A DNA stretch of 64,000 nucleotides from Undibacterium sp. Jales W-56. Its GTDB lineage: Bacteria > Pseudomonadota > Gammaproteobacteria > Burkholderiales > Burkholderiaceae_D. The stretch covers positions 496,001-560,000 of the forward strand of contig NZ_JAJLQW010000001.1 in the NCBI RefSeq assembly GCF_025548535.1, written 5' to 3'. The position numbers and the translations under genes were made by a program. How positions within the stretch are numbered: position 1 is the first letter of the stretch; every line of letters starts with the position of its first letter. Shown here in pieces: positions 1 to 64,000 of this stretch. The notes beneath the pieces were generated by a model, which searched no databases, was not told where the DNA came from, and was given only the letters and a program-made list of their open reading frames with translations.

Positions 1-1125
1 GTGAATGGCAATCTGGGATCCGGTACACCGCAGGAGATGGCCGAGTGGGTGGAATATCTGACGGGCGACGGTAAATCCTCTTTAGCGGAACTGCGCCGTA
101 AAAACGGCCGTGATAAACCGTTCAAAGTAGCTTTCTTCGGTATCGGTAACGAAGCCTGGGGCTGCGGCGGCAACATGACGGTGCAGCATTACACCAGTCT
201 TTACAATCAGTATGCGAGCTTCCTGAAAGCGCCGAAGGATTACATGCCGCAATTCATCGCGAGCGGCGGCCATGACGACGACACGACCTGGACCGATCAC
301 CTGACCAAGCACATCCATGAACAATGGAATATGCGCTTTGACGGCATCAGCTTCCACTATTACACCGTGCCGACGGGCGTATGGGAGAAGAAGGGGCTGG
401 CGCTCGGTTTTCCGGAGGAGCAGTGGATCTCGACGTTGAAAAATACTTTGCGTATGGATAGCCTGATCAAGAACAATGTCGCCAAGATGGACAAGAATGA
501 TCCCAAGAAAAAGATCGCGTTTAACGTCGATGAATGGGGCACCTGGTATGACGTCGAACCGGGTACCAATCCCGGCTTCCTATACCAGCAAAACAGCTTG
601 CGCGATGCGCTGGTTGCGGCATTGAATTTCAATATTTTTCATGCGCATGCAGAGCGCGTCCGCATGACGAACATCGCCCAGATGGTCAATGTGCTGCAAG
701 CCATGATCCTGACCGAGAAGGACAAGATGCTGCTGACGCCGACCTATCATGCATTTGAAATGTATGTGCCGTTTCAGAATGCGACTTCACTGCCTTTGAC
801 GATTAAAAACAACCGCAAATACAGCCTGGGCGCGACCAGCATTCCTAGCATCAGTGCCTCTGCTGCACGCGCGCTCGATGGCAAACTGTACCTGTCTCTG
901 GTCAATACCGATCCGAATCAAGCGGTCGATATCACGATCGATGTCGCAGGTGAGAAAGTCGCTGGCTTGAAAGGCCGTGTATTAACCGCGAATGCGATGG
1001 ATGCGCACAATACGTTTGCCGATCCGCAAGCGGTAACGCCGGTCGCATTCAATGCGCTCGCGAGCGGCGGCAAAGTGTCAGTGAAAGTCCCGGCGAAATC
1101 CGTGGTGGTGGTAGCGGCGGAATAA
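1..1125 (+). CDS. GH51 alpha-L-arabinofuranosidase, 5' end outside window
   Basis: The enzyme removes terminal alpha-L-arabinofuranosyl residues from arabinan or arabinoxylan fragments with retention. The 374 visible residues hold both GH51 catalytic motifs: GNEAWGCGG with the acid/base Glu at visible residue 51, and DEWG with the nucleophile Glu at residue 178. A C-terminal beta domain follows and ends in a run of Val before the stop. The GTG at base 1 is only the first codon of the window; the family is usually about 500 residues, so the N-terminal part of the barrel is missing. Whether it carries a signal peptide cannot be seen. It is followed 47 bp later by an exported GH43 enzyme, so it probably belongs to the same operon. 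Confidence 0.93.
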   Translation: MNGNLGSGTPQEMAEWVEYLTGDGKSSLAELRRKNGRDKPFKVAFFGIGNEAWGCGGNMTVQHYTSLYNQYASFLKAPKDYMPQFIASGGHDDDTTWTDHLTKHIHEQWNMRFDGISFHYYTVPTGVWEKKGLALGFPEEQWISTLKNTLRMDSLIKNNVAKMDKNDPKKKIAFNVDEWGTWYDVEPGTNPGFLYQQNSLRDALVAALNFNIFHAHAERVRMTNIAQMVNVLQAMILTEKDKMLLTPTYHAFEMYVPFQNATSLPLTIKNNRKYSLGATSIPSISASAARALDGKLYLSLVNTDPNQAVDITIDVAGEKVAGLKGRVLTANAMDAHNTFADPQAVTPVAFNALASGGKVSVKVPAKSVVVVAAE

Positions 1126-1172
1126 ATCCGTTGCAAACCACGATGCATCCTATTCTTTAGCGAGAACATATC

Positions 1173-2735
1173 ATGATACCTACACAAATACTGCGAGCGA
1201 TCGCAGTTGCGGCAGCCTTCACGTTTGCAGCCTGCCTGGCAGGCTGCGGTGGCGGCGGTAGCGCAAGTGTCGCCGGTTCCGGCAGCACGGCAACAACGGG
1301 CACGACTGTACCCGGCGCTGGTACCGCAAGCAGCACTGCAGGAACAACTACCCAAACATCGATCAGCTTTAACAATGTCTCAGTACATGATCCTTCCATC
1401 GTCAAGGTCGGCGGCACTTATTATGTCTTTGGCTCCCACCTGGCAGCAGCCAAATCGACTGACCTGATGAACTGGAGCAAATTCGCCGATGGCGTGAATC
1501 CCGGTAACAGCCTGTTCAACGATGTCACCAAGGCGCTCGCCGATACGTTTAGCTGGTCGCAGGTGGTCGATCTATGGGCCCCCGACGTGATTCAGCTGGA
1601 TGACGGCAAATTCTATTTTTACTACAACTCCTGCAAGGGCGATTCACCGCGCTCGGCGCTGGGCGTGGCCGTTGCGGACAAGATAGAAGGACCTTATGTC
1701 AACAAACAGATATTTTTGAAATCTGGCATGTGGGGCGCGGTCAGCGAAGACGGTGTAACTATCTATGATGCAAAAGTACATCCGAATACCGTCGATCCGA
1801 ACGTTTTTCGCGACAAGGATGGCAATCTGTGGATGATCTACGGTTCGTATTCCGGCGGGATTTTTATACTAGCAATGGACAAGACTACCGGTATGCCGAA
1901 ACCGAATCAGGGCTATGGCAAACACTTGATGGGCGGTAATCATGCGAGGATAGAGGGCGCCTATGTGATGTACAGCCCGCAGTCGCATTACTACTACTTG
2001 TTCACCTCGTTTGGCGGGCTCGATGCGAATGGCGCTTACAACATGCGGGTTGCCCGTTCAGCCAATCCTGATGGGCCTTACCTGGATGCCAAGGGCAATG
2101 ACATGGCATCGGTCAAAGCGAACCCGAATCTCCCCTTGTTTGACGATGCAAGTATTGCGCCTTACGGTCAGAAACTGATGGGTAATCATCAGTTCGCATT
2201 GGCCCCAGGCGAGACTGGAACGCCATTGGGTTACGTATCCGCCGGCCATAATTCTGCCTATTACGAAGCGGCGACGAATCAATATTTCCTCATCTTCCAT
2301 ACCCGTTTCCCAAATATGGGTGAAGCGCATGAGGTTCGTGTGCACGAGATGTTTATTAACGAAGATGCTTGGTTAGTGGTGTCTCCATTCCGTTATGCGC
2401 CTTTAAGTAAAAGCACTGCTGTTATTACTGCAGATGTCAGCAGCAAGGAGGCGGAGGGCAGCTATAAAATGATCAATCACGGTAAGGACATTTCTGTCGC
2501 GATCAAGCCATCGCAAAACATCAAACTCAATGCGGACGGCAGTATTTCCGGTGCAGCGACCGGGAGCTGGAAATATAAAACCGGTAAGCTGATACAAATC
2601 ACGCTGGATAACGGCGGTATTTTCAACGGTGTGCTGTCGCGCCAATGGAATACCAATGCAAATAATTTTGTGGTGACCTTTACCGCACAATCAGCCGATG
2701 GCGTATCGATCTGGGGTGCGCGTACCGGGAATTGA
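1173..2735 (+). CDS. GH43 arabinanase-type lipoprotein
   Basis: This is a secreted, probably outer-membrane-anchored, endo-arabinanase-type enzyme that cuts alpha-1,5-arabinan. A signal peptide ends in the lipobox LAGC (Cys25) and is followed by a Ser/Thr/Gly-rich linker of about 40 residues. The five-bladed GH43 propeller starts near residue 65. Its three acidic residues can be placed: Asp73 in VHDPS, Asp208 in VDPNVF and Glu261 in IEGAY, with LWAPDV at about 134-139. The last 100 residues form a beta-rich C-terminal domain of the kind seen in longer GH43 arabinanases. Exact substrate preference cannot be read from sequence. A strong hairpin follows the stop codon. Confidence 0.9.
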   Translation: MIPTQILRAIAVAAAFTFAACLAGCGGGGSASVAGSGSTATTGTTVPGAGTASSTAGTTTQTSISFNNVSVHDPSIVKVGGTYYVFGSHLAAAKSTDLMNWSKFADGVNPGNSLFNDVTKALADTFSWSQVVDLWAPDVIQLDDGKFYFYYNSCKGDSPRSALGVAVADKIEGPYVNKQIFLKSGMWGAVSEDGVTIYDAKVHPNTVDPNVFRDKDGNLWMIYGSYSGGIFILAMDKTTGMPKPNQGYGKHLMGGNHARIEGAYVMYSPQSHYYYLFTSFGGLDANGAYNMRVARSANPDGPYLDAKGNDMASVKANPNLPLFDDASIAPYGQKLMGNHQFALAPGETGTPLGYVSAGHNSAYYEAATNQYFLIFHTRFPNMGEAHEVRVHEMFINEDAWLVVSPFRYAPLSKSTAVITADVSSKEAEGSYKMINHGKDISVAIKPSQNIKLNADGSISGAATGSWKYKTGKLIQITLDNGGIFNGVLSRQWNTNANNFVVTFTAQSADGVSIWGARTGN

Positions 2736-2751
2736 TAAGATAAGTCGTCAT

Positions 2752-2774
2752 GGGAAGAAGCGGGGCTTCTTCCC
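2752..2774 (+). terminator. Strong hairpin between the two GH43 genes
   Basis: GGGAAGAAGC, a 3-nt GGG loop and the exact complement GCTTCTTCCC form a 10-bp stem, followed by CCC, AT and only three T. It may be a weak terminator or an mRNA 3'-end stabiliser that gives the upstream glycosidases a different level from the downstream ones. It also argues against any start codon for the next gene at 2750. Confidence 0.6.
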
Positions 2775-2845
2775 CCATTTCGCTTGAATTAGATCATGCT
2801 GTATTGGCTTGTCTCTGCAATAATCACCTCTCCATCGGAATTGCC

Positions 2846-3883
2846 ATGAGTCTGTTAAAAAATCGGTTTATTCATTTAACTATGAGCTTACTGGGATTAT
2901 TGTCGTGCATCTGTGTGCAAGCGACGCAAGTCAGCGTCCATGATCCTGCCATGGCAAAAGAGGGTAATACCTATTACCTGTTCAGCACCGGGCCGGGGAT
3001 TACTTTTTATAGCTCGCTCAACATGAAGGACTGGCAAGCAGAAGGCCGGGTGTTTGCCGGCGAACCTGGCTGGGCGCGCGGCGTTGCTCCGACCTTCAAC
3101 GACCACATCTGGGCGCCGGATGTGCAATTTCATGATGGTAAGTATTATTTGTTCTATTCGGTATCCGGTTTTGGCAAGCTGGCGTCGGGGATTGGTGTCA
3201 CCACAAACAAGACGCTGAATCCGCGGTCCCCTGATTATCGCTGGGAGGATCAGGGGCTGGTATTGCAATCGATTCCGGGACGGGATTTATGGAATGCGAT
3301 CGATCCCAATATCATTACCGACGAGAAGGGCGTTGCCTGGATGTCTTTCGGCTCATTCTGGAGCGGTATCAAATTGGTCAGGCTAAATGAGAACTGGACG
3401 AAATTAGCGCAGCCCCAGGAGTGGCGATCGATCGCGCAACGCGCCCGTCCCGCATTTACACCTGACGAATCAGCGGGGCCGGCAGAAATCGAGGCGCCTT
3501 TCATTTTTAAGAAGGGTCATTACTACTATTTGTTTACCTCATGGGGTTTGTGCTGCCAGGGCGCGAATAGCACTTATCATCTGGTGGTAGGACGCTCTGC
3601 TAATGTGACGGGTCCCTATCTGGATCGATCAGGTAAAGACATGCTGCAAGGCGGCGGTAGTCTGGTATTGGCAGGCAATGCCTCCTGGCAAGGGGTAGGT
3701 CACAACAGTGCGTACAGCATGAATGGCAAAGACTATCTGGTCTTGCATGCTTATGAGACTGCCGACAATTATTTGCAGAAATTAAAAATTCTCGAAATCC
3801 AATGGGATCAAGATAATTGGCCGATGCTGGACCCCAAGGATCTGGATCGCTATCAAAGTACGCTGCTGCCAGCAAAAAAATAG
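2846..3883 (+). CDS. Exported GH43 arabinan endo-1,5-alpha-L-arabinosidase
   Basis: A second GH43 enzyme of 345 residues for arabinan breakdown in the periplasm or outside the cell. I start it at the ATG in 2846, because the hydrophobic signal peptide (residues 1-26, ending near QAT) begins there; an in-frame upstream ATG at 2750 sits in a hairpin and adds a non-signal-like stretch. Catalytic residues are Asp33 (SVHDPAM), Asp153 (AIDPNI) and Glu216 (IEAPFI), with WAPDVQ at 89-94. TSWGLCCQG at 231-239 is typical of single-domain endo-arabinanases. It has no extra C-terminal domain, unlike its neighbour. The GH127 gene begins 4 bp after its stop, so the two are co-transcribed. Confidence 0.9.
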   Translation: MSLLKNRFIHLTMSLLGLLSCICVQATQVSVHDPAMAKEGNTYYLFSTGPGITFYSSLNMKDWQAEGRVFAGEPGWARGVAPTFNDHIWAPDVQFHDGKYYLFYSVSGFGKLASGIGVTTNKTLNPRSPDYRWEDQGLVLQSIPGRDLWNAIDPNIITDEKGVAWMSFGSFWSGIKLVRLNENWTKLAQPQEWRSIAQRARPAFTPDESAGPAEIEAPFIFKKGHYYYLFTSWGLCCQGANSTYHLVVGRSANVTGPYLDRSGKDMLQGGGSLVLAGNASWQGVGHNSAYSMNGKDYLVLHAYETADNYLQKLKILEIQWDQDNWPMLDPKDLDRYQSTLLPAKK

Positions 3884-3887
3884 CGAT

Positions 3888-6275
3888 ATGAAAAAAGTCA
3901 TCGCTGGTCTGGTGCTGCACTTGGGATGCTCTCTTATTACCCAGGCCGCCGCTCAGTCTGTCAGCCTGGCACATCAGGCAGCCGCGACTTTATTTCCATT
4001 AAGCGATGTGCGTCTGACTGCGGGCCCGTTTCTGGAGGCGCAAAATACCGATCTGCGTTATTTAATGGCATTGGATCCGGATAGGTTGCTGGCGCCTTTT
4101 CAGCGTGAAGCCGGTTTACCCGCCAAACAAGAGAGCTATGGCAACTGGGAGTCGTCTGGACTGGACGGCCACATGGGCGGCCATTACTTGTCGGCGCTCG
4201 CATTGATGGCGGCGTCCACCGGCGATGCTCAGGTGAGTGAACGGCTGAATTACTTTGTCGCTGAATTAAAAAAATGCCAGCAGAAGAATGCTGACGGCTA
4301 CCTCGGCGGTATTCCGGACGGTAAAGCTGCATGGCAAGCCATCCGTCAGGGACAACTCCAGGCCGATAATTTTTCTGTCAATGGTAAATGGGTTCCCTGG
4401 TACAACCTGCATAAACTATTTGCCGGTTTGCGTGATGCGTATCGCTATGCTGGCAACCAGGAGGCGCGCGGCATGTTGCTGGCCCTGTCTGACTGGGCGC
4501 TCAACCTGACCGCTAATCTCAGCCCGGAGCAAATGCAACTGATGCTGAAAAGCGAGCACGGCGGCATGAACGAAGTGTTGGCCGATGTGGCGCAAATGAC
4601 CGGCGATCATCGATATCTGGAACTGGCGAAAAGATTTTCGCATCAGGCAATTCTCGATCCGTTGCTGGCACAACGCGACCAACTGACTGGCTTGCATGCG
4701 AATGCCCAAATCCCGAAAGTCATCGGTTTTCAAAGAATCGCAGAATTGAGCGGGCAAGCAAGCTGGCATCAGGCGGCAGAATTTTTCTGGCAAACGGTAC
4801 ACGATCATCGCACGGTCGCGATCGGCGGCAATAGCGTGAAAGAACACTTTCATGACGACCGGGATTTTTCATCGATGATTAATGAGGTAGAAGGTCCAGA
4901 GACCTGTAATACCTACAATATGCTGAAGCTCACAGAACTGCTATTTTTAAGCGATACCAAGGTCAAATACAGCGATTATTACGAACGTGCGCTGTACAAC
5001 CATATCCTGTCTTCGCAACGCCCGGAGAGCGGCGGCTTGGTCTACTTCACGCCGATGCGACCGAATCATTACCGCGTCTATTCCCAAGTCGATCAAGCCA
5101 TGTGGTGCTGCGTCGGCTCCGGAATTGAGAGTCATGCCAAGTATGGCGAATTCATTTATGCCCATTATGACGATGTACTGTACGTAAACCTGTTTATTCC
5201 ATCGACACTGTACTGGCGCGACAAGCAAGTACGATTAAGCCAGAGTACGAATTTTCCCGATCAGGCCAGCAGTGCCATCACCATCCATACGGATCAGGCC
5301 TTCACTTTAAAAATCCGTTATCCGCAATGGGTAGTTGCCGGAGCATTGAAGATACGTATCAATAATCACAAAATCAAAGTCCTTGCCCGTCCGGGTGACT
5401 ATGTGAGCCTGTCGCGGCATTGGCGGGCAGGTGACCGTATCGATATCGGTTTGCCGATGACTATCCGTCTCGAAGCCATGCCGGGGATGAAAAACTATTA
5501 TGCGGTATTGCATGGTCCCATTGTGCTGGCGGCCAAAACGCAAGTTTTTGCAAATGAAAGCTTGAATTTTATGGCAGATGATTCCCGCATGGGACATATT
5601 GCGCAAGGCCAGGTATGCCCGCTGGAGGCGGCGCCAATGCTGGTCAGTGATAGTCTGAATTTCATTAAAAAATTCAAACCGGTAGCCGGTCAGCCGCTGA
5701 CATTTACTGCACCGGGTTTGATCCGCGGGCAGGGCGCTGCTGCGCTCAGGCTGATCCCGTTTTTCCGTTTGCACGATGCGCGGTATACGATTTATTGGCC
5801 TTATAGTACGCCGGCGAATTTAGGCCGGATTCAACAAGGCATGGCTCAGTCCGGGGCTGAGAGACTGGCGCTGGATGCGCAAACCATCGACCAGCTGGCA
5901 CCCGGCGAGCAGCAGCCGGAGTCCGATCATTTTTTCAAAGGCGACGGTGCCGATGCCGGTATCAATCAGGGATGGCATTGGCGGCATGCAACTGGCTGGT
6001 TTAGTTATGAATTAAGCGATGCGCAATTACAGGCCAAGACCTTGCGCCTGTATTTTTCTACGCTGGATGCAGGCAGGCATTTTGATTTGATCATCAACGG
6101 CCGCCTGATCCGCAGCATACGGCTGGAGGCTCATGCGGCGTCCGAGATCTACAGCCAGGACTTCGACTTGCCAGAGGATTTGGTCAAGGCATCTGGCGGC
6201 AAGCTCAACGTGAAATTCGTCGCCCAGCCTGGCTCTATTGCGGGCGCCTTGTATGGATTACGTTTGCTCAAATAA
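3888..6275 (+). CDS. GH127 beta-L-arabinofuranosidase, exported
   Basis: A 795-residue enzyme predicted to release L-arabinose from beta-L-arabinofuranosides such as those on plant hydroxyproline-rich glycoproteins. A signal peptide (about residues 1-22, ending QAAAQS) exports it. An alpha/alpha-barrel is followed by beta domains. The zinc and nucleophile cluster of the family is intact: Glu338 and Cys340 in EGPETCNTYN, and the Cys pair 407-408 in MWCCVGSG, where the first Cys is the expected nucleophile. The last 150 residues are a beta-rich accessory domain, which explains the length beyond the roughly 650-residue single-module members. It starts 4 bp after the GH43 gene. With GH51 and GH43 neighbours it extends the locus from alpha- to beta-linked arabinose. 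Confidence 0.88.
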   Translation: MKKVIAGLVLHLGCSLITQAAAQSVSLAHQAAATLFPLSDVRLTAGPFLEAQNTDLRYLMALDPDRLLAPFQREAGLPAKQESYGNWESSGLDGHMGGHYLSALALMAASTGDAQVSERLNYFVAELKKCQQKNADGYLGGIPDGKAAWQAIRQGQLQADNFSVNGKWVPWYNLHKLFAGLRDAYRYAGNQEARGMLLALSDWALNLTANLSPEQMQLMLKSEHGGMNEVLADVAQMTGDHRYLELAKRFSHQAILDPLLAQRDQLTGLHANAQIPKVIGFQRIAELSGQASWHQAAEFFWQTVHDHRTVAIGGNSVKEHFHDDRDFSSMINEVEGPETCNTYNMLKLTELLFLSDTKVKYSDYYERALYNHILSSQRPESGGLVYFTPMRPNHYRVYSQVDQAMWCCVGSGIESHAKYGEFIYAHYDDVLYVNLFIPSTLYWRDKQVRLSQSTNFPDQASSAITIHTDQAFTLKIRYPQWVVAGALKIRINNHKIKVLARPGDYVSLSRHWRAGDRIDIGLPMTIRLEAMPGMKNYYAVLHGPIVLAAKTQVFANESLNFMADDSRMGHIAQGQVCPLEAAPMLVSDSLNFIKKFKPVAGQPLTFTAPGLIRGQGAAALRLIPFFRLHDARYTIYWPYSTPANLGRIQQGMAQSGAERLALDAQTIDQLAPGEQQPESDHFFKGDGADAGINQGWHWRHATGWFSYELSDAQLQAKTLRLYFSTLDAGRHFDLIINGRLIRSIRLEAHAASEIYSQDFDLPEDLVKASGGKLNVKFVAQPGSIAGALYGLRLLK

Positions 6276-6306
6276 GTGATGGAGCGACGGTGACTCTTTC
6301 AGTTCA

Positions 6307-6325
6307 GATACGAAAAACGATATCG
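6307..6325. promoter_or_regulatory. Putative LysR-type operator upstream of the furanose importer
   Basis: GATA-N10-TATC is a perfect 4+4 bp dyad, and the 19-base block GATACGAAAAACGATATCG matches 17 of 19 positions of a block just before the LysR gene (11306-11324). It lies about 107 bp upstream of the binding-protein start, where a LysR activator would bind. That the LysR protein at 11332 binds here is inferred from the shared motif and gene neighbourhood. Confidence 0.55.
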
Positions 6326-6431
6326 AATACTGAAAAAATGTGATTGGATCGCTATGACGCTTTCTTCTACCATGACTCCATAAAATCAGATCCGCGCACC
6401 TCCGCCGGATCGAAAAAAATTGGAGACAGAA

Positions 6432-7394
6432 ATGAATGTCACACGCAGAACACTTCTCGGAAGCGCGCTCGTAGCAAGCTTCGTATTGAGCAGTCAGGTT
6501 TTCGCTGCACCGGCACTGGTCATGGGCTTCTCGCAAGTCGGTGCCGAAAGCGAATGGCGCACCGCGAATACGCTATCAATTAAAGAGGCTGCGAAATCAG
6601 ATGGCGTCACCTTGAAGTTTGCCGATGCCCAGCAAAAGCAAGAAAATCAAGTCAAGGCAATCCGCTCTTTCATCGCGCAAAAAGTCGATGTCATCGCTTT
6701 CTCGCCAGTAGTCGAGTCCGGTTGGGAAACTGTTTTACGCGAAGCCAGGGCGGCCAAAATTCCGGTCATCCTGACCGACCGCGCCGTGAATGTGACCGAC
6801 GCCTCTTTGTATGCCACTTTTATCGGTTCCGATTTTGTCGAAGAAGGTCGTCGCGCTGGACGCTGGCTGCTGGAGCGCGCCAGAAAGACGCCGAATGCGA
6901 GCGTCAATATTGTCGAGTTGCAGGGTACGGTAGGTTCGGCGCCGGCGATTGATCGCAAGCTCGGCTTCGAACAAGCGATTGCCGCCAATCCAAAACTGAA
7001 AATCATACGCTCCCAAACCGGTGACTTTACCCGTGCCAAAGGCAAAGAAGTCATGGAAGCTTTTTTGAAGTCGCAGGGTAAGAATATCAATGTCCTGTAT
7101 GCGCATAACGACGACATGGCGATAGGCGCGATACAGGCGATAGAAGAGGCTGGATTGAAGCCAGGCGTGGATATCATCGTAGTGTCGATTGACGGTGTCA
7201 AAGGCGCTTTCGAAGCGATGATCGCCGGCAAATTGAATGTGACGGTGGAATGCAATCCCTTACTCGGCAAGCAGTTGATGCAAGTGGCGCGCGATGTGGT
7301 GGCCGGTAAAACGGTACCTAAGCGCATCGTCACGGAAGAGGGCGTGTTTCCCGCCGAAGTCGCCGCGAAAGAATTCCCGAACCGTAAATACTAA
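6432..7394 (+). CDS. ytfQ: YtfQ-type furanose-binding periplasmic protein
   Basis: The substrate-binding protein (320 residues) of an ABC sugar importer. After an N-terminal signal with twin Arg (MNVTRRTLLG) and cleavage near FAAPA, the mature protein opens with MGFSQVGAESEWR and continues with ADAQQKQENQ and SPVVESGW, hallmarks of the YtfQ group, whose E. coli member binds galactofuranose. I start at ATG 6432, which has GGAGA 5-6 bases upstream; an in-frame TTG at 6420 lies ahead of that site. In this locus the ligand may be L-arabinofuranose set free by the upstream hydrolases; that is inference. The ATPase gene follows after 112 bp with hairpins between. Confidence 0.85.
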   Translation: MNVTRRTLLGSALVASFVLSSQVFAAPALVMGFSQVGAESEWRTANTLSIKEAAKSDGVTLKFADAQQKQENQVKAIRSFIAQKVDVIAFSPVVESGWETVLREARAAKIPVILTDRAVNVTDASLYATFIGSDFVEEGRRAGRWLLERARKTPNASVNIVELQGTVGSAPAIDRKLGFEQAIAANPKLKIIRSQTGDFTRAKGKEVMEAFLKSQGKNINVLYAHNDDMAIGAIQAIEEAGLKPGVDIIVVSIDGVKGAFEAMIAGKLNVTVECNPLLGKQLMQVARDVVAGKTVPKRIVTEEGVFPAEVAAKEFPNRKY

Positions 7395-7433
7395 ATGTAT
7401 CGCTCGGTCCTCTATCCGTCAATGTTGCCGCTG

Positions 7434-7468
7434 GTTGAATCAGGTTGTTCAACTCTGCTTGATCAAGC
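7434..7468 (+). promoter_or_regulatory. Two small intercistronic hairpins
   Basis: GTTGAA-N8-TTCAAC (7434-7453) and the perfect palindrome GCTTGATCAAGC (7457-7468) lie between the binding-protein gene and the ATPase gene. Such structures often protect the upstream message and keep binding protein in excess over the membrane complex. No T-run follows, so full termination is unlikely. Confidence 0.4.
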
Positions 7469-7506
7469 CTGCGGCACGGTTCAGATAAATTCTTAGACTC
7501 TATCCA

Positions 7507-9090
7507 ATGACAACAATTGCGCATGCCACGGGGGCAGGAAGGACCATGTCTGTGGGCGGTGCAGCCCCGGTGCTGGAGCTTAGCGGTATTCATAAACAAT
7601 TCCCTGGCGTCAAAGCCTTGAGTGATGCGGGTTTGCGCCTGTATCCCGGCGAGGTGCATACATTGATGGGGCAGAATGGCGCCGGTAAATCGACCCTGAT
7701 CAAAGTGCTCACAGGTGTATACGCGCCGGATCAAGGCAGCATGCTGCTCGACGGCGTAGCGATACAACCGGCATCAACACTGGAGGCGCAAGGTTTAGGA
7801 ATCAGCACCGTGTATCAGGAAGTGAACCTGTGTACTAACTTGTCGGTCGCGGAAAATATTTTTATCGGACGCTATCCGAAGCGGCGCGGCATGATCGACT
7901 GGCAGTCCATGCAGCGGCAGGCAGCGACTTTGCTGGCGCAATTAAATATCGATATCGATGTGAGCGCGGCGCTTTCCCATTATCCCTTAGCGATACGGCA
8001 AATGGTCGCGATCTCACGTGCTTTGAATATCTCGGCCAGAGTATTAATACTCGATGAGCCGACTTCCAGCCTTGATGAAAATGAAGTACAACTGCTCTTC
8101 AGCGTATTGCGCAAGTTACGCGAACAGGGCATGGCGATTTTGTTTGTCACGCATTTTCTCGATCAGACTTATGCCATTTCTGATCGCATTACGGTCATGC
8201 GCAATGGCGTGCGTGAAGGTGAATATGCCAGTAACGCGTTGTCGCGCTTTGATCTGGTGAATAAAATGGTAGGTATAACCCCGGACATTCATGCCGACGC
8301 GATCCCTGCCGATAGCGGGTCGACAATCAGCCGTCCAGCCGATGCCGTAGCGCCCGGTCAGCGCCCTTATTTGCATGCCAGAGGGCTGGCCCGCAAAGGC
8401 GCATTGCTGCCTGTCGATATCGATATTTATCAGGCAGAATTGCTCGGTTTATGCGGCTTGTTGGGATCGGGGCGTACCGAACTGGCCCGCTTGCTGTTTG
8501 GTGCAGACAAAGCCGATCACGGTAGCATCAGAATCGACCAGCAAGACATCGTCTTGAATTCACCGCGCGATGCGATCGCCGCAGGCATCGCATTTTGTTC
8601 TGAGGATCGCAAACAGGAGGGGGCGATTCTGAGTTTGTCGATACGCGAAAATATCCTGCTGGCCTTGCAGGCGCGTGCCGGTTTGTGGCGGGCGATTCCC
8701 TTCAAACAGCAACAAGCATTGGCACGTGATTACGTGCAATCGCTGGGGATTAAAACCGACAGCATAGAAACGCCGATCGGCTCCTTATCCGGCGGCAATC
8801 AACAAAAAGTCTTGCTCGGACGCTGGTTGGCGACCGCACCTAAACTCTTGATTCTGGATGAGCCTACTCGCGGCATCGATGTGCGCGCCAAACAAGAAAT
8901 CATGGATTATGTGGCTGCTTTATGCCGCAAGGGCATGTCGATTTTATTTATTTCATCTGAGTTGCCTGAGGTATTGCGTTGCAGTGACCGCATTGTGGTC
9001 ATGCGGGACCGCAAGACTTGCGGCGAGTATCGCCGCGGAGAACTTGATGACAGCTCGGTATTGCAAGTAATTGCAGGGGAGGTGGCATGA
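7507..9090 (+). CDS. ytfR: Sugar ABC transporter ATPase, YtfR type (two NBDs)
   Basis: A fused double ATPase (527 residues) that powers furanose import. The first nucleotide-binding domain has Walker A GQNGAGKS at 55-62 and ILDEPTSSLDE as Walker B. The second has the degenerate P-loop GLLGSGRTE, signature LSGGNQQK near 428 and LILDEPTRGID. This arrangement (good first site, atypical second P-loop) is normal for carbohydrate-uptake CUT2 transporters. A start at Met14 (7546) is also possible, since the first 13 residues are not conserved in type. Its stop overlaps the first permease start by 4 bp (ATGA), showing translational coupling. Confidence 0.9.
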   Translation: MTTIAHATGAGRTMSVGGAAPVLELSGIHKQFPGVKALSDAGLRLYPGEVHTLMGQNGAGKSTLIKVLTGVYAPDQGSMLLDGVAIQPASTLEAQGLGISTVYQEVNLCTNLSVAENIFIGRYPKRRGMIDWQSMQRQAATLLAQLNIDIDVSAALSHYPLAIRQMVAISRALNISARVLILDEPTSSLDENEVQLLFSVLRKLREQGMAILFVTHFLDQTYAISDRITVMRNGVREGEYASNALSRFDLVNKMVGITPDIHADAIPADSGSTISRPADAVAPGQRPYLHARGLARKGALLPVDIDIYQAELLGLCGLLGSGRTELARLLFGADKADHGSIRIDQQDIVLNSPRDAIAAGIAFCSEDRKQEGAILSLSIRENILLALQARAGLWRAIPFKQQQALARDYVQSLGIKTDSIETPIGSLSGGNQQKVLLGRWLATAPKLLILDEPTRGIDVRAKQEIMDYVAALCRKGMSILFISSELPEVLRCSDRIVVMRDRKTCGEYRRGELDDSSVLQVIAGEVA

Positions 9091-10202
9091 CCAGCTGGTC
9101 TAATTCAATCGATGCCCAGGCGAGCAATATCCATAGCTTGTCTGCTCCCTCAGTGTGGCGTTCAGTTTTGCATCATTCTTTATGCCGGCCTCTGTCCGCT
9201 TTATTGGCTTTGCTGCTGATTGATTTCCTGTTTATTCCGGGATTTTTTCGTCTTGAGATACAAAATGGACATTTGTACGGCAGCCTGATCGATATCATGA
9301 ATCGCGCAGCACCTTTGATGCTGACGGCAATCGGGATGACGCTGGTGATTGCTACCCGAGGTATCGACATCTCGGTTGGTGCGGTGGTCGCGCTGTCAGG
9401 CACGGTGGCGGCAATGCTGATCGGCGGCACGATGATCATGCAACATGGTGTGCCCGCCTATGTGAGTCGCATCCCTATGGCATGGGCGCTGGCGGCAGCG
9501 ATCGGCGCAGCGATCTTATGCGGTGCCTGGAACGGTTTGCTGGTCGCTGTACTTGGCTTGCAGCCGATTGTGGCGACCTTGATACTGATGGTGGCAGGTC
9601 GCGGCCTGGCACAGTTGCTCACTGACGGGCAGATCGTGACGGTGTATTACCCGCCGTTCTTTTTCTTTGGGAGCGGCTACCTGCTAGGGTTGCCATTTTC
9701 TTTATTTATGGTATTCGGCGTCTTGCTGGTGACTTTGCTGTTAATGCGTAAAACCGCACTGGGCTTGTTTATCCAGACGGTAGGGATCAATCCGGTCGCG
9801 GCCAGGCTGGTTGGCATCAAGACCACGGCATTGATTTTTTTCGCTTATGTATTTTGCAGTGCCTGCGCTGGAATTGCCGGTTTGATGATCAGCGCCAATA
9901 TTAAAAGTGCCGATGCCAATAATGCGGGATTGCTGTTGGAACTCGATGCGATTCTGGCCGTGACTTTAGGGGGTACCTCCTTGGCCGGCGGTAAGTTCAG
10001 CCTGCCTGGCAGCGTCATCGGCGCAATGATTATCCAGACGCTGACTTATACGATTTATTCCCTCGGCGTACCGCCTGAAGTCAATATGGTGGTGAAATCG
10101 CTGGTCGTATTTTTGGTTTGCCTGTCTCAAAGTCCCGAGTTTAAACAGTTATCGCAGAAAATATTTTCGCAGCGATCAACTACCGTAAAAAGCGCATCAT
10201 GA
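9087..10202 (+). CDS. ytfT: Sugar ABC transporter permease, YtfT type
   Basis: An inner-membrane permease of the BPD_transp_2 (CUT2) family, 371 residues with about ten hydrophobic segments. The conserved cytoplasmic loop appears as LDAILAVTLGGTSLAGG near 290-306, and GIDISVGAVVALSGT near 91-105 is the usual second-helix motif. It overlaps the ATPase stop by 4 bp and the next permease start by 4 bp. Together with the following gene it should form the heteromeric channel; both permeases being present matches E. coli YtfT plus YjfF. Confidence 0.88.
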   Translation: MTSWSNSIDAQASNIHSLSAPSVWRSVLHHSLCRPLSALLALLLIDFLFIPGFFRLEIQNGHLYGSLIDIMNRAAPLMLTAIGMTLVIATRGIDISVGAVVALSGTVAAMLIGGTMIMQHGVPAYVSRIPMAWALAAAIGAAILCGAWNGLLVAVLGLQPIVATLILMVAGRGLAQLLTDGQIVTVYYPPFFFFGSGYLLGLPFSLFMVFGVLLVTLLLMRKTALGLFIQTVGINPVAARLVGIKTTALIFFAYVFCSACAGIAGLMISANIKSADANNAGLLLELDAILAVTLGGTSLAGGKFSLPGSVIGAMIIQTLTYTIYSLGVPPEVNMVVKSLVVFLVCLSQSPEFKQLSQKIFSQRSTTVKSAS

Positions 10203-11179
10203 AATCAAGTTCTTCTTTATCCAGCTTGGTGAAGGCACCTTACTTTACCTCGTTGGTCACGGTAGTATTGTTGATTCTCATGCTGGCGCTGGGCGGAGTT
10301 GCCTATCCCGGATTCCTGTCTTTGCAAGTGTTGTGCAATCTCTTGATTGACAATGCCTATTTGCTGGTGATCGCGGTGGGCATGGGTTTCGTCATACTTG
10401 CCGGCGGCATCGATTTATCGGTCGGTTCGGTCATGGCCTTGACGACGATGTTAGCGGCATGGCTACTCCAGGTGTGGCATTGGCCAGCTTCCATGGTGAT
10501 TGTCTGTGTACTGGTATTTGGTACTGCATTTGGTGCGTTGATGGGCGCCATGATTCATTACTTTAAATTACAGGCGTTTATCGTTACGCTGGCGGGCATG
10601 TTCCTGGCGCGCGGTTTGTGCTACCTGATCAGCATTAATTCAATCACCATCGACAATCCGTTCTTTGCAGCGATGTCGCATACGCAGTTGCCGGTGTTTG
10701 ATGCCTTTGTTTCGCCGGGCGTAGCGATCGCTTTGACGGTGTTATCGCTGGCGATTTTCATTGCGCATTTCACCGCATTTGGCCGCACGGTATACGCGAT
10801 AGGCGGCAATGAACAATCCGCCTTGATGATGGGATTGCCGGTAGGGCGTGCCAAGCTCATGATTTATGCAGCGAGCGGATTTTGCGCGGCATTGGCGGGG
10901 GTGTTGTTTTCTTTTTATATGCTGTCGGGCTATGCCTTGCATGCGCAGGGTGCTGAGCTTGATGCGATTGCGGCGGTCGTGATTGGCGGTACTTTACTGA
11001 GCGGCGGTATCGGGTATATTGCCGGGGCACTTTCTGGGGTGCTGGTGTTGGGAACCATACAAACCTTGATTGCTTTTGATGGCAGCCTGAGTTCCTGGTG
11101 GACCAAGATTGTGATCGGTGCCTTGTTGTTTGTTTTTTGCCTGGTGCAAAGAATCATTGGGATGCGGGTTCAACCATAA
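10199..11179 (+). CDS. yjfF: Sugar ABC transporter permease, YjfF type
   Basis: The second CUT2 permease (326 residues) and last gene of the importer operon. It has GGIDLSVGSVMALTTM near 70-85 and ELDAIAAVVIGGTLLSGG near 253-270, the loop that contacts the ATPase. A long N-terminal hydrophobic segment and about nine further helices are visible. It overlaps the previous gene by 4 bp. The LysR gene starts 152 bp downstream behind its own control region. Confidence 0.87.
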   Translation: MKSSSSLSSLVKAPYFTSLVTVVLLILMLALGGVAYPGFLSLQVLCNLLIDNAYLLVIAVGMGFVILAGGIDLSVGSVMALTTMLAAWLLQVWHWPASMVIVCVLVFGTAFGALMGAMIHYFKLQAFIVTLAGMFLARGLCYLISINSITIDNPFFAAMSHTQLPVFDAFVSPGVAIALTVLSLAIFIAHFTAFGRTVYAIGGNEQSALMMGLPVGRAKLMIYAASGFCAALAGVLFSFYMLSGYALHAQGAELDAIAAVVIGGTLLSGGIGYIAGALSGVLVLGTIQTLIAFDGSLSSWWTKIVIGALLFVFCLVQRIIGMRVQP

Positions 11180-11289
11180 ATGCCAAACGTACTCAGCAGA
11201 TCAATCCAACATGCGCCTTCTCTTCGTATATCCATTCCCAGCAAATAAAAATCAAAGTGTACGGGGACGATGAAATATCGATAAAATCA

Positions 11290-11324
11290 ATATCAAGGCA
11301 ACTTTGATATGAAAAACGATATTG
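11290..11324. promoter_or_regulatory. Putative LysR autoregulatory site
   Basis: ATATCAA-N7-TTGATAT (11290-11310) is a perfect 7-bp dyad. It overlaps GATATGAAAAACGATATTG (11306-11324), which matches the site before the importer at 17 of 19 bases. The block ends 7 bases before the LysR start codon, so bound protein would cover the ribosome-binding region and probably the promoter. This suggests autorepression. Confidence 0.55.
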
Positions 11325-11331
11325 TTCATGT

Positions 11332-12273
11332 ATGGATACTCTTAATCCCAATTGGTTTTTGCGCGCCCGTCTAAAGACGCGGCAACTGCTATTGCTGATC
11401 GCTCTGGACGATCATCGTAATATTCACCGAGCCTCCGATGCCTTACATATGACGCAGCCTGCGGCCTCGAAGCAGCTCAAGGATCTGGAAGAAATGCTGG
11501 ATGTGCGCTTGTTTGAACGTTTGCCGCGCGGCATGGAACCGACCATTTATGGCGAAACCATGATTCGTCATGCGCGTATGGCATTGACCAGCCTATCGCT
11601 GGCGCATGATGATATTGTGGCCCTCAAATCGGGACTGGTCGGTCAGGTCGAGGTCGGTGTGATCATGACACCGGCGATGTCGCTGTTGCCGCGCGCGATT
11701 GCCCGTATCAAGCAGCAAGCGCCTTTGTTAAGAATCGGCGTGCACATGGATCAAAGTAATATCCTGATGGACAGATTGCAGCACGGTACACTGGACTTCA
11801 TGATAGGGCGCATTCTTGAAAAAGAAAATAGTGCAAACCTGGTGTACGAGGAGTTAACCGAGGAACCTGCCTGTGCGGTCGCCCGTGTCGGCCATCCTTT
11901 GCTGGAGAATCCCGACCTGCAATTGCAGGATATCGCTGCCCATCCATGGATCTTGCCTTTGCAGGGCAGCGTATTGCGTCACCGTTTCGATATGATGTTT
12001 CGCCGCGCCGGTCTGGAGCCGCCTGTGAATGTGGTCGATACCACGGCGTTATTATTGATTACTGCGCTGTTGCAACAGACGGATTCCTTGCATGTGATGC
12101 CAATTGAAGTAGCCCGTTACTACGCATCCCTGAATGTGCTGAGTATCTTGCCTATTGAATTGCCCTGCAAAATGGATGCTTTTGGGATTATTCGCCAGCA
12201 AGATCATCTACTGTCACCAGGGGCGGACCTGCTGCTGCGAGCCGTCCGCACTGAGGCGCAAGCACTTTACTAA
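11332..12273 (+). CDS. LysR-family regulator of the arabinofuranoside/furanose locus
   Basis: A 313-residue LysR-type regulator. The winged HTH is in residues 15-75 (RQLLLLIALDDHRNIHRASD and MTQPAASKQLKDLE), and the effector-binding domain fills the rest. The extended N-terminus and the LPRGMEPTIYGE stretch resemble GbpR/GguR-type regulators of sugar transporters. Effector unknown; L-arabinose or a furanose is plausible from the neighbours. Matching operator-like motifs lie just upstream and before the transporter operon. No Shine-Dalgarno is obvious apart from the region covered by the dyad. Confidence 0.85.
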   Translation: MDTLNPNWFLRARLKTRQLLLLIALDDHRNIHRASDALHMTQPAASKQLKDLEEMLDVRLFERLPRGMEPTIYGETMIRHARMALTSLSLAHDDIVALKSGLVGQVEVGVIMTPAMSLLPRAIARIKQQAPLLRIGVHMDQSNILMDRLQHGTLDFMIGRILEKENSANLVYEELTEEPACAVARVGHPLLENPDLQLQDIAAHPWILPLQGSVLRHRFDMMFRRAGLEPPVNVVDTTALLLITALLQQTDSLHVMPIEVARYYASLNVLSILPIELPCKMDAFGIIRQQDHLLSPGADLLLRAVRTEAQALY

Positions 12274-12373
12274 AGCGTGCGTCTCGGTATTTGTTCTTAG
12301 AGACGATGCGGTGCTTTCAGTGTAAAAATGAATCAACGACTGCGAACTGATTTCTCATCGACGGACTAGCCTT

Positions 12374-13723
12374 ATGACAATCATCTACTCGAGTCTTAAT
12401 CACGCCCTGCGCGTTCCCCTGGCGGCAGAGATTCATTCCCGGCCGTTTCTGAAACTGGAAGCACCCGAGCTGGTTTCGCATTTTGCGGTATATCGTAATA
12501 GCGATGAAGTGATGCCGGGCTCGATCGCGGTCGAGCAGCATGCGACGCTGGCCGCATTATGTGCGCACTTCGGCGTCACGCCACCGATGCTTGAGTCCAA
12601 ATATTTTTACTATGACTTCGGTCACTTTCGCCTGAAATGGGAATGCCATACCGAGTTTGCGACTTATACGTTTGCCGAACGGCGGGAGCGGACGTTGCCA
12701 GTGGCTGAGGCTTTTTCGTCCATGCCGGTATTGCAGTTGCCCGAAGAATGGTTGCTCAGCCTGAAAGGGAAAATCATTGTTGCAGCGCATGTGGTCCTGG
12801 ATGATAGCGGCGGCAGGACAGAAGCGTTTGCGCAAGGTCTGCAGCGTGTATTTGAAGGCAATGTACTGGCGGGCAGTCATGTAATGCAGGGCGGTGAGTT
12901 ATGGACCGACTTTGTGATACAGGCAGATGGTTTCAGCCGCTTCGTGATTCGCGATGTCGGTATGCGTGCGTTGCAGGCAGGGCGTCTGGTGCAGCGCGTA
13001 CTGGAGATTGAAACCTACCGGATGATGGCGCTGCTGGGTCTGCCGTATGCGCAGCGAGCTGCGCCTGCCTTGAATGCGATCGAAAATGAACTGGTGGCAC
13101 TCGCTGCTGCGATGATCGAAACCGACGCGGCTGCCAGCGCTGAATTATCTGAGCAGTCGGGGGTGTCCGAGCGGGCTTTGCTCGATCAGATCACGCGGCT
13201 GGCAGCGCGAATCGAAAAATTATCGCTCGATAATAATTACCGGTTTTCTGCATCCAAGGCCTATGTGCGACTGGTGCATGCACGCATCGAAGAATTACGT
13301 GAAATCAGGATAGAAGGCATACCCACGGTAGAGGAATTCATGGATAGACGGCTGACGCCGGCGATGAATACCTGCGATGCGATGGCGAGCCGTCAGGAAG
13401 CCTTGGCACAAAGGATTGCGAATTCGAATGACTTGCTGCGTACCCGGGTCGGCATCGTGCAAGAAGCGCAGAACCGCCAGATATTGCAATCAATGAACGC
13501 GCGCGCGGCCCAGCAACTGCATTTGCAGCAAGCGGTAGAAGGGCTTTCGGTCGCAGCGATTTCGTATTACGTGATTGGCTTGTTCAGCTACACAGGCAAA
13601 GCCGCCAAAGTATTTGGCCTGGTGCTGAATACCGATGCCGTGGTGGGACTATTGGTGCCGTTCGTCGCTGCAGGCGTTTGGCTGGGCCTGCGCCGCATGC
13701 ATCGGCGGGTGCATAGCGCTTGA
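12374..13723 (+). CDS. DUF3422 family membrane protein
   Basis: A 449-residue protein of the DUF3422 family, found in many alpha- and betaproteobacteria; its function is not known to me. It opens with the family-typical HALRVPLAAEIHSRPF, followed by a mixed alpha/beta domain and a long helical stretch (about residues 225-390). Near the C-terminus are two hydrophobic segments (about 394-410 and 417-438), suggesting an inner-membrane anchor with a cytoplasmic helical body, as in CorA-like proteins. It appears monocistronic, 100 bp after the LysR gene. Confidence 0.8.
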   Translation: MTIIYSSLNHALRVPLAAEIHSRPFLKLEAPELVSHFAVYRNSDEVMPGSIAVEQHATLAALCAHFGVTPPMLESKYFYYDFGHFRLKWECHTEFATYTFAERRERTLPVAEAFSSMPVLQLPEEWLLSLKGKIIVAAHVVLDDSGGRTEAFAQGLQRVFEGNVLAGSHVMQGGELWTDFVIQADGFSRFVIRDVGMRALQAGRLVQRVLEIETYRMMALLGLPYAQRAAPALNAIENELVALAAAMIETDAAASAELSEQSGVSERALLDQITRLAARIEKLSLDNNYRFSASKAYVRLVHARIEELREIRIEGIPTVEEFMDRRLTPAMNTCDAMASRQEALAQRIANSNDLLRTRVGIVQEAQNRQILQSMNARAAQQLHLQQAVEGLSVAAISYYVIGLFSYTGKAAKVFGLVLNTDAVVGLLVPFVAAGVWLGLRRMHRRVHSA

Positions 13724-13788
13724 GTCGGTAGCTGCCTGAGTTATTCAGGTTAAATAATTTAGCGAAATAATAATATTGTAAAAGGTTA

Positions 13789-14122
13789 GGACTTACACCA
13801 AACGATAAGCTGCTAACAACAACGTACATTGAACCCGCAGGCTGGATGCGGCTTTCAGCGGCATTTCGTGCCAACAGGCGCACCCAGCTTGCGGGTTCAT
13901 TTTAGGGAATTTCTAAAAACCGTTTAATCGAGATGCAGCGCTAGGCGCAAAACGCAGCAATACGTCGGTATTGCGAGGCTTTGTAACGACGCGATGCGTT
14001 CGAGTATGAGGTTTTCAGAAGTTACCTTTAATATCAAACACCTTGTATCCAGTCCCTCTCTTGCCTTTTCTCTGTGTCTCGGGGGTCTCTGTGGTGAGAG
14101 GTTTTGGCCTTTGCGTAAGTCC
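13789..14122. mobile_element. MITE-like element with GGACTTAC terminal inverted repeats
   Basis: GGACTTAC (13789-13796) and GTAAGTCC (14115-14122) are perfect inverted ends, flanked on both sides by TA, as expected for IS630/mariner-type target duplication. Counting the flanks, the inverted match is 11 bp. Inside are a roughly 20-bp imperfect hairpin (13830-13899, arms TGAACCCGCA and TGCGGGTTCA), a smaller hairpin GCAATAC-GTCG-GTATTGC (13959-13976), and a pair of inverted TTCTAAAAACC-like ends (13913-13923 and 14010-14020). It has no ORF of any weight, so it would need a transposase supplied elsewhere. It may be a composite of nested repeats. Confidence 0.55.
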
Positions 14123-14552
14123 TAATGGTATCGGATTCCGATTCGCGCAAAAATGATTACCATCGCTCCTATTCAATCTGAGTATGGATGTATCGCCGTC
14201 AAAACATCCTGATGCAATATTGAACATGACTTGAGGTTTTGCCGCCAACTGATGCCGTCAAAAATGCTAGCTTTACTACGACCGTAGATGGTGGCAACAG
14301 ACCCACGTCAGTAAAATCAATTGCATATTCTTTTTCCCTGGTCCTTGTGCTATACATGCGTGAGGAATAATCCTCCTTCAATACTGCGCTTGTTAATATT
14401 TAAATCACTCCCGATTTACTTGTTAACAGGTCCTGGCCAACATACAGTTTGCAATCACCATTCTTAAGCTTATCATCTGGTAGTTGCGAATGGATTGCGC
14501 ATGGTCTGCGATAGATAGGCGGTATCGATCGGATGTATAGGAATTGATAAAG
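14123..14552. other. Non-coding stretch before the histidine kinase gene
   Basis: About 430 bp without a convincing gene. A 60-codon ORF on the - strand (14199-14381) resembles nothing I know. The last 60 bases should contain the kinase promoter, but no clear -35/-10 pair stands out. Confidence 0.4.
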
Positions 14553-17354
14553 ATGAAGATGTTTGTGCGCGATGACGAAGTCAATCAACTGGAGGCAGAA
14601 TTGCCTCCAGTGAGAGATGGCACGCATTTAACTATCTTAGTTTCTCTTTGTTGGGCTCTGCGGCAAAGAGATACCGCCCGGGCACTGGAACTCTCCGACG
14701 AGGCTCAGATGCTGCTGGTCGCATCCAGACAGCCGGAGCCGCAATTACTTGCCATGCGTGCGCGACTGCAACTGGTCTATGGCGAAGCAAAATGGCTGGA
14801 CGCAGATTTGGATGCGGCAGAAGAATTAGCGCGAGGCGTCTTGAATGATGTAGATGCGTCGCAAGATGCACTTAGCCGTGCTGACGCGCATATGCTGTTG
14901 GCGTCGATTTTCGGTGACAGAGGAAACGCAGCCTCCCGCGAGACCGAATTGGAAAACATGATCAAGAGTGCAGATCAAGCCAGTGACGCGATCAGGGTTC
15001 ATATTGCCAAAGTTGCCCTGGCCCGCGCAGCCGCTTTAAGAAAAGCGCCTTCTATTTTTTCGGACGGACAATCCCAGTTGAGCAATGAGCAACTGGTCAG
15101 TGAGGATGCATCGGTTACCGTCTGGATTGCGGATTTCCAAGGTGTCGTCGCCTATCAGTCCAATGACTATGGGCAGGCCGCAACGCATTTCATGCAGATG
15201 TTTGAGATGGCAATACTGACCGGTCAAATTGAACGTGCGATTACTGCTGCAACCAATATCGGAGACTGTTTTACCAGCCTCAATGATCTTCATGTTGCGC
15301 TTGACTGGATGCATCGTGCGCTCAATTTAGCGCGCCAGACATGTTGGACGACTTGCCTCTGTTTGTGTCTCACCCAAACAGCAGAAACTTTACGTAGGCT
15401 AGGACAATTGAAGGTCGCGCGTGAACTATTGGAGGAGGCACTTGATCGCTTAGGTCTTCTCAAAAATTCGCGGGATTTTGCGATAGCGCTGAAATATTAT
15501 GGCGACCTGGCGTTAGATTCTGCAGATTTTTTATTGGCCATCGAGACCTTTCAGCAACTGGAAAGACAGGACTACGCAGCAAAACAAGCCAATTTTCAAA
15601 TTGATTCTCTGCGCGGGCAAGCGCATGCCCTGCTGTACATGGCGCGCAAGAGCGAGGCGCTGGATGCGGCGCATGCTGCACTTAACTTAGCACAGCAACG
15701 GGGAGATACCTTGCGCCAGATCGAGGCGTTGAGAGTGCTGGCTGACATTCACTCACTGCATCCCGAGGTGCACTCGCAGGAGCAGACTCCAGCCAACACG
15801 ACACTGGCTTTCTTGCTGCAAGCGCTTGCTATAGCAAAGACCATTGATGGCTATACGGTGCCGGGAGAAATGCTCGAGGCCATCGGCAGGGAATATGCCA
15901 ATCTAGGCGATTTTAACCAAGCATATGCGATGTCGCTACAGGCCATCGCTGCCCGCGAAAAAACCCACAGTAAAGAAGCCACCAGCCGCTCCATCGCGCT
16001 GCAGGTAATGTACAGCACCGAGCGTGCCAGAGCCGAAGGTGAGTATCACCGTCAACTTGCGGCTTCCGAGGTGCAACGATCGAAAGCTTTACACCAGACC
16101 AGTACGACCTTAGAGCATTTGAGTGCGATCGGCCAGGAGATCACTACCCAGTTAAATGAATCCGCGATATTTCAAATACTCGATCGACATGTTCATGGCT
16201 TGCTCGACGCGACATCTTTCATCATCTATCTGGTGGATCCCGATGGCCAGGGCTTGACTTCCGCATTTCGGGCTGAGGCAGGGAAAATACTTCCCCAACG
16301 CAAAATATCTCTTTCTAGTCCTACCGCCCACACCGCCCGTTGCGTGCGGGAGCGCTGTGAAATTGTGATCAATCGTTCCACCGCGGTGGACAGCCCGAGC
16401 CAGGTGCCCGGTACGCTTCCTGTGTTAAGCCTGCTTTTTGCACCTCTTGCAATTGGCGATCGCGTACTTGGGACGATGACTGTGCAGTCTCCGCATGCCA
16501 ATGCTTATGGCGAGCGGGAATTACTGATTTTCAGGACGCTGTGTGCTTACGGTGCCATCGCATTAGACAATGCCAACGCCTATCGACAATTGCAGGAGAC
16601 GCAGAAGCAACTGGTGTCTCAGGAAAAAATGGCAGCCCTGGGATCGCTCGTTGCCGGTGTCGCCCATGAACTCAACACACCCATCGGAAATAGCCTGATG
16701 TTTGCCAGCACGATGCTTGCCAAGTCAGAGGAATTCGAACGCCAGGTCGGGACGCAGGGCATCCGTCGTTCGGAGCTGTTGGCCTTTGTTGCGGAGACCA
16801 AAGAAGCATCCGAAATGATCATCCGCGGTCTGGAAAGTTCGGCGAATCTGGTCCATAGCTTCAAACAAGTCGCGGTAGACCGCACCACAGCGCACCGGCG
16901 CGTATTTGACTTGCGACAGGTATGCCAGGAAATCGTTGCAACCATGATGAGCCAAATCAGAGTTTCCGGACATACGGTGTCCATCGACGTTCCGAACGGG
17001 ATTATCCTGGATAGTTATCCAGGACCATTTGGTCAGGTCGTGACTAATTTTATTAGTAATGCGCTGGTCCATGCATTTGACGATCGAAAGGGCGGACATA
17101 TGTCGCTTTCCGCTACACAAATGCCAGGTGGGCGATTACTTTTTCAGTTTAACGATGACGGACAAGGTATCGAAAATAAGTATTTATCGCGCATATTCGA
17201 TCCATTTTTTACCACCAAGCTCGGTCAAGGCGGGAGCGGTTTGGGTTTAAGTATTAACTACAATATCGTGACCACTTTGCTCAATGGCGAGATCACCGTA
17301 CGCAGTGTTCCGAACGAGGGAACTACTTTTAGTATCAATATGCCGCTGACTTAA
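14553..17354 (+). CDS. Soluble TPR-GAF sensor histidine kinase
   Basis: A 933-residue cytoplasmic two-component kinase. The first 470 residues are helical repeats of TPR type. A coiled linker with many Arg/Glu follows, then a GAF domain at about 530-680. The HisKA phospho-acceptor is His705 in GVAHELNTPIG, and a HATPase domain follows (N box NFISNALVHAF, DDGQGIENKY, FDPFFTTK, GSGLGLSI). No transmembrane segment is visible. I use ATG 14553, preceded by AGGAA at 14539-14543; an in-frame TTG at 14544 is less likely. No response regulator lies nearby, so it is an orphan kinase. The signal is unknown; TPR plus GAF suggests a protein partner or small ligand inside the cell. Confidence 0.87.
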   Translation: MKMFVRDDEVNQLEAELPPVRDGTHLTILVSLCWALRQRDTARALELSDEAQMLLVASRQPEPQLLAMRARLQLVYGEAKWLDADLDAAEELARGVLNDVDASQDALSRADAHMLLASIFGDRGNAASRETELENMIKSADQASDAIRVHIAKVALARAAALRKAPSIFSDGQSQLSNEQLVSEDASVTVWIADFQGVVAYQSNDYGQAATHFMQMFEMAILTGQIERAITAATNIGDCFTSLNDLHVALDWMHRALNLARQTCWTTCLCLCLTQTAETLRRLGQLKVARELLEEALDRLGLLKNSRDFAIALKYYGDLALDSADFLLAIETFQQLERQDYAAKQANFQIDSLRGQAHALLYMARKSEALDAAHAALNLAQQRGDTLRQIEALRVLADIHSLHPEVHSQEQTPANTTLAFLLQALAIAKTIDGYTVPGEMLEAIGREYANLGDFNQAYAMSLQAIAAREKTHSKEATSRSIALQVMYSTERARAEGEYHRQLAASEVQRSKALHQTSTTLEHLSAIGQEITTQLNESAIFQILDRHVHGLLDATSFIIYLVDPDGQGLTSAFRAEAGKILPQRKISLSSPTAHTARCVRERCEIVINRSTAVDSPSQVPGTLPVLSLLFAPLAIGDRVLGTMTVQSPHANAYGERELLIFRTLCAYGAIALDNANAYRQLQETQKQLVSQEKMAALGSLVAGVAHELNTPIGNSLMFASTMLAKSEEFERQVGTQGIRRSELLAFVAETKEASEMIIRGLESSANLVHSFKQVAVDRTTAHRRVFDLRQVCQEIVATMMSQIRVSGHTVSIDVPNGIILDSYPGPFGQVVTNFISNALVHAFDDRKGGHMSLSATQMPGGRLLFQFNDDGQGIENKYLSRIFDPFFTTKLGQGGSGLGLSINYNIVTTLLNGEITVRSVPNEGTTFSINMPLT

Positions 17355-17598
17355 TGCGCTTCACGGATGTGTGCTCTCTGGAGAATCATGACGCTCATAA
17401 GTTGTCGACGCCCAGTTCATCAGCGCTAAAGCGATCGACCTGATTCTGATCAAATTTCGCGCACCCCCCTGAATGCTGCCGCACACAAATCAGCTATCGC
17501 TTACCCAATTGGATCAATTTGTTTTTGGCGGATGATATTGGCTGCCGCTGCTTTCAGCCGATTTCTTTAGCGCGAACGCAATCGAACACAGTGTCAGA

Positions 17599-17811
17599 TT
17601 ATCCACAGCATGTTCCCTGCGCTTGAACCGGCGGACACTTCACTGACCCATACGAGCAGTAAACGCAGCAATCGCCTGGCTTAGGACGTAGTACGGTTTT
17701 GCAGTTTGCGCATTCATAAAAAAACTGACATGCATCAGTCAGCATCGTTTCAGAATACTGGGATCCGCAATGCGGACAGGTAATCACAGATTGCAGAATC
17801 ATGTGGTTCAT
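17599..17811 (-). CDS. Small Cys-rich protein with GDCCVYCSYG motif
   Basis: A 70-residue protein with paired cysteines throughout: CPHCG near 11-15, CANCK near 34-38 and GDCCVYCSYGSVKCPP near 47-62, ending in CCG. The GDCCVYCSYG block recurs in small uncharacterised proteobacterial proteins; the CxxC pairs suggest a zinc-ribbon or other metal-binding fold. I start at MNHM (17811), with AGGGA about 10 bases upstream; a start two codons later (MIL) is equally possible. It is the last of three closely spaced tiny - strand ORFs. Function unknown. Confidence 0.65.
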   Translation of the reverse strand: MNHMILQSVITCPHCGSQYSETMLTDACQFFYECANCKTVLRPKPGDCCVYCSYGSVKCPPVQAQGTCCG

Positions 17812-17816
17812 ACCAG

Positions 17817-17996
17817 TTATTTCCCTGCGTTTGAGGAGTAGTCTGTCTTGCTTGCTACTCCGATTAAATTTGGCGGTTCTGTTTCTTCTGGACCGTAACT
17901 GATAATAATGGTTTTTTTTAAAATTAGTTTTGCCATGGCTGAATTTTGCTTTTTGAGGGATTTTTTGAGCATGATAGGACAGCACGGACATGCCAT
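17817..17996 (-). CDS. Possible 59-residue protein starting MACPCCP
   Basis: An ORF of 59 codons ending 5 bp before the GDCCVYCSYG gene, with GAGG a few bases before its ATG. It begins MACPCCPIML and continues with a Lys-rich stretch and a polar tail. The two-Cys head fits the Cys theme of the next gene, but the rest has low complexity and I recognise no family. Confidence 0.35.
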   Translation of the reverse strand: MACPCCPIMLKKSLKKQNSAMAKLILKKTIIISYGPEETEPPNLIGVASKTDYSSNAGK

Positions 17997-18023
17997 AGTC
18001 CTCGCATTAAGGGTAATGATTTG

Positions 18024-18086
18024 CTATGTCACCGCACAACAGGACGCTGAAAAAGCCAGCAACAATAAACTAACGATGTTACGCAT
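18024..18086 (-). CDS. Possible 20-residue hydrophobic leader peptide
   Basis: ATG at 18086 opens a 20-codon frame MRNIVSLLLLAFSASCCAVT that looks like a bare signal peptide with a Cys pair at the end. It lies 27 bp upstream of the 59-codon ORF on the same strand. It could be a small membrane peptide or a leader ORF, or chance. Confidence 0.25.
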   Translation of the reverse strand: MRNIVSLLLLAFSASCCAVT

Positions 18087-18220
18087 GATGAAAAATTAAT
18101 GAATGAGCCCGGCAATAAATGGAACGGTCAATATCAAGTGTTGCCGTTACATGGTACCTAGCATCGGAAGAGTGCCAGACCCAGAAAGAGTAACGTCAAT
18201 TCCGTGGACTTGAAAAAGAA

Positions 18221-18240
18221 AATCCTGCCGAAGCAGGATT
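18221..18240 (-). terminator. Intrinsic terminator of the PEP-CTERM gene
   Basis: Read on the - strand, AATCCTGC-TTCG-GCAGGATT forms an 8-bp stem with a stable UUCG loop, followed directly by TTCTTTTTC. It lies 25 bp after the PEP-CTERM stop codon. Confidence 0.85.
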
Positions 18241-18265
18241 GATTGAAGAGATTATGTAACAAGGT

Positions 18266-18979
18266 TCAGGCTAGATATTTTCGCTTCCAGGCAAGGAAAA
18301 CCAAACCTAAACCGAGCAGCGCCAAGGTTGCAGGTTCTGGAACATTTCCACCTGGATTTTGAATGCCAGTGGTACCGATCAGTCTCCATTGTAGGGACTC
18401 GTTACACGCTCCCGGCCGGTCGCCTGGGACCGGACAAGGATTTGAATTAACAAAATCGTAGCCCCCCGTATCAAGCACATGGCCCGTGTCAACAAGACTC
18501 GTCATGACACCGTCCACAGTAAATTTGACAACAGGTGCATTCAAAATGCAAAGCGGTGTTAATGAAGTCGGCCCAACACTGCAATTGTCGTTATTAGGGG
18601 CAAATGCACCCAATACGCCGAGGTCACTGGTATCAAAATTGTAGTTGGCTGTAGAGGCGAATACGGCATTTTGACCTGGCAGGAGAGTCAATCCCGAACC
18701 GAAAGTCCATAGATTATAAACGTATGCTCCAGCGTTTAAAGTGACCGTCAGTCCTTGCAGCGACAAATTGGTTGCGCCGGTATTTTGAATACGCACGGCA
18801 CCAGTATCGAGGCTTCCCAAGTTGCCTTGGAAGATATCGGCACCACCATAAGGGTTTGGAAAAAATGGGCTGGGACGCAGGCTGTCTGCATAACCAACAT
18901 AGACAATAAAAGAAGCATTTGCCATTAGAGGAAGCAATGCACTAAAGGCAAGTATTATGGCGAGAAATATCTTTTTCAT
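18266..18979 (-). CDS. PEP-CTERM sorting-domain protein
   Basis: A 237-residue exported surface protein. A signal peptide (MKKIFLAIILAFSALLPLMANAS) leads, then a beta-rich body with few charges, and the tail VPEPATLALLGLGLVFLAW plus KRK, the PEP-CTERM tripartite signal recognised by an exosortase. Many such proteins accompany extracellular polysaccharide or floc formation. I start at 18979, with GGAG six bases upstream, rather than at upstream in-frame ATGs that would bury the signal peptide. A sigma-54-like promoter lies 120 bp upstream and a terminator 25 bp downstream, so it is a single-gene unit. No exosortase gene is in the window. Confidence 0.9.
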   Translation of the reverse strand: MKKIFLAIILAFSALLPLMANASFIVYVGYADSLRPSPFFPNPYGGADIFQGNLGSLDTGAVRIQNTGATNLSLQGLTVTLNAGAYVYNLWTFGSGLTLLPGQNAVFASTANYNFDTSDLGVLGAFAPNNDNCSVGPTSLTPLCILNAPVVKFTVDGVMTSLVDTGHVLDTGGYDFVNSNPCPVPGDRPGACNESLQWRLIGTTGIQNPGGNVPEPATLALLGLGLVFLAWKRKYLA

Positions 18980-19098
18980 TTTCCACTCCATCGACAAACA
19001 ACATTCCCTTCGAAAAAAAGCAAATCTGAACAAATTGGGATTTAGCATTCTGCGCATAAATCAATCTGACCACTTGAATTTGTTCGCACAAGAAAACA

Positions 19099-19114
19099 AG
19101 CAATTAACGCACCA
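19099..19114 (-). promoter_or_regulatory. Sigma-54 (RpoN)-type promoter of the PEP-CTERM gene
   Basis: On the - strand TGGTGCGTTAATTGCT matches the consensus TGGYRCG-N4-TTGCW, with GG and GC exactly 10 bases apart. It ends 119 bases before the start codon. PEP-CTERM genes in other betaproteobacteria are known to be under RpoN with the PrsK/PrsR pair, so the site fits family knowledge. The AT-rich 100 bases upstream could hold activator sites. Confidence 0.65.
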
Positions 19115-19238
19115 AACAGTGAAGTGGAAAATTAAACATTATTAAACAATGAGTTACATGAAATTATGTTGTTTCAAATTCTGCTATTCAAAGGTAATGT
19201 AAGATTTTCTGACAATGGGGACTAACTTTTTGATTGCC

Positions 19239-20000
19239 TCATAGTTCTGAGGGTATCTTCGTGTTTGCCAGCCAGCTTTCCAGCGAGGTCGTGCCGATCC
19301 GTGCATGGGCGCCTGGCGTCAAGGACTCGTCATCGAGGCGTGTTCCAAAATACAGCGCCTCGTCATCCTTGACGACTTCTCGCGGATCCTGGCTGGCTTG
19401 CAACGTGCGTCGCAGCAGTTCGTTGAGACGAAATGACTGGGGCCCTGCGACTTCGCAGGTATCGTTCAGCGGTGCCTCGGTGGCAACCTTCGCCAGCGCG
19501 GCAGCGACGTCGTCAGCCGCAACCGGCTGCAACCGCGCCGACGACGCACGCACCGTCTGGCTCTGAGTGCTGGCATAGGCAATGGATGTCAGGAACTCGA
19601 AGAATTGAGTGGCCCGGACAATCGTGTACGGCACCGTGGAGCCCTTGATGATTGACTCCTGAGCCACCTTGGCACGGAAGTAGCCGCTTTCGGGCACGCG
19701 CTCTGACCCCACCACCGACAGCGCCACATGATGGCGCACGCCCGCGGCTAGTTCGGCGGCGAGCAGGTTCTGCGTCGACGCCTTGAAGAAACTCATCACT
19801 GCCTCGTCTTCGAATGACGGCGAGTTCGTCACGTCAACCACGACATCAGCGCCGGCCAGCACCTGGGGGAGTCCTTCTCCGGTCACCGCGTTGACACCCG
19901 ACGACGGCGATGTCGCAGCTACCTCATGCCCGGCTTGCTGAAGCAAGGCCGCAAGTTTCTTGCCGATGAGGCCGCTGCCTCCGATGATTACGATTTTCAT
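19239..20000 (-). CDS. NAD(P)-binding SDR/NmrA-like oxidoreductase of the ECF41 unit
   Basis: A 253-residue atypical short-chain dehydrogenase with the Rossmann motif GGSGLIGKK at 7-15, VVVDVTNSPSFED near 52-64 and a C-terminal substrate cap. It resembles the NAD-dependent epimerase/NmrA-type proteins that commonly sit beside ECF41 sigma factors. The catalytic Tyr-x-x-x-Lys is replaced by GYFRAK near 106-111, a spacing often seen in atypical SDRs. Substrate unknown. It has its own ECF41-type promoter in the gap after the sigma gene, so it is transcribed from there as well as possibly by read-through. Confidence 0.82.
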   Translation of the reverse strand: MKIVIIGGSGLIGKKLAALLQQAGHEVAATSPSSGVNAVTGEGLPQVLAGADVVVDVTNSPSFEDEAVMSFFKASTQNLLAAELAAGVRHHVALSVVGSERVPESGYFRAKVAQESIIKGSTVPYTIVRATQFFEFLTSIAYASTQSQTVRASSARLQPVAADDVAAALAKVATEAPLNDTCEVAGPQSFRLNELLRRTLQASQDPREVVKDDEALYFGTRLDDESLTPGAHARIGTTSLESWLANTKIPSEL

Positions 20001-20067
20001 ATTGAGTCCTTCATTACGTGGAGAGAATTAAAGACGGCGACACCCTGCAACCATCCATACAACACAA

Positions 20068-20094
20068 GACGTTTGACGATGATGGCTTGTGACA
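20068..20094 (-). promoter_or_regulatory. ECF41-type promoter of the oxidoreductase gene
   Basis: On the - strand TGTCACA (20094-20088), 16 bases, then CGTC (20071-20068). It is identical in both boxes and in spacing to the sites before the sigma gene and before the AhpD-like gene. The leader to the start codon is about 60 nt. Confidence 0.85.
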
Positions 20095-20156
20095 GCGCGG
20101 AGTGAAATCTGCTTAGGTCTTGGGAGAGATGTCGGTCCAGTGGAGGCAGGGTTTGT

Positions 20157-21077
20157 TCATGGTTTTACCTTTGAGTCATGGTTGGGATACACAGATTCAA
20201 GACGTCCCAACGCTTTGGTAATGCGGGCGAGCTTGTCCGGGTTGCGCTGCACGTGAATGCGCACGATGCGCTCCCCATTTGTTTCGAGTGTCTGCGCCGA
20301 CTCCAGGGCGCCATTAATGAAGCGCAGCAGGCCCCACTGACCGTTGAGCATAACCACTTCGAAGCGCATCAGGTTGGGGTAGCGAAGGCGGGTGGCGAGA
20401 TATAACTGTGCGATGCGCTGCCCGCCCACCAGCGGCACCCTAAAGCTGGGCACCTTGCCGCCGCCATCGCTGATTAGCTGCGCGTCGTCAGCGAGCATGG
20501 TTTTGAACGCGGCGAACTCGCCGCGCACGGCGGCATCAGCGAACCCCTGCAGCAGCCGCAACTGGGTTTCGTGGGCGATGGTATAGCGCGGGCGCTCGTC
20601 TTTCAATTGACCTTTGGCGCGATGAACCAACTGCCGGCACGCGACTTCGGTCTTGCCGAGTGCCTCGGCCACTTCGCCATAGTCGGCGTCGAACACTTCG
20701 TGCAGCAAATAGGCCGCACGGGCCTCCGGAGCCAGACGCTCCAGCAGCATGAGGAAGGCAACCGAGACGTCGTCGGCCCGCTCCAGCATCTGCTCCGGCG
20801 AGGCTGGAGAATCGGAGAGCAGGGGCTCTGGCAGCCATGTGCCGACATAGTGCGCACGCTGGACCTTGGCCGTCCGCAATCTGTCGATGGCGAGCCGCGT
20901 GGTGATGGAAACCAGCCATGCCTCGGTACTATCGAGGCTCGCGGGGTCGGCTTCGTGCCAGCGCAGCCACGCATCCTGGACGACTTCTTCGGCCTCGGCC
21001 GAGGAGCCCAGCATGCGGTAGGCAATACCCTGCAAGCGAGGGCGGAGACGGTTGAATGTGTTTGTTGTGTCGTTCAT
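20157..21077 (-). CDS. ECF41 family RNA polymerase sigma factor (SigJ-like)
   Basis: A 306-residue extracytoplasmic-function sigma factor. Region 2 is at about 10-75 (AEEVVQDAWLRW) and region 4 at about 105-160. A C-terminal SnoaL-like extension carries the group signatures WLPEP (81-85, in the linker), DGGGK (204-208) and NPDKL (279-283). In ECF41 proteins this extension replaces an anti-sigma factor and can both inhibit and assist activity. I start at 21077 (MNDTTNTF); the ORF extends upstream but the promoter's -10 box lies only 9 bases before this ATG, so a longer protein would not be transcribed. It regulates itself and its two neighbours through TGTCACA-N16-CGTC promoters. The inducing signal is unknown. 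Confidence 0.92.
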   Translation of the reverse strand: MNDTTNTFNRLRPRLQGIAYRMLGSSAEAEEVVQDAWLRWHEADPASLDSTEAWLVSITTRLAIDRLRTAKVQRAHYVGTWLPEPLLSDSPASPEQMLERADDVSVAFLMLLERLAPEARAAYLLHEVFDADYGEVAEALGKTEVACRQLVHRAKGQLKDERPRYTIAHETQLRLLQGFADAAVRGEFAAFKTMLADDAQLISDGGGKVPSFRVPLVGGQRIAQLYLATRLRYPNLMRFEVVMLNGQWGLLRFINGALESAQTLETNGERIVRIHVQRNPDKLARITKALGRLESVYPNHDSKVKP

Positions 21078-21086
21078 GTCTATCCA

Positions 21087-21113
21087 GACGTTTGGCACCA
21101 CCGTTTTGTGACA
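21087..21113 (-). promoter_or_regulatory. ECF41-type autoregulatory promoter, near-leaderless
   Basis: On the - strand TGTCACA (21113-21107), 16 bases, CGTC (21090-21087). The start codon of the sigma gene is 9 bases past CGTC, so the transcript should begin within a few bases of the ATG. Confidence 0.85.
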
Positions 21114-21660
21114 GAGACGCCATTTCAAGTGCGAGTCGAACAGAAACCTTTTTACGCCCTCTTACCGGTATGCGCAATGTGGCAGCATAAGTCCGCTATC
21201 CCGAGGCGCTGGCAGCGAGCACAAGGTGCAATCCTTTCGCGAGGACTACGTTTCCTCCGTTCAGGAAACGCTGCTGCGCTTGCTTAGCAGCCCGTCCTCA
21301 TCCGCCTCGGACGACGCGTGGCGGAAAACTCGCTTCACAGAACCCCGCATAATAAACATCAAAACCGCCTGCAGTTCAATAAATATTTGCATAAATGACT
21401 ATGTTTTTATAGGTTGGGGGTCTGCCCCAGGCTTCATCGGAACTGAAGGCTCAAAGACTCACTAACCAGTTTTGGAGTTGTCGCCAGTGCTGCCGCGCCA
21501 TCAGCCTGATAGATAGGTGGTGTGCTGGAAGCGGCAAAGTCTTTTGAGATCGACGGCCTGGTTCAATGCAACCCGACAAGCTCGCGCAACCGGCTGCTAC
21601 TCTGAACCGCTAAAAGCCGGTTTAAAAAAATGCTGAAATTTCTAAGGACAGGGTAGCTTG
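21114..21660. other. Non-coding stretch between divergent ECF41 promoters
   Basis: About 545 bp with no gene I can support. Short in-frame stretches on both strands look random. The two divergent sigma-factor promoters bound it. It includes an AT-rich segment near 21345-21410 and may be a relic of a deleted gene. Confidence 0.4.
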
Positions 21661-21687
21661 TGTCACAAAACAGCACCGACAGCCGTC
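21661..21687 (+). promoter_or_regulatory. ECF41-type promoter of the AhpD-like gene
   Basis: TGTCACA (21661-21667), 16 bases, CGTC (21684-21687), the same boxes and spacing as the two - strand sites. The start codon follows after 52 bases with GAAGGA as ribosome-binding site. Confidence 0.87.
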
Positions 21688-21739
21688 TTGCAGATATGTG
21701 CATCTCAATTTCGAGGCACTTAAACCCGAAGGAAACCTC

Positions 21740-22198
21740 ATGAACGAAGCTCGACTCCCCTGGACCCAGATTGCCCCCAAGGCTTACCAGGCAATGGCTG
21801 CCGTCGGCGCCATCACCAGCCAATCCACGCTGGGCATGCCCCTGATCGAACTGGTGCAGACCCGTGTGTCGCAAATTAACGGCTGCGCCTTTTGCATCGA
21901 CATGCATGCGCGCGATCTGCGCAAGCACGGCGAAACCTGGCAACGCATTAATAACCTCTCGACTTGGCGCGAAGTCGGCTTTTACAGCGAGCGTGAACGA
22001 GCCGCACTGGCTTGGGCCGAGACGCTGACCCGGCTCGCCGGCGAGCATGGCGATCACAACACAGCCTTCACGGCACTGCAGGGACAGTTCAGCGACCAGG
22101 AAATTGTCGAACTCACCTGGGCGGTGGCGCAGATTAACGCCTGGAACCGCATGGCGGTGGGCATGCGGCAACCGCCGTCCGGAAAGCCACTGGAATGA
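21740..22198 (+). CDS. Carboxymuconolactone decarboxylase/AhpD-like protein
   Basis: A 152-residue all-helical protein of the CMD/AhpD superfamily. The redox motif is NGCAFCIDMHARDLRKHGE near residues 48-66, with CxxC and the following His of alkylhydroperoxidase-type members, so a peroxide-reducing or thiol-disulfide role is more likely than decarboxylation. I start at ATG 21740, six bases after GAAGGA, rather than at an upstream in-frame ATG at 21698. It is driven by an ECF41-type promoter; CMD genes are the commonest target of this sigma group. The cupin gene 109 bp downstream is likely co-transcribed. Confidence 0.9.
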   Translation: MNEARLPWTQIAPKAYQAMAAVGAITSQSTLGMPLIELVQTRVSQINGCAFCIDMHARDLRKHGETWQRINNLSTWREVGFYSERERAALAWAETLTRLAGEHGDHNTAFTALQGQFSDQEIVELTWAVAQINAWNRMAVGMRQPPSGKPLE

Positions 22199-22250
22199 CC
22201 AGAATCCTTTAAGTCGCAACCGGCGTCTGAAATTTACCCCCGTCGGGAGC

Positions 22251-22276
22251 GGGCTCACGTGCATGCGCGTGAGCCC
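22251..22276 (+). promoter_or_regulatory. Hairpin between the AhpD-like and cupin genes
   Basis: GGGCTCACG, an 8-nt loop and CGTGAGCCC form a perfect 9-bp stem 32 bases before the cupin start codon. There is no T-run, so it more likely stabilises or tunes the message than terminates it. Confidence 0.5.
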
Positions 22277-22307
22277 GGTCTCGCCAACCAACTTAAAGAG
22301 TCAAACC

Positions 22308-22712
22308 ATGAAAAAAATCTGCATCCCCCTGCTTCTGGCAGCCAGCACGTTGTTCGCCCAGTACGCCCTGGCCAGCGGCATCGACGGCGTCAGCGTCACG
22401 CCGCTCATGTCAAAAGATCTTTCCGACCTGCCCGGTAAGGAAGGCCTGGTCATTACCGTGGACTACGCCCCCGGCGCTGCCGACCCGGTACACCGCCACC
22501 GTGCACATGGTTTTATCTACGTGCTCGAAGGCTCCATCGTGATGCAGGTCAAGGGTGGGAAAGAAGTCACGCTGACAGCGGGGCAGATTTTTTACGAAGG
22601 CCCCAACGACATTCACACCGTAGGCCGCAATGCTAGCACCAGCCAGCCCGCCAAGTTTCTTGTGGTGCTGATCAAAAAGAAGAAGGGTGAAGTCCTGGAA
22701 CTCGTGAAGTAA
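22308..22712 (+). CDS. Exported cupin-domain protein
   Basis: A 134-residue protein with a signal peptide (MKKICIPLLLAASTLFAQYALAS) and one cupin barrel. The first metal motif is HRHRAHGFIYVLEG near 62-75 and the second is GQIFYEGPNDIHTVGRN near 91-107. Both His sets look complete, so it probably binds a metal in the periplasm. Enzymatic role unknown. It lies in the ECF41-controlled unit and is followed by a strong hairpin. The tail is Lys-rich (LIKKKKGEV). Confidence 0.85.
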   Translation: MKKICIPLLLAASTLFAQYALASGIDGVSVTPLMSKDLSDLPGKEGLVITVDYAPGAADPVHRHRAHGFIYVLEGSIVMQVKGGKEVTLTAGQIFYEGPNDIHTVGRNASTSQPAKFLVVLIKKKKGEVLELVK

Positions 22713-22829
22713 GCTGAGTCGGGCCGGCCTCCTAAGACTTCGATAGAGGTATGGGACATCATGTTTTGCGTCATTCGATTGTGGCTCAGACAGGCCGTGG
22801 ATGATCGGCTGGAGTCGGCCGCGCCGAGT

Positions 22830-22865
22830 TGCCTACTACAGACTGTTTCCAGTCTGTAGTAGGCA
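22830..22865 (+). terminator. Perfect 16-bp hairpin after the cupin gene
   Basis: TGCCTACTACAGACTG, loop TTTC and the exact complement CAGTCTGTAGTAGGCA, followed by TTTGCG. It is long for a terminator and has a weak T-run. It lies 117 bp after the stop codon. Confidence 0.55.
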
Positions 22866-22985
22866 TTTGCGTTAGGAAATCGAGGTGCCGAGTGCTGTTT
22901 CAAAGCAGCCAAGCGCGATTTTTTATGTGTTCGTCGCGGTGTCTAAAAACCAGCGTAATCTACACCGCAAAAACAAGCGAATGAA

Positions 22986-23020
22986 AAAACACCCACCTTA
23001 CTCAGTAAGGTGGGTGTTTT
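22986..23020. terminator. Bidirectional terminator at the left border of the mobile region
   Basis: A 17-bp perfect inverted repeat (AAAACACCCACCTTACT, one base, then its complement) has A-runs on one side and T-runs on the other, so it can terminate transcription from both directions. It separates the ECF41 unit from the mobile region to the right. Confidence 0.8.
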
Positions 23021-23240
23021 CAATGTTGTCATTACATTGTCATTCTGGTGCCAAAACAGCCCCAAAACACCCCGAATAATGACAGTCAATAAAGCATAAA
23101 TATATGATTTTATTGAGTAAATTGGTGGTGGATTTTAACCCATTCGACAGACTGCCCCTTACTACCGCTGACCCGAATTTGAAGCTTTTTCATACGCACT
23201 CCCAATGGAGCGGGCGCGTCTTTTTTTGAAGTGACGTTTT
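23021..23240. other. Probable left border of the mobile region
   Basis: No tRNA gene or integrase is visible here. There are two direct TTGTCATT words (about 23025-23043) and an inverted TGTCATT/AATGACA pair (about 23037-23083). Such short repeats could be recombinase arm sites, but no duplicated attachment core can be shown from one end. Confidence 0.25.
23110..23193 (-). CDS. Possible 27-residue protein
   Basis: ATG at 23193 has GGGAG seven bases upstream and opens MKKLQIRVSGSKGQSVEWVK plus seven residues, a sequence with the look of real beta structure. The frame stays open upstream to a TTG at 23295 (61 codons), which would overlap the leader element on the other strand. No family recognised. 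Confidence 0.3.
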   Translation of the reverse strand: MKKLQIRVSGSKGQSVEWVKIHHQFTQ

Positions 23241-23301
23241 CCTTGGCTTTCGCGTGGAGCAGCGCCTCAATGTGCCTCCCTGCAACCACTTCCAAGGAAA
23301 A
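23237..23301 (+). promoter_or_regulatory. Leader element copy 4 (diverged) with sequestered ribosome-binding site
   Basis: The core at 23241-23271 matches the three copies at 60-61 kb in both blocks: CCTTGGCTTT (8 of 10), six bases, GAGCAGCGCCTCAAT (11 of 15). It ends 34 bases before the start codon at 23306. TTTTCCTTGG (23237-23246) is exactly complementary to CCAAGGAAAA (23292-23301), which holds the ribosome-binding site, so the message could fold shut. Confidence 0.55.
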
Positions 23302-23305
23302 CCAA

Positions 23306-23590
23306 ATGGAAACCGAAGTACGTCACCTCACCCAGCGCGAGCTGGCCAACCGCTGGAACAAATCCGAGGCCACCATCGAACGCTACCGCTCCGATGGCGT
23401 CGGCCCCAAGTACCTCAAGATCGGCGGCGCGGTCAGATACCGGCTTGAGGACATCGAACAGTTCGAGCGGGCCTGCTTGCACTTCAGTCCGGACGAGGCT
23501 GCCTACGACGACTCAGTTCGATTCCGTGATTCGCAATCGAACCCGCGTCCGCAAGTCAGCGATGCCGGAGTCTCTCAGTCAACTTCGTAA
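23306..23590 (+). CDS. HTH DNA-binding protein, AlpA/excisionase-like
   Basis: A 94-residue protein whose first 55 residues form a MerR/AlpA-type winged helix (LTQRELANRWNKSEATIERY, then YLKIGGAVRYRLEDIEQFE). Such proteins act as excisionases or regulators on integrated elements. The tail is polar and unstructured. The start is fixed by AAGGAAAA at 23294-23301 and by the leader element upstream. It stands 174 bp before the defence operon's HTH gene and may be the recombination directionality factor of the element. Confidence 0.8.
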   Translation: METEVRHLTQRELANRWNKSEATIERYRSDGVGPKYLKIGGAVRYRLEDIEQFERACLHFSPDEAAYDDSVRFRDSQSNPRPQVSDAGVSQSTS

Positions 23591-23705
23591 TTGCATTCAT
23601 CCAGTCGGGGAGGTCTCGCTAGACACCCCGCGACGCGGATGTCGCGAGAAGCTCACGCAGTGAGCCACCAGCCCTACATAATTTTCCGAATTCTGCCAGT
23701 TGCTG

Positions 23706-23734
23706 TTGCTGGTATGAAAATTTTGCACTATTCT
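23706..23734 (+). promoter_or_regulatory. Candidate sigma-70 promoter of the defence operon
   Basis: TTGCTG (23706-23711), 17 bases, TATTCT (23729-23734): each box matches four or five of six consensus bases at ideal spacing. It lies 30 bases before the first gene of the operon. No second promoter is evident further in, since the next six genes overlap or lie within 40 bp of each other. Confidence 0.5.
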
Positions 23735-23764
23735 GTCGTGGTTTGCCATAAATTGGTCATTTCC

Positions 23765-24019
23765 ATGTCAACCAGTACTACTGAGGGCGAGATCCTCACC
23801 ATTAGGCAGGTCGCGGATTATCTGAAGGTCACCGAGCGGACGATCTACCGGCTGGCTGCGGCCAAGAAGATCCCTGCCTTCAAGGTCGGCGGGACGTGGC
23901 GGTTTTCGCGTGCAGACATCGACAGCTGGATCAAGCAGCAGTCGATGGAGGCACTTGACCAGGGCCGTGACGAGGAAGACCAGGCCAAAAGCCAATTGAA
24001 TGATGGGGAGCGAAAGTAA
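23765..24019 (+). CDS. HTH (excisionase-fold) protein leading the defence operon
   Basis: An 84-residue protein with the excisionase-family DNA-binding fold: ILTIRQVADYLKVTERTIYR at about 10-29 and IPAFKVGGTWRFSRADIDSW at about 37-56, then a charged tail. Its stop codon overlaps the ATPase start by one base (TAATG), so it is translationally coupled to the defence genes. It is more likely the operon's regulator than a true excisionase. BREX operons usually have WYL-type regulators, so this is a different control type. The start ATG at 23765 was chosen because the upstream extension lacks any domain. Confidence 0.8.
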   Translation: MSTSTTEGEILTIRQVADYLKVTERTIYRLAAAKKIPAFKVGGTWRFSRADIDSWIKQQSMEALDQGRDEEDQAKSQLNDGERK

Positions 24020-26766
24020 TGTTTGGACTGACTCTACGAGAAGAATTCCGGGGCAAACGCCTCAAAGGGACAGCCATTGAGCTCTCCAACGAAACGAACA
24101 CCGGCGCGACCCAGATCGCGGCACAGGAATTCCTGGAGATCACCTATCCCACGCATGACGTGCTGAAGGGAATCGAGGCCGTTGGGCCGCACCAAGGGCG
24201 GCCCGTGGTGGTAATTGGTGAGCGCGGCCTTGGTAAGTCGCATTTGATGGCGGCGCTTTATCACGCCGTGAATGACGCAACGTCCACTGGCGCTTGGCTC
24301 AATTCATGGGCAACCACGCTGGGCGAGCCGCAGATCGGCAAGATCGCATTGCGCAGCGGGATGCTGGTGATCGGCGAGAGCTTGCACCGCCAGCGCTACA
24401 AATTCCTGTGGGATTTGCTGTTAGAACGTCATCCCCACGGCACCTACATTAAGGGCAAGTGGGAAGGCATGGGCGCGGCGAAAACCGACATCCCGTCCGA
24501 CAAGCTCATCCTTGAGCTGCTGCAGCACAGCCCAACGATGCTGCTACTCGACGAATTCCAGACGTGGTACGACGGCCTGACCAACACCAAGCAGTACCCG
24601 TGGAAGAACTGGGCGTTCAATTTCATCCAGATACTCTCGGAGATCGCCAAGGAACATCCTGAGCTGCTGGTGCTCGTCATCTCGGTGCGCAACGGAGGCA
24701 GCGACGCATACCAGCAGGTACACCGGGTCAATCCGATTCCTATCGACTTCAAGGCAGGCGGCAGTCCCGAGCGCATCCAGCAGGATCGTCGGCGCATGCT
24801 GCTGCACCGTCTGTTCGACAACCGCATGCAAGTTCCCGCTGCCAATGTCGACTCTCTGGTGACAAAACACGTCGCGGAGTATTTCCGCCTGCTCGACGTG
24901 CCGTCCTCTGAGCAAGACCGCAAGCGCAAGGAGTTCGTCGAATCCTGGCCCTACGCCCCGCACCTGCTGCAGTTGCTCGAAGACCAGGTGTTGGTAGCCA
25001 CTGATGCGCAGGAAACGCGCGACATGATTCGCATTCTGGCCAACCTGTTTAAGAGCCGAGGCGAAACTGCACCGATCCTCACCGCTGCCGACTTCCGGCT
25101 GGATGACGACGCCGCAGGCATTGGCGCGCTGCTCGATTCGGTGTCGAATCAGCAGCACCGCACGCTGCGCGAAAAGGCGCTGCGCAACATCACATCGGTG
25201 ACCGAAGCCGTGCCCGGCCACGCCAGCACAGCGCCGCACTTGCAGGAGATCGTTGGCGCGCTCTGGCTGCGTTCGATTGCTGTCGGTAATCTCGCCGGTG
25301 CCGAGCCTGCCACCCTGCAGGCCGACATCACTCGCGACAAGGCTATCGACGACAACGCCTTCCAAGTTGAACTGGACACGGTCGTCGAGAACAGCTTCAA
25401 CATCCATCAAGACGGCCCTCGGCTGGTGTTTCGGGAGGAAGAGAACCCACAGGCAAAGCTGATGGCCTGCGCCCGCAACGACAAGCTGTTCTTGGACGGT
25501 TCTGACCTTGCCCAGCTCGCGAAGGAAGTGCGCTACGTCATCGGCGGTACCGAAGAGGTTGCCAAGACGTTCCGCGTCATCGCGTTGCCGAAATCCTGGC
25601 CGTCCGACCCGTGGTCGTCGCTCGACGAAACCGAGCAGCCTGACCGCTGGGACGACCGCCTGCCGATCCTCGTTCTGCCGGAGGAGCCGGACAAGCTCAA
25701 TGAGCGCCTGGGTGGGTGGCTGAAAGACCATCTGCAAAAGCGTCGCAACACCGTTCGCTTTCTGCTGCCGCGCTCGGGCTCGTCGAATGCTTTTCAAGAC
25801 CGAGATCTCCTGATCCTTGCCCGCGCTGAAATGAAAGCGCAGGAATGGAGTAGTCAAAACCCGGAGTACAAGAAACTGCAGCACAAGTACCAAGGCGAGC
25901 TGCGCGACATCCTGAAAAAGCGCTTTGACCGTTTCGCCGTGCTGCACCGCTGGAATTTCAGTGACCCAAGCCAGTGCGAGTTCAGTATCGAGAGCCTGAA
26001 AAAGCAAGGTGCGCAGATCCCGGAAGGCATCGAGGAAGCGCTGATCAACGATCTTTTCGTGCCCGAGGATTTCGAAGACCTTGTTCTGGAAGCCGCTGGC
26101 GAGAACTCTCCGGTCGGCAAGCTGCTGCGTGAATTGCAGGAGCCACGTCCGGCAGGTCAGAACTGCATTCCGTGGCTTGGCGAGACTTCGATGAAGGAAC
26201 GCATCCTGCGTCTATGCGCACGGGGCAAGATCGCGATCAACCTGCGCGGCATGGAATTCCTCCAAGCGCAGCCCGGCGAGGATGAAGACACCGCGTGGAA
26301 GCGCTTGCGGCCCAAGCTCTCTTATACCGGTCGCCAGCTCGACGAAGTTTTCTTGTTGGAGCCATCTGCAGTGCCGACAACGGGCGGCACGGCGCAGCCC
26401 GCGCCGCCTGTCGGAGATCCCAACGGCGGTGGCCTCTTTGGTGGCGGGACAACACCGCCGGTACCGCCCACTGGTGGTGACCCCACAGCAGGTGGCTACA
26501 CAACACCGCCCCAAACCAATGGCGGGATTTTTGGTGGTGAGCCGACCACTACCGGCGGCAAGCCGCGCGTGAGCTTGAATAACCCAGCCACCTCTGCGCT
26601 GAATCTCATCGGCAAGCTGGAAGGCTGGGGCATTGGCCCCGCGACCCCGGTTACGGAAGTGACGATCAAGGTGTCCGCCGCGACCGGCGCACAGGTGAAG
26701 GAATTGCTCAAGAAACTGCCCGATGGCATGACCTTCGAGCTCACCCTTGAGAAGGAAGACATCTGA
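24019..26766 (+). CDS. DUF499 P-loop ATPase, BrxC/PglY-like
   Basis: A 915-residue AAA-type ATPase of the DUF499 (COG1483) group, related to BrxC/PglY of BREX. Walker A is GERGLGKS at 67-74 and Walker B is LLLDE at 175-179, directly followed by FQTWYDG. A central region of about 600 residues is mostly helical. From about 784 to 847 lies a Pro/Gly/Thr-rich linker (repeats of GGLFGGG and GGIFGGE type), after which a small C-terminal domain of about 65 residues follows. In BREX this ATPase is required for defence and works with PglX and PglZ. It overlaps the PglZ gene start by one base. No nuclease motif is visible. Confidence 0.85.
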   Translation: MFGLTLREEFRGKRLKGTAIELSNETNTGATQIAAQEFLEITYPTHDVLKGIEAVGPHQGRPVVVIGERGLGKSHLMAALYHAVNDATSTGAWLNSWATTLGEPQIGKIALRSGMLVIGESLHRQRYKFLWDLLLERHPHGTYIKGKWEGMGAAKTDIPSDKLILELLQHSPTMLLLDEFQTWYDGLTNTKQYPWKNWAFNFIQILSEIAKEHPELLVLVISVRNGGSDAYQQVHRVNPIPIDFKAGGSPERIQQDRRRMLLHRLFDNRMQVPAANVDSLVTKHVAEYFRLLDVPSSEQDRKRKEFVESWPYAPHLLQLLEDQVLVATDAQETRDMIRILANLFKSRGETAPILTAADFRLDDDAAGIGALLDSVSNQQHRTLREKALRNITSVTEAVPGHASTAPHLQEIVGALWLRSIAVGNLAGAEPATLQADITRDKAIDDNAFQVELDTVVENSFNIHQDGPRLVFREEENPQAKLMACARNDKLFLDGSDLAQLAKEVRYVIGGTEEVAKTFRVIALPKSWPSDPWSSLDETEQPDRWDDRLPILVLPEEPDKLNERLGGWLKDHLQKRRNTVRFLLPRSGSSNAFQDRDLLILARAEMKAQEWSSQNPEYKKLQHKYQGELRDILKKRFDRFAVLHRWNFSDPSQCEFSIESLKKQGAQIPEGIEEALINDLFVPEDFEDLVLEAAGENSPVGKLLRELQEPRPAGQNCIPWLGETSMKERILRLCARGKIAINLRGMEFLQAQPGEDEDTAWKRLRPKLSYTGRQLDEVFLLEPSAVPTTGGTAQPAPPVGDPNGGGLFGGGTTPPVPPTGGDPTAGGYTTPPQTNGGIFGGEPTTTGGKPRVSLNNPATSALNLIGKLEGWGIGPATPVTEVTIKVSAATGAQVKELLKKLPDGMTFELTLEKEDI

Positions 26767-27755
26767 TGACGCTCGACGCCGGGATTCTCCACCGCCTGAC
26801 CAAAGGCACACCTGAAGACGCATGGCGCGTCATCATCAACAAGGCAGTCGAGATTGCCGCGAAGCCGCTCGCCGCAGGCAATGCCCCGGGCGAAGTCACC
26901 AAGCGCGACCGTGAGATCGGGACACTCGATCATTTCCTCTCGACCAGCGGATGGGATTTGTGGCACGCCTTCGGCGACACCGTCGAACGCACCTCGGATC
27001 GGCTGGTGCGCTGGTGGGCCGAACCCTACAGCGCGAAGGCAGTGCTGATCCTTGATGGCCTATCGTTGCGCGAGCTGCCGTGGCTGCTGCAAGGCGCGAA
27101 AGAACGTGGTTTCACACTGCACGAAGTGACAGCAAACGCGTCGGAGCTGCCGGGCGAAACAAACGAGTTTGCCCGAGCACTCGGCTTTGGCAGCCGCAGT
27201 CAGCTACAGAACAACGGTGGTGGACTGGCCCACAAGTTGACTCCGACCCACACCGAATGCGTGGATATAGCGTGGAAAGACTGCGCCGGTTTGGTTGATG
27301 CATCACCGAATTGGGTGTTCTGGCATCACTGGCCCGACAGCAAGGTGCATGACGGCTCGGGTGCGGGCCAGGGGCTCGATACGTTGACGCGCGACGCGGC
27401 GGAGCAATTGACCAGCGATGATTTCTGGGCGTTGGTCGAACGCTTGGCGACGGGACGTCGGCTTGTGATTACCTCCGACCACGGCTATGCCGCCACCGGC
27501 TATTTTCCAGACGCGGACGGTGAGGTGGGGCAATTCCTCAAGAAGACCTTCGCCAGCGGACGTAGCACGGCTGGAGGCGGTGAAACTGGCCCCTTTGTGC
27601 CGCCCGTGGCAATGCAAATCAACAGCCCGCACGGCGCGCACCGCCTCGCGGTTGGCCGTTGGAAATGGAAAAGCCAAGGCGGTTACCCGACGTTGACGCA
27701 CGGCGGCCTCTCGTTGCTTGAGGTGCTGTCGCCCTTCGTCGAACTCACCAAATAA
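26766..27755 (+). CDS. Short PglZ-domain protein
   Basis: A 329-residue PglZ-family protein, a member of the alkaline phosphatase superfamily. Metal-ligand motifs are present: Asp97 in VLILDGLSLREL, and Asp238-His239 in ITSDHGYAATG. A further His lies in SPHGAHRLAVGRWKW near 285-299. Typical BREX PglZ proteins are about twice this length or more; here little besides the catalytic domain remains. It follows the ATPase with a one-base overlap and precedes the methyltransferase by 12 bp. Biochemical role in BREX is unsettled; the family is essential for defence where tested. Confidence 0.82.
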   Translation: MTLDAGILHRLTKGTPEDAWRVIINKAVEIAAKPLAAGNAPGEVTKRDREIGTLDHFLSTSGWDLWHAFGDTVERTSDRLVRWWAEPYSAKAVLILDGLSLRELPWLLQGAKERGFTLHEVTANASELPGETNEFARALGFGSRSQLQNNGGGLAHKLTPTHTECVDIAWKDCAGLVDASPNWVFWHHWPDSKVHDGSGAGQGLDTLTRDAAEQLTSDDFWALVERLATGRRLVITSDHGYAATGYFPDADGEVGQFLKKTFASGRSTAGGGETGPFVPPVAMQINSPHGAHRLAVGRWKWKSQGGYPTLTHGGLSLLEVLSPFVELTK

Positions 27756-27767
27756 GGAAAGCCTCGC

Positions 27768-30700
27768 GTGGCAACAAAAAAAGAACAACTGGCGCAAGAA
27801 GTCGCCAAGGCAGTGGGCGCAGGCAAAGTCGTAGCACTCGAAACAGTTGATTTCAATGATCCGAATCGCCCCAAGACCTGTCTGGAAGTCGACTTCCCGA
27901 TCCTGCCCGTCAATCAGGTGGCGATCATCGAAGGCAATGCTGGTAAGCCGATCTACCAGATGTCGAAATGGTGGGCGCGGCGGCGCTCCAGTGTGTTCCG
28001 CTCGATGCTGATTGCAGCAGCAACCAAGGCCCCGGAAGACAAATCGCATGCGGCCAAACTGGTGTGGGACAACTACTACGCCAACCACCAGAAAAAAGGC
28101 GCGTTCAAGCACCTGAAGGTAGCGGACATCTTCATGGGCGGTGGCACCACGTTGGTGGAAGGCTCGCGACTCGGGATGCAGATGTACGGTAACGACTTGA
28201 ACCCAGTCGCTTGGTTTGTCGTGAGGCAGGAACTGGCCAACGTCGATCTCGAGGAGGTGAAGCGCCTGCTCGCCGACATCGAGGCCGAGGTCAAACCGCA
28301 GATCATGCCGTTCTACTACTGCGACGGCCCAAACGGTGAGAAAGGCAAATGGACGCACCTGCCAAGTAAGCGCGTGATGTCCACCGATTTTGATCCACTA
28401 AGCCTCAACCAAGAGCAGCGGCGTGAGTACAGTTATGAAGGCCCAGAGATCATTTACACCTTCTGGGCCAAACATGGGCCATGTCAAGTAACAGGCTGCG
28501 GTCATCGCACACCGATAATGACCAGCCCGGTAATGGCAGTGAAAACCATCAGCGTGAAGCACTGGGAGCATAGTTGCGGCAAGTGCGGTGGTGAGTTCGA
28601 TGTCGAGGACAACGCCGCGCGAATGGCTCCCGATGTGCCGCTCTACGTAGCACCGTCCGAGCGCCCCTTCTCTATTCTTGATCGGAAAAAAGGTGTCATA
28701 TGCCCGCATTGCGGACATACAGCGCTCGTGAACCTCGGTAGAGGCAAAAACAAAAAGGTCGAACTCAGTTTGCTCGTGCATCCGCAGTGGCTCGCGGGTA
28801 GCGCAAAACAGGATGCCAACGGACTGCCTTTCGGTGGCTCGGCGCAAGATGACGCTGTATCGACGGCTCGCTGGAATGCAGAACGTGCATCAAAGATTCG
28901 TCTGTTGGAGGTGCGTGGCGCACTTCCGGAGGATGTTACCTGTCCAGAAACGAAGGTCACCTTCAAGACTGGCGAGATCGAAGGCTCCGTGCCGAAGCAA
29001 GGGCACTTCATATGTCGTTCCTGTGGCACGATTAAAGATCAACTCAGTAGTTTCAAAGCTACCGGTAAGACAGGCCCTTCTGCGGGTTATGCGATTCAGG
29101 GATACGCACCCCTTAGTAGTGAAAAAGGCGATGCTTACAACGGACGCTTCTTTGCACCATTCAATACTCAAGCTGCTCGCCAATACGATGCAGCATTGGC
29201 CGAATGGGATCTACGGAAGGATCAAGACTTACTCCCATACTGGCCAAAAGACAGCAAGATCCCGCGCGGCCACGAAGCACATCAGCGTCGTCCGCTTGAC
29301 CAGCATGGGTACAACTATTGGACAGATTTTTTCAATCCGCGCCAACTGTTCGTGCATGCGCTTTTGTTAAAGGCGATCACAACACTCGGCAAATACGACT
29401 GGGCCGTTCGTGAATATGTTCTTGGTGGATTCCAGCAGTACCTTCGGAACCAGAACATGTTTTGTTTCTGGAATCCGCAGCGCGACACGCCGGAGCCGCA
29501 CTTTTCAAACAATAACTATCACCCGAAAACAACGGCGATTGAGAACTGTGTGTTCCCAAACCTGGGACGTGGCAATTGGGCGTCGTGCGTCGAGGGTATT
29601 GTTGAAGGCAAGGAGTGGGCTAAGCAGCCCTGGGAGCTTGTCAGTCTTCAACAGCTCGGTCGTACGCATCCAGAACTTGCACAGAATTGTTCAGGAAAAA
29701 GTGAAAAAGCGTCGCCGGGAGATCCCGTCCAAGTAGGAGCGGTTTTTCAGGGCTCGTCTACAGAGCTTTCGCAGGTTGAGAGCAGTACAGTCGACTTAGT
29801 AATTACTGATCCACCGTTCGGTGACTTGATTCAGTATTCTGAACTGGCAGACTTCTTCTATGTTTGGCTCCGCTGTGTTCTCGCAAAGCAGTATCCAACG
29901 ATCTTCGGCGGCGAGTACACGCCAAAGACATTAGAAGCCGTCTCAAATAAGTTTAGAGAGCCTGAAAACCCCAACGGGTTCTATCAACGGTTGTTGACCG
30001 AATGTTGGCGCGAAGGGTACCGCGTTCTAAAACCATCTGGCATTCTCGCTTTCACATTCCATCATAGCGAAGATGAGCCATGGGTGGCCGTGCTGGAGTC
30101 GCTGTTCGATGCGGGGTACTACCTCGAAGCAACCTATCCGATTCGCTCGGACGAGACGAAGGGCGAAGGGCAATTCGGATCACAGAAAGTTGAGTACGAC
30201 ATCATCCATGTCTGCCGCAAACGTACCGAAGAACCCAAGGCGGTGAGCTGGGGCCGTATGCGCCGCGAGGTGATGGCCGATGTGCGTCAGTTGCAGGCGA
30301 TGCTTGAAAACCACGCCAAGGAAGGGTTGCCTGCTGCCGACATTCAAGTCATCCGGCGTGGCAAGGCCCTGGAATACTTCTCGCGGCATTACGGAAAGGT
30401 CTACGTTGATGAAGGGCGTGCAATTTCCGTTAAAGAGGCGCTTGTGGGTATCAATCAGCTCATCGACGAAGATGCTGATAAGGGCAAGGAGCCACCTCCG
30501 GTCAATGCGGAGCCAATGACACGCCAGTTTCTCCGTACCTTTGACGGAAAGGCTGAAATTGCCCGTGATCAACTGCAGAAGTTCCTCAAGGGTTCGATCA
30601 CCACACCGGATGAATTCGTGCAGCGTGGTTGGTGCTCCGAAAAGAGCAAGATTTTTATAGCTGCCGATCCCCTCGACTTTGCCCGTGATTGGCAGGGCAA

Positions 30701-30977
30701 GCACAAACGCAAGCTCACCTCCGATCTTGATCAGGCATTGGTATTGATCGGAGCCTGCTACGACGGCAGCGGAATCAATGCATCGGACACGCTCAAAAAC
30801 GAAAATTTCAAGCCACATGTGGCTTTAAAACCGCTACTTGAATGGCTGTCCAGGCGCGCAGCCAATCCACCTGCCCGCAATGCGGCATCCCGTGCGGTGT
30901 CGATTTTCAACAACTGGGCAGCGACGCAGGCTCCGAAACCGCTGCAAGGTTCTCTGTTTGAGGAGTACGAACTATGA
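27768..30977 (+). CDS. DUF1156 DNA methyltransferase, PglXI-like
   Basis: A 1069-residue methyltransferase of the DUF1156 (COG1743) group. The DUF1156 region is near 35-80 (CLEVDFPILPVN and MSKWWARRRSSVFRSML). The SAM motif FMGGGTT starts at residue 122, and catalytic motif IV DPPF is at 681-684, more than 550 residues later. Between them are several Cys pairs (CGKCGG, CPHCGH, CRSCGT) that look like zinc ribbons. Motif type suggests N6-adenine methylation. GTG at 27768 is the start, with AAGGAAAG upstream. In BREX this enzyme marks the host DNA. The C-terminus LQGSLFEEYEL carries a QxxLF peptide at 1060-1064. The middle of the gene looks richer in A+T than its ends. Confidence 0.87.
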   Translation: MATKKEQLAQEVAKAVGAGKVVALETVDFNDPNRPKTCLEVDFPILPVNQVAIIEGNAGKPIYQMSKWWARRRSSVFRSMLIAAATKAPEDKSHAAKLVWDNYYANHQKKGAFKHLKVADIFMGGGTTLVEGSRLGMQMYGNDLNPVAWFVVRQELANVDLEEVKRLLADIEAEVKPQIMPFYYCDGPNGEKGKWTHLPSKRVMSTDFDPLSLNQEQRREYSYEGPEIIYTFWAKHGPCQVTGCGHRTPIMTSPVMAVKTISVKHWEHSCGKCGGEFDVEDNAARMAPDVPLYVAPSERPFSILDRKKGVICPHCGHTALVNLGRGKNKKVELSLLVHPQWLAGSAKQDANGLPFGGSAQDDAVSTARWNAERASKIRLLEVRGALPEDVTCPETKVTFKTGEIEGSVPKQGHFICRSCGTIKDQLSSFKATGKTGPSAGYAIQGYAPLSSEKGDAYNGRFFAPFNTQAARQYDAALAEWDLRKDQDLLPYWPKDSKIPRGHEAHQRRPLDQHGYNYWTDFFNPRQLFVHALLLKAITTLGKYDWAVREYVLGGFQQYLRNQNMFCFWNPQRDTPEPHFSNNNYHPKTTAIENCVFPNLGRGNWASCVEGIVEGKEWAKQPWELVSLQQLGRTHPELAQNCSGKSEKASPGDPVQVGAVFQGSSTELSQVESSTVDLVITDPPFGDLIQYSELADFFYVWLRCVLAKQYPTIFGGEYTPKTLEAVSNKFREPENPNGFYQRLLTECWREGYRVLKPSGILAFTFHHSEDEPWVAVLESLFDAGYYLEATYPIRSDETKGEGQFGSQKVEYDIIHVCRKRTEEPKAVSWGRMRREVMADVRQLQAMLENHAKEGLPAADIQVIRRGKALEYFSRHYGKVYVDEGRAISVKEALVGINQLIDEDADKGKEPPPVNAEPMTRQFLRTFDGKAEIARDQLQKFLKGSITTPDEFVQRGWCSEKSKIFIAADPLDFARDWQGKHKRKLTSDLDQALVLIGACYDGSGINASDTLKNENFKPHVALKPLLEWLSRRAANPPARNAASRAVSIFNNWAATQAPKPLQGSLFEEYEL

Positions 30978-31474
30978 AGCAGCTAAGAGACACCGTATGG
31001 CAGCGGCGCGGTACGAGTTGGCTATGGGATGCTGAGGCGCTGGCCCAAGTGTGTTCGGCCAGCGAGGTGTGGAGCCTGCGTCAATTCATTCAGGCAAACG
31101 GACATTGGCCCGAAGACCTGCCCAGCAATGACAGCAATACTCTGGTGGTTGCGGGGATGGACGGTTGCTTGGATTTGCTTTTACCTTCCGATGCGGAGAG
31201 CTGGCTGGGTGCGGAGATGAAAGACGCCATCCTGTCTTTCCAAGAGTCCTACGACGGGCAAGCGGCATTGGTGTTCTGGCTGCCATCTGGCGCTGGCCGG
31301 ATTTCCATCAACTCGGCCACAGACGCCGTGAGCTGGCGCTGTGCTCACCCACACGCCCACGAGAACCTCGATTTCGGGCGCGTCTTGTGGGGTGAGGCGC
31401 GTGAGTATCCGCAGGAAATATTGCTGCGCGAGGGAGCGAAGCCCGCTGGACTCTTTCACTTGCGAATCACATGA
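30974..31474 (+). CDS. Unknown 166-residue protein in the defence operon
   Basis: I do not recognise a family. The protein is acidic and rich in Trp and aromatic residues (TVWQRRGTSWLWDAEALAQV near 7-26). It looks like a compact alpha/beta domain with no P-loop, zinc ligands or membrane segment. It overlaps the methyltransferase stop by 4 bp (ATGA) and ends 7 bp before the helicase start, so it is an integral operon member. BrxF of type 3 BREX is a similarly small protein but has a P-loop, which is absent here, so it is not a clear equivalent. Confidence 0.75.
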   Translation: MKQLRDTVWQRRGTSWLWDAEALAQVCSASEVWSLRQFIQANGHWPEDLPSNDSNTLVVAGMDGCLDLLLPSDAESWLGAEMKDAILSFQESYDGQAALVFWLPSGAGRISINSATDAVSWRCAHPHAHENLDFGRVLWGEAREYPQEILLREGAKPAGLFHLRIT

Positions 31475-31481
31475 GGCTTCA

Positions 31482-34250
31482 ATGACGGATCAGCCTCAAT
31501 TCACGCCTGGAGAACGGATCACCCACACGGAGTTTGGCCAGGGTGTCGTCCTTGATGCCGCGCATGACGGTTACTTGCGCGCCTTCTTCGGCGTCGGTGA
31601 ACGTCGAGTTCCGCTCGCGTCGATCCGCAGGGAGCTTTCGCGCACGGAGCGTATTCTGCGTGCGGTCGATGGCAGTGCGGATCGGGCGCGAAAGGCGTGG
31701 TTGTCCTATGAGGCACACGCACTTCCAGTGATGGAGAGTGCATCGGCGCTGACGTCGGCCAAGATCGATCTGTTGCCACACCAGGTGGTGTTGACCCATC
31801 GGATCGCCACTGCATCACCTCGCCGTTACCTGATCGCGGATGAAGTCGGGTTGGGCAAAACTATCGAGACCGCGCTCATCCTGCGCGAACTGGCGAGCCG
31901 GGGTGAACTCACACGCGCATTGATGGTGGTGCCTGCTGGTCTCGTGAACAACTGGCATCGTGAACTGAACGAGGTTTTCAACCTCGACTTTGAAGTGTTC
32001 GGCTCCGAGGGTGACATCACCGACCGCAAGACGAACGCCTTCGCTAAGCACGATCGGTTGATCGCCAGTATCGATACCCTCAAGCGCCCGGCACGCATCA
32101 AGCGGCTGTTGGATGCCCCGCGATGGGATCTGGTGGTGTTCGACGAGGCGCATCACCTCACCGCCTATCGCACCGGCGGCAAGGTCAGGAAAACCGAAAA
32201 CTACAAGCTGGCCGAGGCGCTGAAAGATCACTCGCGCGATCTGATGCTGCTTTCGGCCACACCGCACCAAGGTAATCATTTCCAGTTCTGGATGTTGGTG
32301 CAGTTGTTGAATCCGACACTGTTCGGTAGTCCCGAGGACATGTTGGAAAACCGCCATCGTCTGAACACGGTGATGTACCGTCGCACCAAGGCAGACGCGT
32401 GCCAGCCAGATGGATCACCGCTGTTTGCCCGCCGCTGGGTGCATACCGAATCGTTCGTAATGGGCGAGGAGGAACGGCGCTTCTACGAGAAGCTACGCGA
32501 GTATCTGGAAGACGGGTTCAATCTTGCGCGTCGTCAGGGAGGCAAAGGTCAAGCCCTCGGTTTCTTGATGGCGATCTTCCAGAAGATTGCAGCGTCTAGT
32601 TTTGCCGCCGTCCGGCGCACGCTCAAGCGACGGCTGCTGATGCTCACGCTGCACGAAGCCTTCCTGCGCGATAAAGACCTCGATATTGAGGGTCGTGAGC
32701 GGCTGACGGATGAAGCGCGCGAACTGATCCACCAAGAATTTAACCTCTCGCGCGACAACATCGGTCGCAGCGAGGCCGATAGGGTGCTGGCCGATCTCAA
32801 GTACCGGTTGGTGAAGAAACTCGACGAGGAGGCGCTGGAGTTGGCCTCCGACCCGTATGGCAGCGAGTATTCAGCAAGCCATGCCGAGGAAGCGGCATCG
32901 GCCGTGGTTGATCTGCATCTGCCGGAGGAGCGTTTGCGCATTGGAGAGTTGTTGGCGGTGTTCCCGCAGCAACGCGAAACCAAGGCGCAGAAGCTGCTCG
33001 ACGGGCTGGGAACGCTTTGGCGACAAAACCCGAACGAGAAGATCGTGGTGTTCGCCACTTACCTCGGCACGGTAGATTTGATCGCCCGTGAAATCGAACA
33101 AACGTTTCCTGGACAGGGTGTGGCCGTATTGCGCGGCGGCGACCACGGAGCCAAGGTCGCGGCAGAGCGCCGCTTCCGTCAGAAGGATGGCCCGCGCGTG
33201 CTGGTCTGCACTGCAGCCGGTCGGGAAGGCATCAATCTGCAATTCGCTCGCATCCTGTTCAATTTCGACTTGCCGTGGAACCCGATGGATATTGAGCAGC
33301 GCATCGGGCGCATCCATCGCTACGGGCAAAACGACACGGCACAGGTCTACAACCTTGTGCTGTCGGACACCATCGAGGGGCGCATCTTCCTACTGTTGGA
33401 TGAAAAGCTCACCGAGATTGCGCGCACCGTCGGCAAGGTCGACGACCAGGGCAACGTCGCCGAAGACCTGCGCGCACAAATTCTTGGCCAGTTGTCCGAG
33501 CGGCTCAACTATGACCGGCTGTACCAGGAAGCGCTATCTGATCCTGAGTTGAAGCGGACGAAGGTGGAGCTTGAAGCTGCCCTGTCAAATTCCCGCGAGG
33601 CGCGGCAGGTGGTGTTCGATCTGTTCCAAGACCTCAACGGCTTTAGTCTCGACGACTACAAACCATTCTCCGACGTGTCGTCGGGCTTGGATCGACTGGT
33701 GCGCTTCATGTCGGCGGCGGTGGCAGATCGCCAGCAGCGCGTCATCAAGGTAGACGACGATACCTACGACATCGTGACGGTGGATGGTGCTCGCCGCGCC
33801 CGGTTCACCCTGAACCGCGACACGGCCACAAGCCGTGACGATTTGGAACTCATGGGTCTTGATCATTCGCTGGTACAGGAAGAGCTGGGACGGTGGCGTA
33901 GCGTCCCACCAGAAGAGATTGGCATCGCGGTCGAGGGCGACGTGGATGCAGCGGTGCTGCTTTCGTTCTGGCTGGTGGAAGCCTCTGCCGGAAACGGCGA
34001 ACGTCGCGTGGCGGTGCAGTCGATTGCGGTGAAGCAGGATGGGACGCGCGTGCCCGCCGTCGAGCGTCAATGCGAGCGCTACCTGCAAGCACCGACCACC
34101 ACGCCGAAGTTTTCGCCAGAGCAACGGCTTGACCTCTTCTCCCACGTCGTCGAACCGACGTTGCAACGAGAACTCAAGCACAAGGGCGCAGCGAATGGCG
34201 ATGGCAGCTATTCGGCAGAGCTGATTGGCTATGTGGAAATCGTAGCGTAG
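31482..34250 (+). CDS. SNF2-family helicase, BrxHII/DrmD-like
   Basis: A 922-residue SF2 DNA translocase of the HepA/SNF2 type. A small beta domain at the N-terminus (GERITHTEFGQGVVLD) resembles tudor/SH3-type modules. Walker A is DEVGLGKT at 120-127 and the DEAH box is at 221-224. Helicase C motifs follow: GREGINLQ, and QRIGRIHRYGQ near 604-614. About 300 residues of unknown structure follow. Type 3 BREX (BrxHII) and DISARM (DrmD) both use such a helicase. ATG 31482 was chosen since the domain begins there and the ORF upstream overlaps the previous gene. The next gene is 39 bp downstream. Confidence 0.87.
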   Translation: MTDQPQFTPGERITHTEFGQGVVLDAAHDGYLRAFFGVGERRVPLASIRRELSRTERILRAVDGSADRARKAWLSYEAHALPVMESASALTSAKIDLLPHQVVLTHRIATASPRRYLIADEVGLGKTIETALILRELASRGELTRALMVVPAGLVNNWHRELNEVFNLDFEVFGSEGDITDRKTNAFAKHDRLIASIDTLKRPARIKRLLDAPRWDLVVFDEAHHLTAYRTGGKVRKTENYKLAEALKDHSRDLMLLSATPHQGNHFQFWMLVQLLNPTLFGSPEDMLENRHRLNTVMYRRTKADACQPDGSPLFARRWVHTESFVMGEEERRFYEKLREYLEDGFNLARRQGGKGQALGFLMAIFQKIAASSFAAVRRTLKRRLLMLTLHEAFLRDKDLDIEGRERLTDEARELIHQEFNLSRDNIGRSEADRVLADLKYRLVKKLDEEALELASDPYGSEYSASHAEEAASAVVDLHLPEERLRIGELLAVFPQQRETKAQKLLDGLGTLWRQNPNEKIVVFATYLGTVDLIAREIEQTFPGQGVAVLRGGDHGAKVAAERRFRQKDGPRVLVCTAAGREGINLQFARILFNFDLPWNPMDIEQRIGRIHRYGQNDTAQVYNLVLSDTIEGRIFLLLDEKLTEIARTVGKVDDQGNVAEDLRAQILGQLSERLNYDRLYQEALSDPELKRTKVELEAALSNSREARQVVFDLFQDLNGFSLDDYKPFSDVSSGLDRLVRFMSAAVADRQQRVIKVDDDTYDIVTVDGARRARFTLNRDTATSRDDLELMGLDHSLVQEELGRWRSVPPEEIGIAVEGDVDAAVLLSFWLVEASAGNGERRVAVQSIAVKQDGTRVPAVERQCERYLQAPTTTPKFSPEQRLDLFSHVVEPTLQRELKHKGAANGDGSYSAELIGYVEIVA

Positions 34251-34289
34251 GGACGAGACAGCAGAACCGAATTGGCTGAAGGAGAGTTG

Positions 34290-35120
34290 ATGGCATCGCA
34301 AATCGAACGCATTTTGATTCTGGCCAAGACCTACCCGTCGCCCAGCGCACAGCACGTTGAAACGTCGTGCGTCGCTGGTATCAACGAGCAAGGTGCGATG
34401 CGCCGCTTGTATCCTGTGCCCTTCCGCTTAATTGAGGAAGGCCAGAAGTTCAAGAAATGGCAGTGGATCGAAGTGCGCGTCGAGAAGGCCAACAAAGATC
34501 ATCGGACTGAAAGCCACAAGCTCTACGTCGACACGATCACCTGTGGTGATGTGATCGATACGAAAAAGCAGTGGGATGCCCGGTGGCCGTGGATCGAAAA
34601 GCTGCCAACGTTCACGAATTTCGATGATCTCGAAGCGACCCGGATCGAAACGGGGTTGTCGTTGGCGCTGATGCGACCGAAGAAAGTATTGACGCTGGAG
34701 ATCGTTGAGGCGAGGGCCGCAGAATGGACTGACGAGGAGCGCGAGAAGCTACTGCGCTACGAAATGCAGGGGCAGCTTTTCAGCGACACCGAGGTCAAGA
34801 AAATGACGCAGACGCTGAGGAAGGTGCCATTCGACTTCTACTATCGATACGTCTGCGACACGCCGGAGGGCGAGAAGGTGTTCAAGCACAAGATCGTCGA
34901 TTGGGAGGCCGGTGTTTTATTCTGGCATTGCAGCCAGAGTCACGGGGTCAATTGGGAAAAGCCGTTTCGGGCCAAACTAGAAGAGGAGTTGACGGGAAAG
35001 GATTTAATGTTCCTGATGGGTAATCAGCACCGGTTTCAAGACCAGTGGCTGATCATCAGTCTGATCTACCCGCCTAAGCGAAAGCCAGTTGAAGTGACGC
35101 CGCAGGGCTCGCTGTTTTAG
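34290..35120 (+). CDS. Unknown 276-residue protein, last gene of the defence operon
   Basis: No family recognised. It is an alpha/beta protein with many Trp, Lys and Glu residues, no signal peptide and no membrane segment. The N-terminal half (IERILILAKTYPSP, VAGINEQGAMRRLYPVPFR) hints at an OB- or PUA-like beta fold; the middle is helical. The last five residues are QGSLF, the same peptide found near the end of the methyltransferase. ATG 34290 has GAAGGAGAG just upstream; the in-frame TTG at 34272 lies before that site. Its 3' end overlaps the convergent DUF488 gene by 47 bp. Pairing with DUF488 suggests the two act together. Confidence 0.75.
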   Translation: MASQIERILILAKTYPSPSAQHVETSCVAGINEQGAMRRLYPVPFRLIEEGQKFKKWQWIEVRVEKANKDHRTESHKLYVDTITCGDVIDTKKQWDARWPWIEKLPTFTNFDDLEATRIETGLSLALMRPKKVLTLEIVEARAAEWTDEEREKLLRYEMQGQLFSDTEVKKMTQTLRKVPFDFYYRYVCDTPEGEKVFKHKIVDWEAGVLFWHCSQSHGVNWEKPFRAKLEEELTGKDLMFLMGNQHRFQDQWLIISLIYPPKRKPVEVTPQGSLF

Positions 35121-35556
35121 CTGCTGCCTTGATGTGTGTGACACGCGCACCGCAGTAATCTTTGACCGCATTCGCCACCATCGAGCGATGGCAGAAGTTC
35201 GAGTCGGCCTCGAAGCAAAGCAGCGCGCAGTTTGACGCTACCGCCAAAGACGAAAGCTCAACGATGGCATCGCCTTGCGTCTTGAGGTACTTCATGAACC
35301 CTTCCGTGTAGCGCTTCCAGTTGCTGTCTTCCCGGTAGCGGTCGCGCACGGGTTTCGGACAGCCCAGTTCCACCATGTGAACATATTCGCGACCTGATAG
35401 GTTCAGCACGTTTGCAAGGGCCTTCTTCGAAAAGCCGGGCTTGCGGGACAGGGGCAGCTCTCGGACGTCGACAATCGTGTCGATGTCGTGCTCAGCGAGC
35501 AACGACATAAACGCGTCGATATCAAGTCCTTCATAGCCGATGGTGAAAACAGTCAT
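35074..35556 (-). CDS. DUF488 family protein
   Basis: A 160-residue DUF488 protein: MTVFTIGYEGLDIDAF, then IVDVRELPLSRKPGFSKKAL and a conserved late block CFEADSNFCHRSMVA with Cys and His, as in other members. Biochemical function is unknown; DUF488 genes are frequent in defence islands and near mobile elements. It reads against the defence operon and its last 47 bp overlap the end of the 276-residue protein gene. A possible promoter on the - strand is TTCCCA (about 35607-35612), 18 bases, TAAAAT, with AGGGG before the start. Confidence 0.8.
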   Translation of the reverse strand: MTVFTIGYEGLDIDAFMSLLAEHDIDTIVDVRELPLSRKPGFSKKALANVLNLSGREYVHMVELGCPKPVRDRYREDSNWKRYTEGFMKYLKTQGDAIVELSSLAVASNCALLCFEADSNFCHRSMVANAVKDYCGARVTHIKAAAKTASPAASLQLAFA

Positions 35557-35649
35557 TTTGGTAGCCCCTCTAAGACGACATTTTAACGGATGATCGATAC
35601 GCTTGGGAAGTTTGATATGATTAAAGGTTTCCCTTTGCGCGTTGGCAAC

Positions 35650-36090
35650 TCAAGTGCAGTAGAGCACTGATTCGGCGCGTCTTCTGCTGGTCAGTCCGGG
35701 CAGGCGCTTTCCAGCCGCCCAAATCCACTTCTTGAATTCTCCGGCCGCCGCCTCGTGTTCGCCACGATTGGCTCGCCGACGAAGAGTCGAGCGTTGCAGT
35801 GCGCCCGCGCCGAGGTTGAATGTAAATGACACCAATGCGTCGAACTGGCCATCGGTCAGCGGCACGCGGATCAGGCGCACAACGGCTGCTTCCGCGATCT
35901 GTGCATCTATCCGCAGGAGTTCGACGCCCTCTTCCTCAGAGATTCCATCCGCAAATCGAGCACGTTCCTTTGGCAAGACGACGTGACCGTAGCCGATTGT
36001 CGGATAGCCCGCAGGGCAAATGTAGATCGTCGGACTGAAACCCTCGAAGCGTTTGATAAGGGCCAGCCCGACATCGGTGACGTGGCGCAT
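35650..36090 (-). CDS. GH24 phage lysozyme (endolysin)
   Basis: A 146-residue T4/P22-type muramidase that cuts peptidoglycan at the end of the phage cycle. The catalytic Glu is residue 16 in KRFEGFSPTIY, and YPTIGYGHV follows at about 29-37. The second acidic position of T4 lysozyme is a Cys here (YICPAG), as in many proteobacterial phage relatives. There is no signal or SAR helix, so release depends on the holin. ATG 36090 follows the holin stop by one base and has GGGGTGG upstream; GTG 36099 in frame is an alternative. It is the last gene of the late operon. Confidence 0.88.
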   Translation of the reverse strand: MRHVTDVGLALIKRFEGFSPTIYICPAGYPTIGYGHVVLPKERARFADGISEEEGVELLRIDAQIAEAAVVRLIRVPLTDGQFDALVSFTFNLGAGALQRSTLRRRANRGEHEAAAGEFKKWIWAAGKRLPGLTSRRRAESVLYCT

Positions 36091-36091
36091 C

Positions 36092-36553
36092 TCAGCCACC
36101 CCGGCGCATCTTGGCGATCTGGCGGCTACCGAACCAGAACGACATCACGGCGGCGAACAGCGCCTGTGTTTCGTTGTCCCACACGAGCCGGAGGGCGTCC
36201 AGCAATTGGACACCCTGGCCTCCCATCAGCGACGTCAGTGTGGCGATCTTGATCACGGCGAACACCACGAAGAAGGCGTAGGTAATGACCGGGCGTACCG
36301 AGGCTTGCAGGCCTTCAACCCACGCGATGCCAGTCGGGTGGTTGGCATAGTTGTAGAGCGCCTGTGACTCGGCAACATCCGCCCCGATCTGGATCTCTTC
36401 CAGTCGTTGGGTGTGGCCAAGCTTCTGCATTTCCATCTGGCGGTCGAGGATGGAAAGTTCGTGGTCGCGATCCTTGCCCTCGCGCCAGAGTTTCAGAAAT
36501 TCCGGGAAGGCGGAACCGAGGAAGCCAAGTAGGGAGCCGAGCAGGGTCAACAT
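36092..36553 (-). CDS. 3TM-type phage holin
   Basis: A 153-residue protein of the three-helix GTA/phage holin family. It begins with a hydrophobic stretch (MLTLLGSLLGFLGSAFPEFL), then a charged coiled segment (about 22-75). Two more hydrophobic helices lie at about 90-107 and 130-145. It should form the membrane lesions that release the lysozyme. ATG 36553 is 3 bp after the preceding gene's stop and fits the helix start. No spanin genes could be identified nearby. Confidence 0.75.
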   Translation of the reverse strand: MLTLLGSLLGFLGSAFPEFLKLWREGKDRDHELSILDRQMEMQKLGHTQRLEEIQIGADVAESQALYNYANHPTGIAWVEGLQASVRPVITYAFFVVFAVIKIATLTSLMGGQGVQLLDALRLVWDNETQALFAAVMSFWFGSRQIAKMRRGG

Positions 36554-36555
36554 GA

Positions 36556-36846
36556 TCAGTTTCCCCCGCCGAAAACTTTGAGCTTGATGATCGCGCCCGC
36601 GACCAGCGCCAGCACAAAGCCGGTGGTGATCATCTTGACCACCGTCTGCCACGCTGTGCGCTTGGCGATGTTGAAGGCTTCGAGCAGGCCACGCAGCGCG
36701 CGGATGTCGTTGGCGGCATCCTCGCCGTCGAGGCCAACCTCGGCCAGTGCAGCACGCGCGCCGCGTTCAGCGACGCGCTCCAGCAGTTCTTCAAATTCAT
36801 CCTTGGGCATGGTCACCATGCCGTCGGTCACAGTCGGTGCGTTCAT
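36556..36846 (-). CDS. DUF6127-like small phage membrane protein
   Basis: A 96-residue protein with an acidic helical first half (PKDEFEELLERVAERGARAAL) and one hydrophobic segment near the C-terminus (about 69-90, TTGFVLALVAGAIIKLKVF). It resembles the DUF6127 proteins seen beside phage lysis genes. It could assist lysis, for example as an anti-holin, but no role is proven. Confidence 0.65.
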   Translation of the reverse strand: MNAPTVTDGMVTMPKDEFEELLERVAERGARAALAEVGLDGEDAANDIRALRGLLEAFNIAKRTAWQTVVKMITTGFVLALVAGAIIKLKVFGGGN

Positions 36847-36911
36847 TTCGCGTTCTCCAGAAATGCGAAACCCGCCACGCGGGCGGGTCTCAGGGTTGGT
36901 AAAGGGGTTGA

Positions 36912-37136
36912 TCAGATTTCGATTTCGACAGTCGGCAAAGTAGGTGCGTCGCCGGTCACTCTGCCGTCGCGCACAAACACGCGGTCGCCAACGGAGCCAC
37001 TACCGGACACACGCAGCAAGCCACCATCAAGCAGTTCCACAGTGACGGTGCCATCGGCGTGATGGGTGGCCACGGTGCCGAGCAGCAACTGGGAATCCGG
37101 CAGCAAGTCCTCGAACTGCCGCCACAGGTTTGGCAT
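36912..37136 (-). CDS. Small phage protein of the tail-tip region
   Basis: A 74-residue beta-rich, acidic protein (LLGTVATHHADGTVTVELLD, then GDRVFVRDGRVTGDAPTLP). It resembles small OB- or beta-sandwich tail-associated proteins and sits between the 613-residue tail protein and the lysis genes. Function not known. Confidence 0.6.
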   Translation of the reverse strand: MPNLWRQFEDLLPDSQLLLGTVATHHADGTVTVELLDGGLLRVSGSGSVGDRVFVRDGRVTGDAPTLPTVEIEI

Positions 37137-37146
37137 TGAATTTCTC

Positions 37147-38988
37147 CTACAGGTAGTGGCGTTCGACTTCGATGGTCTGGCGCACGGTCAGGCTTTCACC
37201 CCAATCGGCGGCGATGCTGGTGGCACGCACCAGACCTCGCCAGTTGGTCGTTCCTTCGCCGACAGCGATCAGCAGCCCGGGATCGAGCAGGCCCACCGAA
37301 TTCAGCATTGGCAGTTCCAGCGTGACCACGGCCTGCTTGCCGGTGTCGGCCAGGATCGTGCGGCCGCGTTCGCGTGCCGCGTCGGCGTGGGTGATCAGAC
37401 CGTCGACCACCATCGGCGCGACGGCGTCGCCTGCCGTGCCGGATCGGATGACGTGGCCGGTAATGCCCTGGCGTTCGCCCGACACGTACACTGCGTTGAA
37501 GGAAGGTTTCTCCTGCCAGCGCAGGTTCAGTGTCTTGACGACATCGATGGGCAACGACCGATCCGGTGGCAACGTCGCCCAGTTCCACGGCAATTCCGGA
37601 TAGCGCGACTTGGCCACCAGTGTCTTGAGCCGGGTGTGTGCATTGAGGTAACCGCCGACCGACTCAGCGATGTGACCGATGACGCCCATCGGGCTCAGGG
37701 ACTGGTAGCCCCAACTGCCAGTGGGCACCAGCCAATCGGGCAAGCGCCAGTCGAGGTTGAAACCGGTCACCAGTCCCGGCCGCGTGAGTTCCTGTTCGGC
37801 CAGTTGCCGTGCCGTGAAGGGCGAGGTGGGTACGAACGAGCGCTTTGGTGCGTAGGGCTCGGCCAGATACGCCGCCAGCGACCGCCCTCGGATGCCAAGG
37901 CTCGACTGGCCGAATTCGCGCCGCACGTCGAAGCCCTCAACCAGCATCACCCAGGTCACGCCGTTGATGGTGATCTCGATCTCCACCGGCCCGGACGAGG
38001 TTGGCTCGATCAATTCCAGCGCAGAGTACGGCAGATTGGCCGAGAATCCCCACGCCCACGAATCGGTGTCGATGCCGATCTGGATGCTTTTGACCGGGAT
38101 GGGTTCGCGACCCGGGAGCCGCACGACGTCGACAGAGTTGCTCACGAAGTAGACCTTGAGAATGGGGACGCTGAAGCTTCCGCTCGGGCACGGGTGCGCG
38201 CCAAAGTCGAGTAGCAACAGCGGTCGCCACGCGACACCAGCTCGAGTCGCGCGGCAGATGAAATCGAGATTCGGGTGGTACTTTGGCTGCGGTGGTTCGA
38301 CGGGCGGGTTGACCGGCAGGTGCGACTCGCCGAAACGGGGCTGGCGACCAATCTCCCACGGCAAACCCCAGCGTTTTGATTGCCAGATGCCGTGCGCGAA
38401 TCCGAAATGCCAGCGCTTCGATAAAGCCACTGCCTTTTGCCACGGCTGCAACTGATGGCTAGGGAATGGCACCAGCCAAACAAACGGGCTGACCACAGCA
38501 TCGGCAAATGCTTCGCCCTCACCCCAGTGCAAACCGAGTAGGTCGTGCTTCGGCCACAACGGATCGAAGTGCTCTGTCGTCGCTTCAGCGATCTGCTCCG
38601 TGTCGTCCCAATGAACGCGACTGGCATCACGGCTGCGGACGTTCTCGCCACTTCTTGATGCTAACGACGCGGTGGACTGCTGGCCGTGATTCCACGCAAG
38701 CGCAGTCGCAACTCGGTCGTGTCCAGTGTCACCCCAACCATCCTGCGTCGCCCTGGCTTGCCAGTCGGAGCGCTGCCAGTTGATCCTGCCACCGGCCTCG
38801 AGCTTGCGGTTCACGAGGTTGTTGTACGCCGCCCGAATATGGACGGTCGGCGGCGGCAACTGAATGCGGATCGTGGCGCTCGTGGCCTCGGGTGTCTCGC
38901 CGTTCTCCTGCTGCAATCCGAAGTCGAGATTGGTCGATCCACCGGCGGGAGGCGTCCATGCCCCTTTGAAGTCCAGATCCAGGCCCAC
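37147..38988 (-). CDS. Phage tail-tip/hub protein, 613 residues
   Basis: A long beta-rich protein with many Trp residues. Its second half (IQIGIDTDSWAWGFSANLP, GVTWVMLVEGFDVRREFG, and later AESVGGYLN) has the look of baseplate hub or tail-tip proteins that form the distal end of a siphophage tail. The first third is Trp- and Gln-rich and may bind other tip components. Assignment rests on position (after the tape measure and other tail genes) and character, not on a catalytic motif. Confidence 0.6.
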   Translation of the reverse strand: MGLDLDFKGAWTPPAGGSTNLDFGLQQENGETPEATSATIRIQLPPPTVHIRAAYNNLVNRKLEAGGRINWQRSDWQARATQDGWGDTGHDRVATALAWNHGQQSTASLASRSGENVRSRDASRVHWDDTEQIAEATTEHFDPLWPKHDLLGLHWGEGEAFADAVVSPFVWLVPFPSHQLQPWQKAVALSKRWHFGFAHGIWQSKRWGLPWEIGRQPRFGESHLPVNPPVEPPQPKYHPNLDFICRATRAGVAWRPLLLLDFGAHPCPSGSFSVPILKVYFVSNSVDVVRLPGREPIPVKSIQIGIDTDSWAWGFSANLPYSALELIEPTSSGPVEIEITINGVTWVMLVEGFDVRREFGQSSLGIRGRSLAAYLAEPYAPKRSFVPTSPFTARQLAEQELTRPGLVTGFNLDWRLPDWLVPTGSWGYQSLSPMGVIGHIAESVGGYLNAHTRLKTLVAKSRYPELPWNWATLPPDRSLPIDVVKTLNLRWQEKPSFNAVYVSGERQGITGHVIRSGTAGDAVAPMVVDGLITHADAARERGRTILADTGKQAVVTLELPMLNSVGLLDPGLLIAVGEGTTNWRGLVRATSIAADWGESLTVRQTIEVERHYL

Positions 38989-38994
38989 GGTTCA

Positions 38995-39393
38995 TCACTC
39001 GCTGATTTCGGCTAATTGCACGTTGACCGCGCCACCTGCGAACAGGGCGAGCTTGGACAGTTCCACTTCTGCGCCACTGTCAGTCAGTCCGACATCCAGA
39101 TCGGCAGCCCAGCGTTCGTCGCCGTCAAGCAGTCGCGCCCACGCTGCAGTGCCAGATCGGCGGCACAGCGCCTCGCCAATGGATGCGAAGGTCAGTTTCC
39201 CTGCGTCCAGACTCCACGTTGAGGGTTTCGGCAACCGAATCTCGACCAACAGAATCTGCTCGGTAAGCAGTTCGCCAATGGCTGGTCGCGGGGCCGAGTA
39301 GATTCGCAATAGTCCGCCGGCAGCAGCCGAATCCAGTGCATTTCCAATCACTGCCAGCCGACTGTTTCTGATCGGCACAGACAAAGTGATCAT
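38995..39393 (-). CDS. Phage tail-region protein, 132 residues
   Basis: A small beta-rich protein (ITLSVPIRNSRLAVIGNALD, later VEIRLPKP, LDAGKLTFASIGEAL) of unknown function. It overlaps the preceding gene's stop by 4 bp and lies 6 bp before the hub-like gene, so it is part of the tail-tip operon. Confidence 0.6.
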   Translation of the reverse strand: MITLSVPIRNSRLAVIGNALDSAAAGGLLRIYSAPRPAIGELLTEQILLVEIRLPKPSTWSLDAGKLTFASIGEALCRRSGTAAWARLLDGDERWAADLDVGLTDSGAEVELSKLALFAGGAVNVQLAEISE

Positions 39394-39872
39394 GGGTAGA
39401 CCGTTGGCTCAGGCTTGACCCAATCGGCGATCACTGCGTTGAACTGACGCACGTAATCGTGAGCGAGCACAAAGTATTCGCGCGACGGTTCGAGAAAGTC
39501 GAAGCGGTACTGACCGTCCTTGCGCGACCATGCCTCGGCGACCAGCAGGCCCGTCAGCACATCGAACAAGCGCACCTTGCGCGCAGCGGGTGTCCCCTCG
39601 ATGCTGACCTTGCCGGTGATAGCGCCGTTACCCCAGAAGTCGCGTGGGCGCGAGCTTGGCATTTCGCCGTGGCGGGTCGGCGACACACCCTCGTGGCAGA
39701 ACGACGCGTTGCGGGTGAGGCTGTCCAGCACCTGCGACGTCGACGGCCCTGAAATGCTCCCCGGTGCGCAGTGCGCCTCGTTGTGCAGGACGTGGCGGGA
39801 GGGCGCACCGGCAACTGCGCCGGGTGCGGTTTTGCTGAATGTGCCGACAAATTTCGGGATCTCGCCAGCCAT
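39390..39872 (-). CDS. Phage tail-region protein with Ig/CNA-B-like C-terminus
   Basis: A 160-residue protein whose last 85 residues (GAITGKVSIEGTPAARKVRL, then VAEAWSRKDGQYRFDFLEP) read as a carboxypeptidase-regulatory or CNA-B-like beta sandwich. Such modules decorate phage tails and often bind carbohydrate or neighbouring proteins. The N-terminal half is polar and rich in His and Ser. Role in host contact is inference. Confidence 0.6.
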   Translation of the reverse strand: MAGEIPKFVGTFSKTAPGAVAGAPSRHVLHNEAHCAPGSISGPSTSQVLDSLTRNASFCHEGVSPTRHGEMPSSRPRDFWGNGAITGKVSIEGTPAARKVRLFDVLTGLLVAEAWSRKDGQYRFDFLEPSREYFVLAHDYVRQFNAVIADWVKPEPTVYP

Positions 39873-39876
39873 CGCG

Positions 39877-41043
39877 TTAGTCCCACGGCCCGGTCAGATC
39901 GAAGGCCATCCTCGCGCCGCCGCTGCTCTGCGAGCCGTTTACCACCAGCAGTTCACGCTGCGTCCCGTCGATGACGAAGCCCTGGTATTTCCACGGCTCC
40001 GGCGCGGGAATGGATTGCAGCGGGCACAGCAGGCCGGGCAGACGGCCGCGTAGCGACGGCCCGGTCTGTTCCTGAATCATCATCGGCATCACGTAGATAC
40101 CGTTGTCGGCAGGGTTCGGATAGGGAATGCCGGTGTAGCCCAACCCGGTGCCGCCGTTGGCTGCCGGTGCGCTGACCCAATGCGCATTGATGCGCCCACC
40201 CAATTGCGAGTAGCCGCGCGCAAGCCAGATGCCGGTGTTGCCGACGGCGGTGCCGACCGAATAGACGTAATCCGATACTTCGTTCGATGCCGGGTCGCCC
40301 CAGTTGTAGATGAGATCGTAGTAACCAGCGATCACCGTGCCGTAGGCGTCGCCAGCCTTGAAAGATGGGAAGTCACCGAAGAAATACGGCACGTAGCGGT
40401 TCGGATAGCTTTCGCTCCAGTTCACCGCCAGCCAGAAGCGCTTGCTGTCGCCCACCAGCACCCAAGGACGCGCCGTCGCGCTTTCGTTGTGCGCCTTGCG
40501 CCACCAAGTCTCGGACTTGCCCGTGCCATTGTCGATGTCGTTCAGCACCTCCCACATCTGCGCAAGCGCGGTGCGGGCTCCCCGGCCATAGTTGGCGTCA
40601 CCTGTGAGTGGTGTCTCATCAATGCGCAGGAACAGCCGATTGCCGGTCACGTCCTTGGCGCGGTAGACCGCCTTGTTCGCGCCGGAAAACGGCGACTCCC
40701 AATCCAGCGGTGCAACCTTGGCCGTGATGATGCCGGTCGCCGGTGTGGCCGGATCACCGGTCACATCGAACTGGAAGCTGTTGGTGGTGACATTGCGGAT
40801 GCGCTTTTCGCCGTTGTAGGCCGTCTCGTTCGCGCTGGCGATCAGCACAGTGTCGCTCTCACGAAAACCGTGCCCGGCATCCGCCGTGGCCGTGGCCACG
40901 TTCCCGACGCGCGTGATCGTGGTCAGCGTGCGCAGATTGAAGCCGTTGAGCAGGCACGCGTTGAGTACAGCGATCAGCGATCCGGCTTGGCCGGTGATCT
41001 GCGGTGCGCCGTTCTGGTTGGATTGGTACCACTTGATGGTCAT
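39877..41043 (-). CDS. Phage tail-tip-region protein, 388 residues
   Basis: A beta-rich protein starting MTIKWYQSNQNGAPQITGQA. It has a small domain with TTITRVGNVATATADAGHGF and SANETAYNGEKRIRNV, often seen in distal tail proteins. A long aromatic domain rich in Tyr, Trp and Asn follows, with the late segment GYTGIPYPNPADNGIYVMPM. I start at 41043 because the upstream extension of the frame is the antisense of the next gene. It may be an adhesin or a tip accessory protein; no clear family. Confidence 0.6.
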   Translation of the reverse strand: MTIKWYQSNQNGAPQITGQAGSLIAVLNACLLNGFNLRTLTTITRVGNVATATADAGHGFRESDTVLIASANETAYNGEKRIRNVTTNSFQFDVTGDPATPATGIITAKVAPLDWESPFSGANKAVYRAKDVTGNRLFLRIDETPLTGDANYGRGARTALAQMWEVLNDIDNGTGKSETWWRKAHNESATARPWVLVGDSKRFWLAVNWSESYPNRYVPYFFGDFPSFKAGDAYGTVIAGYYDLIYNWGDPASNEVSDYVYSVGTAVGNTGIWLARGYSQLGGRINAHWVSAPAANGGTGLGYTGIPYPNPADNGIYVMPMMIQEQTGPSLRGRLPGLLCPLQSIPAPEPWKYQGFVIDGTQRELLVVNGSQSSGGARMAFDLTGPWD

Positions 41044-41075
41044 TGAATAGCTCCTGGAGGTTGGTTGGCGGTCGC

Positions 41076-44000
41076 TTATCTGTCGATGTCGCCGCGAATC
41101 TGGATCTGAAAGGAATCGTTGGTCTGCGTCGCCGGGCCTTGCAACACGGTGCGCGCGACCCACACGGGAAAGTTGGCAGCCGCCGTGTTGAAGCGCAGCA
41201 CGTTGCCAGCGGCCCAACCCGAACCCCATCCTCCCGCCTTGAGCGTGAAGTACGGGGCGTGCGTCTCGGGGTTGGTTGGCGCGAGGTCGGCGGCGGTGTT
41301 GCCGATGGCGATCTGTCCGACCGATTCGCCGATCACCCGGAACTCGTTGGTGTTGGTGAAGATCAGCGCCCAGCGTTCCTCGATGGCCCCGCGATTACTC
41401 ACCGCCAGCGGATAGACCGTCTCGTTGTACTGAGCGATGGTGTTGGCACCGAGCCGAGAGTCTTTCCACTCGCCTGTCCAGGTCTGTTGTGCGAACAACG
41501 TGTGCGCGCGCGATTGCAGATCGCCGATGATCAGCGCCGAGGACACGCGCGATTCCTGCGCCGGGTAGTCGTGCGTCAGTGGTCGGGTCAGGGTTAGGAC
41601 ACCGTTGATCTGGGTGTCGGAGATCAAGCCCATGTCTTCGACGCGATGCTCGGCGCGCAGCGGCTCAATGAATCCGGCGATGTTCAGCGGCGTCTTGAGC
41701 GTGATGATGCCTGCGTCAAGATTGACGGTGTAACGGTCGGCGGGCACCAGCTTGCCTTCGGCATCGAGAACGCGTAGCGAGGACAGCCGCACGCGCCCGA
41801 CGTCCAAGGTATAGCCCGCCGTGACGTTGTTAGGGAACGGTGTGCTTGCGGTGTGATGCACGACGGCCACGTCACCCGGACGGTAGATCGGCACTTGTCC
41901 GTCAAGCGGCAGACGCACCGGGTCGAGGCCCAGCACATCGGCGGACAGCGGCAGGTAGGTGTAGGCCACCGCATTGAAACGGATGGTGTCGGCCAACACC
42001 GGCTGCGGCTTGAAGATCTGCCCGTTATTGACCGCATCTGCGCTGTACCAGACTTGGGTTTCGTTCCCTTGGGCAGTCACGTAACGTCCGAAACGCACGC
42101 GCACCACGCCGGTCTGATAGTCGACGTTGCCGATCATCCCGCTGGTGATGATCGTGCCGTCAGAGTTCGCGGTCGCGGAGATCTGGCCACCGGTGAGCGG
42201 TGTCGCTCGAATTTGCAAACTACTCGGCCTCACCGGTGCGGCAGGAACACGGAAGGTGACCTCATCGACCGGCTGGCCACCGAGCTCGGTGAGCAGCGAC
42301 AGCATCGATACGGCGTTGGCCGAACCCGGCTGCCACACCGTCAGCAACGCGCGGCCGGAGGCGTAGTCGATGGTGCCTGCCTGCGTCCCTGCGCCGGTAT
42401 TGGCGTTGATGTCGGTCACCAGATTGCCGAGCCGGTCGATGTAGACCTTGCTGCCCAGCGCGAACCGGATGCTGCCGGGCACGATGCGCTCAGCGTAGCG
42501 ATCGGTCAGATCGAGTTCAAGCTGGCTGAGGGTGACAGTTTCAGTTGCGCTGTTGGGTGTGTCGACTGCGCGGTACCTCACTTTCACATAGCCCGATTCG
42601 TCATACGGCATCAGGGCACCTGCAGGGATGTATTCCCAATGGTCGAACAGATAGCGGTAAGTCCGGGTGATGGTCGTACCTTGTGCCGTGACGGTGCGCG
42701 CTTCTCCAAGCAGCTTGTTGACATACACCGGCTTGGGGATCAGCACCGTTGCCTCGGGGCGAAAGGTGATCGCGCCTGTGACGTAGTCGATGGTGCCAGC
42801 CAGCGCACCGTCGAAGCTGCCACTTGCCGCATTGGGGCCGCTGGCTTGATCACGCACGATCTTGATCGGGTCGATGCGGCGGCCCGGTGCTGGGATGAAC
42901 TCTACGGTGGTCGAATACTTGGCCTCGTAATCCTCGATCAGCAGATTGAATTCGAGCTCGACCGTGTTCGGCCGGATGTCGGTTTGCGGCAGCGTCACGC
43001 TGATGGTGCCGTCACCGCCACGCAGCGGATGCGGGAAATTCACCTCCTGCGGCGGCCCCCACTCGTAGTCGATGGAGAATGATGCACCGCCTGCGGGCAG
43101 CGCGTTGGGCCGGAACACCAGTTCGCCGCGTGCGTAGCGCACCGTGCCTACAGCGTCGCCGCTGATCACGCCGTGTCCGTTGTCGATAGCCAGCCGGTTG
43201 TTGCTGCCGTCCGTCCAAGAAATCAGCACCGATCCCGGCACGATGCCCGGATGCTCGACGGTGTGGCGAACGGTCGGCGGCGTAACTGGCGCAGTGACGC
43301 GATTGAAATAGCTCGCGCCGGTACCCCAGGCGAACAGGATCGCCGTGCTGGCATCGGGCAGCGCGCCGGTGGTCAGGATGATCGACCCGGTCACATAGTC
43401 CAGCGTCGCCGCGCCGAATGACGAGTCGGTGCCACGGATCGCGCCGTCGCCCCGGTCGCGCAAGTCGTACCACTTGCCCTGCGCCATGAACGACACGATC
43501 AGCGCCCCCGGCTTGGGCGGTGGCGAGAGCGTGATGGTGTAGGCGTAGCCACGGTTCTCTTGCGAGATGGCAATCGCCGCCGTGTCCGCCACCCGGATCG
43601 GCGCACCTGCAGGCCGGAAGCTCACCTGAAACCCACCGGAGAACCCCGGCGTTCCATCCTTGAACGCGATCAGTCCTCGCGCGTAGTCCACGGTGCCGAT
43701 CACGTTGGTGCCGGATTTCAGCTCGCCAGCGACATCGACAAACTCGTAGCCTGCGCCGTTGATGCGCAAACTGCCGGGTACGCAGCCGTTACCCAGATAC
43801 AGGTTCTTGCCGCTGCTGACTTGGCCGGAAGTGGTGTAGGTCAGTACGCCATTGCCGCTCTCCAGCAGGGGCACGGTTTGACCGGCAGCGGTCAGATCGA
43901 CCAGCGGCGTTTCCGACTGCGCCGATGGCACCAACTGGCCGAACAGGCTGGGCACCTGCACGCGCACGTCCCCGACCTGCGTGTCGATCACCGTCGGCGC

Positions 44001-44708
44001 GATGCCGTAATACACGGCGGCATTGGCAATCACGGAGTCGCGCACGACCGCCTTGGTTGAGATGTCGTCGCGGCTCGATGGCGGCGGCCCTTCAAAGTCG
44101 TAGCGCAGCGGATCAGAGATTTCGCAGGTGGCCACCACGCCGGTGAATTTGATGGTGCCGCTGCCATCGTTGACCGTGAACTCGCGCTCGACCGTCGTGA
44201 TACGCGTGATGCGCACGTACTGCTCGTACTCGGTCGGCTTGGTTTCGTCTTGCACCAGTACCAGCGCTTGCCCCACACGCGGCAGCGGGTCGGCAAGTTT
44301 CAGCAGCAGTGCGATGGCGCGCTGACCGGTAAGCTGGCGCTCCAGCAACTGGCCCGGCCATTTCACGCCACGCGCCAGATAGCGTTCGACCCGATCCTTG
44401 GCGGCGTCGCGCCGGTCAGTCCAGGACTTGGTCGTGAACAGCGTGACCGAGACCCGAGGGTCATCCGGTGCGTCGGCGATGATCGCGTGCGCCCCGTAGT
44501 ACGAGTCGGTCGAATCGGTGAGCACGCCGACATAAGACTTGCGCAGCGACACGCGCCCGTAGGTGCGGTCGAGTTCCGAGATGTCGGGGAACAGGTTGTT
44601 CGACTGCCCGTCGACGACGACGTGGCCGGTCATGCGGCCCCCACCATCAGGCGTATCGAGCAGGCGTTCGGAGGCGAGCAGCTTCACGTCGCCGGAAAGA
44701 ATAGGCAT
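41076..44708 (-). CDS. Large phage tail protein with repeated beta units, 1210 residues
   Basis: A very long protein with at least seven degenerate units of pattern G-T-x-D-Y-x-x-G-x-I, for example GTVDYARGLIAFKDG, ATLDYVTGSIILTTG, GTVRYARGELVFRPN, GTIDYVTGAITFRPEA, GTIDYASGRALL and GNVDYQTGVVRV. The units are separated by beta-sandwich-like spacers, which suggests an elongated fibre-like structure. The first 180 residues look like a separate attachment domain. Position between the tape measure and the tip genes suggests the central tail-tip or fibre protein. Host-recognition role is inferred. Confidence 0.65.
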   Translation of the reverse strand: MPILSGDVKLLASERLLDTPDGGGRMTGHVVVDGQSNNLFPDISELDRTYGRVSLRKSYVGVLTDSTDSYYGAHAIIADAPDDPRVSVTLFTTKSWTDRRDAAKDRVERYLARGVKWPGQLLERQLTGQRAIALLLKLADPLPRVGQALVLVQDETKPTEYEQYVRITRITTVEREFTVNDGSGTIKFTGVVATCEISDPLRYDFEGPPPSSRDDISTKAVVRDSVIANAAVYYGIAPTVIDTQVGDVRVQVPSLFGQLVPSAQSETPLVDLTAAGQTVPLLESGNGVLTYTTSGQVSSGKNLYLGNGCVPGSLRINGAGYEFVDVAGELKSGTNVIGTVDYARGLIAFKDGTPGFSGGFQVSFRPAGAPIRVADTAAIAISQENRGYAYTITLSPPPKPGALIVSFMAQGKWYDLRDRGDGAIRGTDSSFGAATLDYVTGSIILTTGALPDASTAILFAWGTGASYFNRVTAPVTPPTVRHTVEHPGIVPGSVLISWTDGSNNRLAIDNGHGVISGDAVGTVRYARGELVFRPNALPAGGASFSIDYEWGPPQEVNFPHPLRGGDGTISVTLPQTDIRPNTVELEFNLLIEDYEAKYSTTVEFIPAPGRRIDPIKIVRDQASGPNAASGSFDGALAGTIDYVTGAITFRPEATVLIPKPVYVNKLLGEARTVTAQGTTITRTYRYLFDHWEYIPAGALMPYDESGYVKVRYRAVDTPNSATETVTLSQLELDLTDRYAERIVPGSIRFALGSKVYIDRLGNLVTDINANTGAGTQAGTIDYASGRALLTVWQPGSANAVSMLSLLTELGGQPVDEVTFRVPAAPVRPSSLQIRATPLTGGQISATANSDGTIITSGMIGNVDYQTGVVRVRFGRYVTAQGNETQVWYSADAVNNGQIFKPQPVLADTIRFNAVAYTYLPLSADVLGLDPVRLPLDGQVPIYRPGDVAVVHHTASTPFPNNVTAGYTLDVGRVRLSSLRVLDAEGKLVPADRYTVNLDAGIITLKTPLNIAGFIEPLRAEHRVEDMGLISDTQINGVLTLTRPLTHDYPAQESRVSSALIIGDLQSRAHTLFAQQTWTGEWKDSRLGANTIAQYNETVYPLAVSNRGAIEERWALIFTNTNEFRVIGESVGQIAIGNTAADLAPTNPETHAPYFTLKAGGWGSGWAAGNVLRFNTAAANFPVWVARTVLQGPATQTNDSFQIQIRGDIDR

Positions 44709-45104
44709 TCAGATTTCCATCAGTCGGAGGGTTAATCGGTAGAAATCGTTGTTGTGCCGCGCCGGGAAACCCGTCACCGGCTCGGCCTCGATGGCTGTCT
44801 CGTGATGGCGAAATGCCACGGTGAAGACGCGACCATCGGTGAGCGTCAGTTCGAACTGGCGGCTCGGAAGGGCAGCCCAGCCATACAGTGCGTTCACTGT
44901 CTCGCGGGTGACCCATGCCATGTCGGCGCTGCCCACCAGCGTCAGCGGTCGCCCCTTCTGGCGGGCGGCAGACTCGACCAGCAGCGCGCCGGTCAGCAGG
45001 TAGGAAACCGCCGCCACAGCAGGCGTCCACGCATGTTCGTCAGACCAAAGGAGGTCATCGGGCAGCGCCACAAGAGCGCTGTCCGCAAGGTTTTTCAATT
45101 GCAT
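44709..45104 (-). CDS. Phage tail-region protein, 131 residues
   Basis: A small mixed alpha/beta protein (LPDDLLWSDEHAWTPAVAAV, RQFELTLTDGRVFTVAFRH) between the tape measure and the 1210-residue protein. Its place matches distal-tail or tail-completion proteins of siphophages. No family recognised. Confidence 0.65.
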   Translation of the reverse strand: MQLKNLADSALVALPDDLLWSDEHAWTPAVAAVSYLLTGALLVESAARQKGRPLTLVGSADMAWVTRETVNALYGWAALPSRQFELTLTDGRVFTVAFRHHETAIEAEPVTGFPARHNNDFYRLTLRLMEI

Positions 45105-45127
45105 AAGGGATCACAAAGCCCGGCTCA

Positions 45128-48100
45128 TTAGGAACGAGCCTTGGCTTCCTTCAAGAGTTCAAGCAGCCGCGACTCATCGCGGGCATCCACGGTGGCCACC
45201 ACCTTGCGCTCGCCCGAGGCGAGTTCCACCCGGATCGTGCGGCTGGGGGCGGCTCCCTCTGTTGCCAAGGCAGGTGTTGGCATTCGCATGGATGCAGCGA
45301 TGCTTTCCATCACGATGCTGCCGAGATCGGCAGTCGGCAGATTTTTGACAGCGCGTGATGCGCGCGCAGCCATTCCCGCCATTGGCCGCACGATGCCGCC
45401 CGTGGCGAAACCTTGCACCTTCTGGGCGAGCGCCTGCGCAGGTATCGACAGGTTGTTGATCGCTTCGAAGAAACCCGCGCCGTGACGGTCGACAGCCTGC
45501 TTGTTCACGACATATTCACCGGGGGTGAGCATCGCCGGGACACTGTCCGACTTGGCCACGCCACCACGCCGGTAGAACGCACCCTGGTTCTGCTCCATGT
45601 AATCGATCAGATCGCGCTCCAGGTCTTTACCCCAGAGCAGCGGCTGAGCCATCGCCTGCCGCCACGTCTGCTTCATCTGTTCCAGTTCCTGACGCTCGTT
45701 GCCTGTGAGGGTCTTGCGGTTGATGAATTTCTCGATGGCATTGCGATCCTGCTGCGCTTGTTTGCCGTAGCTGTCCATCGTTTTCGAGCGCATATCCAGG
45801 CTGACCGAGGCACCGTAATTCCATTGCAACCACGAGGTGTAGTCGTTCATCCCTTGCAGACCAAGCTCGATCATCTTCTGCACTTCCACCGCTTCGCGGT
45901 TGCGCTTAGAGGCATCGCCATCGGCGCTGCCGAGTACCTTGTTTTTGCCGAAGGACAGCACCGCGCCGCCGGTGGCGAATTTCGCCACGCCGTTCGCCAG
46001 TTTCGAGAGCGCACCGCTGCCGTACTTCTGCACCGCAGCCTTGCGCAGAACGAAGGCTCCGGCATCCAGCGTGCGCGGCACCGTGTCGTTATGACCGGAG
46101 CCGGGCACCGAACCACCATTCATTCGTGGGAACGCCGGTGCGACCGCGCCACCGTCTGCAAATTTCCGCACGCCTGCACCGACCAGACCGCCTGTCGCGT
46201 TTGCCTCGACCTTGCGCACATGAATGATGTGTTCCGAGTGCGTGGTCACGCCATTTAACGACATCACTTCCGAGCGCGCAGCACCGGCATTGGTGTTGAC
46301 TTGATGCTTTGATTCCGTCTGGATGCGATCCAACGCCTTGAGTTGGCCTTCGACATTGGTGATCGCTGCCTGCGCTTTTTCGGTGGCGATCTTCAATTCG
46401 AATTCCGAGGTTTCCTTGGCATAGGCATTGAGTTTGTCGAGTGCAGCCTTGGCCTTGGATACGTCGGCATCGACCGGCAGCGTTTTCCCTTCCTTGAGTA
46501 GCTGCTCATACTCTTGCAGCTTCTTTTGCGCCTGCTCCAGATCGGCCTTGATCACCATCAGACGCTCTTTCTCTGCGAGCGCTTTGTCGAGATCGACGAT
46601 GGCTTTATCGAAGCGAGTGGTATCGGCGTCGATGGTGACCTTCAGGCCATCTTTCAATTTGGCCGTGATCTGGTCGATCTGGGTTTCGGTCTGTGTGAGC
46701 GTTTGCTTGATCTCGTCGCGGGCCGACACCGCAGCCTGCGCTGCCTTCTGGTGCGCCTTGGCTTCGGCATCAAGACTCTGGTTCAGAATTTCCTGCGAGT
46801 CGCGGATGTTCTGGATCGCGCGATTGACACCTTCTTTGCCTTGCGCGATCTGGGCATCGGCGTCCTTGGTTTTCTGGGCCAGTTCGGCGCGCAGTTGCTC
46901 GGCCTGACGCATCAGGGCATCAGCCTGTGCATACTCCTGTTTGCGGTAAGCCTCGCGCGATTGCGCTTCCAGTTGCGTGACTTGGGAGACGCCCTGTTCG
47001 GCCTGCTTGCGGGCCTCCTCAGCACGTTTGGCCTCACTGGTCTGCGCGCTGGCCACCTGTGCTGCCAGATCCATCGCCTTCTGCGCCAGTTGCCGCGCGT
47101 GCTCGAATTCGCCCTGTGCCAAGGCTTCGCGCGCCTTCTCCTGCATCTCCGCGATCTGGCGCTTGCGATCCTCGGTGGCTTCGAAATCGGATAGCCCAGC
47201 CCGACGGATTTCGCGGATGCGCTCCTCCGTGGACATCGAGAGCTGGCGCTTCTCTTCCTCGATACGCTTGATCTCGGCTAGATGGCGGTTGGCCTCGGCA
47301 TTGAGCGCATCGATGTGCTGGCGGTACTCGGCCAGCGACTGTGTGAGCGTCTGGCGCTTGGTGGCGAGAATCTCGTTCTCGACGCGCTGCACGTTGGCGC
47401 GCCGCTCCTCCTCAGTCTGACCTTGGTGACGAGCCGCCTCGATCCGTGCCTTGGACTCGTCGTCGATCAGTTTCAGTGTGTCGGTGGTAGCCTGCCGACG
47501 CAGCGTGGTCTGCTGGGTCAGCGCCTCGGTCAGCAGTTGCGTCGATTTGGTGATCAGCGCGGCTTCCGACTGCTTGGAAGTTTCGAGTGCCGACTGCTCC
47601 TGCTGGTAGCGCGCCTTGACGGCTTCGATCTGCCTTTGGAGATTCGCCTCGACGATGGAGGTCAGCCCTTTGTAGGCCTCGGCCATCTTTGCGGTGGCGT
47701 CATTCACCGTCTGGTTGGCCTTGCCGACCGCTTGTTCGACTTCACCGAGCCGCGATTTCAGTTTTTCCAGTGCGCCGTGAAGCGCCTCGATGCCGCGACC
47801 GACCGCTTCCTGCGTGCCTTGGCGCACGGCCTCTAACCGTTTCGCAATCTCTTCGGCAGCGCTGGCGGCTGTGTTCATTGCGCCCTTGGCGGCCTCCGAT
47901 CCCTTGCTGGCGTCGGCGTACATCTCCTTGAAGATCTGGTTCATTTCCACCAACCGCGCCTGATGGCGTTTAATGGCTTCGGCGATGGTGTCGGAGGTGA
48001 ACACCGCAGCGAACACTTCCCATTGGAAGCGCAAGTGCTCGATGCCGTTCATCAGCACCTGCACCATGAAGATGCCCGCCTTGCGCACGATCTCGAATTT

Positions 48101-49237
48101 TTCCGAGAGCCACGTTCCGATTTCCCATCCGACCAGTAAGGCACCCAGCACTACAAAGGCGGTCTTGAGCACACCGATGCTGACCACGGCGGCCGATACC
48201 GACAGGTTGGCCGTTGCCCATGCCGCTGCGGTGGCACTGGCGGCCGTCGTCGCTGCTGCGCCTAGCGTCTGCCACGCGGTGATCAGCGCCGGGATCAGTC
48301 GATAGGCCAGCACCGCCAAGCCCACTTCGGCAATGCGCTTTAACCACTGCATCACCGTGTCGAGGTTTTTAGCGAGCCACGTCAATGCGTCGGCCAGCTT
48401 TTTGGTAAGCCCGGTCGATTCATCGACCTTGTTGACCCATTGTCCGAAGGCGTTCCTCAGCCGTTCGAAAGCCTGGCTTACGGTCTGAGGCAGTTGCGTG
48501 TACTCAGCGGCGAGCTTGTCCTTCTGCGACAGCAGCGCGTTGACCACCACGTCGGCGGTCAGCCGACCTTCCTCGGCGAGCTTGCGCAGCCGCCCGATGG
48601 GGACGTTCAGGCCGTCGGCCAGTGCCTTCGCCAGACGCGGGCTGTTCTCGACGACGGAGTTGAATTCCTCGCCGCGCAGCACACCGGAGGCGAGCGCCTG
48701 CCCGAACTGCAGCAGTGACGATTGCGCCTCGGTCGCCGATGCGCCTGAGATGCGCAGCGCCTGCGAGATGCTCTCGGTGATGGTGAGCGCGTCCTTCTGT
48801 TCGCCACCCAGCATTCGTACTGCCTGCTGAAGCTTGCCGTAGAGAATCGCCGTCTCCTGGATCGGTACGCCGATACGCTGGGCGATCTCGAACAACTCTT
48901 TCTGTGCGGTCGCAAACTCGCGCTGACCTGCCGTGGCGAGCTTCAGGCGCGCAGCCATCATGTTCCACGCGTCCGCAATCTGGACGATCTCCAGCACCTT
49001 GTCACCGGCCCAGTCGATTGTGAGGAACGCGAGCAACTGCGTTCTGGCGGTCGATATCTGATCACCAAATGCGGATACACCGGCCTTGACCTCCGCTATC
49101 CCGGCAGCGGCCTCGGTTCCAGCAGTTTTGGCTGAAGACGACAACTCGCCAAGGCTGCGTTCGGCAGACGTGATGGCGCGTTTAAGACCTTCGTCGGCTC
49201 CTTCCAGTGCGACGAGGATCGAGATTCGCTTCGCCAT
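45128..49237 (-). CDS. Tail tape measure protein
   Basis: At 1369 residues this is the longest gene of the phage; tape measure length sets tail length. The tape-measure N-terminal domain is near 70-270 (AQRIGVPIQETAILYGKLQQ, GEEFNSVVENSPRLAKALAD). Hydrophobic segments follow near 305-375, then several hundred residues of Lys/Glu/Ala/Gln coiled coil (about 430-1000). The C-terminal part has Gly-rich segments (GGLVGAGVRKFADGGAVAP, repeated as FATGGAV and GFATGGIVRP) and DSVPAMLTPGEYVVNKQAV, a typical tape-measure tail. It follows a small DUF6441-type gene by 2 bp. Confidence 0.92.
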   Translation of the reverse strand: MAKRISILVALEGADEGLKRAITSAERSLGELSSSAKTAGTEAAAGIAEVKAGVSAFGDQISTARTQLLAFLTIDWAGDKVLEIVQIADAWNMMAARLKLATAGQREFATAQKELFEIAQRIGVPIQETAILYGKLQQAVRMLGGEQKDALTITESISQALRISGASATEAQSSLLQFGQALASGVLRGEEFNSVVENSPRLAKALADGLNVPIGRLRKLAEEGRLTADVVVNALLSQKDKLAAEYTQLPQTVSQAFERLRNAFGQWVNKVDESTGLTKKLADALTWLAKNLDTVMQWLKRIAEVGLAVLAYRLIPALITAWQTLGAAATTAASATAAAWATANLSVSAAVVSIGVLKTAFVVLGALLVGWEIGTWLSEKFEIVRKAGIFMVQVLMNGIEHLRFQWEVFAAVFTSDTIAEAIKRHQARLVEMNQIFKEMYADASKGSEAAKGAMNTAASAAEEIAKRLEAVRQGTQEAVGRGIEALHGALEKLKSRLGEVEQAVGKANQTVNDATAKMAEAYKGLTSIVEANLQRQIEAVKARYQQEQSALETSKQSEAALITKSTQLLTEALTQQTTLRRQATTDTLKLIDDESKARIEAARHQGQTEEERRANVQRVENEILATKRQTLTQSLAEYRQHIDALNAEANRHLAEIKRIEEEKRQLSMSTEERIREIRRAGLSDFEATEDRKRQIAEMQEKAREALAQGEFEHARQLAQKAMDLAAQVASAQTSEAKRAEEARKQAEQGVSQVTQLEAQSREAYRKQEYAQADALMRQAEQLRAELAQKTKDADAQIAQGKEGVNRAIQNIRDSQEILNQSLDAEAKAHQKAAQAAVSARDEIKQTLTQTETQIDQITAKLKDGLKVTIDADTTRFDKAIVDLDKALAEKERLMVIKADLEQAQKKLQEYEQLLKEGKTLPVDADVSKAKAALDKLNAYAKETSEFELKIATEKAQAAITNVEGQLKALDRIQTESKHQVNTNAGAARSEVMSLNGVTTHSEHIIHVRKVEANATGGLVGAGVRKFADGGAVAPAFPRMNGGSVPGSGHNDTVPRTLDAGAFVLRKAAVQKYGSGALSKLANGVAKFATGGAVLSFGKNKVLGSADGDASKRNREAVEVQKMIELGLQGMNDYTSWLQWNYGASVSLDMRSKTMDSYGKQAQQDRNAIEKFINRKTLTGNERQELEQMKQTWRQAMAQPLLWGKDLERDLIDYMEQNQGAFYRRGGVAKSDSVPAMLTPGEYVVNKQAVDRHGAGFFEAINNLSIPAQALAQKVQGFATGGIVRPMAGMAARASRAVKNLPTADLGSIVMESIAASMRMPTPALATEGAAPSRTIRVELASGERKVVATVDARDESRLLELLKEAKARS

Positions 49238-49239
49238 TT

Positions 49240-49887
49240 TTAGTTATCCACCATGCCGATTTTGTTTTCGATGGCAGCGGCGAGGCGCGGAATGCGACCC
49301 GCGACCAGCCGCTCAATGTCGAGCCGTTTCTTGAGAACCACTTTGGGCACCAGTACCGCAATGGGAATATCGGCCCCGCGCTTGATGCGTTTGATGCCGT
49401 CGGCCTTGCGGTAGCGGCGCTTGAAGCCCGCGAGAGGCCGGGCGTGTTCCTTGATGTTCTCGGCCATCAGCACGATGTTTCCTTTGGCGTTCTTGATGAA
49501 GTAGGCATTGCCGCCGCGCATGAGCTCGGCGACCTGGGCTTTGAAGCGCTTGCGTCCAACCCGTCCGTGCAGCGGGATCAGCATTCGTCCACCGATCATT
49601 CCGCCCCTCTCGTGCATTCCCGACCAAGGGATACGTGAGCCAACGTAGAGCGCAGGCAGTCGTGTCGGGTCTTTGTCCAGCACCTTGGCCGAGAAGCCTT
49701 TGAGGAAGGATTTCTTGACCACGGCCATCTGGCCCGCGACGTGGCTGCGGACTTCCTGCTTGATCTCGGCCGCCTCGCTCGCAATGGCACGCGCGACCGC
49801 TTTCTTTACCTTGTCCCGGAACTCGCCGCCCCAACGGCGCAGTTGCGCTTGCGCGGCGGCACTATCGATTCGGATGGTGACTTTCAT
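49240..49887 (-). CDS. DUF6441-like phage tail protein
   Basis: A 215-residue basic protein (KVTIRIDSAAAQAQLRRWGG, MHERGGMIGGRMLIPLHGRV) of the DUF6441 type found next to tape measure genes in lambda-like prophages. Its high Lys/Arg content is notable. Its start ATG overlaps the stop of the frameshifted chaperone (ATGA), so it is translated with it. Role in tail assembly is assumed from position. Confidence 0.7.
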   Translation of the reverse strand: MKVTIRIDSAAAQAQLRRWGGEFRDKVKKAVARAIASEAAEIKQEVRSHVAGQMAVVKKSFLKGFSAKVLDKDPTRLPALYVGSRIPWSGMHERGGMIGGRMLIPLHGRVGRKRFKAQVAELMRGGNAYFIKNAKGNIVLMAENIKEHARPLAGFKRRYRKADGIKRIKRGADIPIAVLVPKVVLKKRLDIERLVAGRIPRLAAAIENKIGMVDN

Positions 49888-50473
49888 GGGCGTTGGGCGC
49901 GGTCGGTCAGGCGGTCGAGGGTCTGGTCGAGGTTGCGGGCGTCGCCGCGCGTGCCGATGGCGATCAGGGACAGCAGTCGCGCATCACGCGCTGCGTCCTG
50001 ACGTGCGGTCGCGTCAACGAAGCCACGCAACTGCGCCAGCGTGTAGTCGAGGATGTCGGGCAAACGGTGACCGTGGTCGATCAGGTGTTGGACGGCGTCG
50101 AACCAGATGTCGGCGCGAGGTTTTTGGTCTGTGCGAACAGGCCGTCCAGTTTCGGCATCACCGCCCGTGTAAAAAAATCGGCATTGACCTCGATCACCTT
50201 GGCCGCCAGCAGGATCGCTTCGTCGGCGGCGAGATCATCGACCCACTGGCGCGGTTTGCTGACAGCAATGGCAATCGCTGACAGCAGGTCATCACCACGT
50301 TCGCCAAACAGCGCCAGCCAGTCGATCTCCGTCCGGGTGAGGTGTTGCATCACCGGCGAGATCGCACGCAGGAAGGCGGGCATCTGGCCGACCTTCAAGG
50401 GTTTGATCGCCAGCGTTTCGCCATTGATGATCAGATCGACCGCCTGCGGGATGAGTTTTTCCAAGTCGTTCAT
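49884..50473 (-). CDS. Tail assembly chaperone, -1 frameshift product (gpGT-like)
   Basis: After a -1 shift near 50120-50129 the chaperone frame continues for about 75 codons (DIWFDAVQHLIDHGHRLPDI, later RNLDQTLDRLTDRAQRP) and stops at 49884-49886, inside the next gene's ATG. The zero frame around the shift reads ACC-AAA-AAC, a run of five A after CC. The extension is Asp/Arg-rich and helical, as lambda gpT-like extensions are. The full product would have about 196 residues. The site lacks the ideal first base of an X-XXY-YYZ heptamer, so slippage strength is uncertain. Confidence 0.6.
50081..50473 (-). CDS. Tail assembly chaperone, unshifted product (gpG-like)
   Basis: A 130-residue protein (MNDLEKLIPQAVDLIINGET, KPLKVGQMPAFLRAISPVMQ) of the tail assembly chaperone type. 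These coat the tape measure before tube polymerisation and are made in excess over the shifted form. ATG 50473 has AGGAAAGG about seven bases upstream; ATG 50494 in frame precedes that site. It lies between the tail tube gene and the tape measure, as in lambda. Confidence 0.75.
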   Translation of the reverse strand: MNDLEKLIPQAVDLIINGETLAIKPLKVGQMPAFLRAISPVMQHLTRTEIDWLALFGERGDDLLSAIAIAVSKPRQWVDDLAADEAILLAAKVIEVNADFFTRAVMPKLDGLFAQTKNLAPTSGSTPSNT

Positions 50474-50493
50474 TGCCGCCCTTTCCTGATTCA

Positions 50494-51267
50494 TTACAGT
50501 TGAACGATGCGGCCGAACTGGCCCAGCACCGCGTCGAAGGGTTTGGTGGCATCAGCCAGCAGCGAGCCTTCCATCTCGAACTTGTTGTACTCATCCGAGA
50601 TGAAGGAGATTTCCTTCAGCGGGTCGAAGGCCACGCGATACAGCTCGACCAGCACCTTGGCATTGCCCTGCGCGGTGTTCAGCCCTTCGAGGCGCAGATA
50701 GCGCTCCGGCAGCGGCTGCGTGAAGATGCCGATTTCGGTGGCGACACCGAAGGCGTAGCTCGCCTTGAATGGCGCAACGTAAGGCGTGGCAGGAGCGCCT
50801 CCATCATCAAGGCGCAAGAACTGGAGCGCGCCGAAATCCGGATCGGCGGTGTAGTCGACACCTGCCACCAGAGTGACGGGCGTTGCGCTGCTGTCCTTGA
50901 GGACGAGACTTGCTACCTTGGGGTGGGCAAAGAAATAGCGGTCGCCGATCATTGGCGTGGCCCCGCCAATCGGCTCGTCGGTCACGGTGCCCGGGACGGC
51001 GGTCACAAAATTGCCGTAGAGGGCCAGCGCGAGGTTTTCTTTCGTGAATTCCTCGATGGTCAGATTCACCGTGGCCGACTTCTGTTTGACCATGCGGTGA
51101 TCGAGCGTGCGCTGGCCGGTTTGGCTCTCGTAATGCTCCAGCACATCGGTCTTGAGCGAGAGTTTCAGTTCGGCCACGTTGCCGGGCGAGCGCACTTCGA
51201 TGGGGTTGCCGAGGGCGTCGCGTTTGCCGAGGAATACTCGGCCTTGGAAAGATGCGTAGGTGCTCAT
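50494..51267 (-). CDS. Major tail tube protein
   Basis: A 257-residue beta-rich protein (MSTYASFQGRVFLGKRDALG, LKTDVLEHYESQTGQRTLDH, TVNLTIEEFTKENLALALYG) of the siphophage tail tube class. The C-terminal part (KVLVELYRVAFDPLKEISFI, then EYNKFEMEGSLLADA) is typical of these proteins. It precedes the chaperone gene and follows the head-tail joining genes, matching lambda gpV's place. Confidence 0.82.
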   Translation of the reverse strand: MSTYASFQGRVFLGKRDALGNPIEVRSPGNVAELKLSLKTDVLEHYESQTGQRTLDHRMVKQKSATVNLTIEEFTKENLALALYGNFVTAVPGTVTDEPIGGATPMIGDRYFFAHPKVASLVLKDSSATPVTLVAGVDYTADPDFGALQFLRLDDGGAPATPYVAPFKASYAFGVATEIGIFTQPLPERYLRLEGLNTAQGNAKVLVELYRVAFDPLKEISFISDEYNKFEMEGSLLADATKPFDAVLGQFGRIVQL

Positions 51268-51467
51268 TGCTTGGGTTCCTTACGTTGGAAGGGTTTTGGT
51301 TCGGGGGCGGGTTGGTGTTCTGCCTTTGTGGGCGACGGTTCGGGCGCAGCGCTGCCGATTGACAACAGCCATTGCCCAAGATCGGAATCGACTTCGATCC
51401 GGTCGCCCTTCTGGTAGTGCTTGCCCGCGTGGGTGTGCGGACGGGTCAGTACGAGTCTGGTTTTCAT
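51264..51467 (-). CDS. Small phage protein (DUF7210-like), 67 residues
   Basis: A short protein starting MKTRLVLTRPHTHAGKHYQK, with GDRIEVDSDLGQWL, and ending in a Pro/Lys-rich tail. Such small proteins lie just before tail tube genes in related prophages. ATG 51467 was chosen for the AGGA six bases upstream; ATG 51473 overlaps that site. It overlaps the tail tube start by 4 bp. Confidence 0.65.
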   Translation of the reverse strand: MKTRLVLTRPHTHAGKHYQKGDRIEVDSDLGQWLLSIGSAAPEPSPTKAEHQPAPEPKPFQRKEPKQ

Positions 51468-51469
51468 GG

Positions 51470-51916
51470 TCATCCTGGGGTTGCAAGATCGGCGGCCAGC
51501 GTCCGGTAGGTGATGCGGTAGCGGGCGGGGATCGCAGCGGCCACCGCATCGGCATCCTCCACGTCCCACTCGCATTCGATTTCCCTGAGGCCGAGCGCCA
51601 GTCCATTGAGATTCACGTCGGCCATCAGCGCGGCGTGGGCAGCAGTGAGCAATGCATCGGCTTGCGTTTCCGGCGCTGCAGGTGGCACAGCGCGGGCGAG
51701 CGCCGTGATGCGCATCGTCAGTTCGCGGGTGACACGGTCGTTGGCGCGTTCGGTGATCGATTCCGATTCAGGGAACACCACCAGTGCCGGACACTGCTCG
51801 CGGGTGATCGCTACCGTGGGCGAGCGGTGCAGGGTCGCGCCAAGGTCTGTTGCCGCTGGACGCAAAGCCTCCACCACCGCGAGCAGAATCTGCTCACGGA
51901 TTGAATTGCCAGCCAT
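51470..51916 (-). CDS. Tail terminator/completion-type protein, 148 residues
   Basis: The layout NSIREQILLAVVEALRPAAT followed by TVAITREQCPALVVFPESES and a late EIECEWDVEDADAVAAAIPA resembles tail completion (lambda gpU-type) proteins that cap the tube. Position immediately before the tail tube genes supports it. No decisive motif is visible. Confidence 0.65.
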   Translation of the reverse strand: MAGNSIREQILLAVVEALRPAATDLGATLHRSPTVAITREQCPALVVFPESESITERANDRVTRELTMRITALARAVPPAAPETQADALLTAAHAALMADVNLNGLALGLREIECEWDVEDADAVAAAIPARYRITYRTLAADLATPG

Positions 51917-51921
51917 CGGGG

Positions 51922-52224
51922 TTAAATCCGCGTGAGCTTGGCGCGCATCTCGGAGCCGTCGCCCACGGCCCGGATTTCTCGCACCTGAAACGCCACACCT
52001 TCGATCTCGACGGTTTCGCGCGGGGCGAGGCCGTCGAAGATCGTTGCCGGATAAGACATCGTGGTGTCGGTGGTGACCGTGAGGTTGTCGAGCACCGTGT
52101 CATCGGGCGCTTGCAGGCCGATCATGTTGGTGCGCGGCGGGCTGCCGTCGGAGGGATGCCAGATGCACTCCTTCAGGAAGCCGACGCTGGCGGCCGCCTC
52201 GTAGATTTTCTCGACGAGGTTCAT
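51922..52224 (-). CDS. Head-tail joining protein, 100 residues
   Basis: A small protein (MNLVEKIYEAAASVGFLKEC, later VEIEGVAFQVREIRAVGDGS) with the beta-rich half typical of head-tail connector or stopper proteins. Its ATG shares a base with the stop of the capsid gene (TGATG), so it is coupled. I rejected an upstream start that lies in the capsid gene's frame shadow. Confidence 0.65.
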   Translation of the reverse strand: MNLVEKIYEAAASVGFLKECIWHPSDGSPPRTNMIGLQAPDDTVLDNLTVTTDTTMSYPATIFDGLAPRETVEIEGVAFQVREIRAVGDGSEMRAKLTRI

Positions 52225-53228
52225 CACGCCATCTCCAGTTTCACCAGCAGCGCCGGGCGGTGGCACAGCGGCAGCGGGTTTGCCTGCGTGTGCAGATCGG
52301 TGCCCCGGTCGAACTTGCGCGGCTCCTGCTTGGCGTACAGCGGCAAGGCGACCGTGTTGGCCGTCTCGTTGAAATCCGCTGGCGCGTAATAGGTGGCAAA
52401 TGTGTCCATCGTGCCGAGCGGAAAGGTGTAGCCCTCGCCCTTGCCGACGAAGCGGCGCACGCTGTTGCCTGTGCCGACCGCGCGACCGCGATGTTCCTCG
52501 AAGGTGATGCCTGCGAAAGCGAAGCCGCTGCGCATATCACTGCGCAGTGCCTGACCGTCCTGCCAGCGGTTGTAAGCCTCCAGCACTTGATCGTGGCCGG
52601 TGAGCGCGTCGTAAAAGTCCTCGCCGACGAACGACAGCAAGCCGCTCATCCGTTCGCCCTCGAGGTTGTCTTCAACGTAGCGGGTCACGTCCAGGCAAGC
52701 CTTCTTCACGTCGAAGTCCGGGTCGGACAGCGTGAAAGTGAACACTTTCTGCGTGATGCCGAATTCGTCGAACAGGTCGTAAATGGTCGAACCGTCCGCA
52801 TCGAGAATCTGGCCCTTGAGCGCACCGAAGCGCAAGTGCTCGACGGTGATCGCGTGCTTGTTGCGCATCGTCTGCAGATGCTCGGCCATCACCCCGGCCA
52901 CGGTCTGGATTTCGCTCTCGGAGCCGAAGGCGCGGATGCCCTGGACTTCTTCGGGCAGGATCACGTCGTCGTGCGGGATGTGCGGGATCGAGAACGAGCG
53001 CACCTTGCGCTTGCCGCGCACGCCGACGGTGCCGGGCGAGCCGACCGGCATTGTGGGCAGCAGCGTCAGCACGCCATTCTTTTCTTCGACCGTGATCGAA
53101 CGGAAGCGCTGCGGCTTGGGCGGAAACAGGTTCATCCGTTCCAGCCGGTCGTAATTGTTTGGCAGCAGATTGATGGCGGTGGTGAGCGCCGTCATCGAGA
53201 AGGCGGGGTTTTCGAAGATGTTTTGCAT
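52224..53228 (-). CDS. Major capsid protein, lambda gpE family
   Basis: A 334-residue protein of the phage capsid E family: NIFENPAFSMTALTTAINLL at the start, then RFRSITVEEKNGVLTLLPTM and later RYVEDNLEGERMSGLLSFVG. It forms the icosahedral shell with an HK97-type fold. Start at 53228 (MQNIFENP) fits the family N-terminus. The decoration protein gene lies immediately upstream, as in lambda. Confidence 0.9.
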   Translation of the reverse strand: MQNIFENPAFSMTALTTAINLLPNNYDRLERMNLFPPKPQRFRSITVEEKNGVLTLLPTMPVGSPGTVGVRGKRKVRSFSIPHIPHDDVILPEEVQGIRAFGSESEIQTVAGVMAEHLQTMRNKHAITVEHLRFGALKGQILDADGSTIYDLFDEFGITQKVFTFTLSDPDFDVKKACLDVTRYVEDNLEGERMSGLLSFVGEDFYDALTGHDQVLEAYNRWQDGQALRSDMRSGFAFAGITFEEHRGRAVGTGNSVRRFVGKGEGYTFPLGTMDTFATYYAPADFNETANTVALPLYAKQEPRKFDRGTDLHTQANPLPLCHRPALLVKLEMA

Positions 53229-53230
53229 GG

Positions 53231-53611
53231 TCAGACTCCTTGGCGAACGAGAACGCCCAGCGCCTTCAACTGGGCAATGGCGGCCTGTTGCTCGCCGGTG
53301 GTGATACCGACCGGCCATTGCAGGGCGTGGTCGGAAACGATGGCGTGACGCGCGACCATCAGGCCGTCATCGCGATCCGCCAGATGGGCGTCGCAGTTCT
53401 GCATCAGCACGCCAGCGGCGTACTGACTGCCATCGGTGGCGGACGGGTCGATCTGCTTGACCTTGCCCGAGGCGGTGACCATTCCGGCCACCGCGCCAAG
53501 CGGCAGGTTCTGACCGGCGACGACCGTCACGCGGTCGCGCGAATACAGGTTGGGTGCTTCGTACTTGAGCAGATCGCCCAAGTTCATCGGTTCAACAAAA
53601 ACGGTAGGCAT
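53231..53611 (-). CDS. Head decoration protein, lambda gpD family
   Basis: A 126-residue protein (NLYSRDRVTVVAGQNLPLGA, GMVTASGKVKQID, DGSQYAAGVLMQNCDA) that should trimerise on the expanded shell and stabilise it. Its place between the protease/scaffold gene and the capsid gene matches lambda gpD. A short N-terminal arm precedes the barrel, as in gpD. Confidence 0.9.
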   Translation of the reverse strand: MPTVFVEPMNLGDLLKYEAPNLYSRDRVTVVAGQNLPLGAVAGMVTASGKVKQIDPSATDGSQYAAGVLMQNCDAHLADRDDGLMVARHAIVSDHALQWPVGITTGEQQAAIAQLKALGVLVRQGV

Positions 53612-53612
53612 T

Positions 53613-53963
53613 TCAGAGCTCCTTCTTCAGTGATGCGGACTTGGCCGCGAGTTGTTTCGCGGCGTCGACCAGCGGGTTGCTGGTCGGGGTGATGGATGTG
53701 GCGGCATCGGGCGAGATGCGGCTCACGATCTCGGGCGAGTTGTCGGCCTGTGCTGCAAGCAACTGGCTGCGCACTTTGGCCGGGGAAACGCGCGCTTCGA
53801 GAAAGCCTGCGGTCAGGTCAGTGCGTCCTGCGAGCGAGCAGGTCTGTGCGATTTCGACTGCGTCCGCGATAGTCATGGTGGCGGGGGCGGTCGGTTGAGG
53901 ATGAGTGCCAGCAGGATCAGCAGCAGGCCGATCAGTAGCAGCGGGGTCGGATAAATCATTCAT
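53613..53963 (-). CDS. Nested scaffold protein (Nu3-like) in the protease gene
   Basis: An internal in-frame ATG at 53963 has GGAG six bases upstream and would give the last 116 residues of the protease ORF (MNDLSDPAATDRPAADPAGT onwards). That segment is low-complexity at first, then helical (DAVEIAQTCSLAGRTDLTAG, LVDAAKQLAAKSASLKKEL), as expected of a scaffold. Lambda makes Nu3 in the same nested way from gene C. Confidence 0.6.
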   Translation of the reverse strand: MNDLSDPAATDRPAADPAGTHPQPTAPATMTIADAVEIAQTCSLAGRTDLTAGFLEARVSPAKVRSQLLAAQADNSPEIVSRISPDAATSITPTSNPLVDAAKQLAAKSASLKKEL

Positions 53964-54860
53964 GGGGTACTCCGTCTGGAGGTTGAGGAAAGAACCCGAA
54001 GCAGTGGCTTTCAACTTCGGGCGCGAGGAAATGGTTTCGGTGAGCTGCGTGAGTTGCAGGAGCGCGTCGTCGAAGGTGCCGACGGCGTCGGCCAGTCCTG
54101 CCGACACAGCGTCTTTGCCGAAAAACAGACCGGCTTCGGTGGCAACTACGGCGTTAGCCTTGAGTCCCCGATGCTTGGCCACGGTCTCGACGAACAGGCC
54201 GTAGACGCGATTCACCTCGCCCTTGAGGAAGGCGTGGGCTTCGTCGGAGATCGGCTCGTGCGGGTTGAGATCGTTCTTGCGGTCACCTGCGAAAACCGCC
54301 GTGTAGCGAACGCCGTCCTGCGCGTCCTTGACCGATTGGTCGACGTGCATCGCGATGACGCCAATGGAGCCAACACCACCTGTGCGTGACACAAAAATGC
54401 GTGAGGCACCGGACGCGAGCGCATAGGCGGCTGAGAACGCCATGTCGTTGGCCACCGCCCAAACCGGCTTTACGCTGGCGGCGGCGCGGATGCGGTCGGC
54501 GAGATCGAACACACCGCTCGACTCGCCACCCGGGCTGTCGATATCGAGCAGGATCGCGGCAGCGTTCGGGTTGGCCAGCGCCGCGTCCAACTGATCTGCG
54601 ATAGCGGCGTAGCTGGACAACCCCGACTCGGCTTCAAGACCCACCGTGCGGCGAACCAACGTGCCGTGAATCGGGATTACGGCGATCTTCAAGTTAGCCG
54701 ACGGTGCGGGGCGCTCTGGCGGCGCGTAGCCAGCAGGAGCAGCGAGGTCGATCACGCCGACACGCGGGCCGAGAACGGCCAGGATCACGTCAAGTTTTGG
54801 GCGATGGATCAGCAGCGGCGCACCGAACAGGCGCGCCGCTACGTGTGGCAGCAAGGTCAT
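53613..54860 (-). CDS. Head maturation protease, S49 family (lambda gpC-like)
   Basis: A 415-residue serine protease of the SppA/ClpP-like S49 family. Key features: LLDIDSPGGESSG near 104-116, the nucleophile Ser143 in DMAFSAAYALAS, RTGGVGSIGVIAMH at 159-172, and Lys195 in AGDRKNDLNP as likely general base. It trims portal and scaffold during head assembly. From residue 300 a scaffold-like domain begins, which can also be made alone from an internal start. It precedes the decoration gene and follows the portal gene. Confidence 0.9.
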   Translation of the reverse strand: MTLLPHVAARLFGAPLLIHRPKLDVILAVLGPRVGVIDLAAPAGYAPPERPAPSANLKIAVIPIHGTLVRRTVGLEAESGLSSYAAIADQLDAALANPNAAAILLDIDSPGGESSGVFDLADRIRAAASVKPVWAVANDMAFSAAYALASGASRIFVSRTGGVGSIGVIAMHVDQSVKDAQDGVRYTAVFAGDRKNDLNPHEPISDEAHAFLKGEVNRVYGLFVETVAKHRGLKANAVVATEAGLFFGKDAVSAGLADAVGTFDDALLQLTQLTETISSRPKLKATASGSFLNLQTEYPMNDLSDPAATDRPAADPAGTHPQPTAPATMTIADAVEIAQTCSLAGRTDLTAGFLEARVSPAKVRSQLLAAQADNSPEIVSRISPDAATSITPTSNPLVDAAKQLAAKSASLKKEL

Positions 54861-54869
54861 GGGAATCTC

Positions 54870-56369
54870 TCAGGCAGGAGGCGAAGCGGTGTCGCCCATG
54901 TGTTTGTTCGGCTCGGCGCTGCCGCCGTCTTTCGATGTACGGCGCGGGTCGGAGTCAAAAATAAGGCCGAGCGCATCAGCACGCGCGTTGTCGGCGGCAA
55001 TCTCGCGATCCACGTCCTCTGCGTCGTAGCCGTTGGCCGAGATCGCTTCCGAGCGACTCATCACGCCAGCGCGCATGGCGGTCAGCATGGCCTTGAACTC
55101 TTTTTCGGGATCGACCCACTGCCAGCCCTGTGGAATCCACTTGACCTGTAGGTATTGGCGTCGGCGAGCCGCACCACCACGAGCGAAACCCGGCGCATCC
55201 AGGACGCCTGCAAGCACCGCTTGCTTCATCCACGCGGCCCACACCGGGCGGCACATTTGATGCACCAGCACCGAGTGCTGCACCATCTCGCAACGACGTC
55301 GAAACTCCAGCAGCCCGGCACGGATGGACGAATAATTCACGCCGGTCAGGTCGCCGGTCAGTTGCTCGTAGGTGATGCCAATGGCTGCTGCCACCGCGCG
55401 GAACTGGGTGCGCAAGAATTCGGCGTAAGAGCCACCCACGTCAGCCGGGTCGGAGAATTTGATGTCCTCGCCGGGTTCCAGAATCTGCATCGTTCCCGGC
55501 TCCAGCCCTGCCAGCGAAATGCCATCGCTGTCGGGTGCGCCTTCGCCCATCAGGTTGTCCTCTGGGCTCTGTCGGGTGATGAACCCGGCGAACATCGCAG
55601 CAGTTTTCTTGCGTACCAGTTCAGCGTCGTCGTATTGGTCGAGTTCGTTCAGCTTGACCAGTGCGCGCGACAGCCACGGCTCGCCACGAATTTGACCGGG
55701 GCGTAGAACACGGAACAGGTGGATGATTTCGCTGGCGTCGATGCGCACCGTGTCCATCCCACCCTGGCCCGACATCGGGGCCAGTCGCCCATCGTCGGGA
55801 TGCGAGCGGTACAGGTGGTAGGCCACGCGTCGCCCAAGGTTGTTGAACTCGATGCCGGAGCGCACCACATTGCCGGAGGCCAGATCGGTGTTGAGGTTGA
55901 TCGGCAGGTGCTCAGGCTCCAGCAGTTGGAGTTGCAGCGGTACGGCCAGCCCATCTTCCGGGCGGCGGGGACGTAACCGGATCAGGCACTCGCCGCCTTC
56001 GAGCATTGCCCGACACGCCAGCGCCTGCAGGCCGTAGAAATCGGTCTGGCCTGCTGCATCCGCTTCCTCTGTCCAGTCACGCCACAGCGCCTGCACGTCG
56101 GCCTTGAATCGCTCATCGGTGGCGAGACTCTGCGGCTTGATGCCGGTGCCGACCGCATTGGCCACGAAGGCTTCGATCCCGGCCTGCGCCCATGCATTGC
56201 GGCGCACGAGGTCGCGGCTTTTGCTGCGCATTTCGGTGTTGGTGGCCAGTAGCGCGGCTACAGCGCCGGGATTGCCGGGCATCCACGCCAATGAGCGTCG
56301 CCCGCGACCGGCGGCCTCGTGAACCGGAGGCTGGCCGAACAGGCTGCGAAGTTTTGAGTACCAGGCCAT
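54870..56369 (-). CDS. Portal protein, lambda gpB family
   Basis: A 499-residue portal protein: RSLAWMPGNPGAVAALLATN and SRDLVRRNAWAQAGIEAFVA in the N-terminal third, IHLFRVLRPGQIRGEPWLSR in the middle, and EQLTGDLTGVNYSSIRAGLL with EFRRRCEMVQHSVLVHQMCR in the clip/crown region. It forms the dodecameric DNA gate and nucleates head assembly. ATG 56369 shares bases with the gpW stop (TGATGG), so it is coupled to it. Confidence 0.92.
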   Translation of the reverse strand: MAWYSKLRSLFGQPPVHEAAGRGRRSLAWMPGNPGAVAALLATNTEMRSKSRDLVRRNAWAQAGIEAFVANAVGTGIKPQSLATDERFKADVQALWRDWTEEADAAGQTDFYGLQALACRAMLEGGECLIRLRPRRPEDGLAVPLQLQLLEPEHLPINLNTDLASGNVVRSGIEFNNLGRRVAYHLYRSHPDDGRLAPMSGQGGMDTVRIDASEIIHLFRVLRPGQIRGEPWLSRALVKLNELDQYDDAELVRKKTAAMFAGFITRQSPEDNLMGEGAPDSDGISLAGLEPGTMQILEPGEDIKFSDPADVGGSYAEFLRTQFRAVAAAIGITYEQLTGDLTGVNYSSIRAGLLEFRRRCEMVQHSVLVHQMCRPVWAAWMKQAVLAGVLDAPGFARGGAARRRQYLQVKWIPQGWQWVDPEKEFKAMLTAMRAGVMSRSEAISANGYDAEDVDREIAADNARADALGLIFDSDPRRTSKDGGSAEPNKHMGDTASPPA

Positions 56370-56590
56370 CAGAATCCCTTCGAGGTCGTGACCCGGATCT
56401 GGCGCGGCGCACCCGGCCACAGCCCGGTGGCAGCGGCTTGTTCAAAGATGCCGCGCTTCACTTCGCGGATCGCGGCCTTCAGTTCATCGACCGAGCGGTA
56501 CTCGACGGTCTTGTCTTGGAAAGTGACGCGGCGTTCGCCTTTGGCGAGCGCGGTCTCCAATGCCTGGAGTTGGGCTTCTGTGTAGGCCAT
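56369..56590 (-). CDS. Head-tail connector gpW-like protein
   Basis: A 73-residue protein (YTEAQLQALETALAKGERRV, then DKTVEYRSVDELKAAIREVK) of the gpW family, which in lambda stabilises the filled head and joins the tail. Length and position before the portal gene both match. Start and stop overlap neighbours by a base or two. Confidence 0.9.
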   Translation of the reverse strand: MAYTEAQLQALETALAKGERRVTFQDKTVEYRSVDELKAAIREVKRGIFEQAAATGLWPGAPRQIRVTTSKGF

Positions 56591-56982
56591 TAGCGAAATA
56601 CCGTCAGGTTGAGTTCGGTGGTGTCCGAGAGCGTTCCGGACTGCGTGGCGCAAATGACCTCGACGTACTGGGTCGTCTTGGCTTCCGCATTCACGCGCGC
56701 GGCGGCGATCTTTAGCGCCGTCTGGTTGCCCGCGTTGCGGGCAAATGCAGTCCAGCAGTAGGCGGTGTCGGGCATCCGGATCGCAAACGTCACCCGGTAC
56801 TTGCCGACAGCAATTCGCGCGACGCTCTGGACGTTGAAGGAGGCCCGGATCACCACTTGATTGCCGACATAGCCGAAGCACACCCATGCCTTGGCGACGC
56901 CGGGGTGTTGCGCGGTGATGCGGGTCTTGATCTCGCGGCCGATGGCCGTAGCGAGGTCGGCGATGTTCCGGGCCAGTGTCAT
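56590..56982 (-). CDS. Phage head-region protein, 130 residues
   Basis: A beta-rich protein (NIADLATAIGREIKTRITAQ, WVCFGYVGNQVVIRASFNVQ, YRVTFAIRMPDTAYCWTAFA, then LSDTTELNLTVFR). It lies between gpW and a tail-fibre-like protein. Related prophages carry similar genes; I know no function. It may be a decoration or fibre-trimerisation protein. Confidence 0.6.
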   Translation of the reverse strand: MTLARNIADLATAIGREIKTRITAQHPGVAKAWVCFGYVGNQVVIRASFNVQSVARIAVGKYRVTFAIRMPDTAYCWTAFARNAGNQTALKIAAARVNAEAKTTQYVEVICATQSGTLSDTTELNLTVFR

Positions 56983-56984
56983 GG

Positions 56985-57494
56985 TTAGACGCCGATCAGG
57001 GCGGTCTCGAAGATCGCGACGAAGTCGGTTTCGGGATCACCCACCGCATCGGCCGCCAGCGCGCCGATGTTCTGACGGGCTTGCATTTGTTCTTCGGCAG
57101 TCAGCGATTGCGGCGCATCGAAGCGGACACGAGCGTCCACGGCAGCGAGCAACGCGGCGATGCCGGTCTGGTCATTGAGGATGGCGTCCTGCAATTCCTT
57201 CAGGGTGTCGAAGGCGGCATCTGCACCGCCCAACAGGTCAGCCTTGAGGGCGTCCAGCAAGCCGGTGATCTTCGAGGCCGAGAACGTGGTCGAGGTCGCC
57301 GCCGCGTTGGCGTCGTCAATCAACGTGGTGCCAGCGACCGATTCGATCTGCGTGCGCAGTTCGTTGATCGCCGAGACGAGGTTGGTCTTGTCGGTGGTCG
57401 ACAGATCGGCCAGCGTACCGATCTGGCCATAGATGGTCTTGAACTCTGCGGCGAGGCGCAGGACAAGCGATTCAATGCGAACTTGCAAACTCAT
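56985..57494 (-). CDS. Tail-fibre-like helical protein within the head operon
   Basis: A 169-residue protein. The early segment TLADLSTTDKTNLVSAINEL and the later SLTAEEQMQARQNIGALAAD are signature stretches of phage tail fibre or stem domains. Helical repeats lie between (DALKADLLGGADAAFDTLKE, AILNDQTGIAALLAAVDARV). Its position between terminase and gpW is unusual for a fibre. The next protein (beta-rich) may form its tip. Confidence 0.6.
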   Translation of the reverse strand: MSLQVRIESLVLRLAAEFKTIYGQIGTLADLSTTDKTNLVSAINELRTQIESVAGTTLIDDANAAATSTTFSASKITGLLDALKADLLGGADAAFDTLKELQDAILNDQTGIAALLAAVDARVRFDAPQSLTAEEQMQARQNIGALAADAVGDPETDFVAIFETALIGV

Positions 57495-57540
57495 GGGTGA
57501 AACTCCTTATAAAAAAAACGAAAAGAAAGCACAGTGGTGC

Positions 57541-59538
57541 TCACGAGGACAGCCAGCGGCTTTTGATCACGCGCCGACCGGATTTCTTGGCTCCAGAATC
57601 AGAAAGGCCACCGCGATCCGTGCTGGAATGGGTGGCCTCATTGGGAGCGAATGCTTGAATCGGGGGCGGCTCATCCGGTGGCCGTTCCATCCCGAGTTGT
57701 CGTTCCAGTTCGCGCCAGTGGCGCTCCTCGAAACGATCCAGGCCAGCAGCCGATGCGGCGGCCCTGGCGTACACGTAACAGTCGAGCGCTTCGTTACGCT
57801 CGCGCATCTTTTGCCACTCGCGGATAGCGAAGCCGTTCCGGTCGCGGCGTGTGATCAACTGCTCGGCACACAACTGCTGGATGAACTCCGCATCGATCTT
57901 CGGCAGATGGACGAAGCCGGTAGGGAACGAGGTGGTCACGCCATCCTCGGCCACGTCGGCTGCTTTACGCAGGTTGTTATAGAACTCCAGCTTGGCGATG
58001 CCGACCGTCACCGAAAACACCTTGATGCCCCGGCGCAGCTTCTTGCCGCCCTGCGACACATCGACCGCCGTCGGCGTGCCGATCAAGGCCGCGCCGCGCG
58101 GGACGCCTTTGACCGGCATCACGCGGGGATCGCGGCACGCGCGCACGAAGGTGTAGGCTTCCTGTGTGGCAAAGCCGGTGTCGAGCGCGAACCGCACCAA
58201 AGGCAATGCGGCACCAGACTCGTGCGTCCAGGTTTCGGCGATCAGTTCACCGAGCCGTTTCCACACCGCATCGCGGGCGGTGTCGCCCATCAGCACGCGG
58301 TGCTCGACCAGCCACGATTCCTTGCCTCGCCCGAAAGCCCAGATCGACGCTTCGATACGATCCTTCTGCACGTCGGCACCACCCACCAGCAGCAAGCCGC
58401 CGTTGGGCACCGCACCGATGCGGTAGTCCTCGCGGCGCTCGACCAGACGTTGCCAGTCGGGCGCTTCGCCTTCCTCGACCCACGTCTCGCCCAATTCGGT
58501 GTTCTTGAAAGTCTTGATGGCGGCTGCCGATCCCGATTCCTTGTTCACCGCGCTCTCCCACGCAGCGGCGATATCGCGCCAACTGCGCCAGCCCACCGGG
58601 CTGTACAGGGACGAGAGGTGAAAACCTGCCGTCTTGATTCCATTCTCTGGAACCATCGCCCGCCACTCGCCGTGCTCCAGCATCCACGTCTTGTGATGTT
58701 CGGCAATCGGCTCGTCGCACGACTCGCAAACGTAGGCTGCCGTTTCCGGTTCGCCTTTTTCCCAGCGTAAATGCTCAAAGCGCAGCCACTGCCGGTGCGC
58801 GCAATGCGGGCACGGCACGAAGTAGCGGCGCTGGTCGGATGCCACATATTCCCGTTCGATGGCGCTCGCCCCCGAGATCGTCGGGGTCGAGACGATGAAA
58901 ATCTTCCTGCGCGCAAACGTCCGCGTCCGGGCTTCGGCCAGCGAAATCGCATCGCCTTCGCCCTCGACGTCAATCGGATAACCGTCGACCTCGTCGAGGA
59001 ATAGGTAACGCACCGGCATCGAGCGCAAACCCACCGCGCTGTTCGCACCCGTCATCACCAGCACGCCGCCCCGGAACTCCTTGGCCAGGATGGTGTTGCC
59101 CGAGTCTCGCGAGCGCGCCGGGGCGATCAGTTCCATCAACGCCGCCGACTCCTCAATCAAAGGATCGATCCGCTGCTTGGAGTTGCGCTTGGCCATATCC
59201 ACCGTCGGCCACACAGCCATCATTGGCCCGGGCGCGTGGTGAATCACGTAGCCGATCCAGTTCGATCCCATCTCGGTCGCGCCGAGCTGCGCCGCTTTCA
59301 TGAATGCCACGCGCTCGACTGGTGATGTCGGCGACAGGCAATCCATGATCGCCTTCAGGTACGGCGTGCGGCTGGTGCGCCAGCGCCCCGGCTCGGCAGA
59401 CGCCTTGCTCGACAGCATCCGGTGCCGATCCGACCATTCGGACACGGTCAGTAGCGGGTCGGGCGTCAGCCCTTCGCGCCATGCGCGTTCGATCTCGGCG
59501 GCGCCTTCGTACTGATCCACCGCAGTTGTGTTCAGCAT
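57541..59538 (-). CDS. Terminase large subunit, lambda GpA family
   Basis: A 665-residue packaging motor and nuclease. Markers are the adenine/Walker region FMKAAQLGATEMGSNWIG near 79-96, Walker B LFLDEVDGYP near 179-188 (Asp182, Glu183), a zinc-ribbon pair CPHCAHRQW and CESCDEPI, and the C-terminal nuclease acidic residue in RFALDTGFATQEAYTFVRAC. It cuts concatemers at cos and pumps DNA into the head. Its start overlaps the small subunit stop by one base. Confidence 0.93.
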   Translation of the reverse strand: MLNTTAVDQYEGAAEIERAWREGLTPDPLLTVSEWSDRHRMLSSKASAEPGRWRTSRTPYLKAIMDCLSPTSPVERVAFMKAAQLGATEMGSNWIGYVIHHAPGPMMAVWPTVDMAKRNSKQRIDPLIEESAALMELIAPARSRDSGNTILAKEFRGGVLVMTGANSAVGLRSMPVRYLFLDEVDGYPIDVEGEGDAISLAEARTRTFARRKIFIVSTPTISGASAIEREYVASDQRRYFVPCPHCAHRQWLRFEHLRWEKGEPETAAYVCESCDEPIAEHHKTWMLEHGEWRAMVPENGIKTAGFHLSSLYSPVGWRSWRDIAAAWESAVNKESGSAAAIKTFKNTELGETWVEEGEAPDWQRLVERREDYRIGAVPNGGLLLVGGADVQKDRIEASIWAFGRGKESWLVEHRVLMGDTARDAVWKRLGELIAETWTHESGAALPLVRFALDTGFATQEAYTFVRACRDPRVMPVKGVPRGAALIGTPTAVDVSQGGKKLRRGIKVFSVTVGIAKLEFYNNLRKAADVAEDGVTTSFPTGFVHLPKIDAEFIQQLCAEQLITRRDRNGFAIREWQKMRERNEALDCYVYARAAASAAGLDRFEERHWRELERQLGMERPPDEPPPIQAFAPNEATHSSTDRGGLSDSGAKKSGRRVIKSRWLSS

Positions 59539-60065
59539 CAGTCCACCCGTGGGCGCAGATCACCCAGTTCCTGCAGGTGCTCGCGCACGGCGGCTTCCAA
59601 CGCGACGTGCATCGAGTGCGGATCGACGTCGAGCTTGGCTGCCATTTGCGCGGAGATGCGAGCTGGCCAGTTGAGCCAAGCATCGCGCTCGGATCGCGCC
59701 AGTTTGAATACGTGGGCGATGGCCTGCGGCCGATCCACCAGTTCGCCCTTCAATCGTGCCAGACGAACCTTGTTCGTCTGCGCCTTGACCACCTCGTTGA
59801 CTGTCCGTGCCTGAAGCAGTGACGTGCCACCCGACGGCAGCGCGGCAGTCTGCTCCCCGGCGTTCTCTCGAACCGTAACGCTCTCCGCGCGCTGCTGTGT
59901 TCCCTTCTTCGGTGTGTCCGTATTGCGTGCCCACTCGAGGTCGGCACGGTCGGCATCGATGGTGCCGTCAGCCTCGGGCGTAACGCGACCGGCACGAATT
60001 GCCTTGTGTACGGCGGTGTCGGTGACCCCACGGTGACGGGCGTAAGCGCGTATCGAAATTCCCAT
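59538..60065 (-). CDS. Terminase small subunit, Nu1-like
   Basis: A 175-residue DNA-binding protein. A winged HTH lies at the N-terminus (GISIRAYARHRGVTDTAVHK, IRAGRVTPEADGTIDADRAD), followed by a linker and a helical half (VVKAQTNKVRLARLKGELVD, LEAAVREHLQELGDLRPRVD) that would bind the large subunit. This is the Nu1-type arrangement. ATG 60065 is used; the TTG at 60077 is an alternative. It is the first gene of the late operon; a cos site would be expected close by but is not recognisable. Confidence 0.82.
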   Translation of the reverse strand: MGISIRAYARHRGVTDTAVHKAIRAGRVTPEADGTIDADRADLEWARNTDTPKKGTQQRAESVTVRENAGEQTAALPSGGTSLLQARTVNEVVKAQTNKVRLARLKGELVDRPQAIAHVFKLARSERDAWLNWPARISAQMAAKLDVDPHSMHVALEAAVREHLQELGDLRPRVD

Positions 60066-60104
60066 CGGCCTCTTCAATCATTTGTTCAATATTTTTTGGA
60101 ATCA

Positions 60105-60135
60105 GCTTGGCTTCCATCTGGAACAGCGCGTTCAT
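60105..60135 (+). promoter_or_regulatory. Leader element copy 1
   Basis: GCTTGGCTTC, six bases, GAACAGCGCGTTCAT; the core ends 35 bases before the ATG at 60171. Copy 2 has identical blocks and spacing. It lies in the divergent gap to the terminase operon. Its reverse complement reads MNALFQMEAK, a possible small overlapping ORF. Confidence 0.7.
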
Positions 60136-60170
60136 ACGTTCGTCATCAACAACGTCACAAGGACACAGAC

Positions 60171-60377
60171 ATGAGCCAGATCGACACCATCCTCACCCTG
60201 ATCGCCCAGAAGCACCTCGGGATTGAAACCCTGGAAACACGCAAGTCAGACCGCCTCGACTTCCACGACACGGCGGTCTGGTGCGTCCGCGACGCCCTTG
60301 AAGCCGCATTCAAAGCGGGCGTCGAAGTCGGCGCGTCGATGCCGAAGGCCACGGAGTCGGAGATTGCCAACACCTGA
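60171..60377 (+). CDS. DUF6900-like small protein
   Basis: A 68-residue helical protein (SQIDTILTLIAQKHLGIETL, DFHDTAVWCVRDALEAAFKA). DUF6900 members of this size occur on plasmids, ICEs and prophages; role unknown. It is the first of three small + strand genes, each preceded by the same leader element, so they are probably controlled together but translated from separate leaders. Confidence 0.65.
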   Translation: MSQIDTILTLIAQKHLGIETLETRKSDRLDFHDTAVWCVRDALEAAFKAGVEVGASMPKATESEIANT

Positions 60378-60389
60378 TCGGAAGTCATC

Positions 60390-60437
60390 GAAGCCAAGCA
60401 GAAAGCGCTTGGCTTCACAAACGAACAGCGCGTTCAT
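60390..60437 (+). promoter_or_regulatory. Leader element copy 2 with 10-bp hairpin
   Basis: GAAGCCAAGC (60390-60399), a 7-nt loop and GCTTGGCTTC (60407-60416) form a perfect stem. Then six bases and GAACAGCGCGTTCAT (60423-60437). The core ends 34 bases before the ATG at 60472; GAAGGAG is the ribosome-binding site. Confidence 0.75.
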
Positions 60438-60471
60438 CACATCACTATCAACCACCACGAAGGAGCAGCAA

Positions 60472-60987
60472 ATGACCACCACCCAACTCACCGCCACCCA
60501 GCACGCCGTCCTGGCCCACGCTATTCACCACACCGACGGCAAGCTCGAATGGTTTCCCGATAACGTCAAAGGCGGGGCGCGCAAGAAAGTTCTCGACGGA
60601 CTTTTCAATCGCGCGCTGATTACCCCCTCCGGCACTGACTGGTTCGTTGCCGCCGAGGGTTACGACGCCCTGGGCTGCGAACGTCCTGCGCCTGCGCCCC
60701 TGAACGCAGACCCCGAGATTGAGGCCGCCGTGACGGCCGCAGAGGCCACGTGGGCGCAAGAACGCGCCGAAGCCAAACCCCGCACGCGCGAGAACAGCAA
60801 GCAAGCCACCGTGATCCGGATGCTGCAACGCCCCGAGGGCGCAACGGTTCATCAAATCTGCGAGGCCACGGGCTGGCAAGCGCACACGGTGCGCGGCACG
60901 TTTGCCGGAGCCTTCAAGAAAAAACTCGGGCTCACCATCGTCTCGGACAAGCCGGAAGGCGGCGAGCGCGTGTACCGGATTGCATGA
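60472..60987 (+). CDS. DUF3489 winged-helix-like protein
   Basis: A 171-residue protein. The N-terminal part (TATQHAVLAHAIHHTDGKLE) and the DUF3489 core at the C-terminus (NSKQATVIRMLQRPEGATVH, ICEATGWQAHTVRGTFAGAF, later SDKPEGGERVYRIA) form a winged-helix-like fold, so DNA binding is likely. Such genes are common on mobile elements; the partner or target is unknown. Leader element copy 2 sits before it. Confidence 0.8.
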   Translation: MTTTQLTATQHAVLAHAIHHTDGKLEWFPDNVKGGARKKVLDGLFNRALITPSGTDWFVAAEGYDALGCERPAPAPLNADPEIEAAVTAAEATWAQERAEAKPRTRENSKQATVIRMLQRPEGATVHQICEATGWQAHTVRGTFAGAFKKKLGLTIVSDKPEGGERVYRIA

Positions 60988-61006
60988 TCGAGAAAGATTG
61001 AGAAAT

Positions 61007-61049
61007 GAAGCCAACATCGCTTGGCTTCTCAATCGAATAGCGCGTTACT
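61007..61049 (+). promoter_or_regulatory. Leader element copy 3 with 8-bp hairpin
   Basis: GAAGCCAA (61007-61014), CATCGC, TTGGCTTC (61021-61028) form a perfect stem. The core GCTTGGCTTC, six bases, GAATAGCGCGTTACT spans 61019-61049, ends 36 bases before the ATG at 61086 and is followed by AAGGAGCCAA, whose AGCCAA could pair with TTGGCT instead of the upstream arm. Confidence 0.72.
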
Positions 61050-61085
61050 ACAGGTGTCGCAACGATCAATTACAAGGAGCCAACG

Positions 61086-61454
61086 ATGAACACCACCGAC
61101 CAGATCCCCGCCACCCAGAACGAAGAATGGGGCTTTTGGGGCACGATGAACCAACACGCCACCGCAGCGTGGCCGATTGCCCTCCCTGCGATTGCAGAGG
61201 CCACCGGCACCGCTCGGGATGCTGTACGTGCCTTCCTCGACAGCCGCCACGGGCGTCACTTTGCAGACGACGTCCTCAACCAGATCTACGCGGGCCGCGT
61301 TTTGGTCGACGCGATCCATGCGGCAACAACGCAGTGGATGACTTGGAAGATCAATCGCCACACCGCCAAGGACTACGGCATCCCGCGCGGCTTGCCATAC
61401 TTGACTGGCTTCGTGATTCACTGCGAGATCGTCGAGGAATCGCTCGCCGCCTGA
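61086..61454 (+). CDS. Unknown 122-residue mobile-element protein
   Basis: A Trp-rich, mostly helical protein (NEEWGFWGTMNQHATAAWPI, ALPAIAEATGTARDAVRAFL, ATTQWMTWKINRHTAKDYGI). No family recognised with confidence; similar small proteins sit beside DUF6900 and DUF3489 genes on integrative elements. It carries leader copy 3, and its 3' end overlaps the convergent methyltransferase gene by 37 bp. Confidence 0.65.
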   Translation: MNTTDQIPATQNEEWGFWGTMNQHATAAWPIALPAIAEATGTARDAVRAFLDSRHGRHFADDVLNQIYAGRVLVDAIHAATTQWMTWKINRHTAKDYGIPRGLPYLTGFVIHCEIVEESLAA

Positions 61455-62689
61455 TCATCGAAGGCAGCGCCGTCCGACTGGCGGGTGGCCTGCTTGCCAG
61501 TCCATTCCTGCCAGCGGCGCACGATCACATCGACGTACTTGGGGTCGAGTTCGATCATGCGCGCCAGCCGCCCAGTCTTCTCGGCGGCGATCAGCGTGGT
61601 GCCGGAGCCACCGAAGGGGTCGAGCACCACGTTGCCGGGGCGGCTCGAATTTCGAATCGCACGCTCCACCAGTTCTACCGGCTTCATCGTCGGATGCAGA
61701 TCGTTCTTGTGCGGCTTTTTGATCTGCCAGACGTCGCTCTGGTCTCGATCTCCGCACCAATGGCGCGTCGCACCCTCGGGCCATCCGTACAGGATCGGCT
61801 CGTATTGGCGCTGGTAGTCGGAGCGGCCCAGAGTGAACGTGTTCTTGGCCCAGATAACGAAGGTCGACCATTTGCCGCCTGCCTCGCGGAACGCGGACTG
61901 CAGCACATCCAGTTCGCTGGACGACATCGCCACGTAGATCCCGCCCCGGCAACTCGCGATGGTCGGCGTCAACGCCGCCAGCAGGAAATCGTAGAAGCCG
62001 TCGCCCAAGTTGTCGTTCAGGATCGCGCGGTCTTTTCCGCGCTGCCTGTCCTTGGCCGTGTTGGCGTAGTTCACGTTGTACGGCGGGTCGGTGAAGACCA
62101 TGTCCACCAGTTCGTCTTGCAGCAGTTGCTTGTAGCTCCCGGCCTGCGTCGAGTCGCCGCACAGCAGACGGTGACCGCCGAGCAGCCAGATGTCGCCGGG
62201 TCGCGAGATCGGCGTCTCGGTGATTTCCGGCACAGCGTCGTCATCGGTCTGGCCCGCGCCGTCGGCGTCCTCGCCAGAGAGCAAGTCGGCCAGGTCATCG
62301 GCATCGAAACCCGTCAGCGCCAAATCGAAATCATCATCTTGCAGTGACACCAGTTCCACGCGCAGCATCGCTTCGTCCCAGCCTGCGTTCTCCGCGATGC
62401 GGTTGTCGGCGATCACCAGTGCGCGGCGCTGAGTCGCGGACAGATGGTCGAGCACGACTACTGGCACCACTTCCATTCCAAGCTTCTGAGCGGCGGCGAG
62501 CCGACCGTGACCGGCGACGATCACACCATCGCTCCCGGCCAAGATTGGGTTTGTAAAACCAAACTCGGCAATCGAGGCTGCGATCTGCGCGACTTGTTCC
62601 TCCGAGTGCGTCCGTGCATTGCGGGCGTAGGGCAGCAGCTTGGTCGTCGGCCATTGCTCGATCTTGTCGGCCAACCAAGAGGCGGTCAT
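61418..62689 (-). CDS. ParB-like/DNA adenine methyltransferase fusion 1
   Basis: A 423-residue fusion. The N-terminal ParB/sulfiredoxin-like domain is at about 10-130 (LLPYARNARTHSEEQVAQIA, ILAGSDGVIVAGHGRLAAAQ). An acidic linker follows, then a beta-class DNA methyltransferase with motif IV FTDPPYNVNY near 196-205 and, near the C-terminus, the SAM motif DPFGGSGTTLIAAEKTGR. It probably methylates adenine or cytosine amino groups to protect or regulate phage DNA. The target site is unknown. Its start overlaps the stop of fusion 2 by 4 bp (ATGA). Confidence 0.87.
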   Translation of the reverse strand: MTASWLADKIEQWPTTKLLPYARNARTHSEEQVAQIAASIAEFGFTNPILAGSDGVIVAGHGRLAAAQKLGMEVVPVVVLDHLSATQRRALVIADNRIAENAGWDEAMLRVELVSLQDDDFDLALTGFDADDLADLLSGEDADGAGQTDDDAVPEITETPISRPGDIWLLGGHRLLCGDSTQAGSYKQLLQDELVDMVFTDPPYNVNYANTAKDRQRGKDRAILNDNLGDGFYDFLLAALTPTIASCRGGIYVAMSSSELDVLQSAFREAGGKWSTFVIWAKNTFTLGRSDYQRQYEPILYGWPEGATRHWCGDRDQSDVWQIKKPHKNDLHPTMKPVELVERAIRNSSRPGNVVLDPFGGSGTTLIAAEKTGRLARMIELDPKYVDVIVRRWQEWTGKQATRQSDGAAFDDQAASDSSTISQ

Positions 62690-64000
62690 TGCACCACCTC
62701 GGTGTCTGCCAGTCGCTCGGCAGCAATGGCGTCGAAGGTCTGGCCGGTGGCCAGCAGCGTCACCGGCACGCCGGGAAAATTCTGCTGGAACCGCTTGACC
62801 GCCACATCCACGTACTCGGGTGCGATTTCGACGGCGCGGCAGTGACGGCCCGTGCGCTCTGCGGCCAGCATCGTCGTGCCCGATCCACCGAAGGGCTCGA
62901 ACACGATGTCACCGATGTTGGAGTACGCATCGAGAATGAATTCCGGCAACGCCACCGGGAACACGGCCGGGTGATCAATGTCCTGTCCGATCTTGCCCTT
63001 GTGGCGCATCACCCGAATCACCGAGTCGGGAATCCGGTTGTCCTGCGTGGGCTGGCCCGCGTGCGTCCAGCCGCCGACCTCGCCATCCTTGCTGCGCATC
63101 GCGGTCGAGGAGCCGTCGGCGCGCAGATGCGATTCCTGACCGGCGTGTTTGCAAGGCACGATCTTATTGGGCTTGCGGCTTTGCCGGTTGAAATGAAAAA
63201 CGAACTCGAAGCTGGGAGCCAGTCGTCCAGACCAGTCGCCGGGCATCCCCGGCCCTTGATCCCAGACGTACCACGCGAAACGCCGCCAGCATTGCGTGCG
63301 CATCCATCCGAGCCAGCCATCCCAATACGGGATGACTTCGTTGTCGCGGTGGATCAGCCCGAGGTTGACCAGGACTTGTGCGTCCTCGGCCACAGGCAGA
63401 CGTGCGAACACGCCGCGCATCAGGCCATCCCAATCGGTGATGCCGCCACTGGCATAGTTGCGCTGGTTGCCGTAGGGCGGCGAAGTGAAGCAGAGCTTCG
63501 TTTGTGCGCCATCCATCAGCGCCGCGATCACTACCGGGTCGGCGGCGTCGCCGCAGATCAGCCGGTGCCGACCCAAGGCCCAGACATCGCCGGTGCGAGA
63601 CACCGGCGTCGCCGGAGTGTCGGGCACATCGTCGGCGGCATCGGGCTCATTTTCGTCCTGCTCCTGCCCACTTTCATCGTCGGCAATCTCGTCAGCCAGC
63701 AAGGCTTCGATTTCGCCGTCCTCGAAGCCGGTCAGCGCGAGGTCGTATCCCGCCTCGGACAATTCGGTCAACTCCAGTGCCAGCAGTTCTTCGTTCCAGC
63801 CTGCGTCTAGTGCGAGGCGGTTGTCGGAGATGACGTAGGCGCGCTTCTGTGTCGGCGACAGGTGCGCCAGTTCAATCACCGGCACCTCAATCAGTCCCAG
63901 CTTGCGGGCGGCAGCCAAGCGACCGTGGCCCGCGATGATGCCGTTGTCGCCATCCACCAGCACAGGATTCGTCCAGCCATACTCGACGATACTGGCGGCG
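62686..64000 (-). CDS. ParB-like/DNA methyltransferase fusion 2, start outside window
   Basis: A second fusion of the same layout. The frame is open to the right edge: before the GTG at 63963 it reads AASIVEYGWTNPVLVDGDNG, the middle of a ParB-like domain, so the true start lies beyond base 64000. The ParB active segment is GIIAGHGRLAAARKLG. Motif IV is SPPYGNQRNY, and the SAM motif FEPFGGSGTTMLAAERTGR lies near the end. It differs from fusion 1 in motif IV (SPPY, not DPPY) and in its long insert, so it likely has another target. It is co-transcribed with fusion 1. Confidence 0.87.
   Translation of the reverse strand, partial: AASIVEYGWTNPVLVDGDNGIIAGHGRLAAARKLGLIEVPVIELAHLSPTQKRAYVISDNRLALDAGWNEELLALELTELSEAGYDLALTGFEDGEIEALLADEIADDESGQEQDENEPDAADDVPDTPATPVSRTGDVWALGRHRLICGDAADPVVIAALMDGAQTKLCFTSPPYGNQRNYASGGITDWDGLMRGVFARLPVAEDAQVLVNLGLIHRDNEVIPYWDGWLGWMRTQCWRRFAWYVWDQGPGMPGDWSGRLAPSFEFVFHFNRQSRKPNKIVPCKHAGQESHLRADGSSTAMRSKDGEVGGWTHAGQPTQDNRIPDSVIRVMRHKGKIGQDIDHPAVFPVALPEFILDAYSNIGDIVFEPFGGSGTTMLAAERTGRHCRAVEIAPEYVDVAVKRFQQNFPGVPVTLLATGQTFDAIAAERLADTEVVQ

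Follow-up and report, generated by a model that had tools for sequence, protein, structure and literature searches.

The locus analyzed here is closest to the BREX-Related (BR) systems, whose Type-3 BR subtype was defined by Rakesh and Krishnan (NAR, January 2026; PMC12839542). The accessible text of that article sets DUF499 ATPases apart from BrxC/DUF6079, reports a separate iSTAND protein in 82% of Type-3 BR cases, and describes two four-cysteine clusters in a subset of the DUF1156-type N6-methyltransferases (MTases) of the subtype; it also groups the Hma system of PADLOC as Type-1 BR, in which the helicase carries a fused PD-(D/E)XK nuclease in 79% of cases (PMC12839542). The PglZ of type I BREX is reported to be a metal-dependent nuclease contributing to defence (PMC12205998).

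We analyzed a 64,000-nucleotide stretch of DNA from Undibacterium sp. Jales W-56 (the window) containing an operon that is likely a Type-3 BR anti-phage system, apparently carried as prophage cargo at the 3′ end of a tmRNA gene. The assignment to Type-3 BR draws on gene content, order, motifs, and conservation, and the operon is a further example of the published subtype, which is itself already known. The first-pass annotation had proposed a BREX type 3-like set forming a separate subtype; the set is indeed distinct from type 3 BREX and belongs to a subtype of its own, whereas its novelty is rejected because the accessible text of PMC12839542 already defines Type-3 BR.

Gene content and conserved motifs

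All eight ORFs and their positions, as first annotated, were located in the window, where they form a six-gene operon (an HTH gene and five core genes) plus a two-gene candidate defence module. Neighboring genes on the + strand overlap or are separated by at most 39 bp, in agreement with the tight spacing (within 40 bp) claimed previously, and the DUF488 and 276-aa genes share 47 bp at the 3′ end of the latter. A promoter scan was uninformative (2 found versus 3.4 expected). Loss of function in key motifs had been named as counter-evidence to activity; instead, the catalytic motifs of the PglZ, ATPase, MTase, and helicase are intact and conserved.

The first gene (23765..24019, + strand, inside ORF 23591-24019) encodes an 84-aa excisionase-fold HTH protein, a likely regulator, which matches the Pfam model HTH_17 above its gathering score (67.8 bits) and falls narrowly below the cut-off of NCBIfam MAD1 (79.9 bits versus 80). 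An HTH motif search in upstream ORFs was positive for 13 of 47, the motif being too strict when the list was read by eye. The DUF499 ATPase (24019..26766, +; 915 aa) scores 32.3 bits with PF04465 (cut-off 23; E 3.1e-8), and both of its Walker motifs, A (GERGLGKS) and B (LLLDEF), are conserved across 74 aligned rows. The DUF1156-type DNA MTase (27768..30977, +; 1069 aa) matches HmaB in PADLOC (E 1.3e-37) and N6_N4_Mtase in Pfam above the gathering score (E 1.7e-7), with DUF1156 itself below its gathering score (16.8 bits versus 24, E 0.0075); the DIFMGGGTT and DPPF motifs are conserved, as are eight cysteines in its insert (65 rows). Searches of PDB sequences with the MTase and the ATPase returned zero matches. 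The SNF2-type helicase (31482..34250, +; 922 aa, with an ATG at 31482 in an ORF that opens at 31341) matches BrxHI|BrxHII (E 1.3e-101) and the Pfam SNF2 and Helicase_C models above their gathering scores, with helicase motifs conserved in 51 rows; Pfam revealed the helicase domains alone, plus a weak RapA_C, and no nuclease domain.

The Pfam PglZ model has no match to the 329-aa protein (26766..27755, +), nor anywhere in its own genome, and the PglZ identity thus rests on the profile–profile comparison with BREX PglZ (probability 93.75, E 1.8e-7) and on motifs: residues D97, T132, D191, H195, D238, H239, and H312 are invariant among 37 sequences. The protein is a stand-alone PglZ with active-site-type residues and is predicted to be active. 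In the PDB sequence search, its top row was the designed protein Octarellin (E 0.019), and PorX-type response regulators scored E 0.14.

The 166-aa protein (30974..31474, +) occupies the position at which, according to the accessible description, Type-3 BR can have an iSTAND protein. Its predicted structure weakly resembles P-loop folds, the Walker A motif is absent, and a Foldseek search with the model returned nothing at E ≤ 0.001, with no BrxB or BrxF structures among the matches listed; its profile matched two designed proteins among PDB sequences (E 0.015–0.022). Identity with BrxF by sequence was rejected, as neither PADLOC nor NCBIfam produced a BrxF match and hhalign gave a probability of 0.1 against three BrxF proteins. 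Because the P-loop model is weak, the Walker A motif is missing, and a sequence link to BrxF is lacking, its assignment as the iSTAND (the inactive P-loop protein of Type-3 BR) is inferential, and we treat it as a candidate. The previous statement that the operon has no BrxF holds at the level of sequence, but is qualified by this P-loop-like model in the iSTAND place.

Prophage context

On the right, the operon adjoins genes on the − strand (35650..64000) for an endolysin, tail, tape measure, major tail, major head, portal, and terminase proteins (PHROGs matches on 10 proteins). On the left lies a putative attL (23535..23550, no strand assigned), a 16-bp copy of the tmRNA gene 3′ end that exactly matches L081:16086-16101, within the tmRNA gene at L081:16070-16430. 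A 16-mer from the last 60 nt of the tmRNA gene occurred in none of 200 shuffles of window positions 13500-36100. The prophage continues past the window into L081, where a recombinase is encoded at L081:13856-15307, for an apparent size of ~56.6 kb, and its GC content is higher than that of both flanks. Since it is located between the tmRNA-derived repeat and the phage lysis genes, the operon appears to be cargo of this prophage, inserted at the tmRNA 3′ end. The prophage context extends partly outside 23765..35556 and was absent from the earlier reading. A scan of IMG/VR with a phage tail protein yielded 4 loci (L107-L110).

It is unlikely that the operon instead belongs to the chromosome or to a defence island, outside the prophage, with an unrelated phage having inserted alongside. 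Such an arrangement would accommodate the rise in GC seen at 19 kb, which is to the left of the repeat, the location of the operon between a recombinase gene and tRNA-Ser in L004, L023, and L084, and the failure of a search of relatives to produce an empty site (the tmRNA gene was present in 8 of the 9 relatives' stretches, the ninth being 1065 bases, and the left-flank genes were absent there). Yet the operon has the tmRNA 3′ repeat on its left, no other copy with up to 3 mismatches occurs between the operon and the phage, and a related endolysin gene adjoins the operon in L044, L049, L071, L073, L083, and L085, all of which argue for prophage cargo.

Relatives and nested defence systems

A PglZ scan yielded at least 79 loci (L153-L155 were left out, having been judged the same contigs as L009, L008, and L056). 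The order ATPase–PglZ–MTase–166 aa–helicase on one strand is kept in 66 of the 79 relatives listed, as read from the gene listing (a separate count scored + strand presence), and all eight genes occur in L073 (Collimonas). The remaining 13 listed relatives, many on short contigs, have at least one core gene not found. Best-segment identities range from 36 to 97% per core protein. With so many relatives sharing it, the arrangement is not due to chance, nor is the gene set a decayed single case.

This recurrence also bears on the possibility that the operon descends from type 3 BREX by divergence and loss of BrxA and BrxF. The two share a methyltransferase, a PglZ domain homologous to that of the longer BREX PglZ proteins, and a BrxHII-type helicase, BrxHI|BrxHII being the best helicase match. 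Against such an origin, which we regard as very improbable, the ATPase matches DUF499, separate from BrxC/DUF6079 in the accessible text of PMC12839542, and the PglZ is a bare 329-aa domain, compared with 668, 676, and 764 aa for three type 3 BREX PglZ proteins from genomes with BrxF. Furthermore, the PADLOC searches gave Hma, BrxHI|BrxHII, and PDC-M19 matches and no BrxF, and neither PADLOC nor NCBIfam matched BrxA among the eight proteins, bearing out the annotated lack of BrxA.

The spread of the operon is patchy, with 5 of 399 genomes of the host's order carrying it, including the host's own genome and one weak match (E 8.7e-4). Relatives occur on 37 plasmid records, 32 of which were typed as conjugative. 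Additional DNA of more than 900 nt separates core genes in 29 of the 79 listed relatives, and the operon of relatives can be interrupted by known or candidate defence systems, several relatives harboring whole known systems (IetAS, SIR2-HerA, and HEC-01) between core genes.

In the window, the helicase gene is followed by the genes for the 276-aa, PDC-M19B-like protein (34290..35120, +, in an ORF that opens with TTG at 34272; PADLOC E 1.7e-58) and the DUF488, PDC-M19A-like protein (35074..35556, −; PF04343 above its gathering score with E 2.9e-27, PADLOC PDC-M19A E 4.6e-35). Both components of PDC-M19, which has candidate status only in PADLOC, are thus present side by side; no paper in the literature searched names PDC-M19. 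The predicted structure of the 276-aa protein had a mean pLDDT of 56 and was left out of the analysis. Found in 1 of the 79 listed relatives, the pair is not core, and its original inclusion in the cluster was not sustained: the 38 loci whose sequence extends 1.5 kb or more beyond the helicase (36 of the 79 relatives and 2 of 3 IMG/VR loci) have varied genes there. We consider the pair an added candidate defence module, accessory to the operon. That all eight genes form one obligate system and a new subtype is scarcely credible, because the tight spacing and the L073 locus, in which the pair is 93% and 87% identical, are outweighed by the rarity of the pair, the varied genes after the helicase, and the 1888 homologues that a protein search returned for the 276-aa family.

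More speculatively, and with appreciable doubt, the Type-3 BR operon might be a modular chassis that prophages, islands, and conjugative plasmids disseminate. The junctions PglZ|MTase and 166 aa|helicase would serve as fixed slots for whole unrelated, co-oriented defence systems (IetAS, SIR2-HerA, and HEC-01) that act as a backup arm, and the window would present a further 3′ slot, holding PDC-M19, with which a tmRNA-integrated phage shuts out its competitors.

Proposed mechanism and comparison with known systems

From the gene content we infer a scheme in which the DUF1156-type MTase would place a site-specific mark on the DNA of host and prophage, and the DUF499 ATPase would build a DNA-bound surveillance complex in which the 166-aa P-loop-like protein is a putative sensor or adaptor without catalytic function. 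The SNF2 helicase may translocate along, or remodel, unmarked DNA, which the metal-dependent stand-alone PglZ would nick, blocking replication. The small HTH protein would regulate the operon, the 276-aa/DUF488 pair may add a further candidate defence module, and the exclusion of competing phages from its host would benefit the prophage. The operon is an intact and compact member of a BREX-like branch defined only recently, and its minimal PglZ makes it a simple system in which to ask whether PglZ by itself is the effector. If the prophage location holds, phages carry Type-3 BR defence as cargo; this, along with the nesting of whole defence systems in relatives, would suggest a route by which such operons spread and diversify.

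DISARM loci contain DrmA, DrmB, and DrmC beside a helicase. Among the eight proteins, the helicase alone matched DISARM genes (DrmD with 306 bits versus the NCBIfam cut-off of 610, and the DrmD and DrmA models of PADLOC), so membership in DISARM was rejected and the suggested place between BREX and DISARM is unsupported on the DISARM side. MADS was likewise rejected, with matches to mad1 (HTH) and, weakly, mad2 (MTase) alone. The operon shares with Hma/Type-1 BR relatives of the helicase, methylase, and ATPase (HmaA E 6.9e-93, HmaB E 1.3e-37, and HmaC E 7.1e-4), but differs in having PglZ and the 166-aa protein and a helicase in which Pfam found no nuclease domain. Apart from the iSTAND, each published Type-3 BR feature that was compared fits: the DUF499 ATPase, the DUF1156-type N6-MTase with two four-cysteine clusters in a zinc-finger insert, the stand-alone PglZ (here predicted active), and the BrxHII-like helicase without a fused nuclease all match, and a small separate extra core protein is common to both. 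The operon differs from the published subtype in that the iSTAND fold is weakly supported for the 166-aa protein, and in its apparent prophage location and PDC-M19 pair, the words “prophage” and “DUF488” having 0 occurrences in the main text of PMC12839542.

Gene content and conservation of the operon

The gene set described in the first-pass annotation was recovered in place, with intact reading frames throughout. On the forward strand, it comprises genes for an HTH protein (23765-24019; Pfam HTH_17), a DUF499 ATPase (24019-26766; DUF499), a PglZ-like protein of 329 aa (26766-27755), a DUF1156-type methyltransferase (MTase; 27768-30977; N6_N4_Mtase), a 166-aa protein (30974-31474), an SNF2 helicase (31482-34250; SNF2/Helicase_C), and a 276-aa protein (34290-35120), followed on the reverse strand by a DUF488 protein (35074-35556; DUF488), all Pfam matches being above cut-off. 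The best PADLOC names among the eight proteins were HmaA, HmaB, BrxHI/BrxHII, and, for the last 2 proteins, the candidate pair PDC-M19A/B. Neither PADLOC nor NCBIfam gave a match at E 0.01 for the 329-aa or the 166-aa protein, and Pfam gave none above its cut-off.

The 329-aa protein, which the Pfam PglZ model did not detect, was assigned by profile comparison. Searched against genome contigs, it identified at least 79 loci with proteins 48% to 93% identical, and alignment of 37 sequences (the window protein and 36 from these loci) revealed invariant D97, T132, D191, H195, D238, H239, and H312. Residues of this kind are metal ligands in PglZ-like enzymes. The 329-aa profile matched that of five longer PglZ proteins from other genomes, picked with the NCBIfam BREX_PglZ_2 model at scores below its cut-off (probability 93.75, E 1.8e-7, 135 columns), and D191, D238/H239, and H312 were paired with conserved D526, D571/H572, and H648 of the longer proteins. 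Three of these five come from genomes that also encode BrxF, above cut-off and on the same contig. Judging from the profile match and the paired residues, the 329-aa protein is a PglZ domain standing alone.

The first-pass annotation had treated all these genes as one cluster. In other genomes, this holds for the five core genes (ATPase, PglZ, MTase, 166-aa protein, and helicase), which occur in unchanged order in 66 of the 79 listed loci (tblastn with the eight window proteins), but not for the 276-aa/DUF488 pair, found in a single one (L073, from Collimonas). Near-invariant motifs were present in the ATPase (74 alignment rows), MTase (65), and helicase (51); within the MTase insert, seven of the eight cysteines are kept in 65/65 rows and the last one in 60/65. 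Tblastn detected the small HTH in 30 of the 79 loci. Where 400 nt or more of upstream sequence is available (69 loci), an ORF directly precedes the ATPase gene in 47. Six of those 47 ORFs were recognized by eye as regulators of approximately 290 to 309 aa, with PADLOC naming WYL for two: in the two loci tested, a WYL-type regulator replaces the small HTH (L023:2933-3832 and L069:6366-7247), and similar ORFs are seen in L027, L063, L064, and L067. Past the helicase, genes vary among the 38 loci with at least 1.5 kb there (36 of the 79 and two IMG/VR loci). Given this variation and the single occurrence of the pair, the unit is a five- or six-gene core with a passenger.

Probable prophage setting and other carriers

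From 35650, reverse-strand genes match PHROGs families for endolysin, tail, tape measure, major tail, major head, portal, and terminase proteins (among the 10 compared, two match only families of unknown function), and the phage extends into the 20 kb of contig that follow (L081). There, a serine recombinase gene (L081:13856-15307) lies near the tmRNA gene (L081:16070-16430), and a 16-bp segment from the 3' end of the tmRNA gene is repeated at window positions 23535-23550, 214 bp to the left of the HTH gene. Although 24 of 60 random pairs shared a 16-mer over the entire scan, making such a match unremarkable, one from the final 60 nt of the tmRNA gene was found in 0 of 200 shuffles of the operon-side sequence. 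The GC content is higher in the operon (0.582) and the phage (0.616) than in the flanks (0.523 and 0.516). Because the tmRNA repeat lies left of the operon, no additional copy (allowing up to 3 mismatches) occurs between operon and phage, and GC exceeds that of the flanks, the operon appears to reside inside an att-bounded prophage of ~56.6 kb. Within the phage, there is one site with 3 mismatches, at 62812. That the operon instead lies outside the att-bounded element would fit a GC content already at 0.56 at 19 to 23.5 kb, left of the putative attL, and the failure to find an empty site among relatives, but we consider it unlikely given the placement of the repeat.

Left of the putative attL, GC rises from 0.46-0.50 before ~19 kb to 0.55-0.58 after; this segment (19000-23534) holds ECF sigma factor and cupin genes and may be what remains of an older insertion. 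The prophage also encodes a ParB-like domain fused to a DNA methyltransferase domain (61418-62689; PHROGs). In L117, a relative's stretch, short matches to the phage serine recombinase and the following gene lie ~2 kb away from tmRNA and may be left over from an element similar to the window prophage.

The operon has a nearby endolysin gene related to that of the window phage in L044, L049 (a match of 60 residues only), L071 (PglZ gene visible only in part), and L073 among the 79 listed loci, and in L083 and L085 among three IMG/VR loci. Between L073 and the window, eight cargo proteins are 79-95% identical, whereas the endolysins are only 41% identical, suggesting transfer of the cargo between distinct phages. 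In L004, L023, and L084, a recombinase gene lies upstream and a tRNA-Ser past the helicase. PglZ was further found in 37 plasmid records (28 from Klebsiella; 32 typed conjugative), in none of the INPHARED phages, and in 5 of the 399 genomes from the host's order, including its own and one at only E 8.7e-4. One conjugative plasmid, Klebsiella michiganensis pK518_KPC (L087), carries blaKPC-2 along with an operon of the published subtype Type-3 BR, in which PglZ and MTase are separated by genes for a SIR2-family protein and an ATP-binding protein.

Defence systems nested in related operons

Gaps over 900 nt were found at 24 of 72 visible PglZ-MTase junctions, 7 of 66 between the 166-aa protein and helicase, 3 of 66 between MTase and the 166-aa protein, and 0 of 79 between ATPase and PglZ. 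At least one such gap occurs in 29 of the 79 listed loci; the window operon has none between core genes. Insert ORFs were grouped by BLASTP, and one or two members per cluster were checked with Pfam and partly PADLOC. They included IetA with IetS (9 loci), HEC-01A (7 loci, partner HEC-01B called in five), SIR2 with HerA (5 loci), PemK/MazF-type toxins (4 loci), Schlafen with a ParA-like ATPase (3 loci), and GmrSD/HEC-06 (1 locus), whereas several other inserts had no match in these searches. The nested systems mostly occupy the PglZ-MTase and 166-aa-helicase junctions; whole defence systems or toxins between core genes are seen, for example, in L002, L003, L009, L043, L049, and L053.

Embedding in Hma operons has served to find defence genes by "guilt-by-embedding" (PMC12988326). 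Embedded nucleases have been reported across BREX and BREX-Related (BR) systems, those of Type-3 BR being described as lacking them or retaining them in limited instances (PMC12839542); the words SIR2 and subtilase are absent from the main text of that paper. In a narrow literature search, none of the papers listed reported preferred junctions or non-nuclease modules in Type-3 BR, and both may be new.

Predicted activity and relation to Type-3 BR

The predicted activity of the window operon is as follows: the MTase would methylate self, surveillance would fall to the DUF499 ATPase together with the 166-aa protein, the helicase would act, and PglZ would nick, this last step leaning on reported type I BREX work (PMC12205998).

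The DUF499-centred BR systems were defined by Rakesh and Krishnan (NAR, 27 January 2026; PMC12839542). As described there, Type-3 BR is known from 569 taxa and combines an ATPase, an MTase (with two zinc fingers in a subset), a BrxHII-like helicase without a nuclease, and a stand-alone PglZ that is active; 82% of cases add an inactive STAND protein as a separate polypeptide. The 166-aa protein is a candidate for this STAND protein, with a model that resembles P-loop folds weakly and with no Walker A motif; every other feature examined in the window operon agrees with the description. The novel subtype proposed in the first-pass annotation is thereby largely superseded, and interest now centres on the apparent location in a prophage and on the modular insertions seen in relatives. 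As these other features match the published definition, the window operon likely belongs to Type-3 BR, a subtype that is already described.
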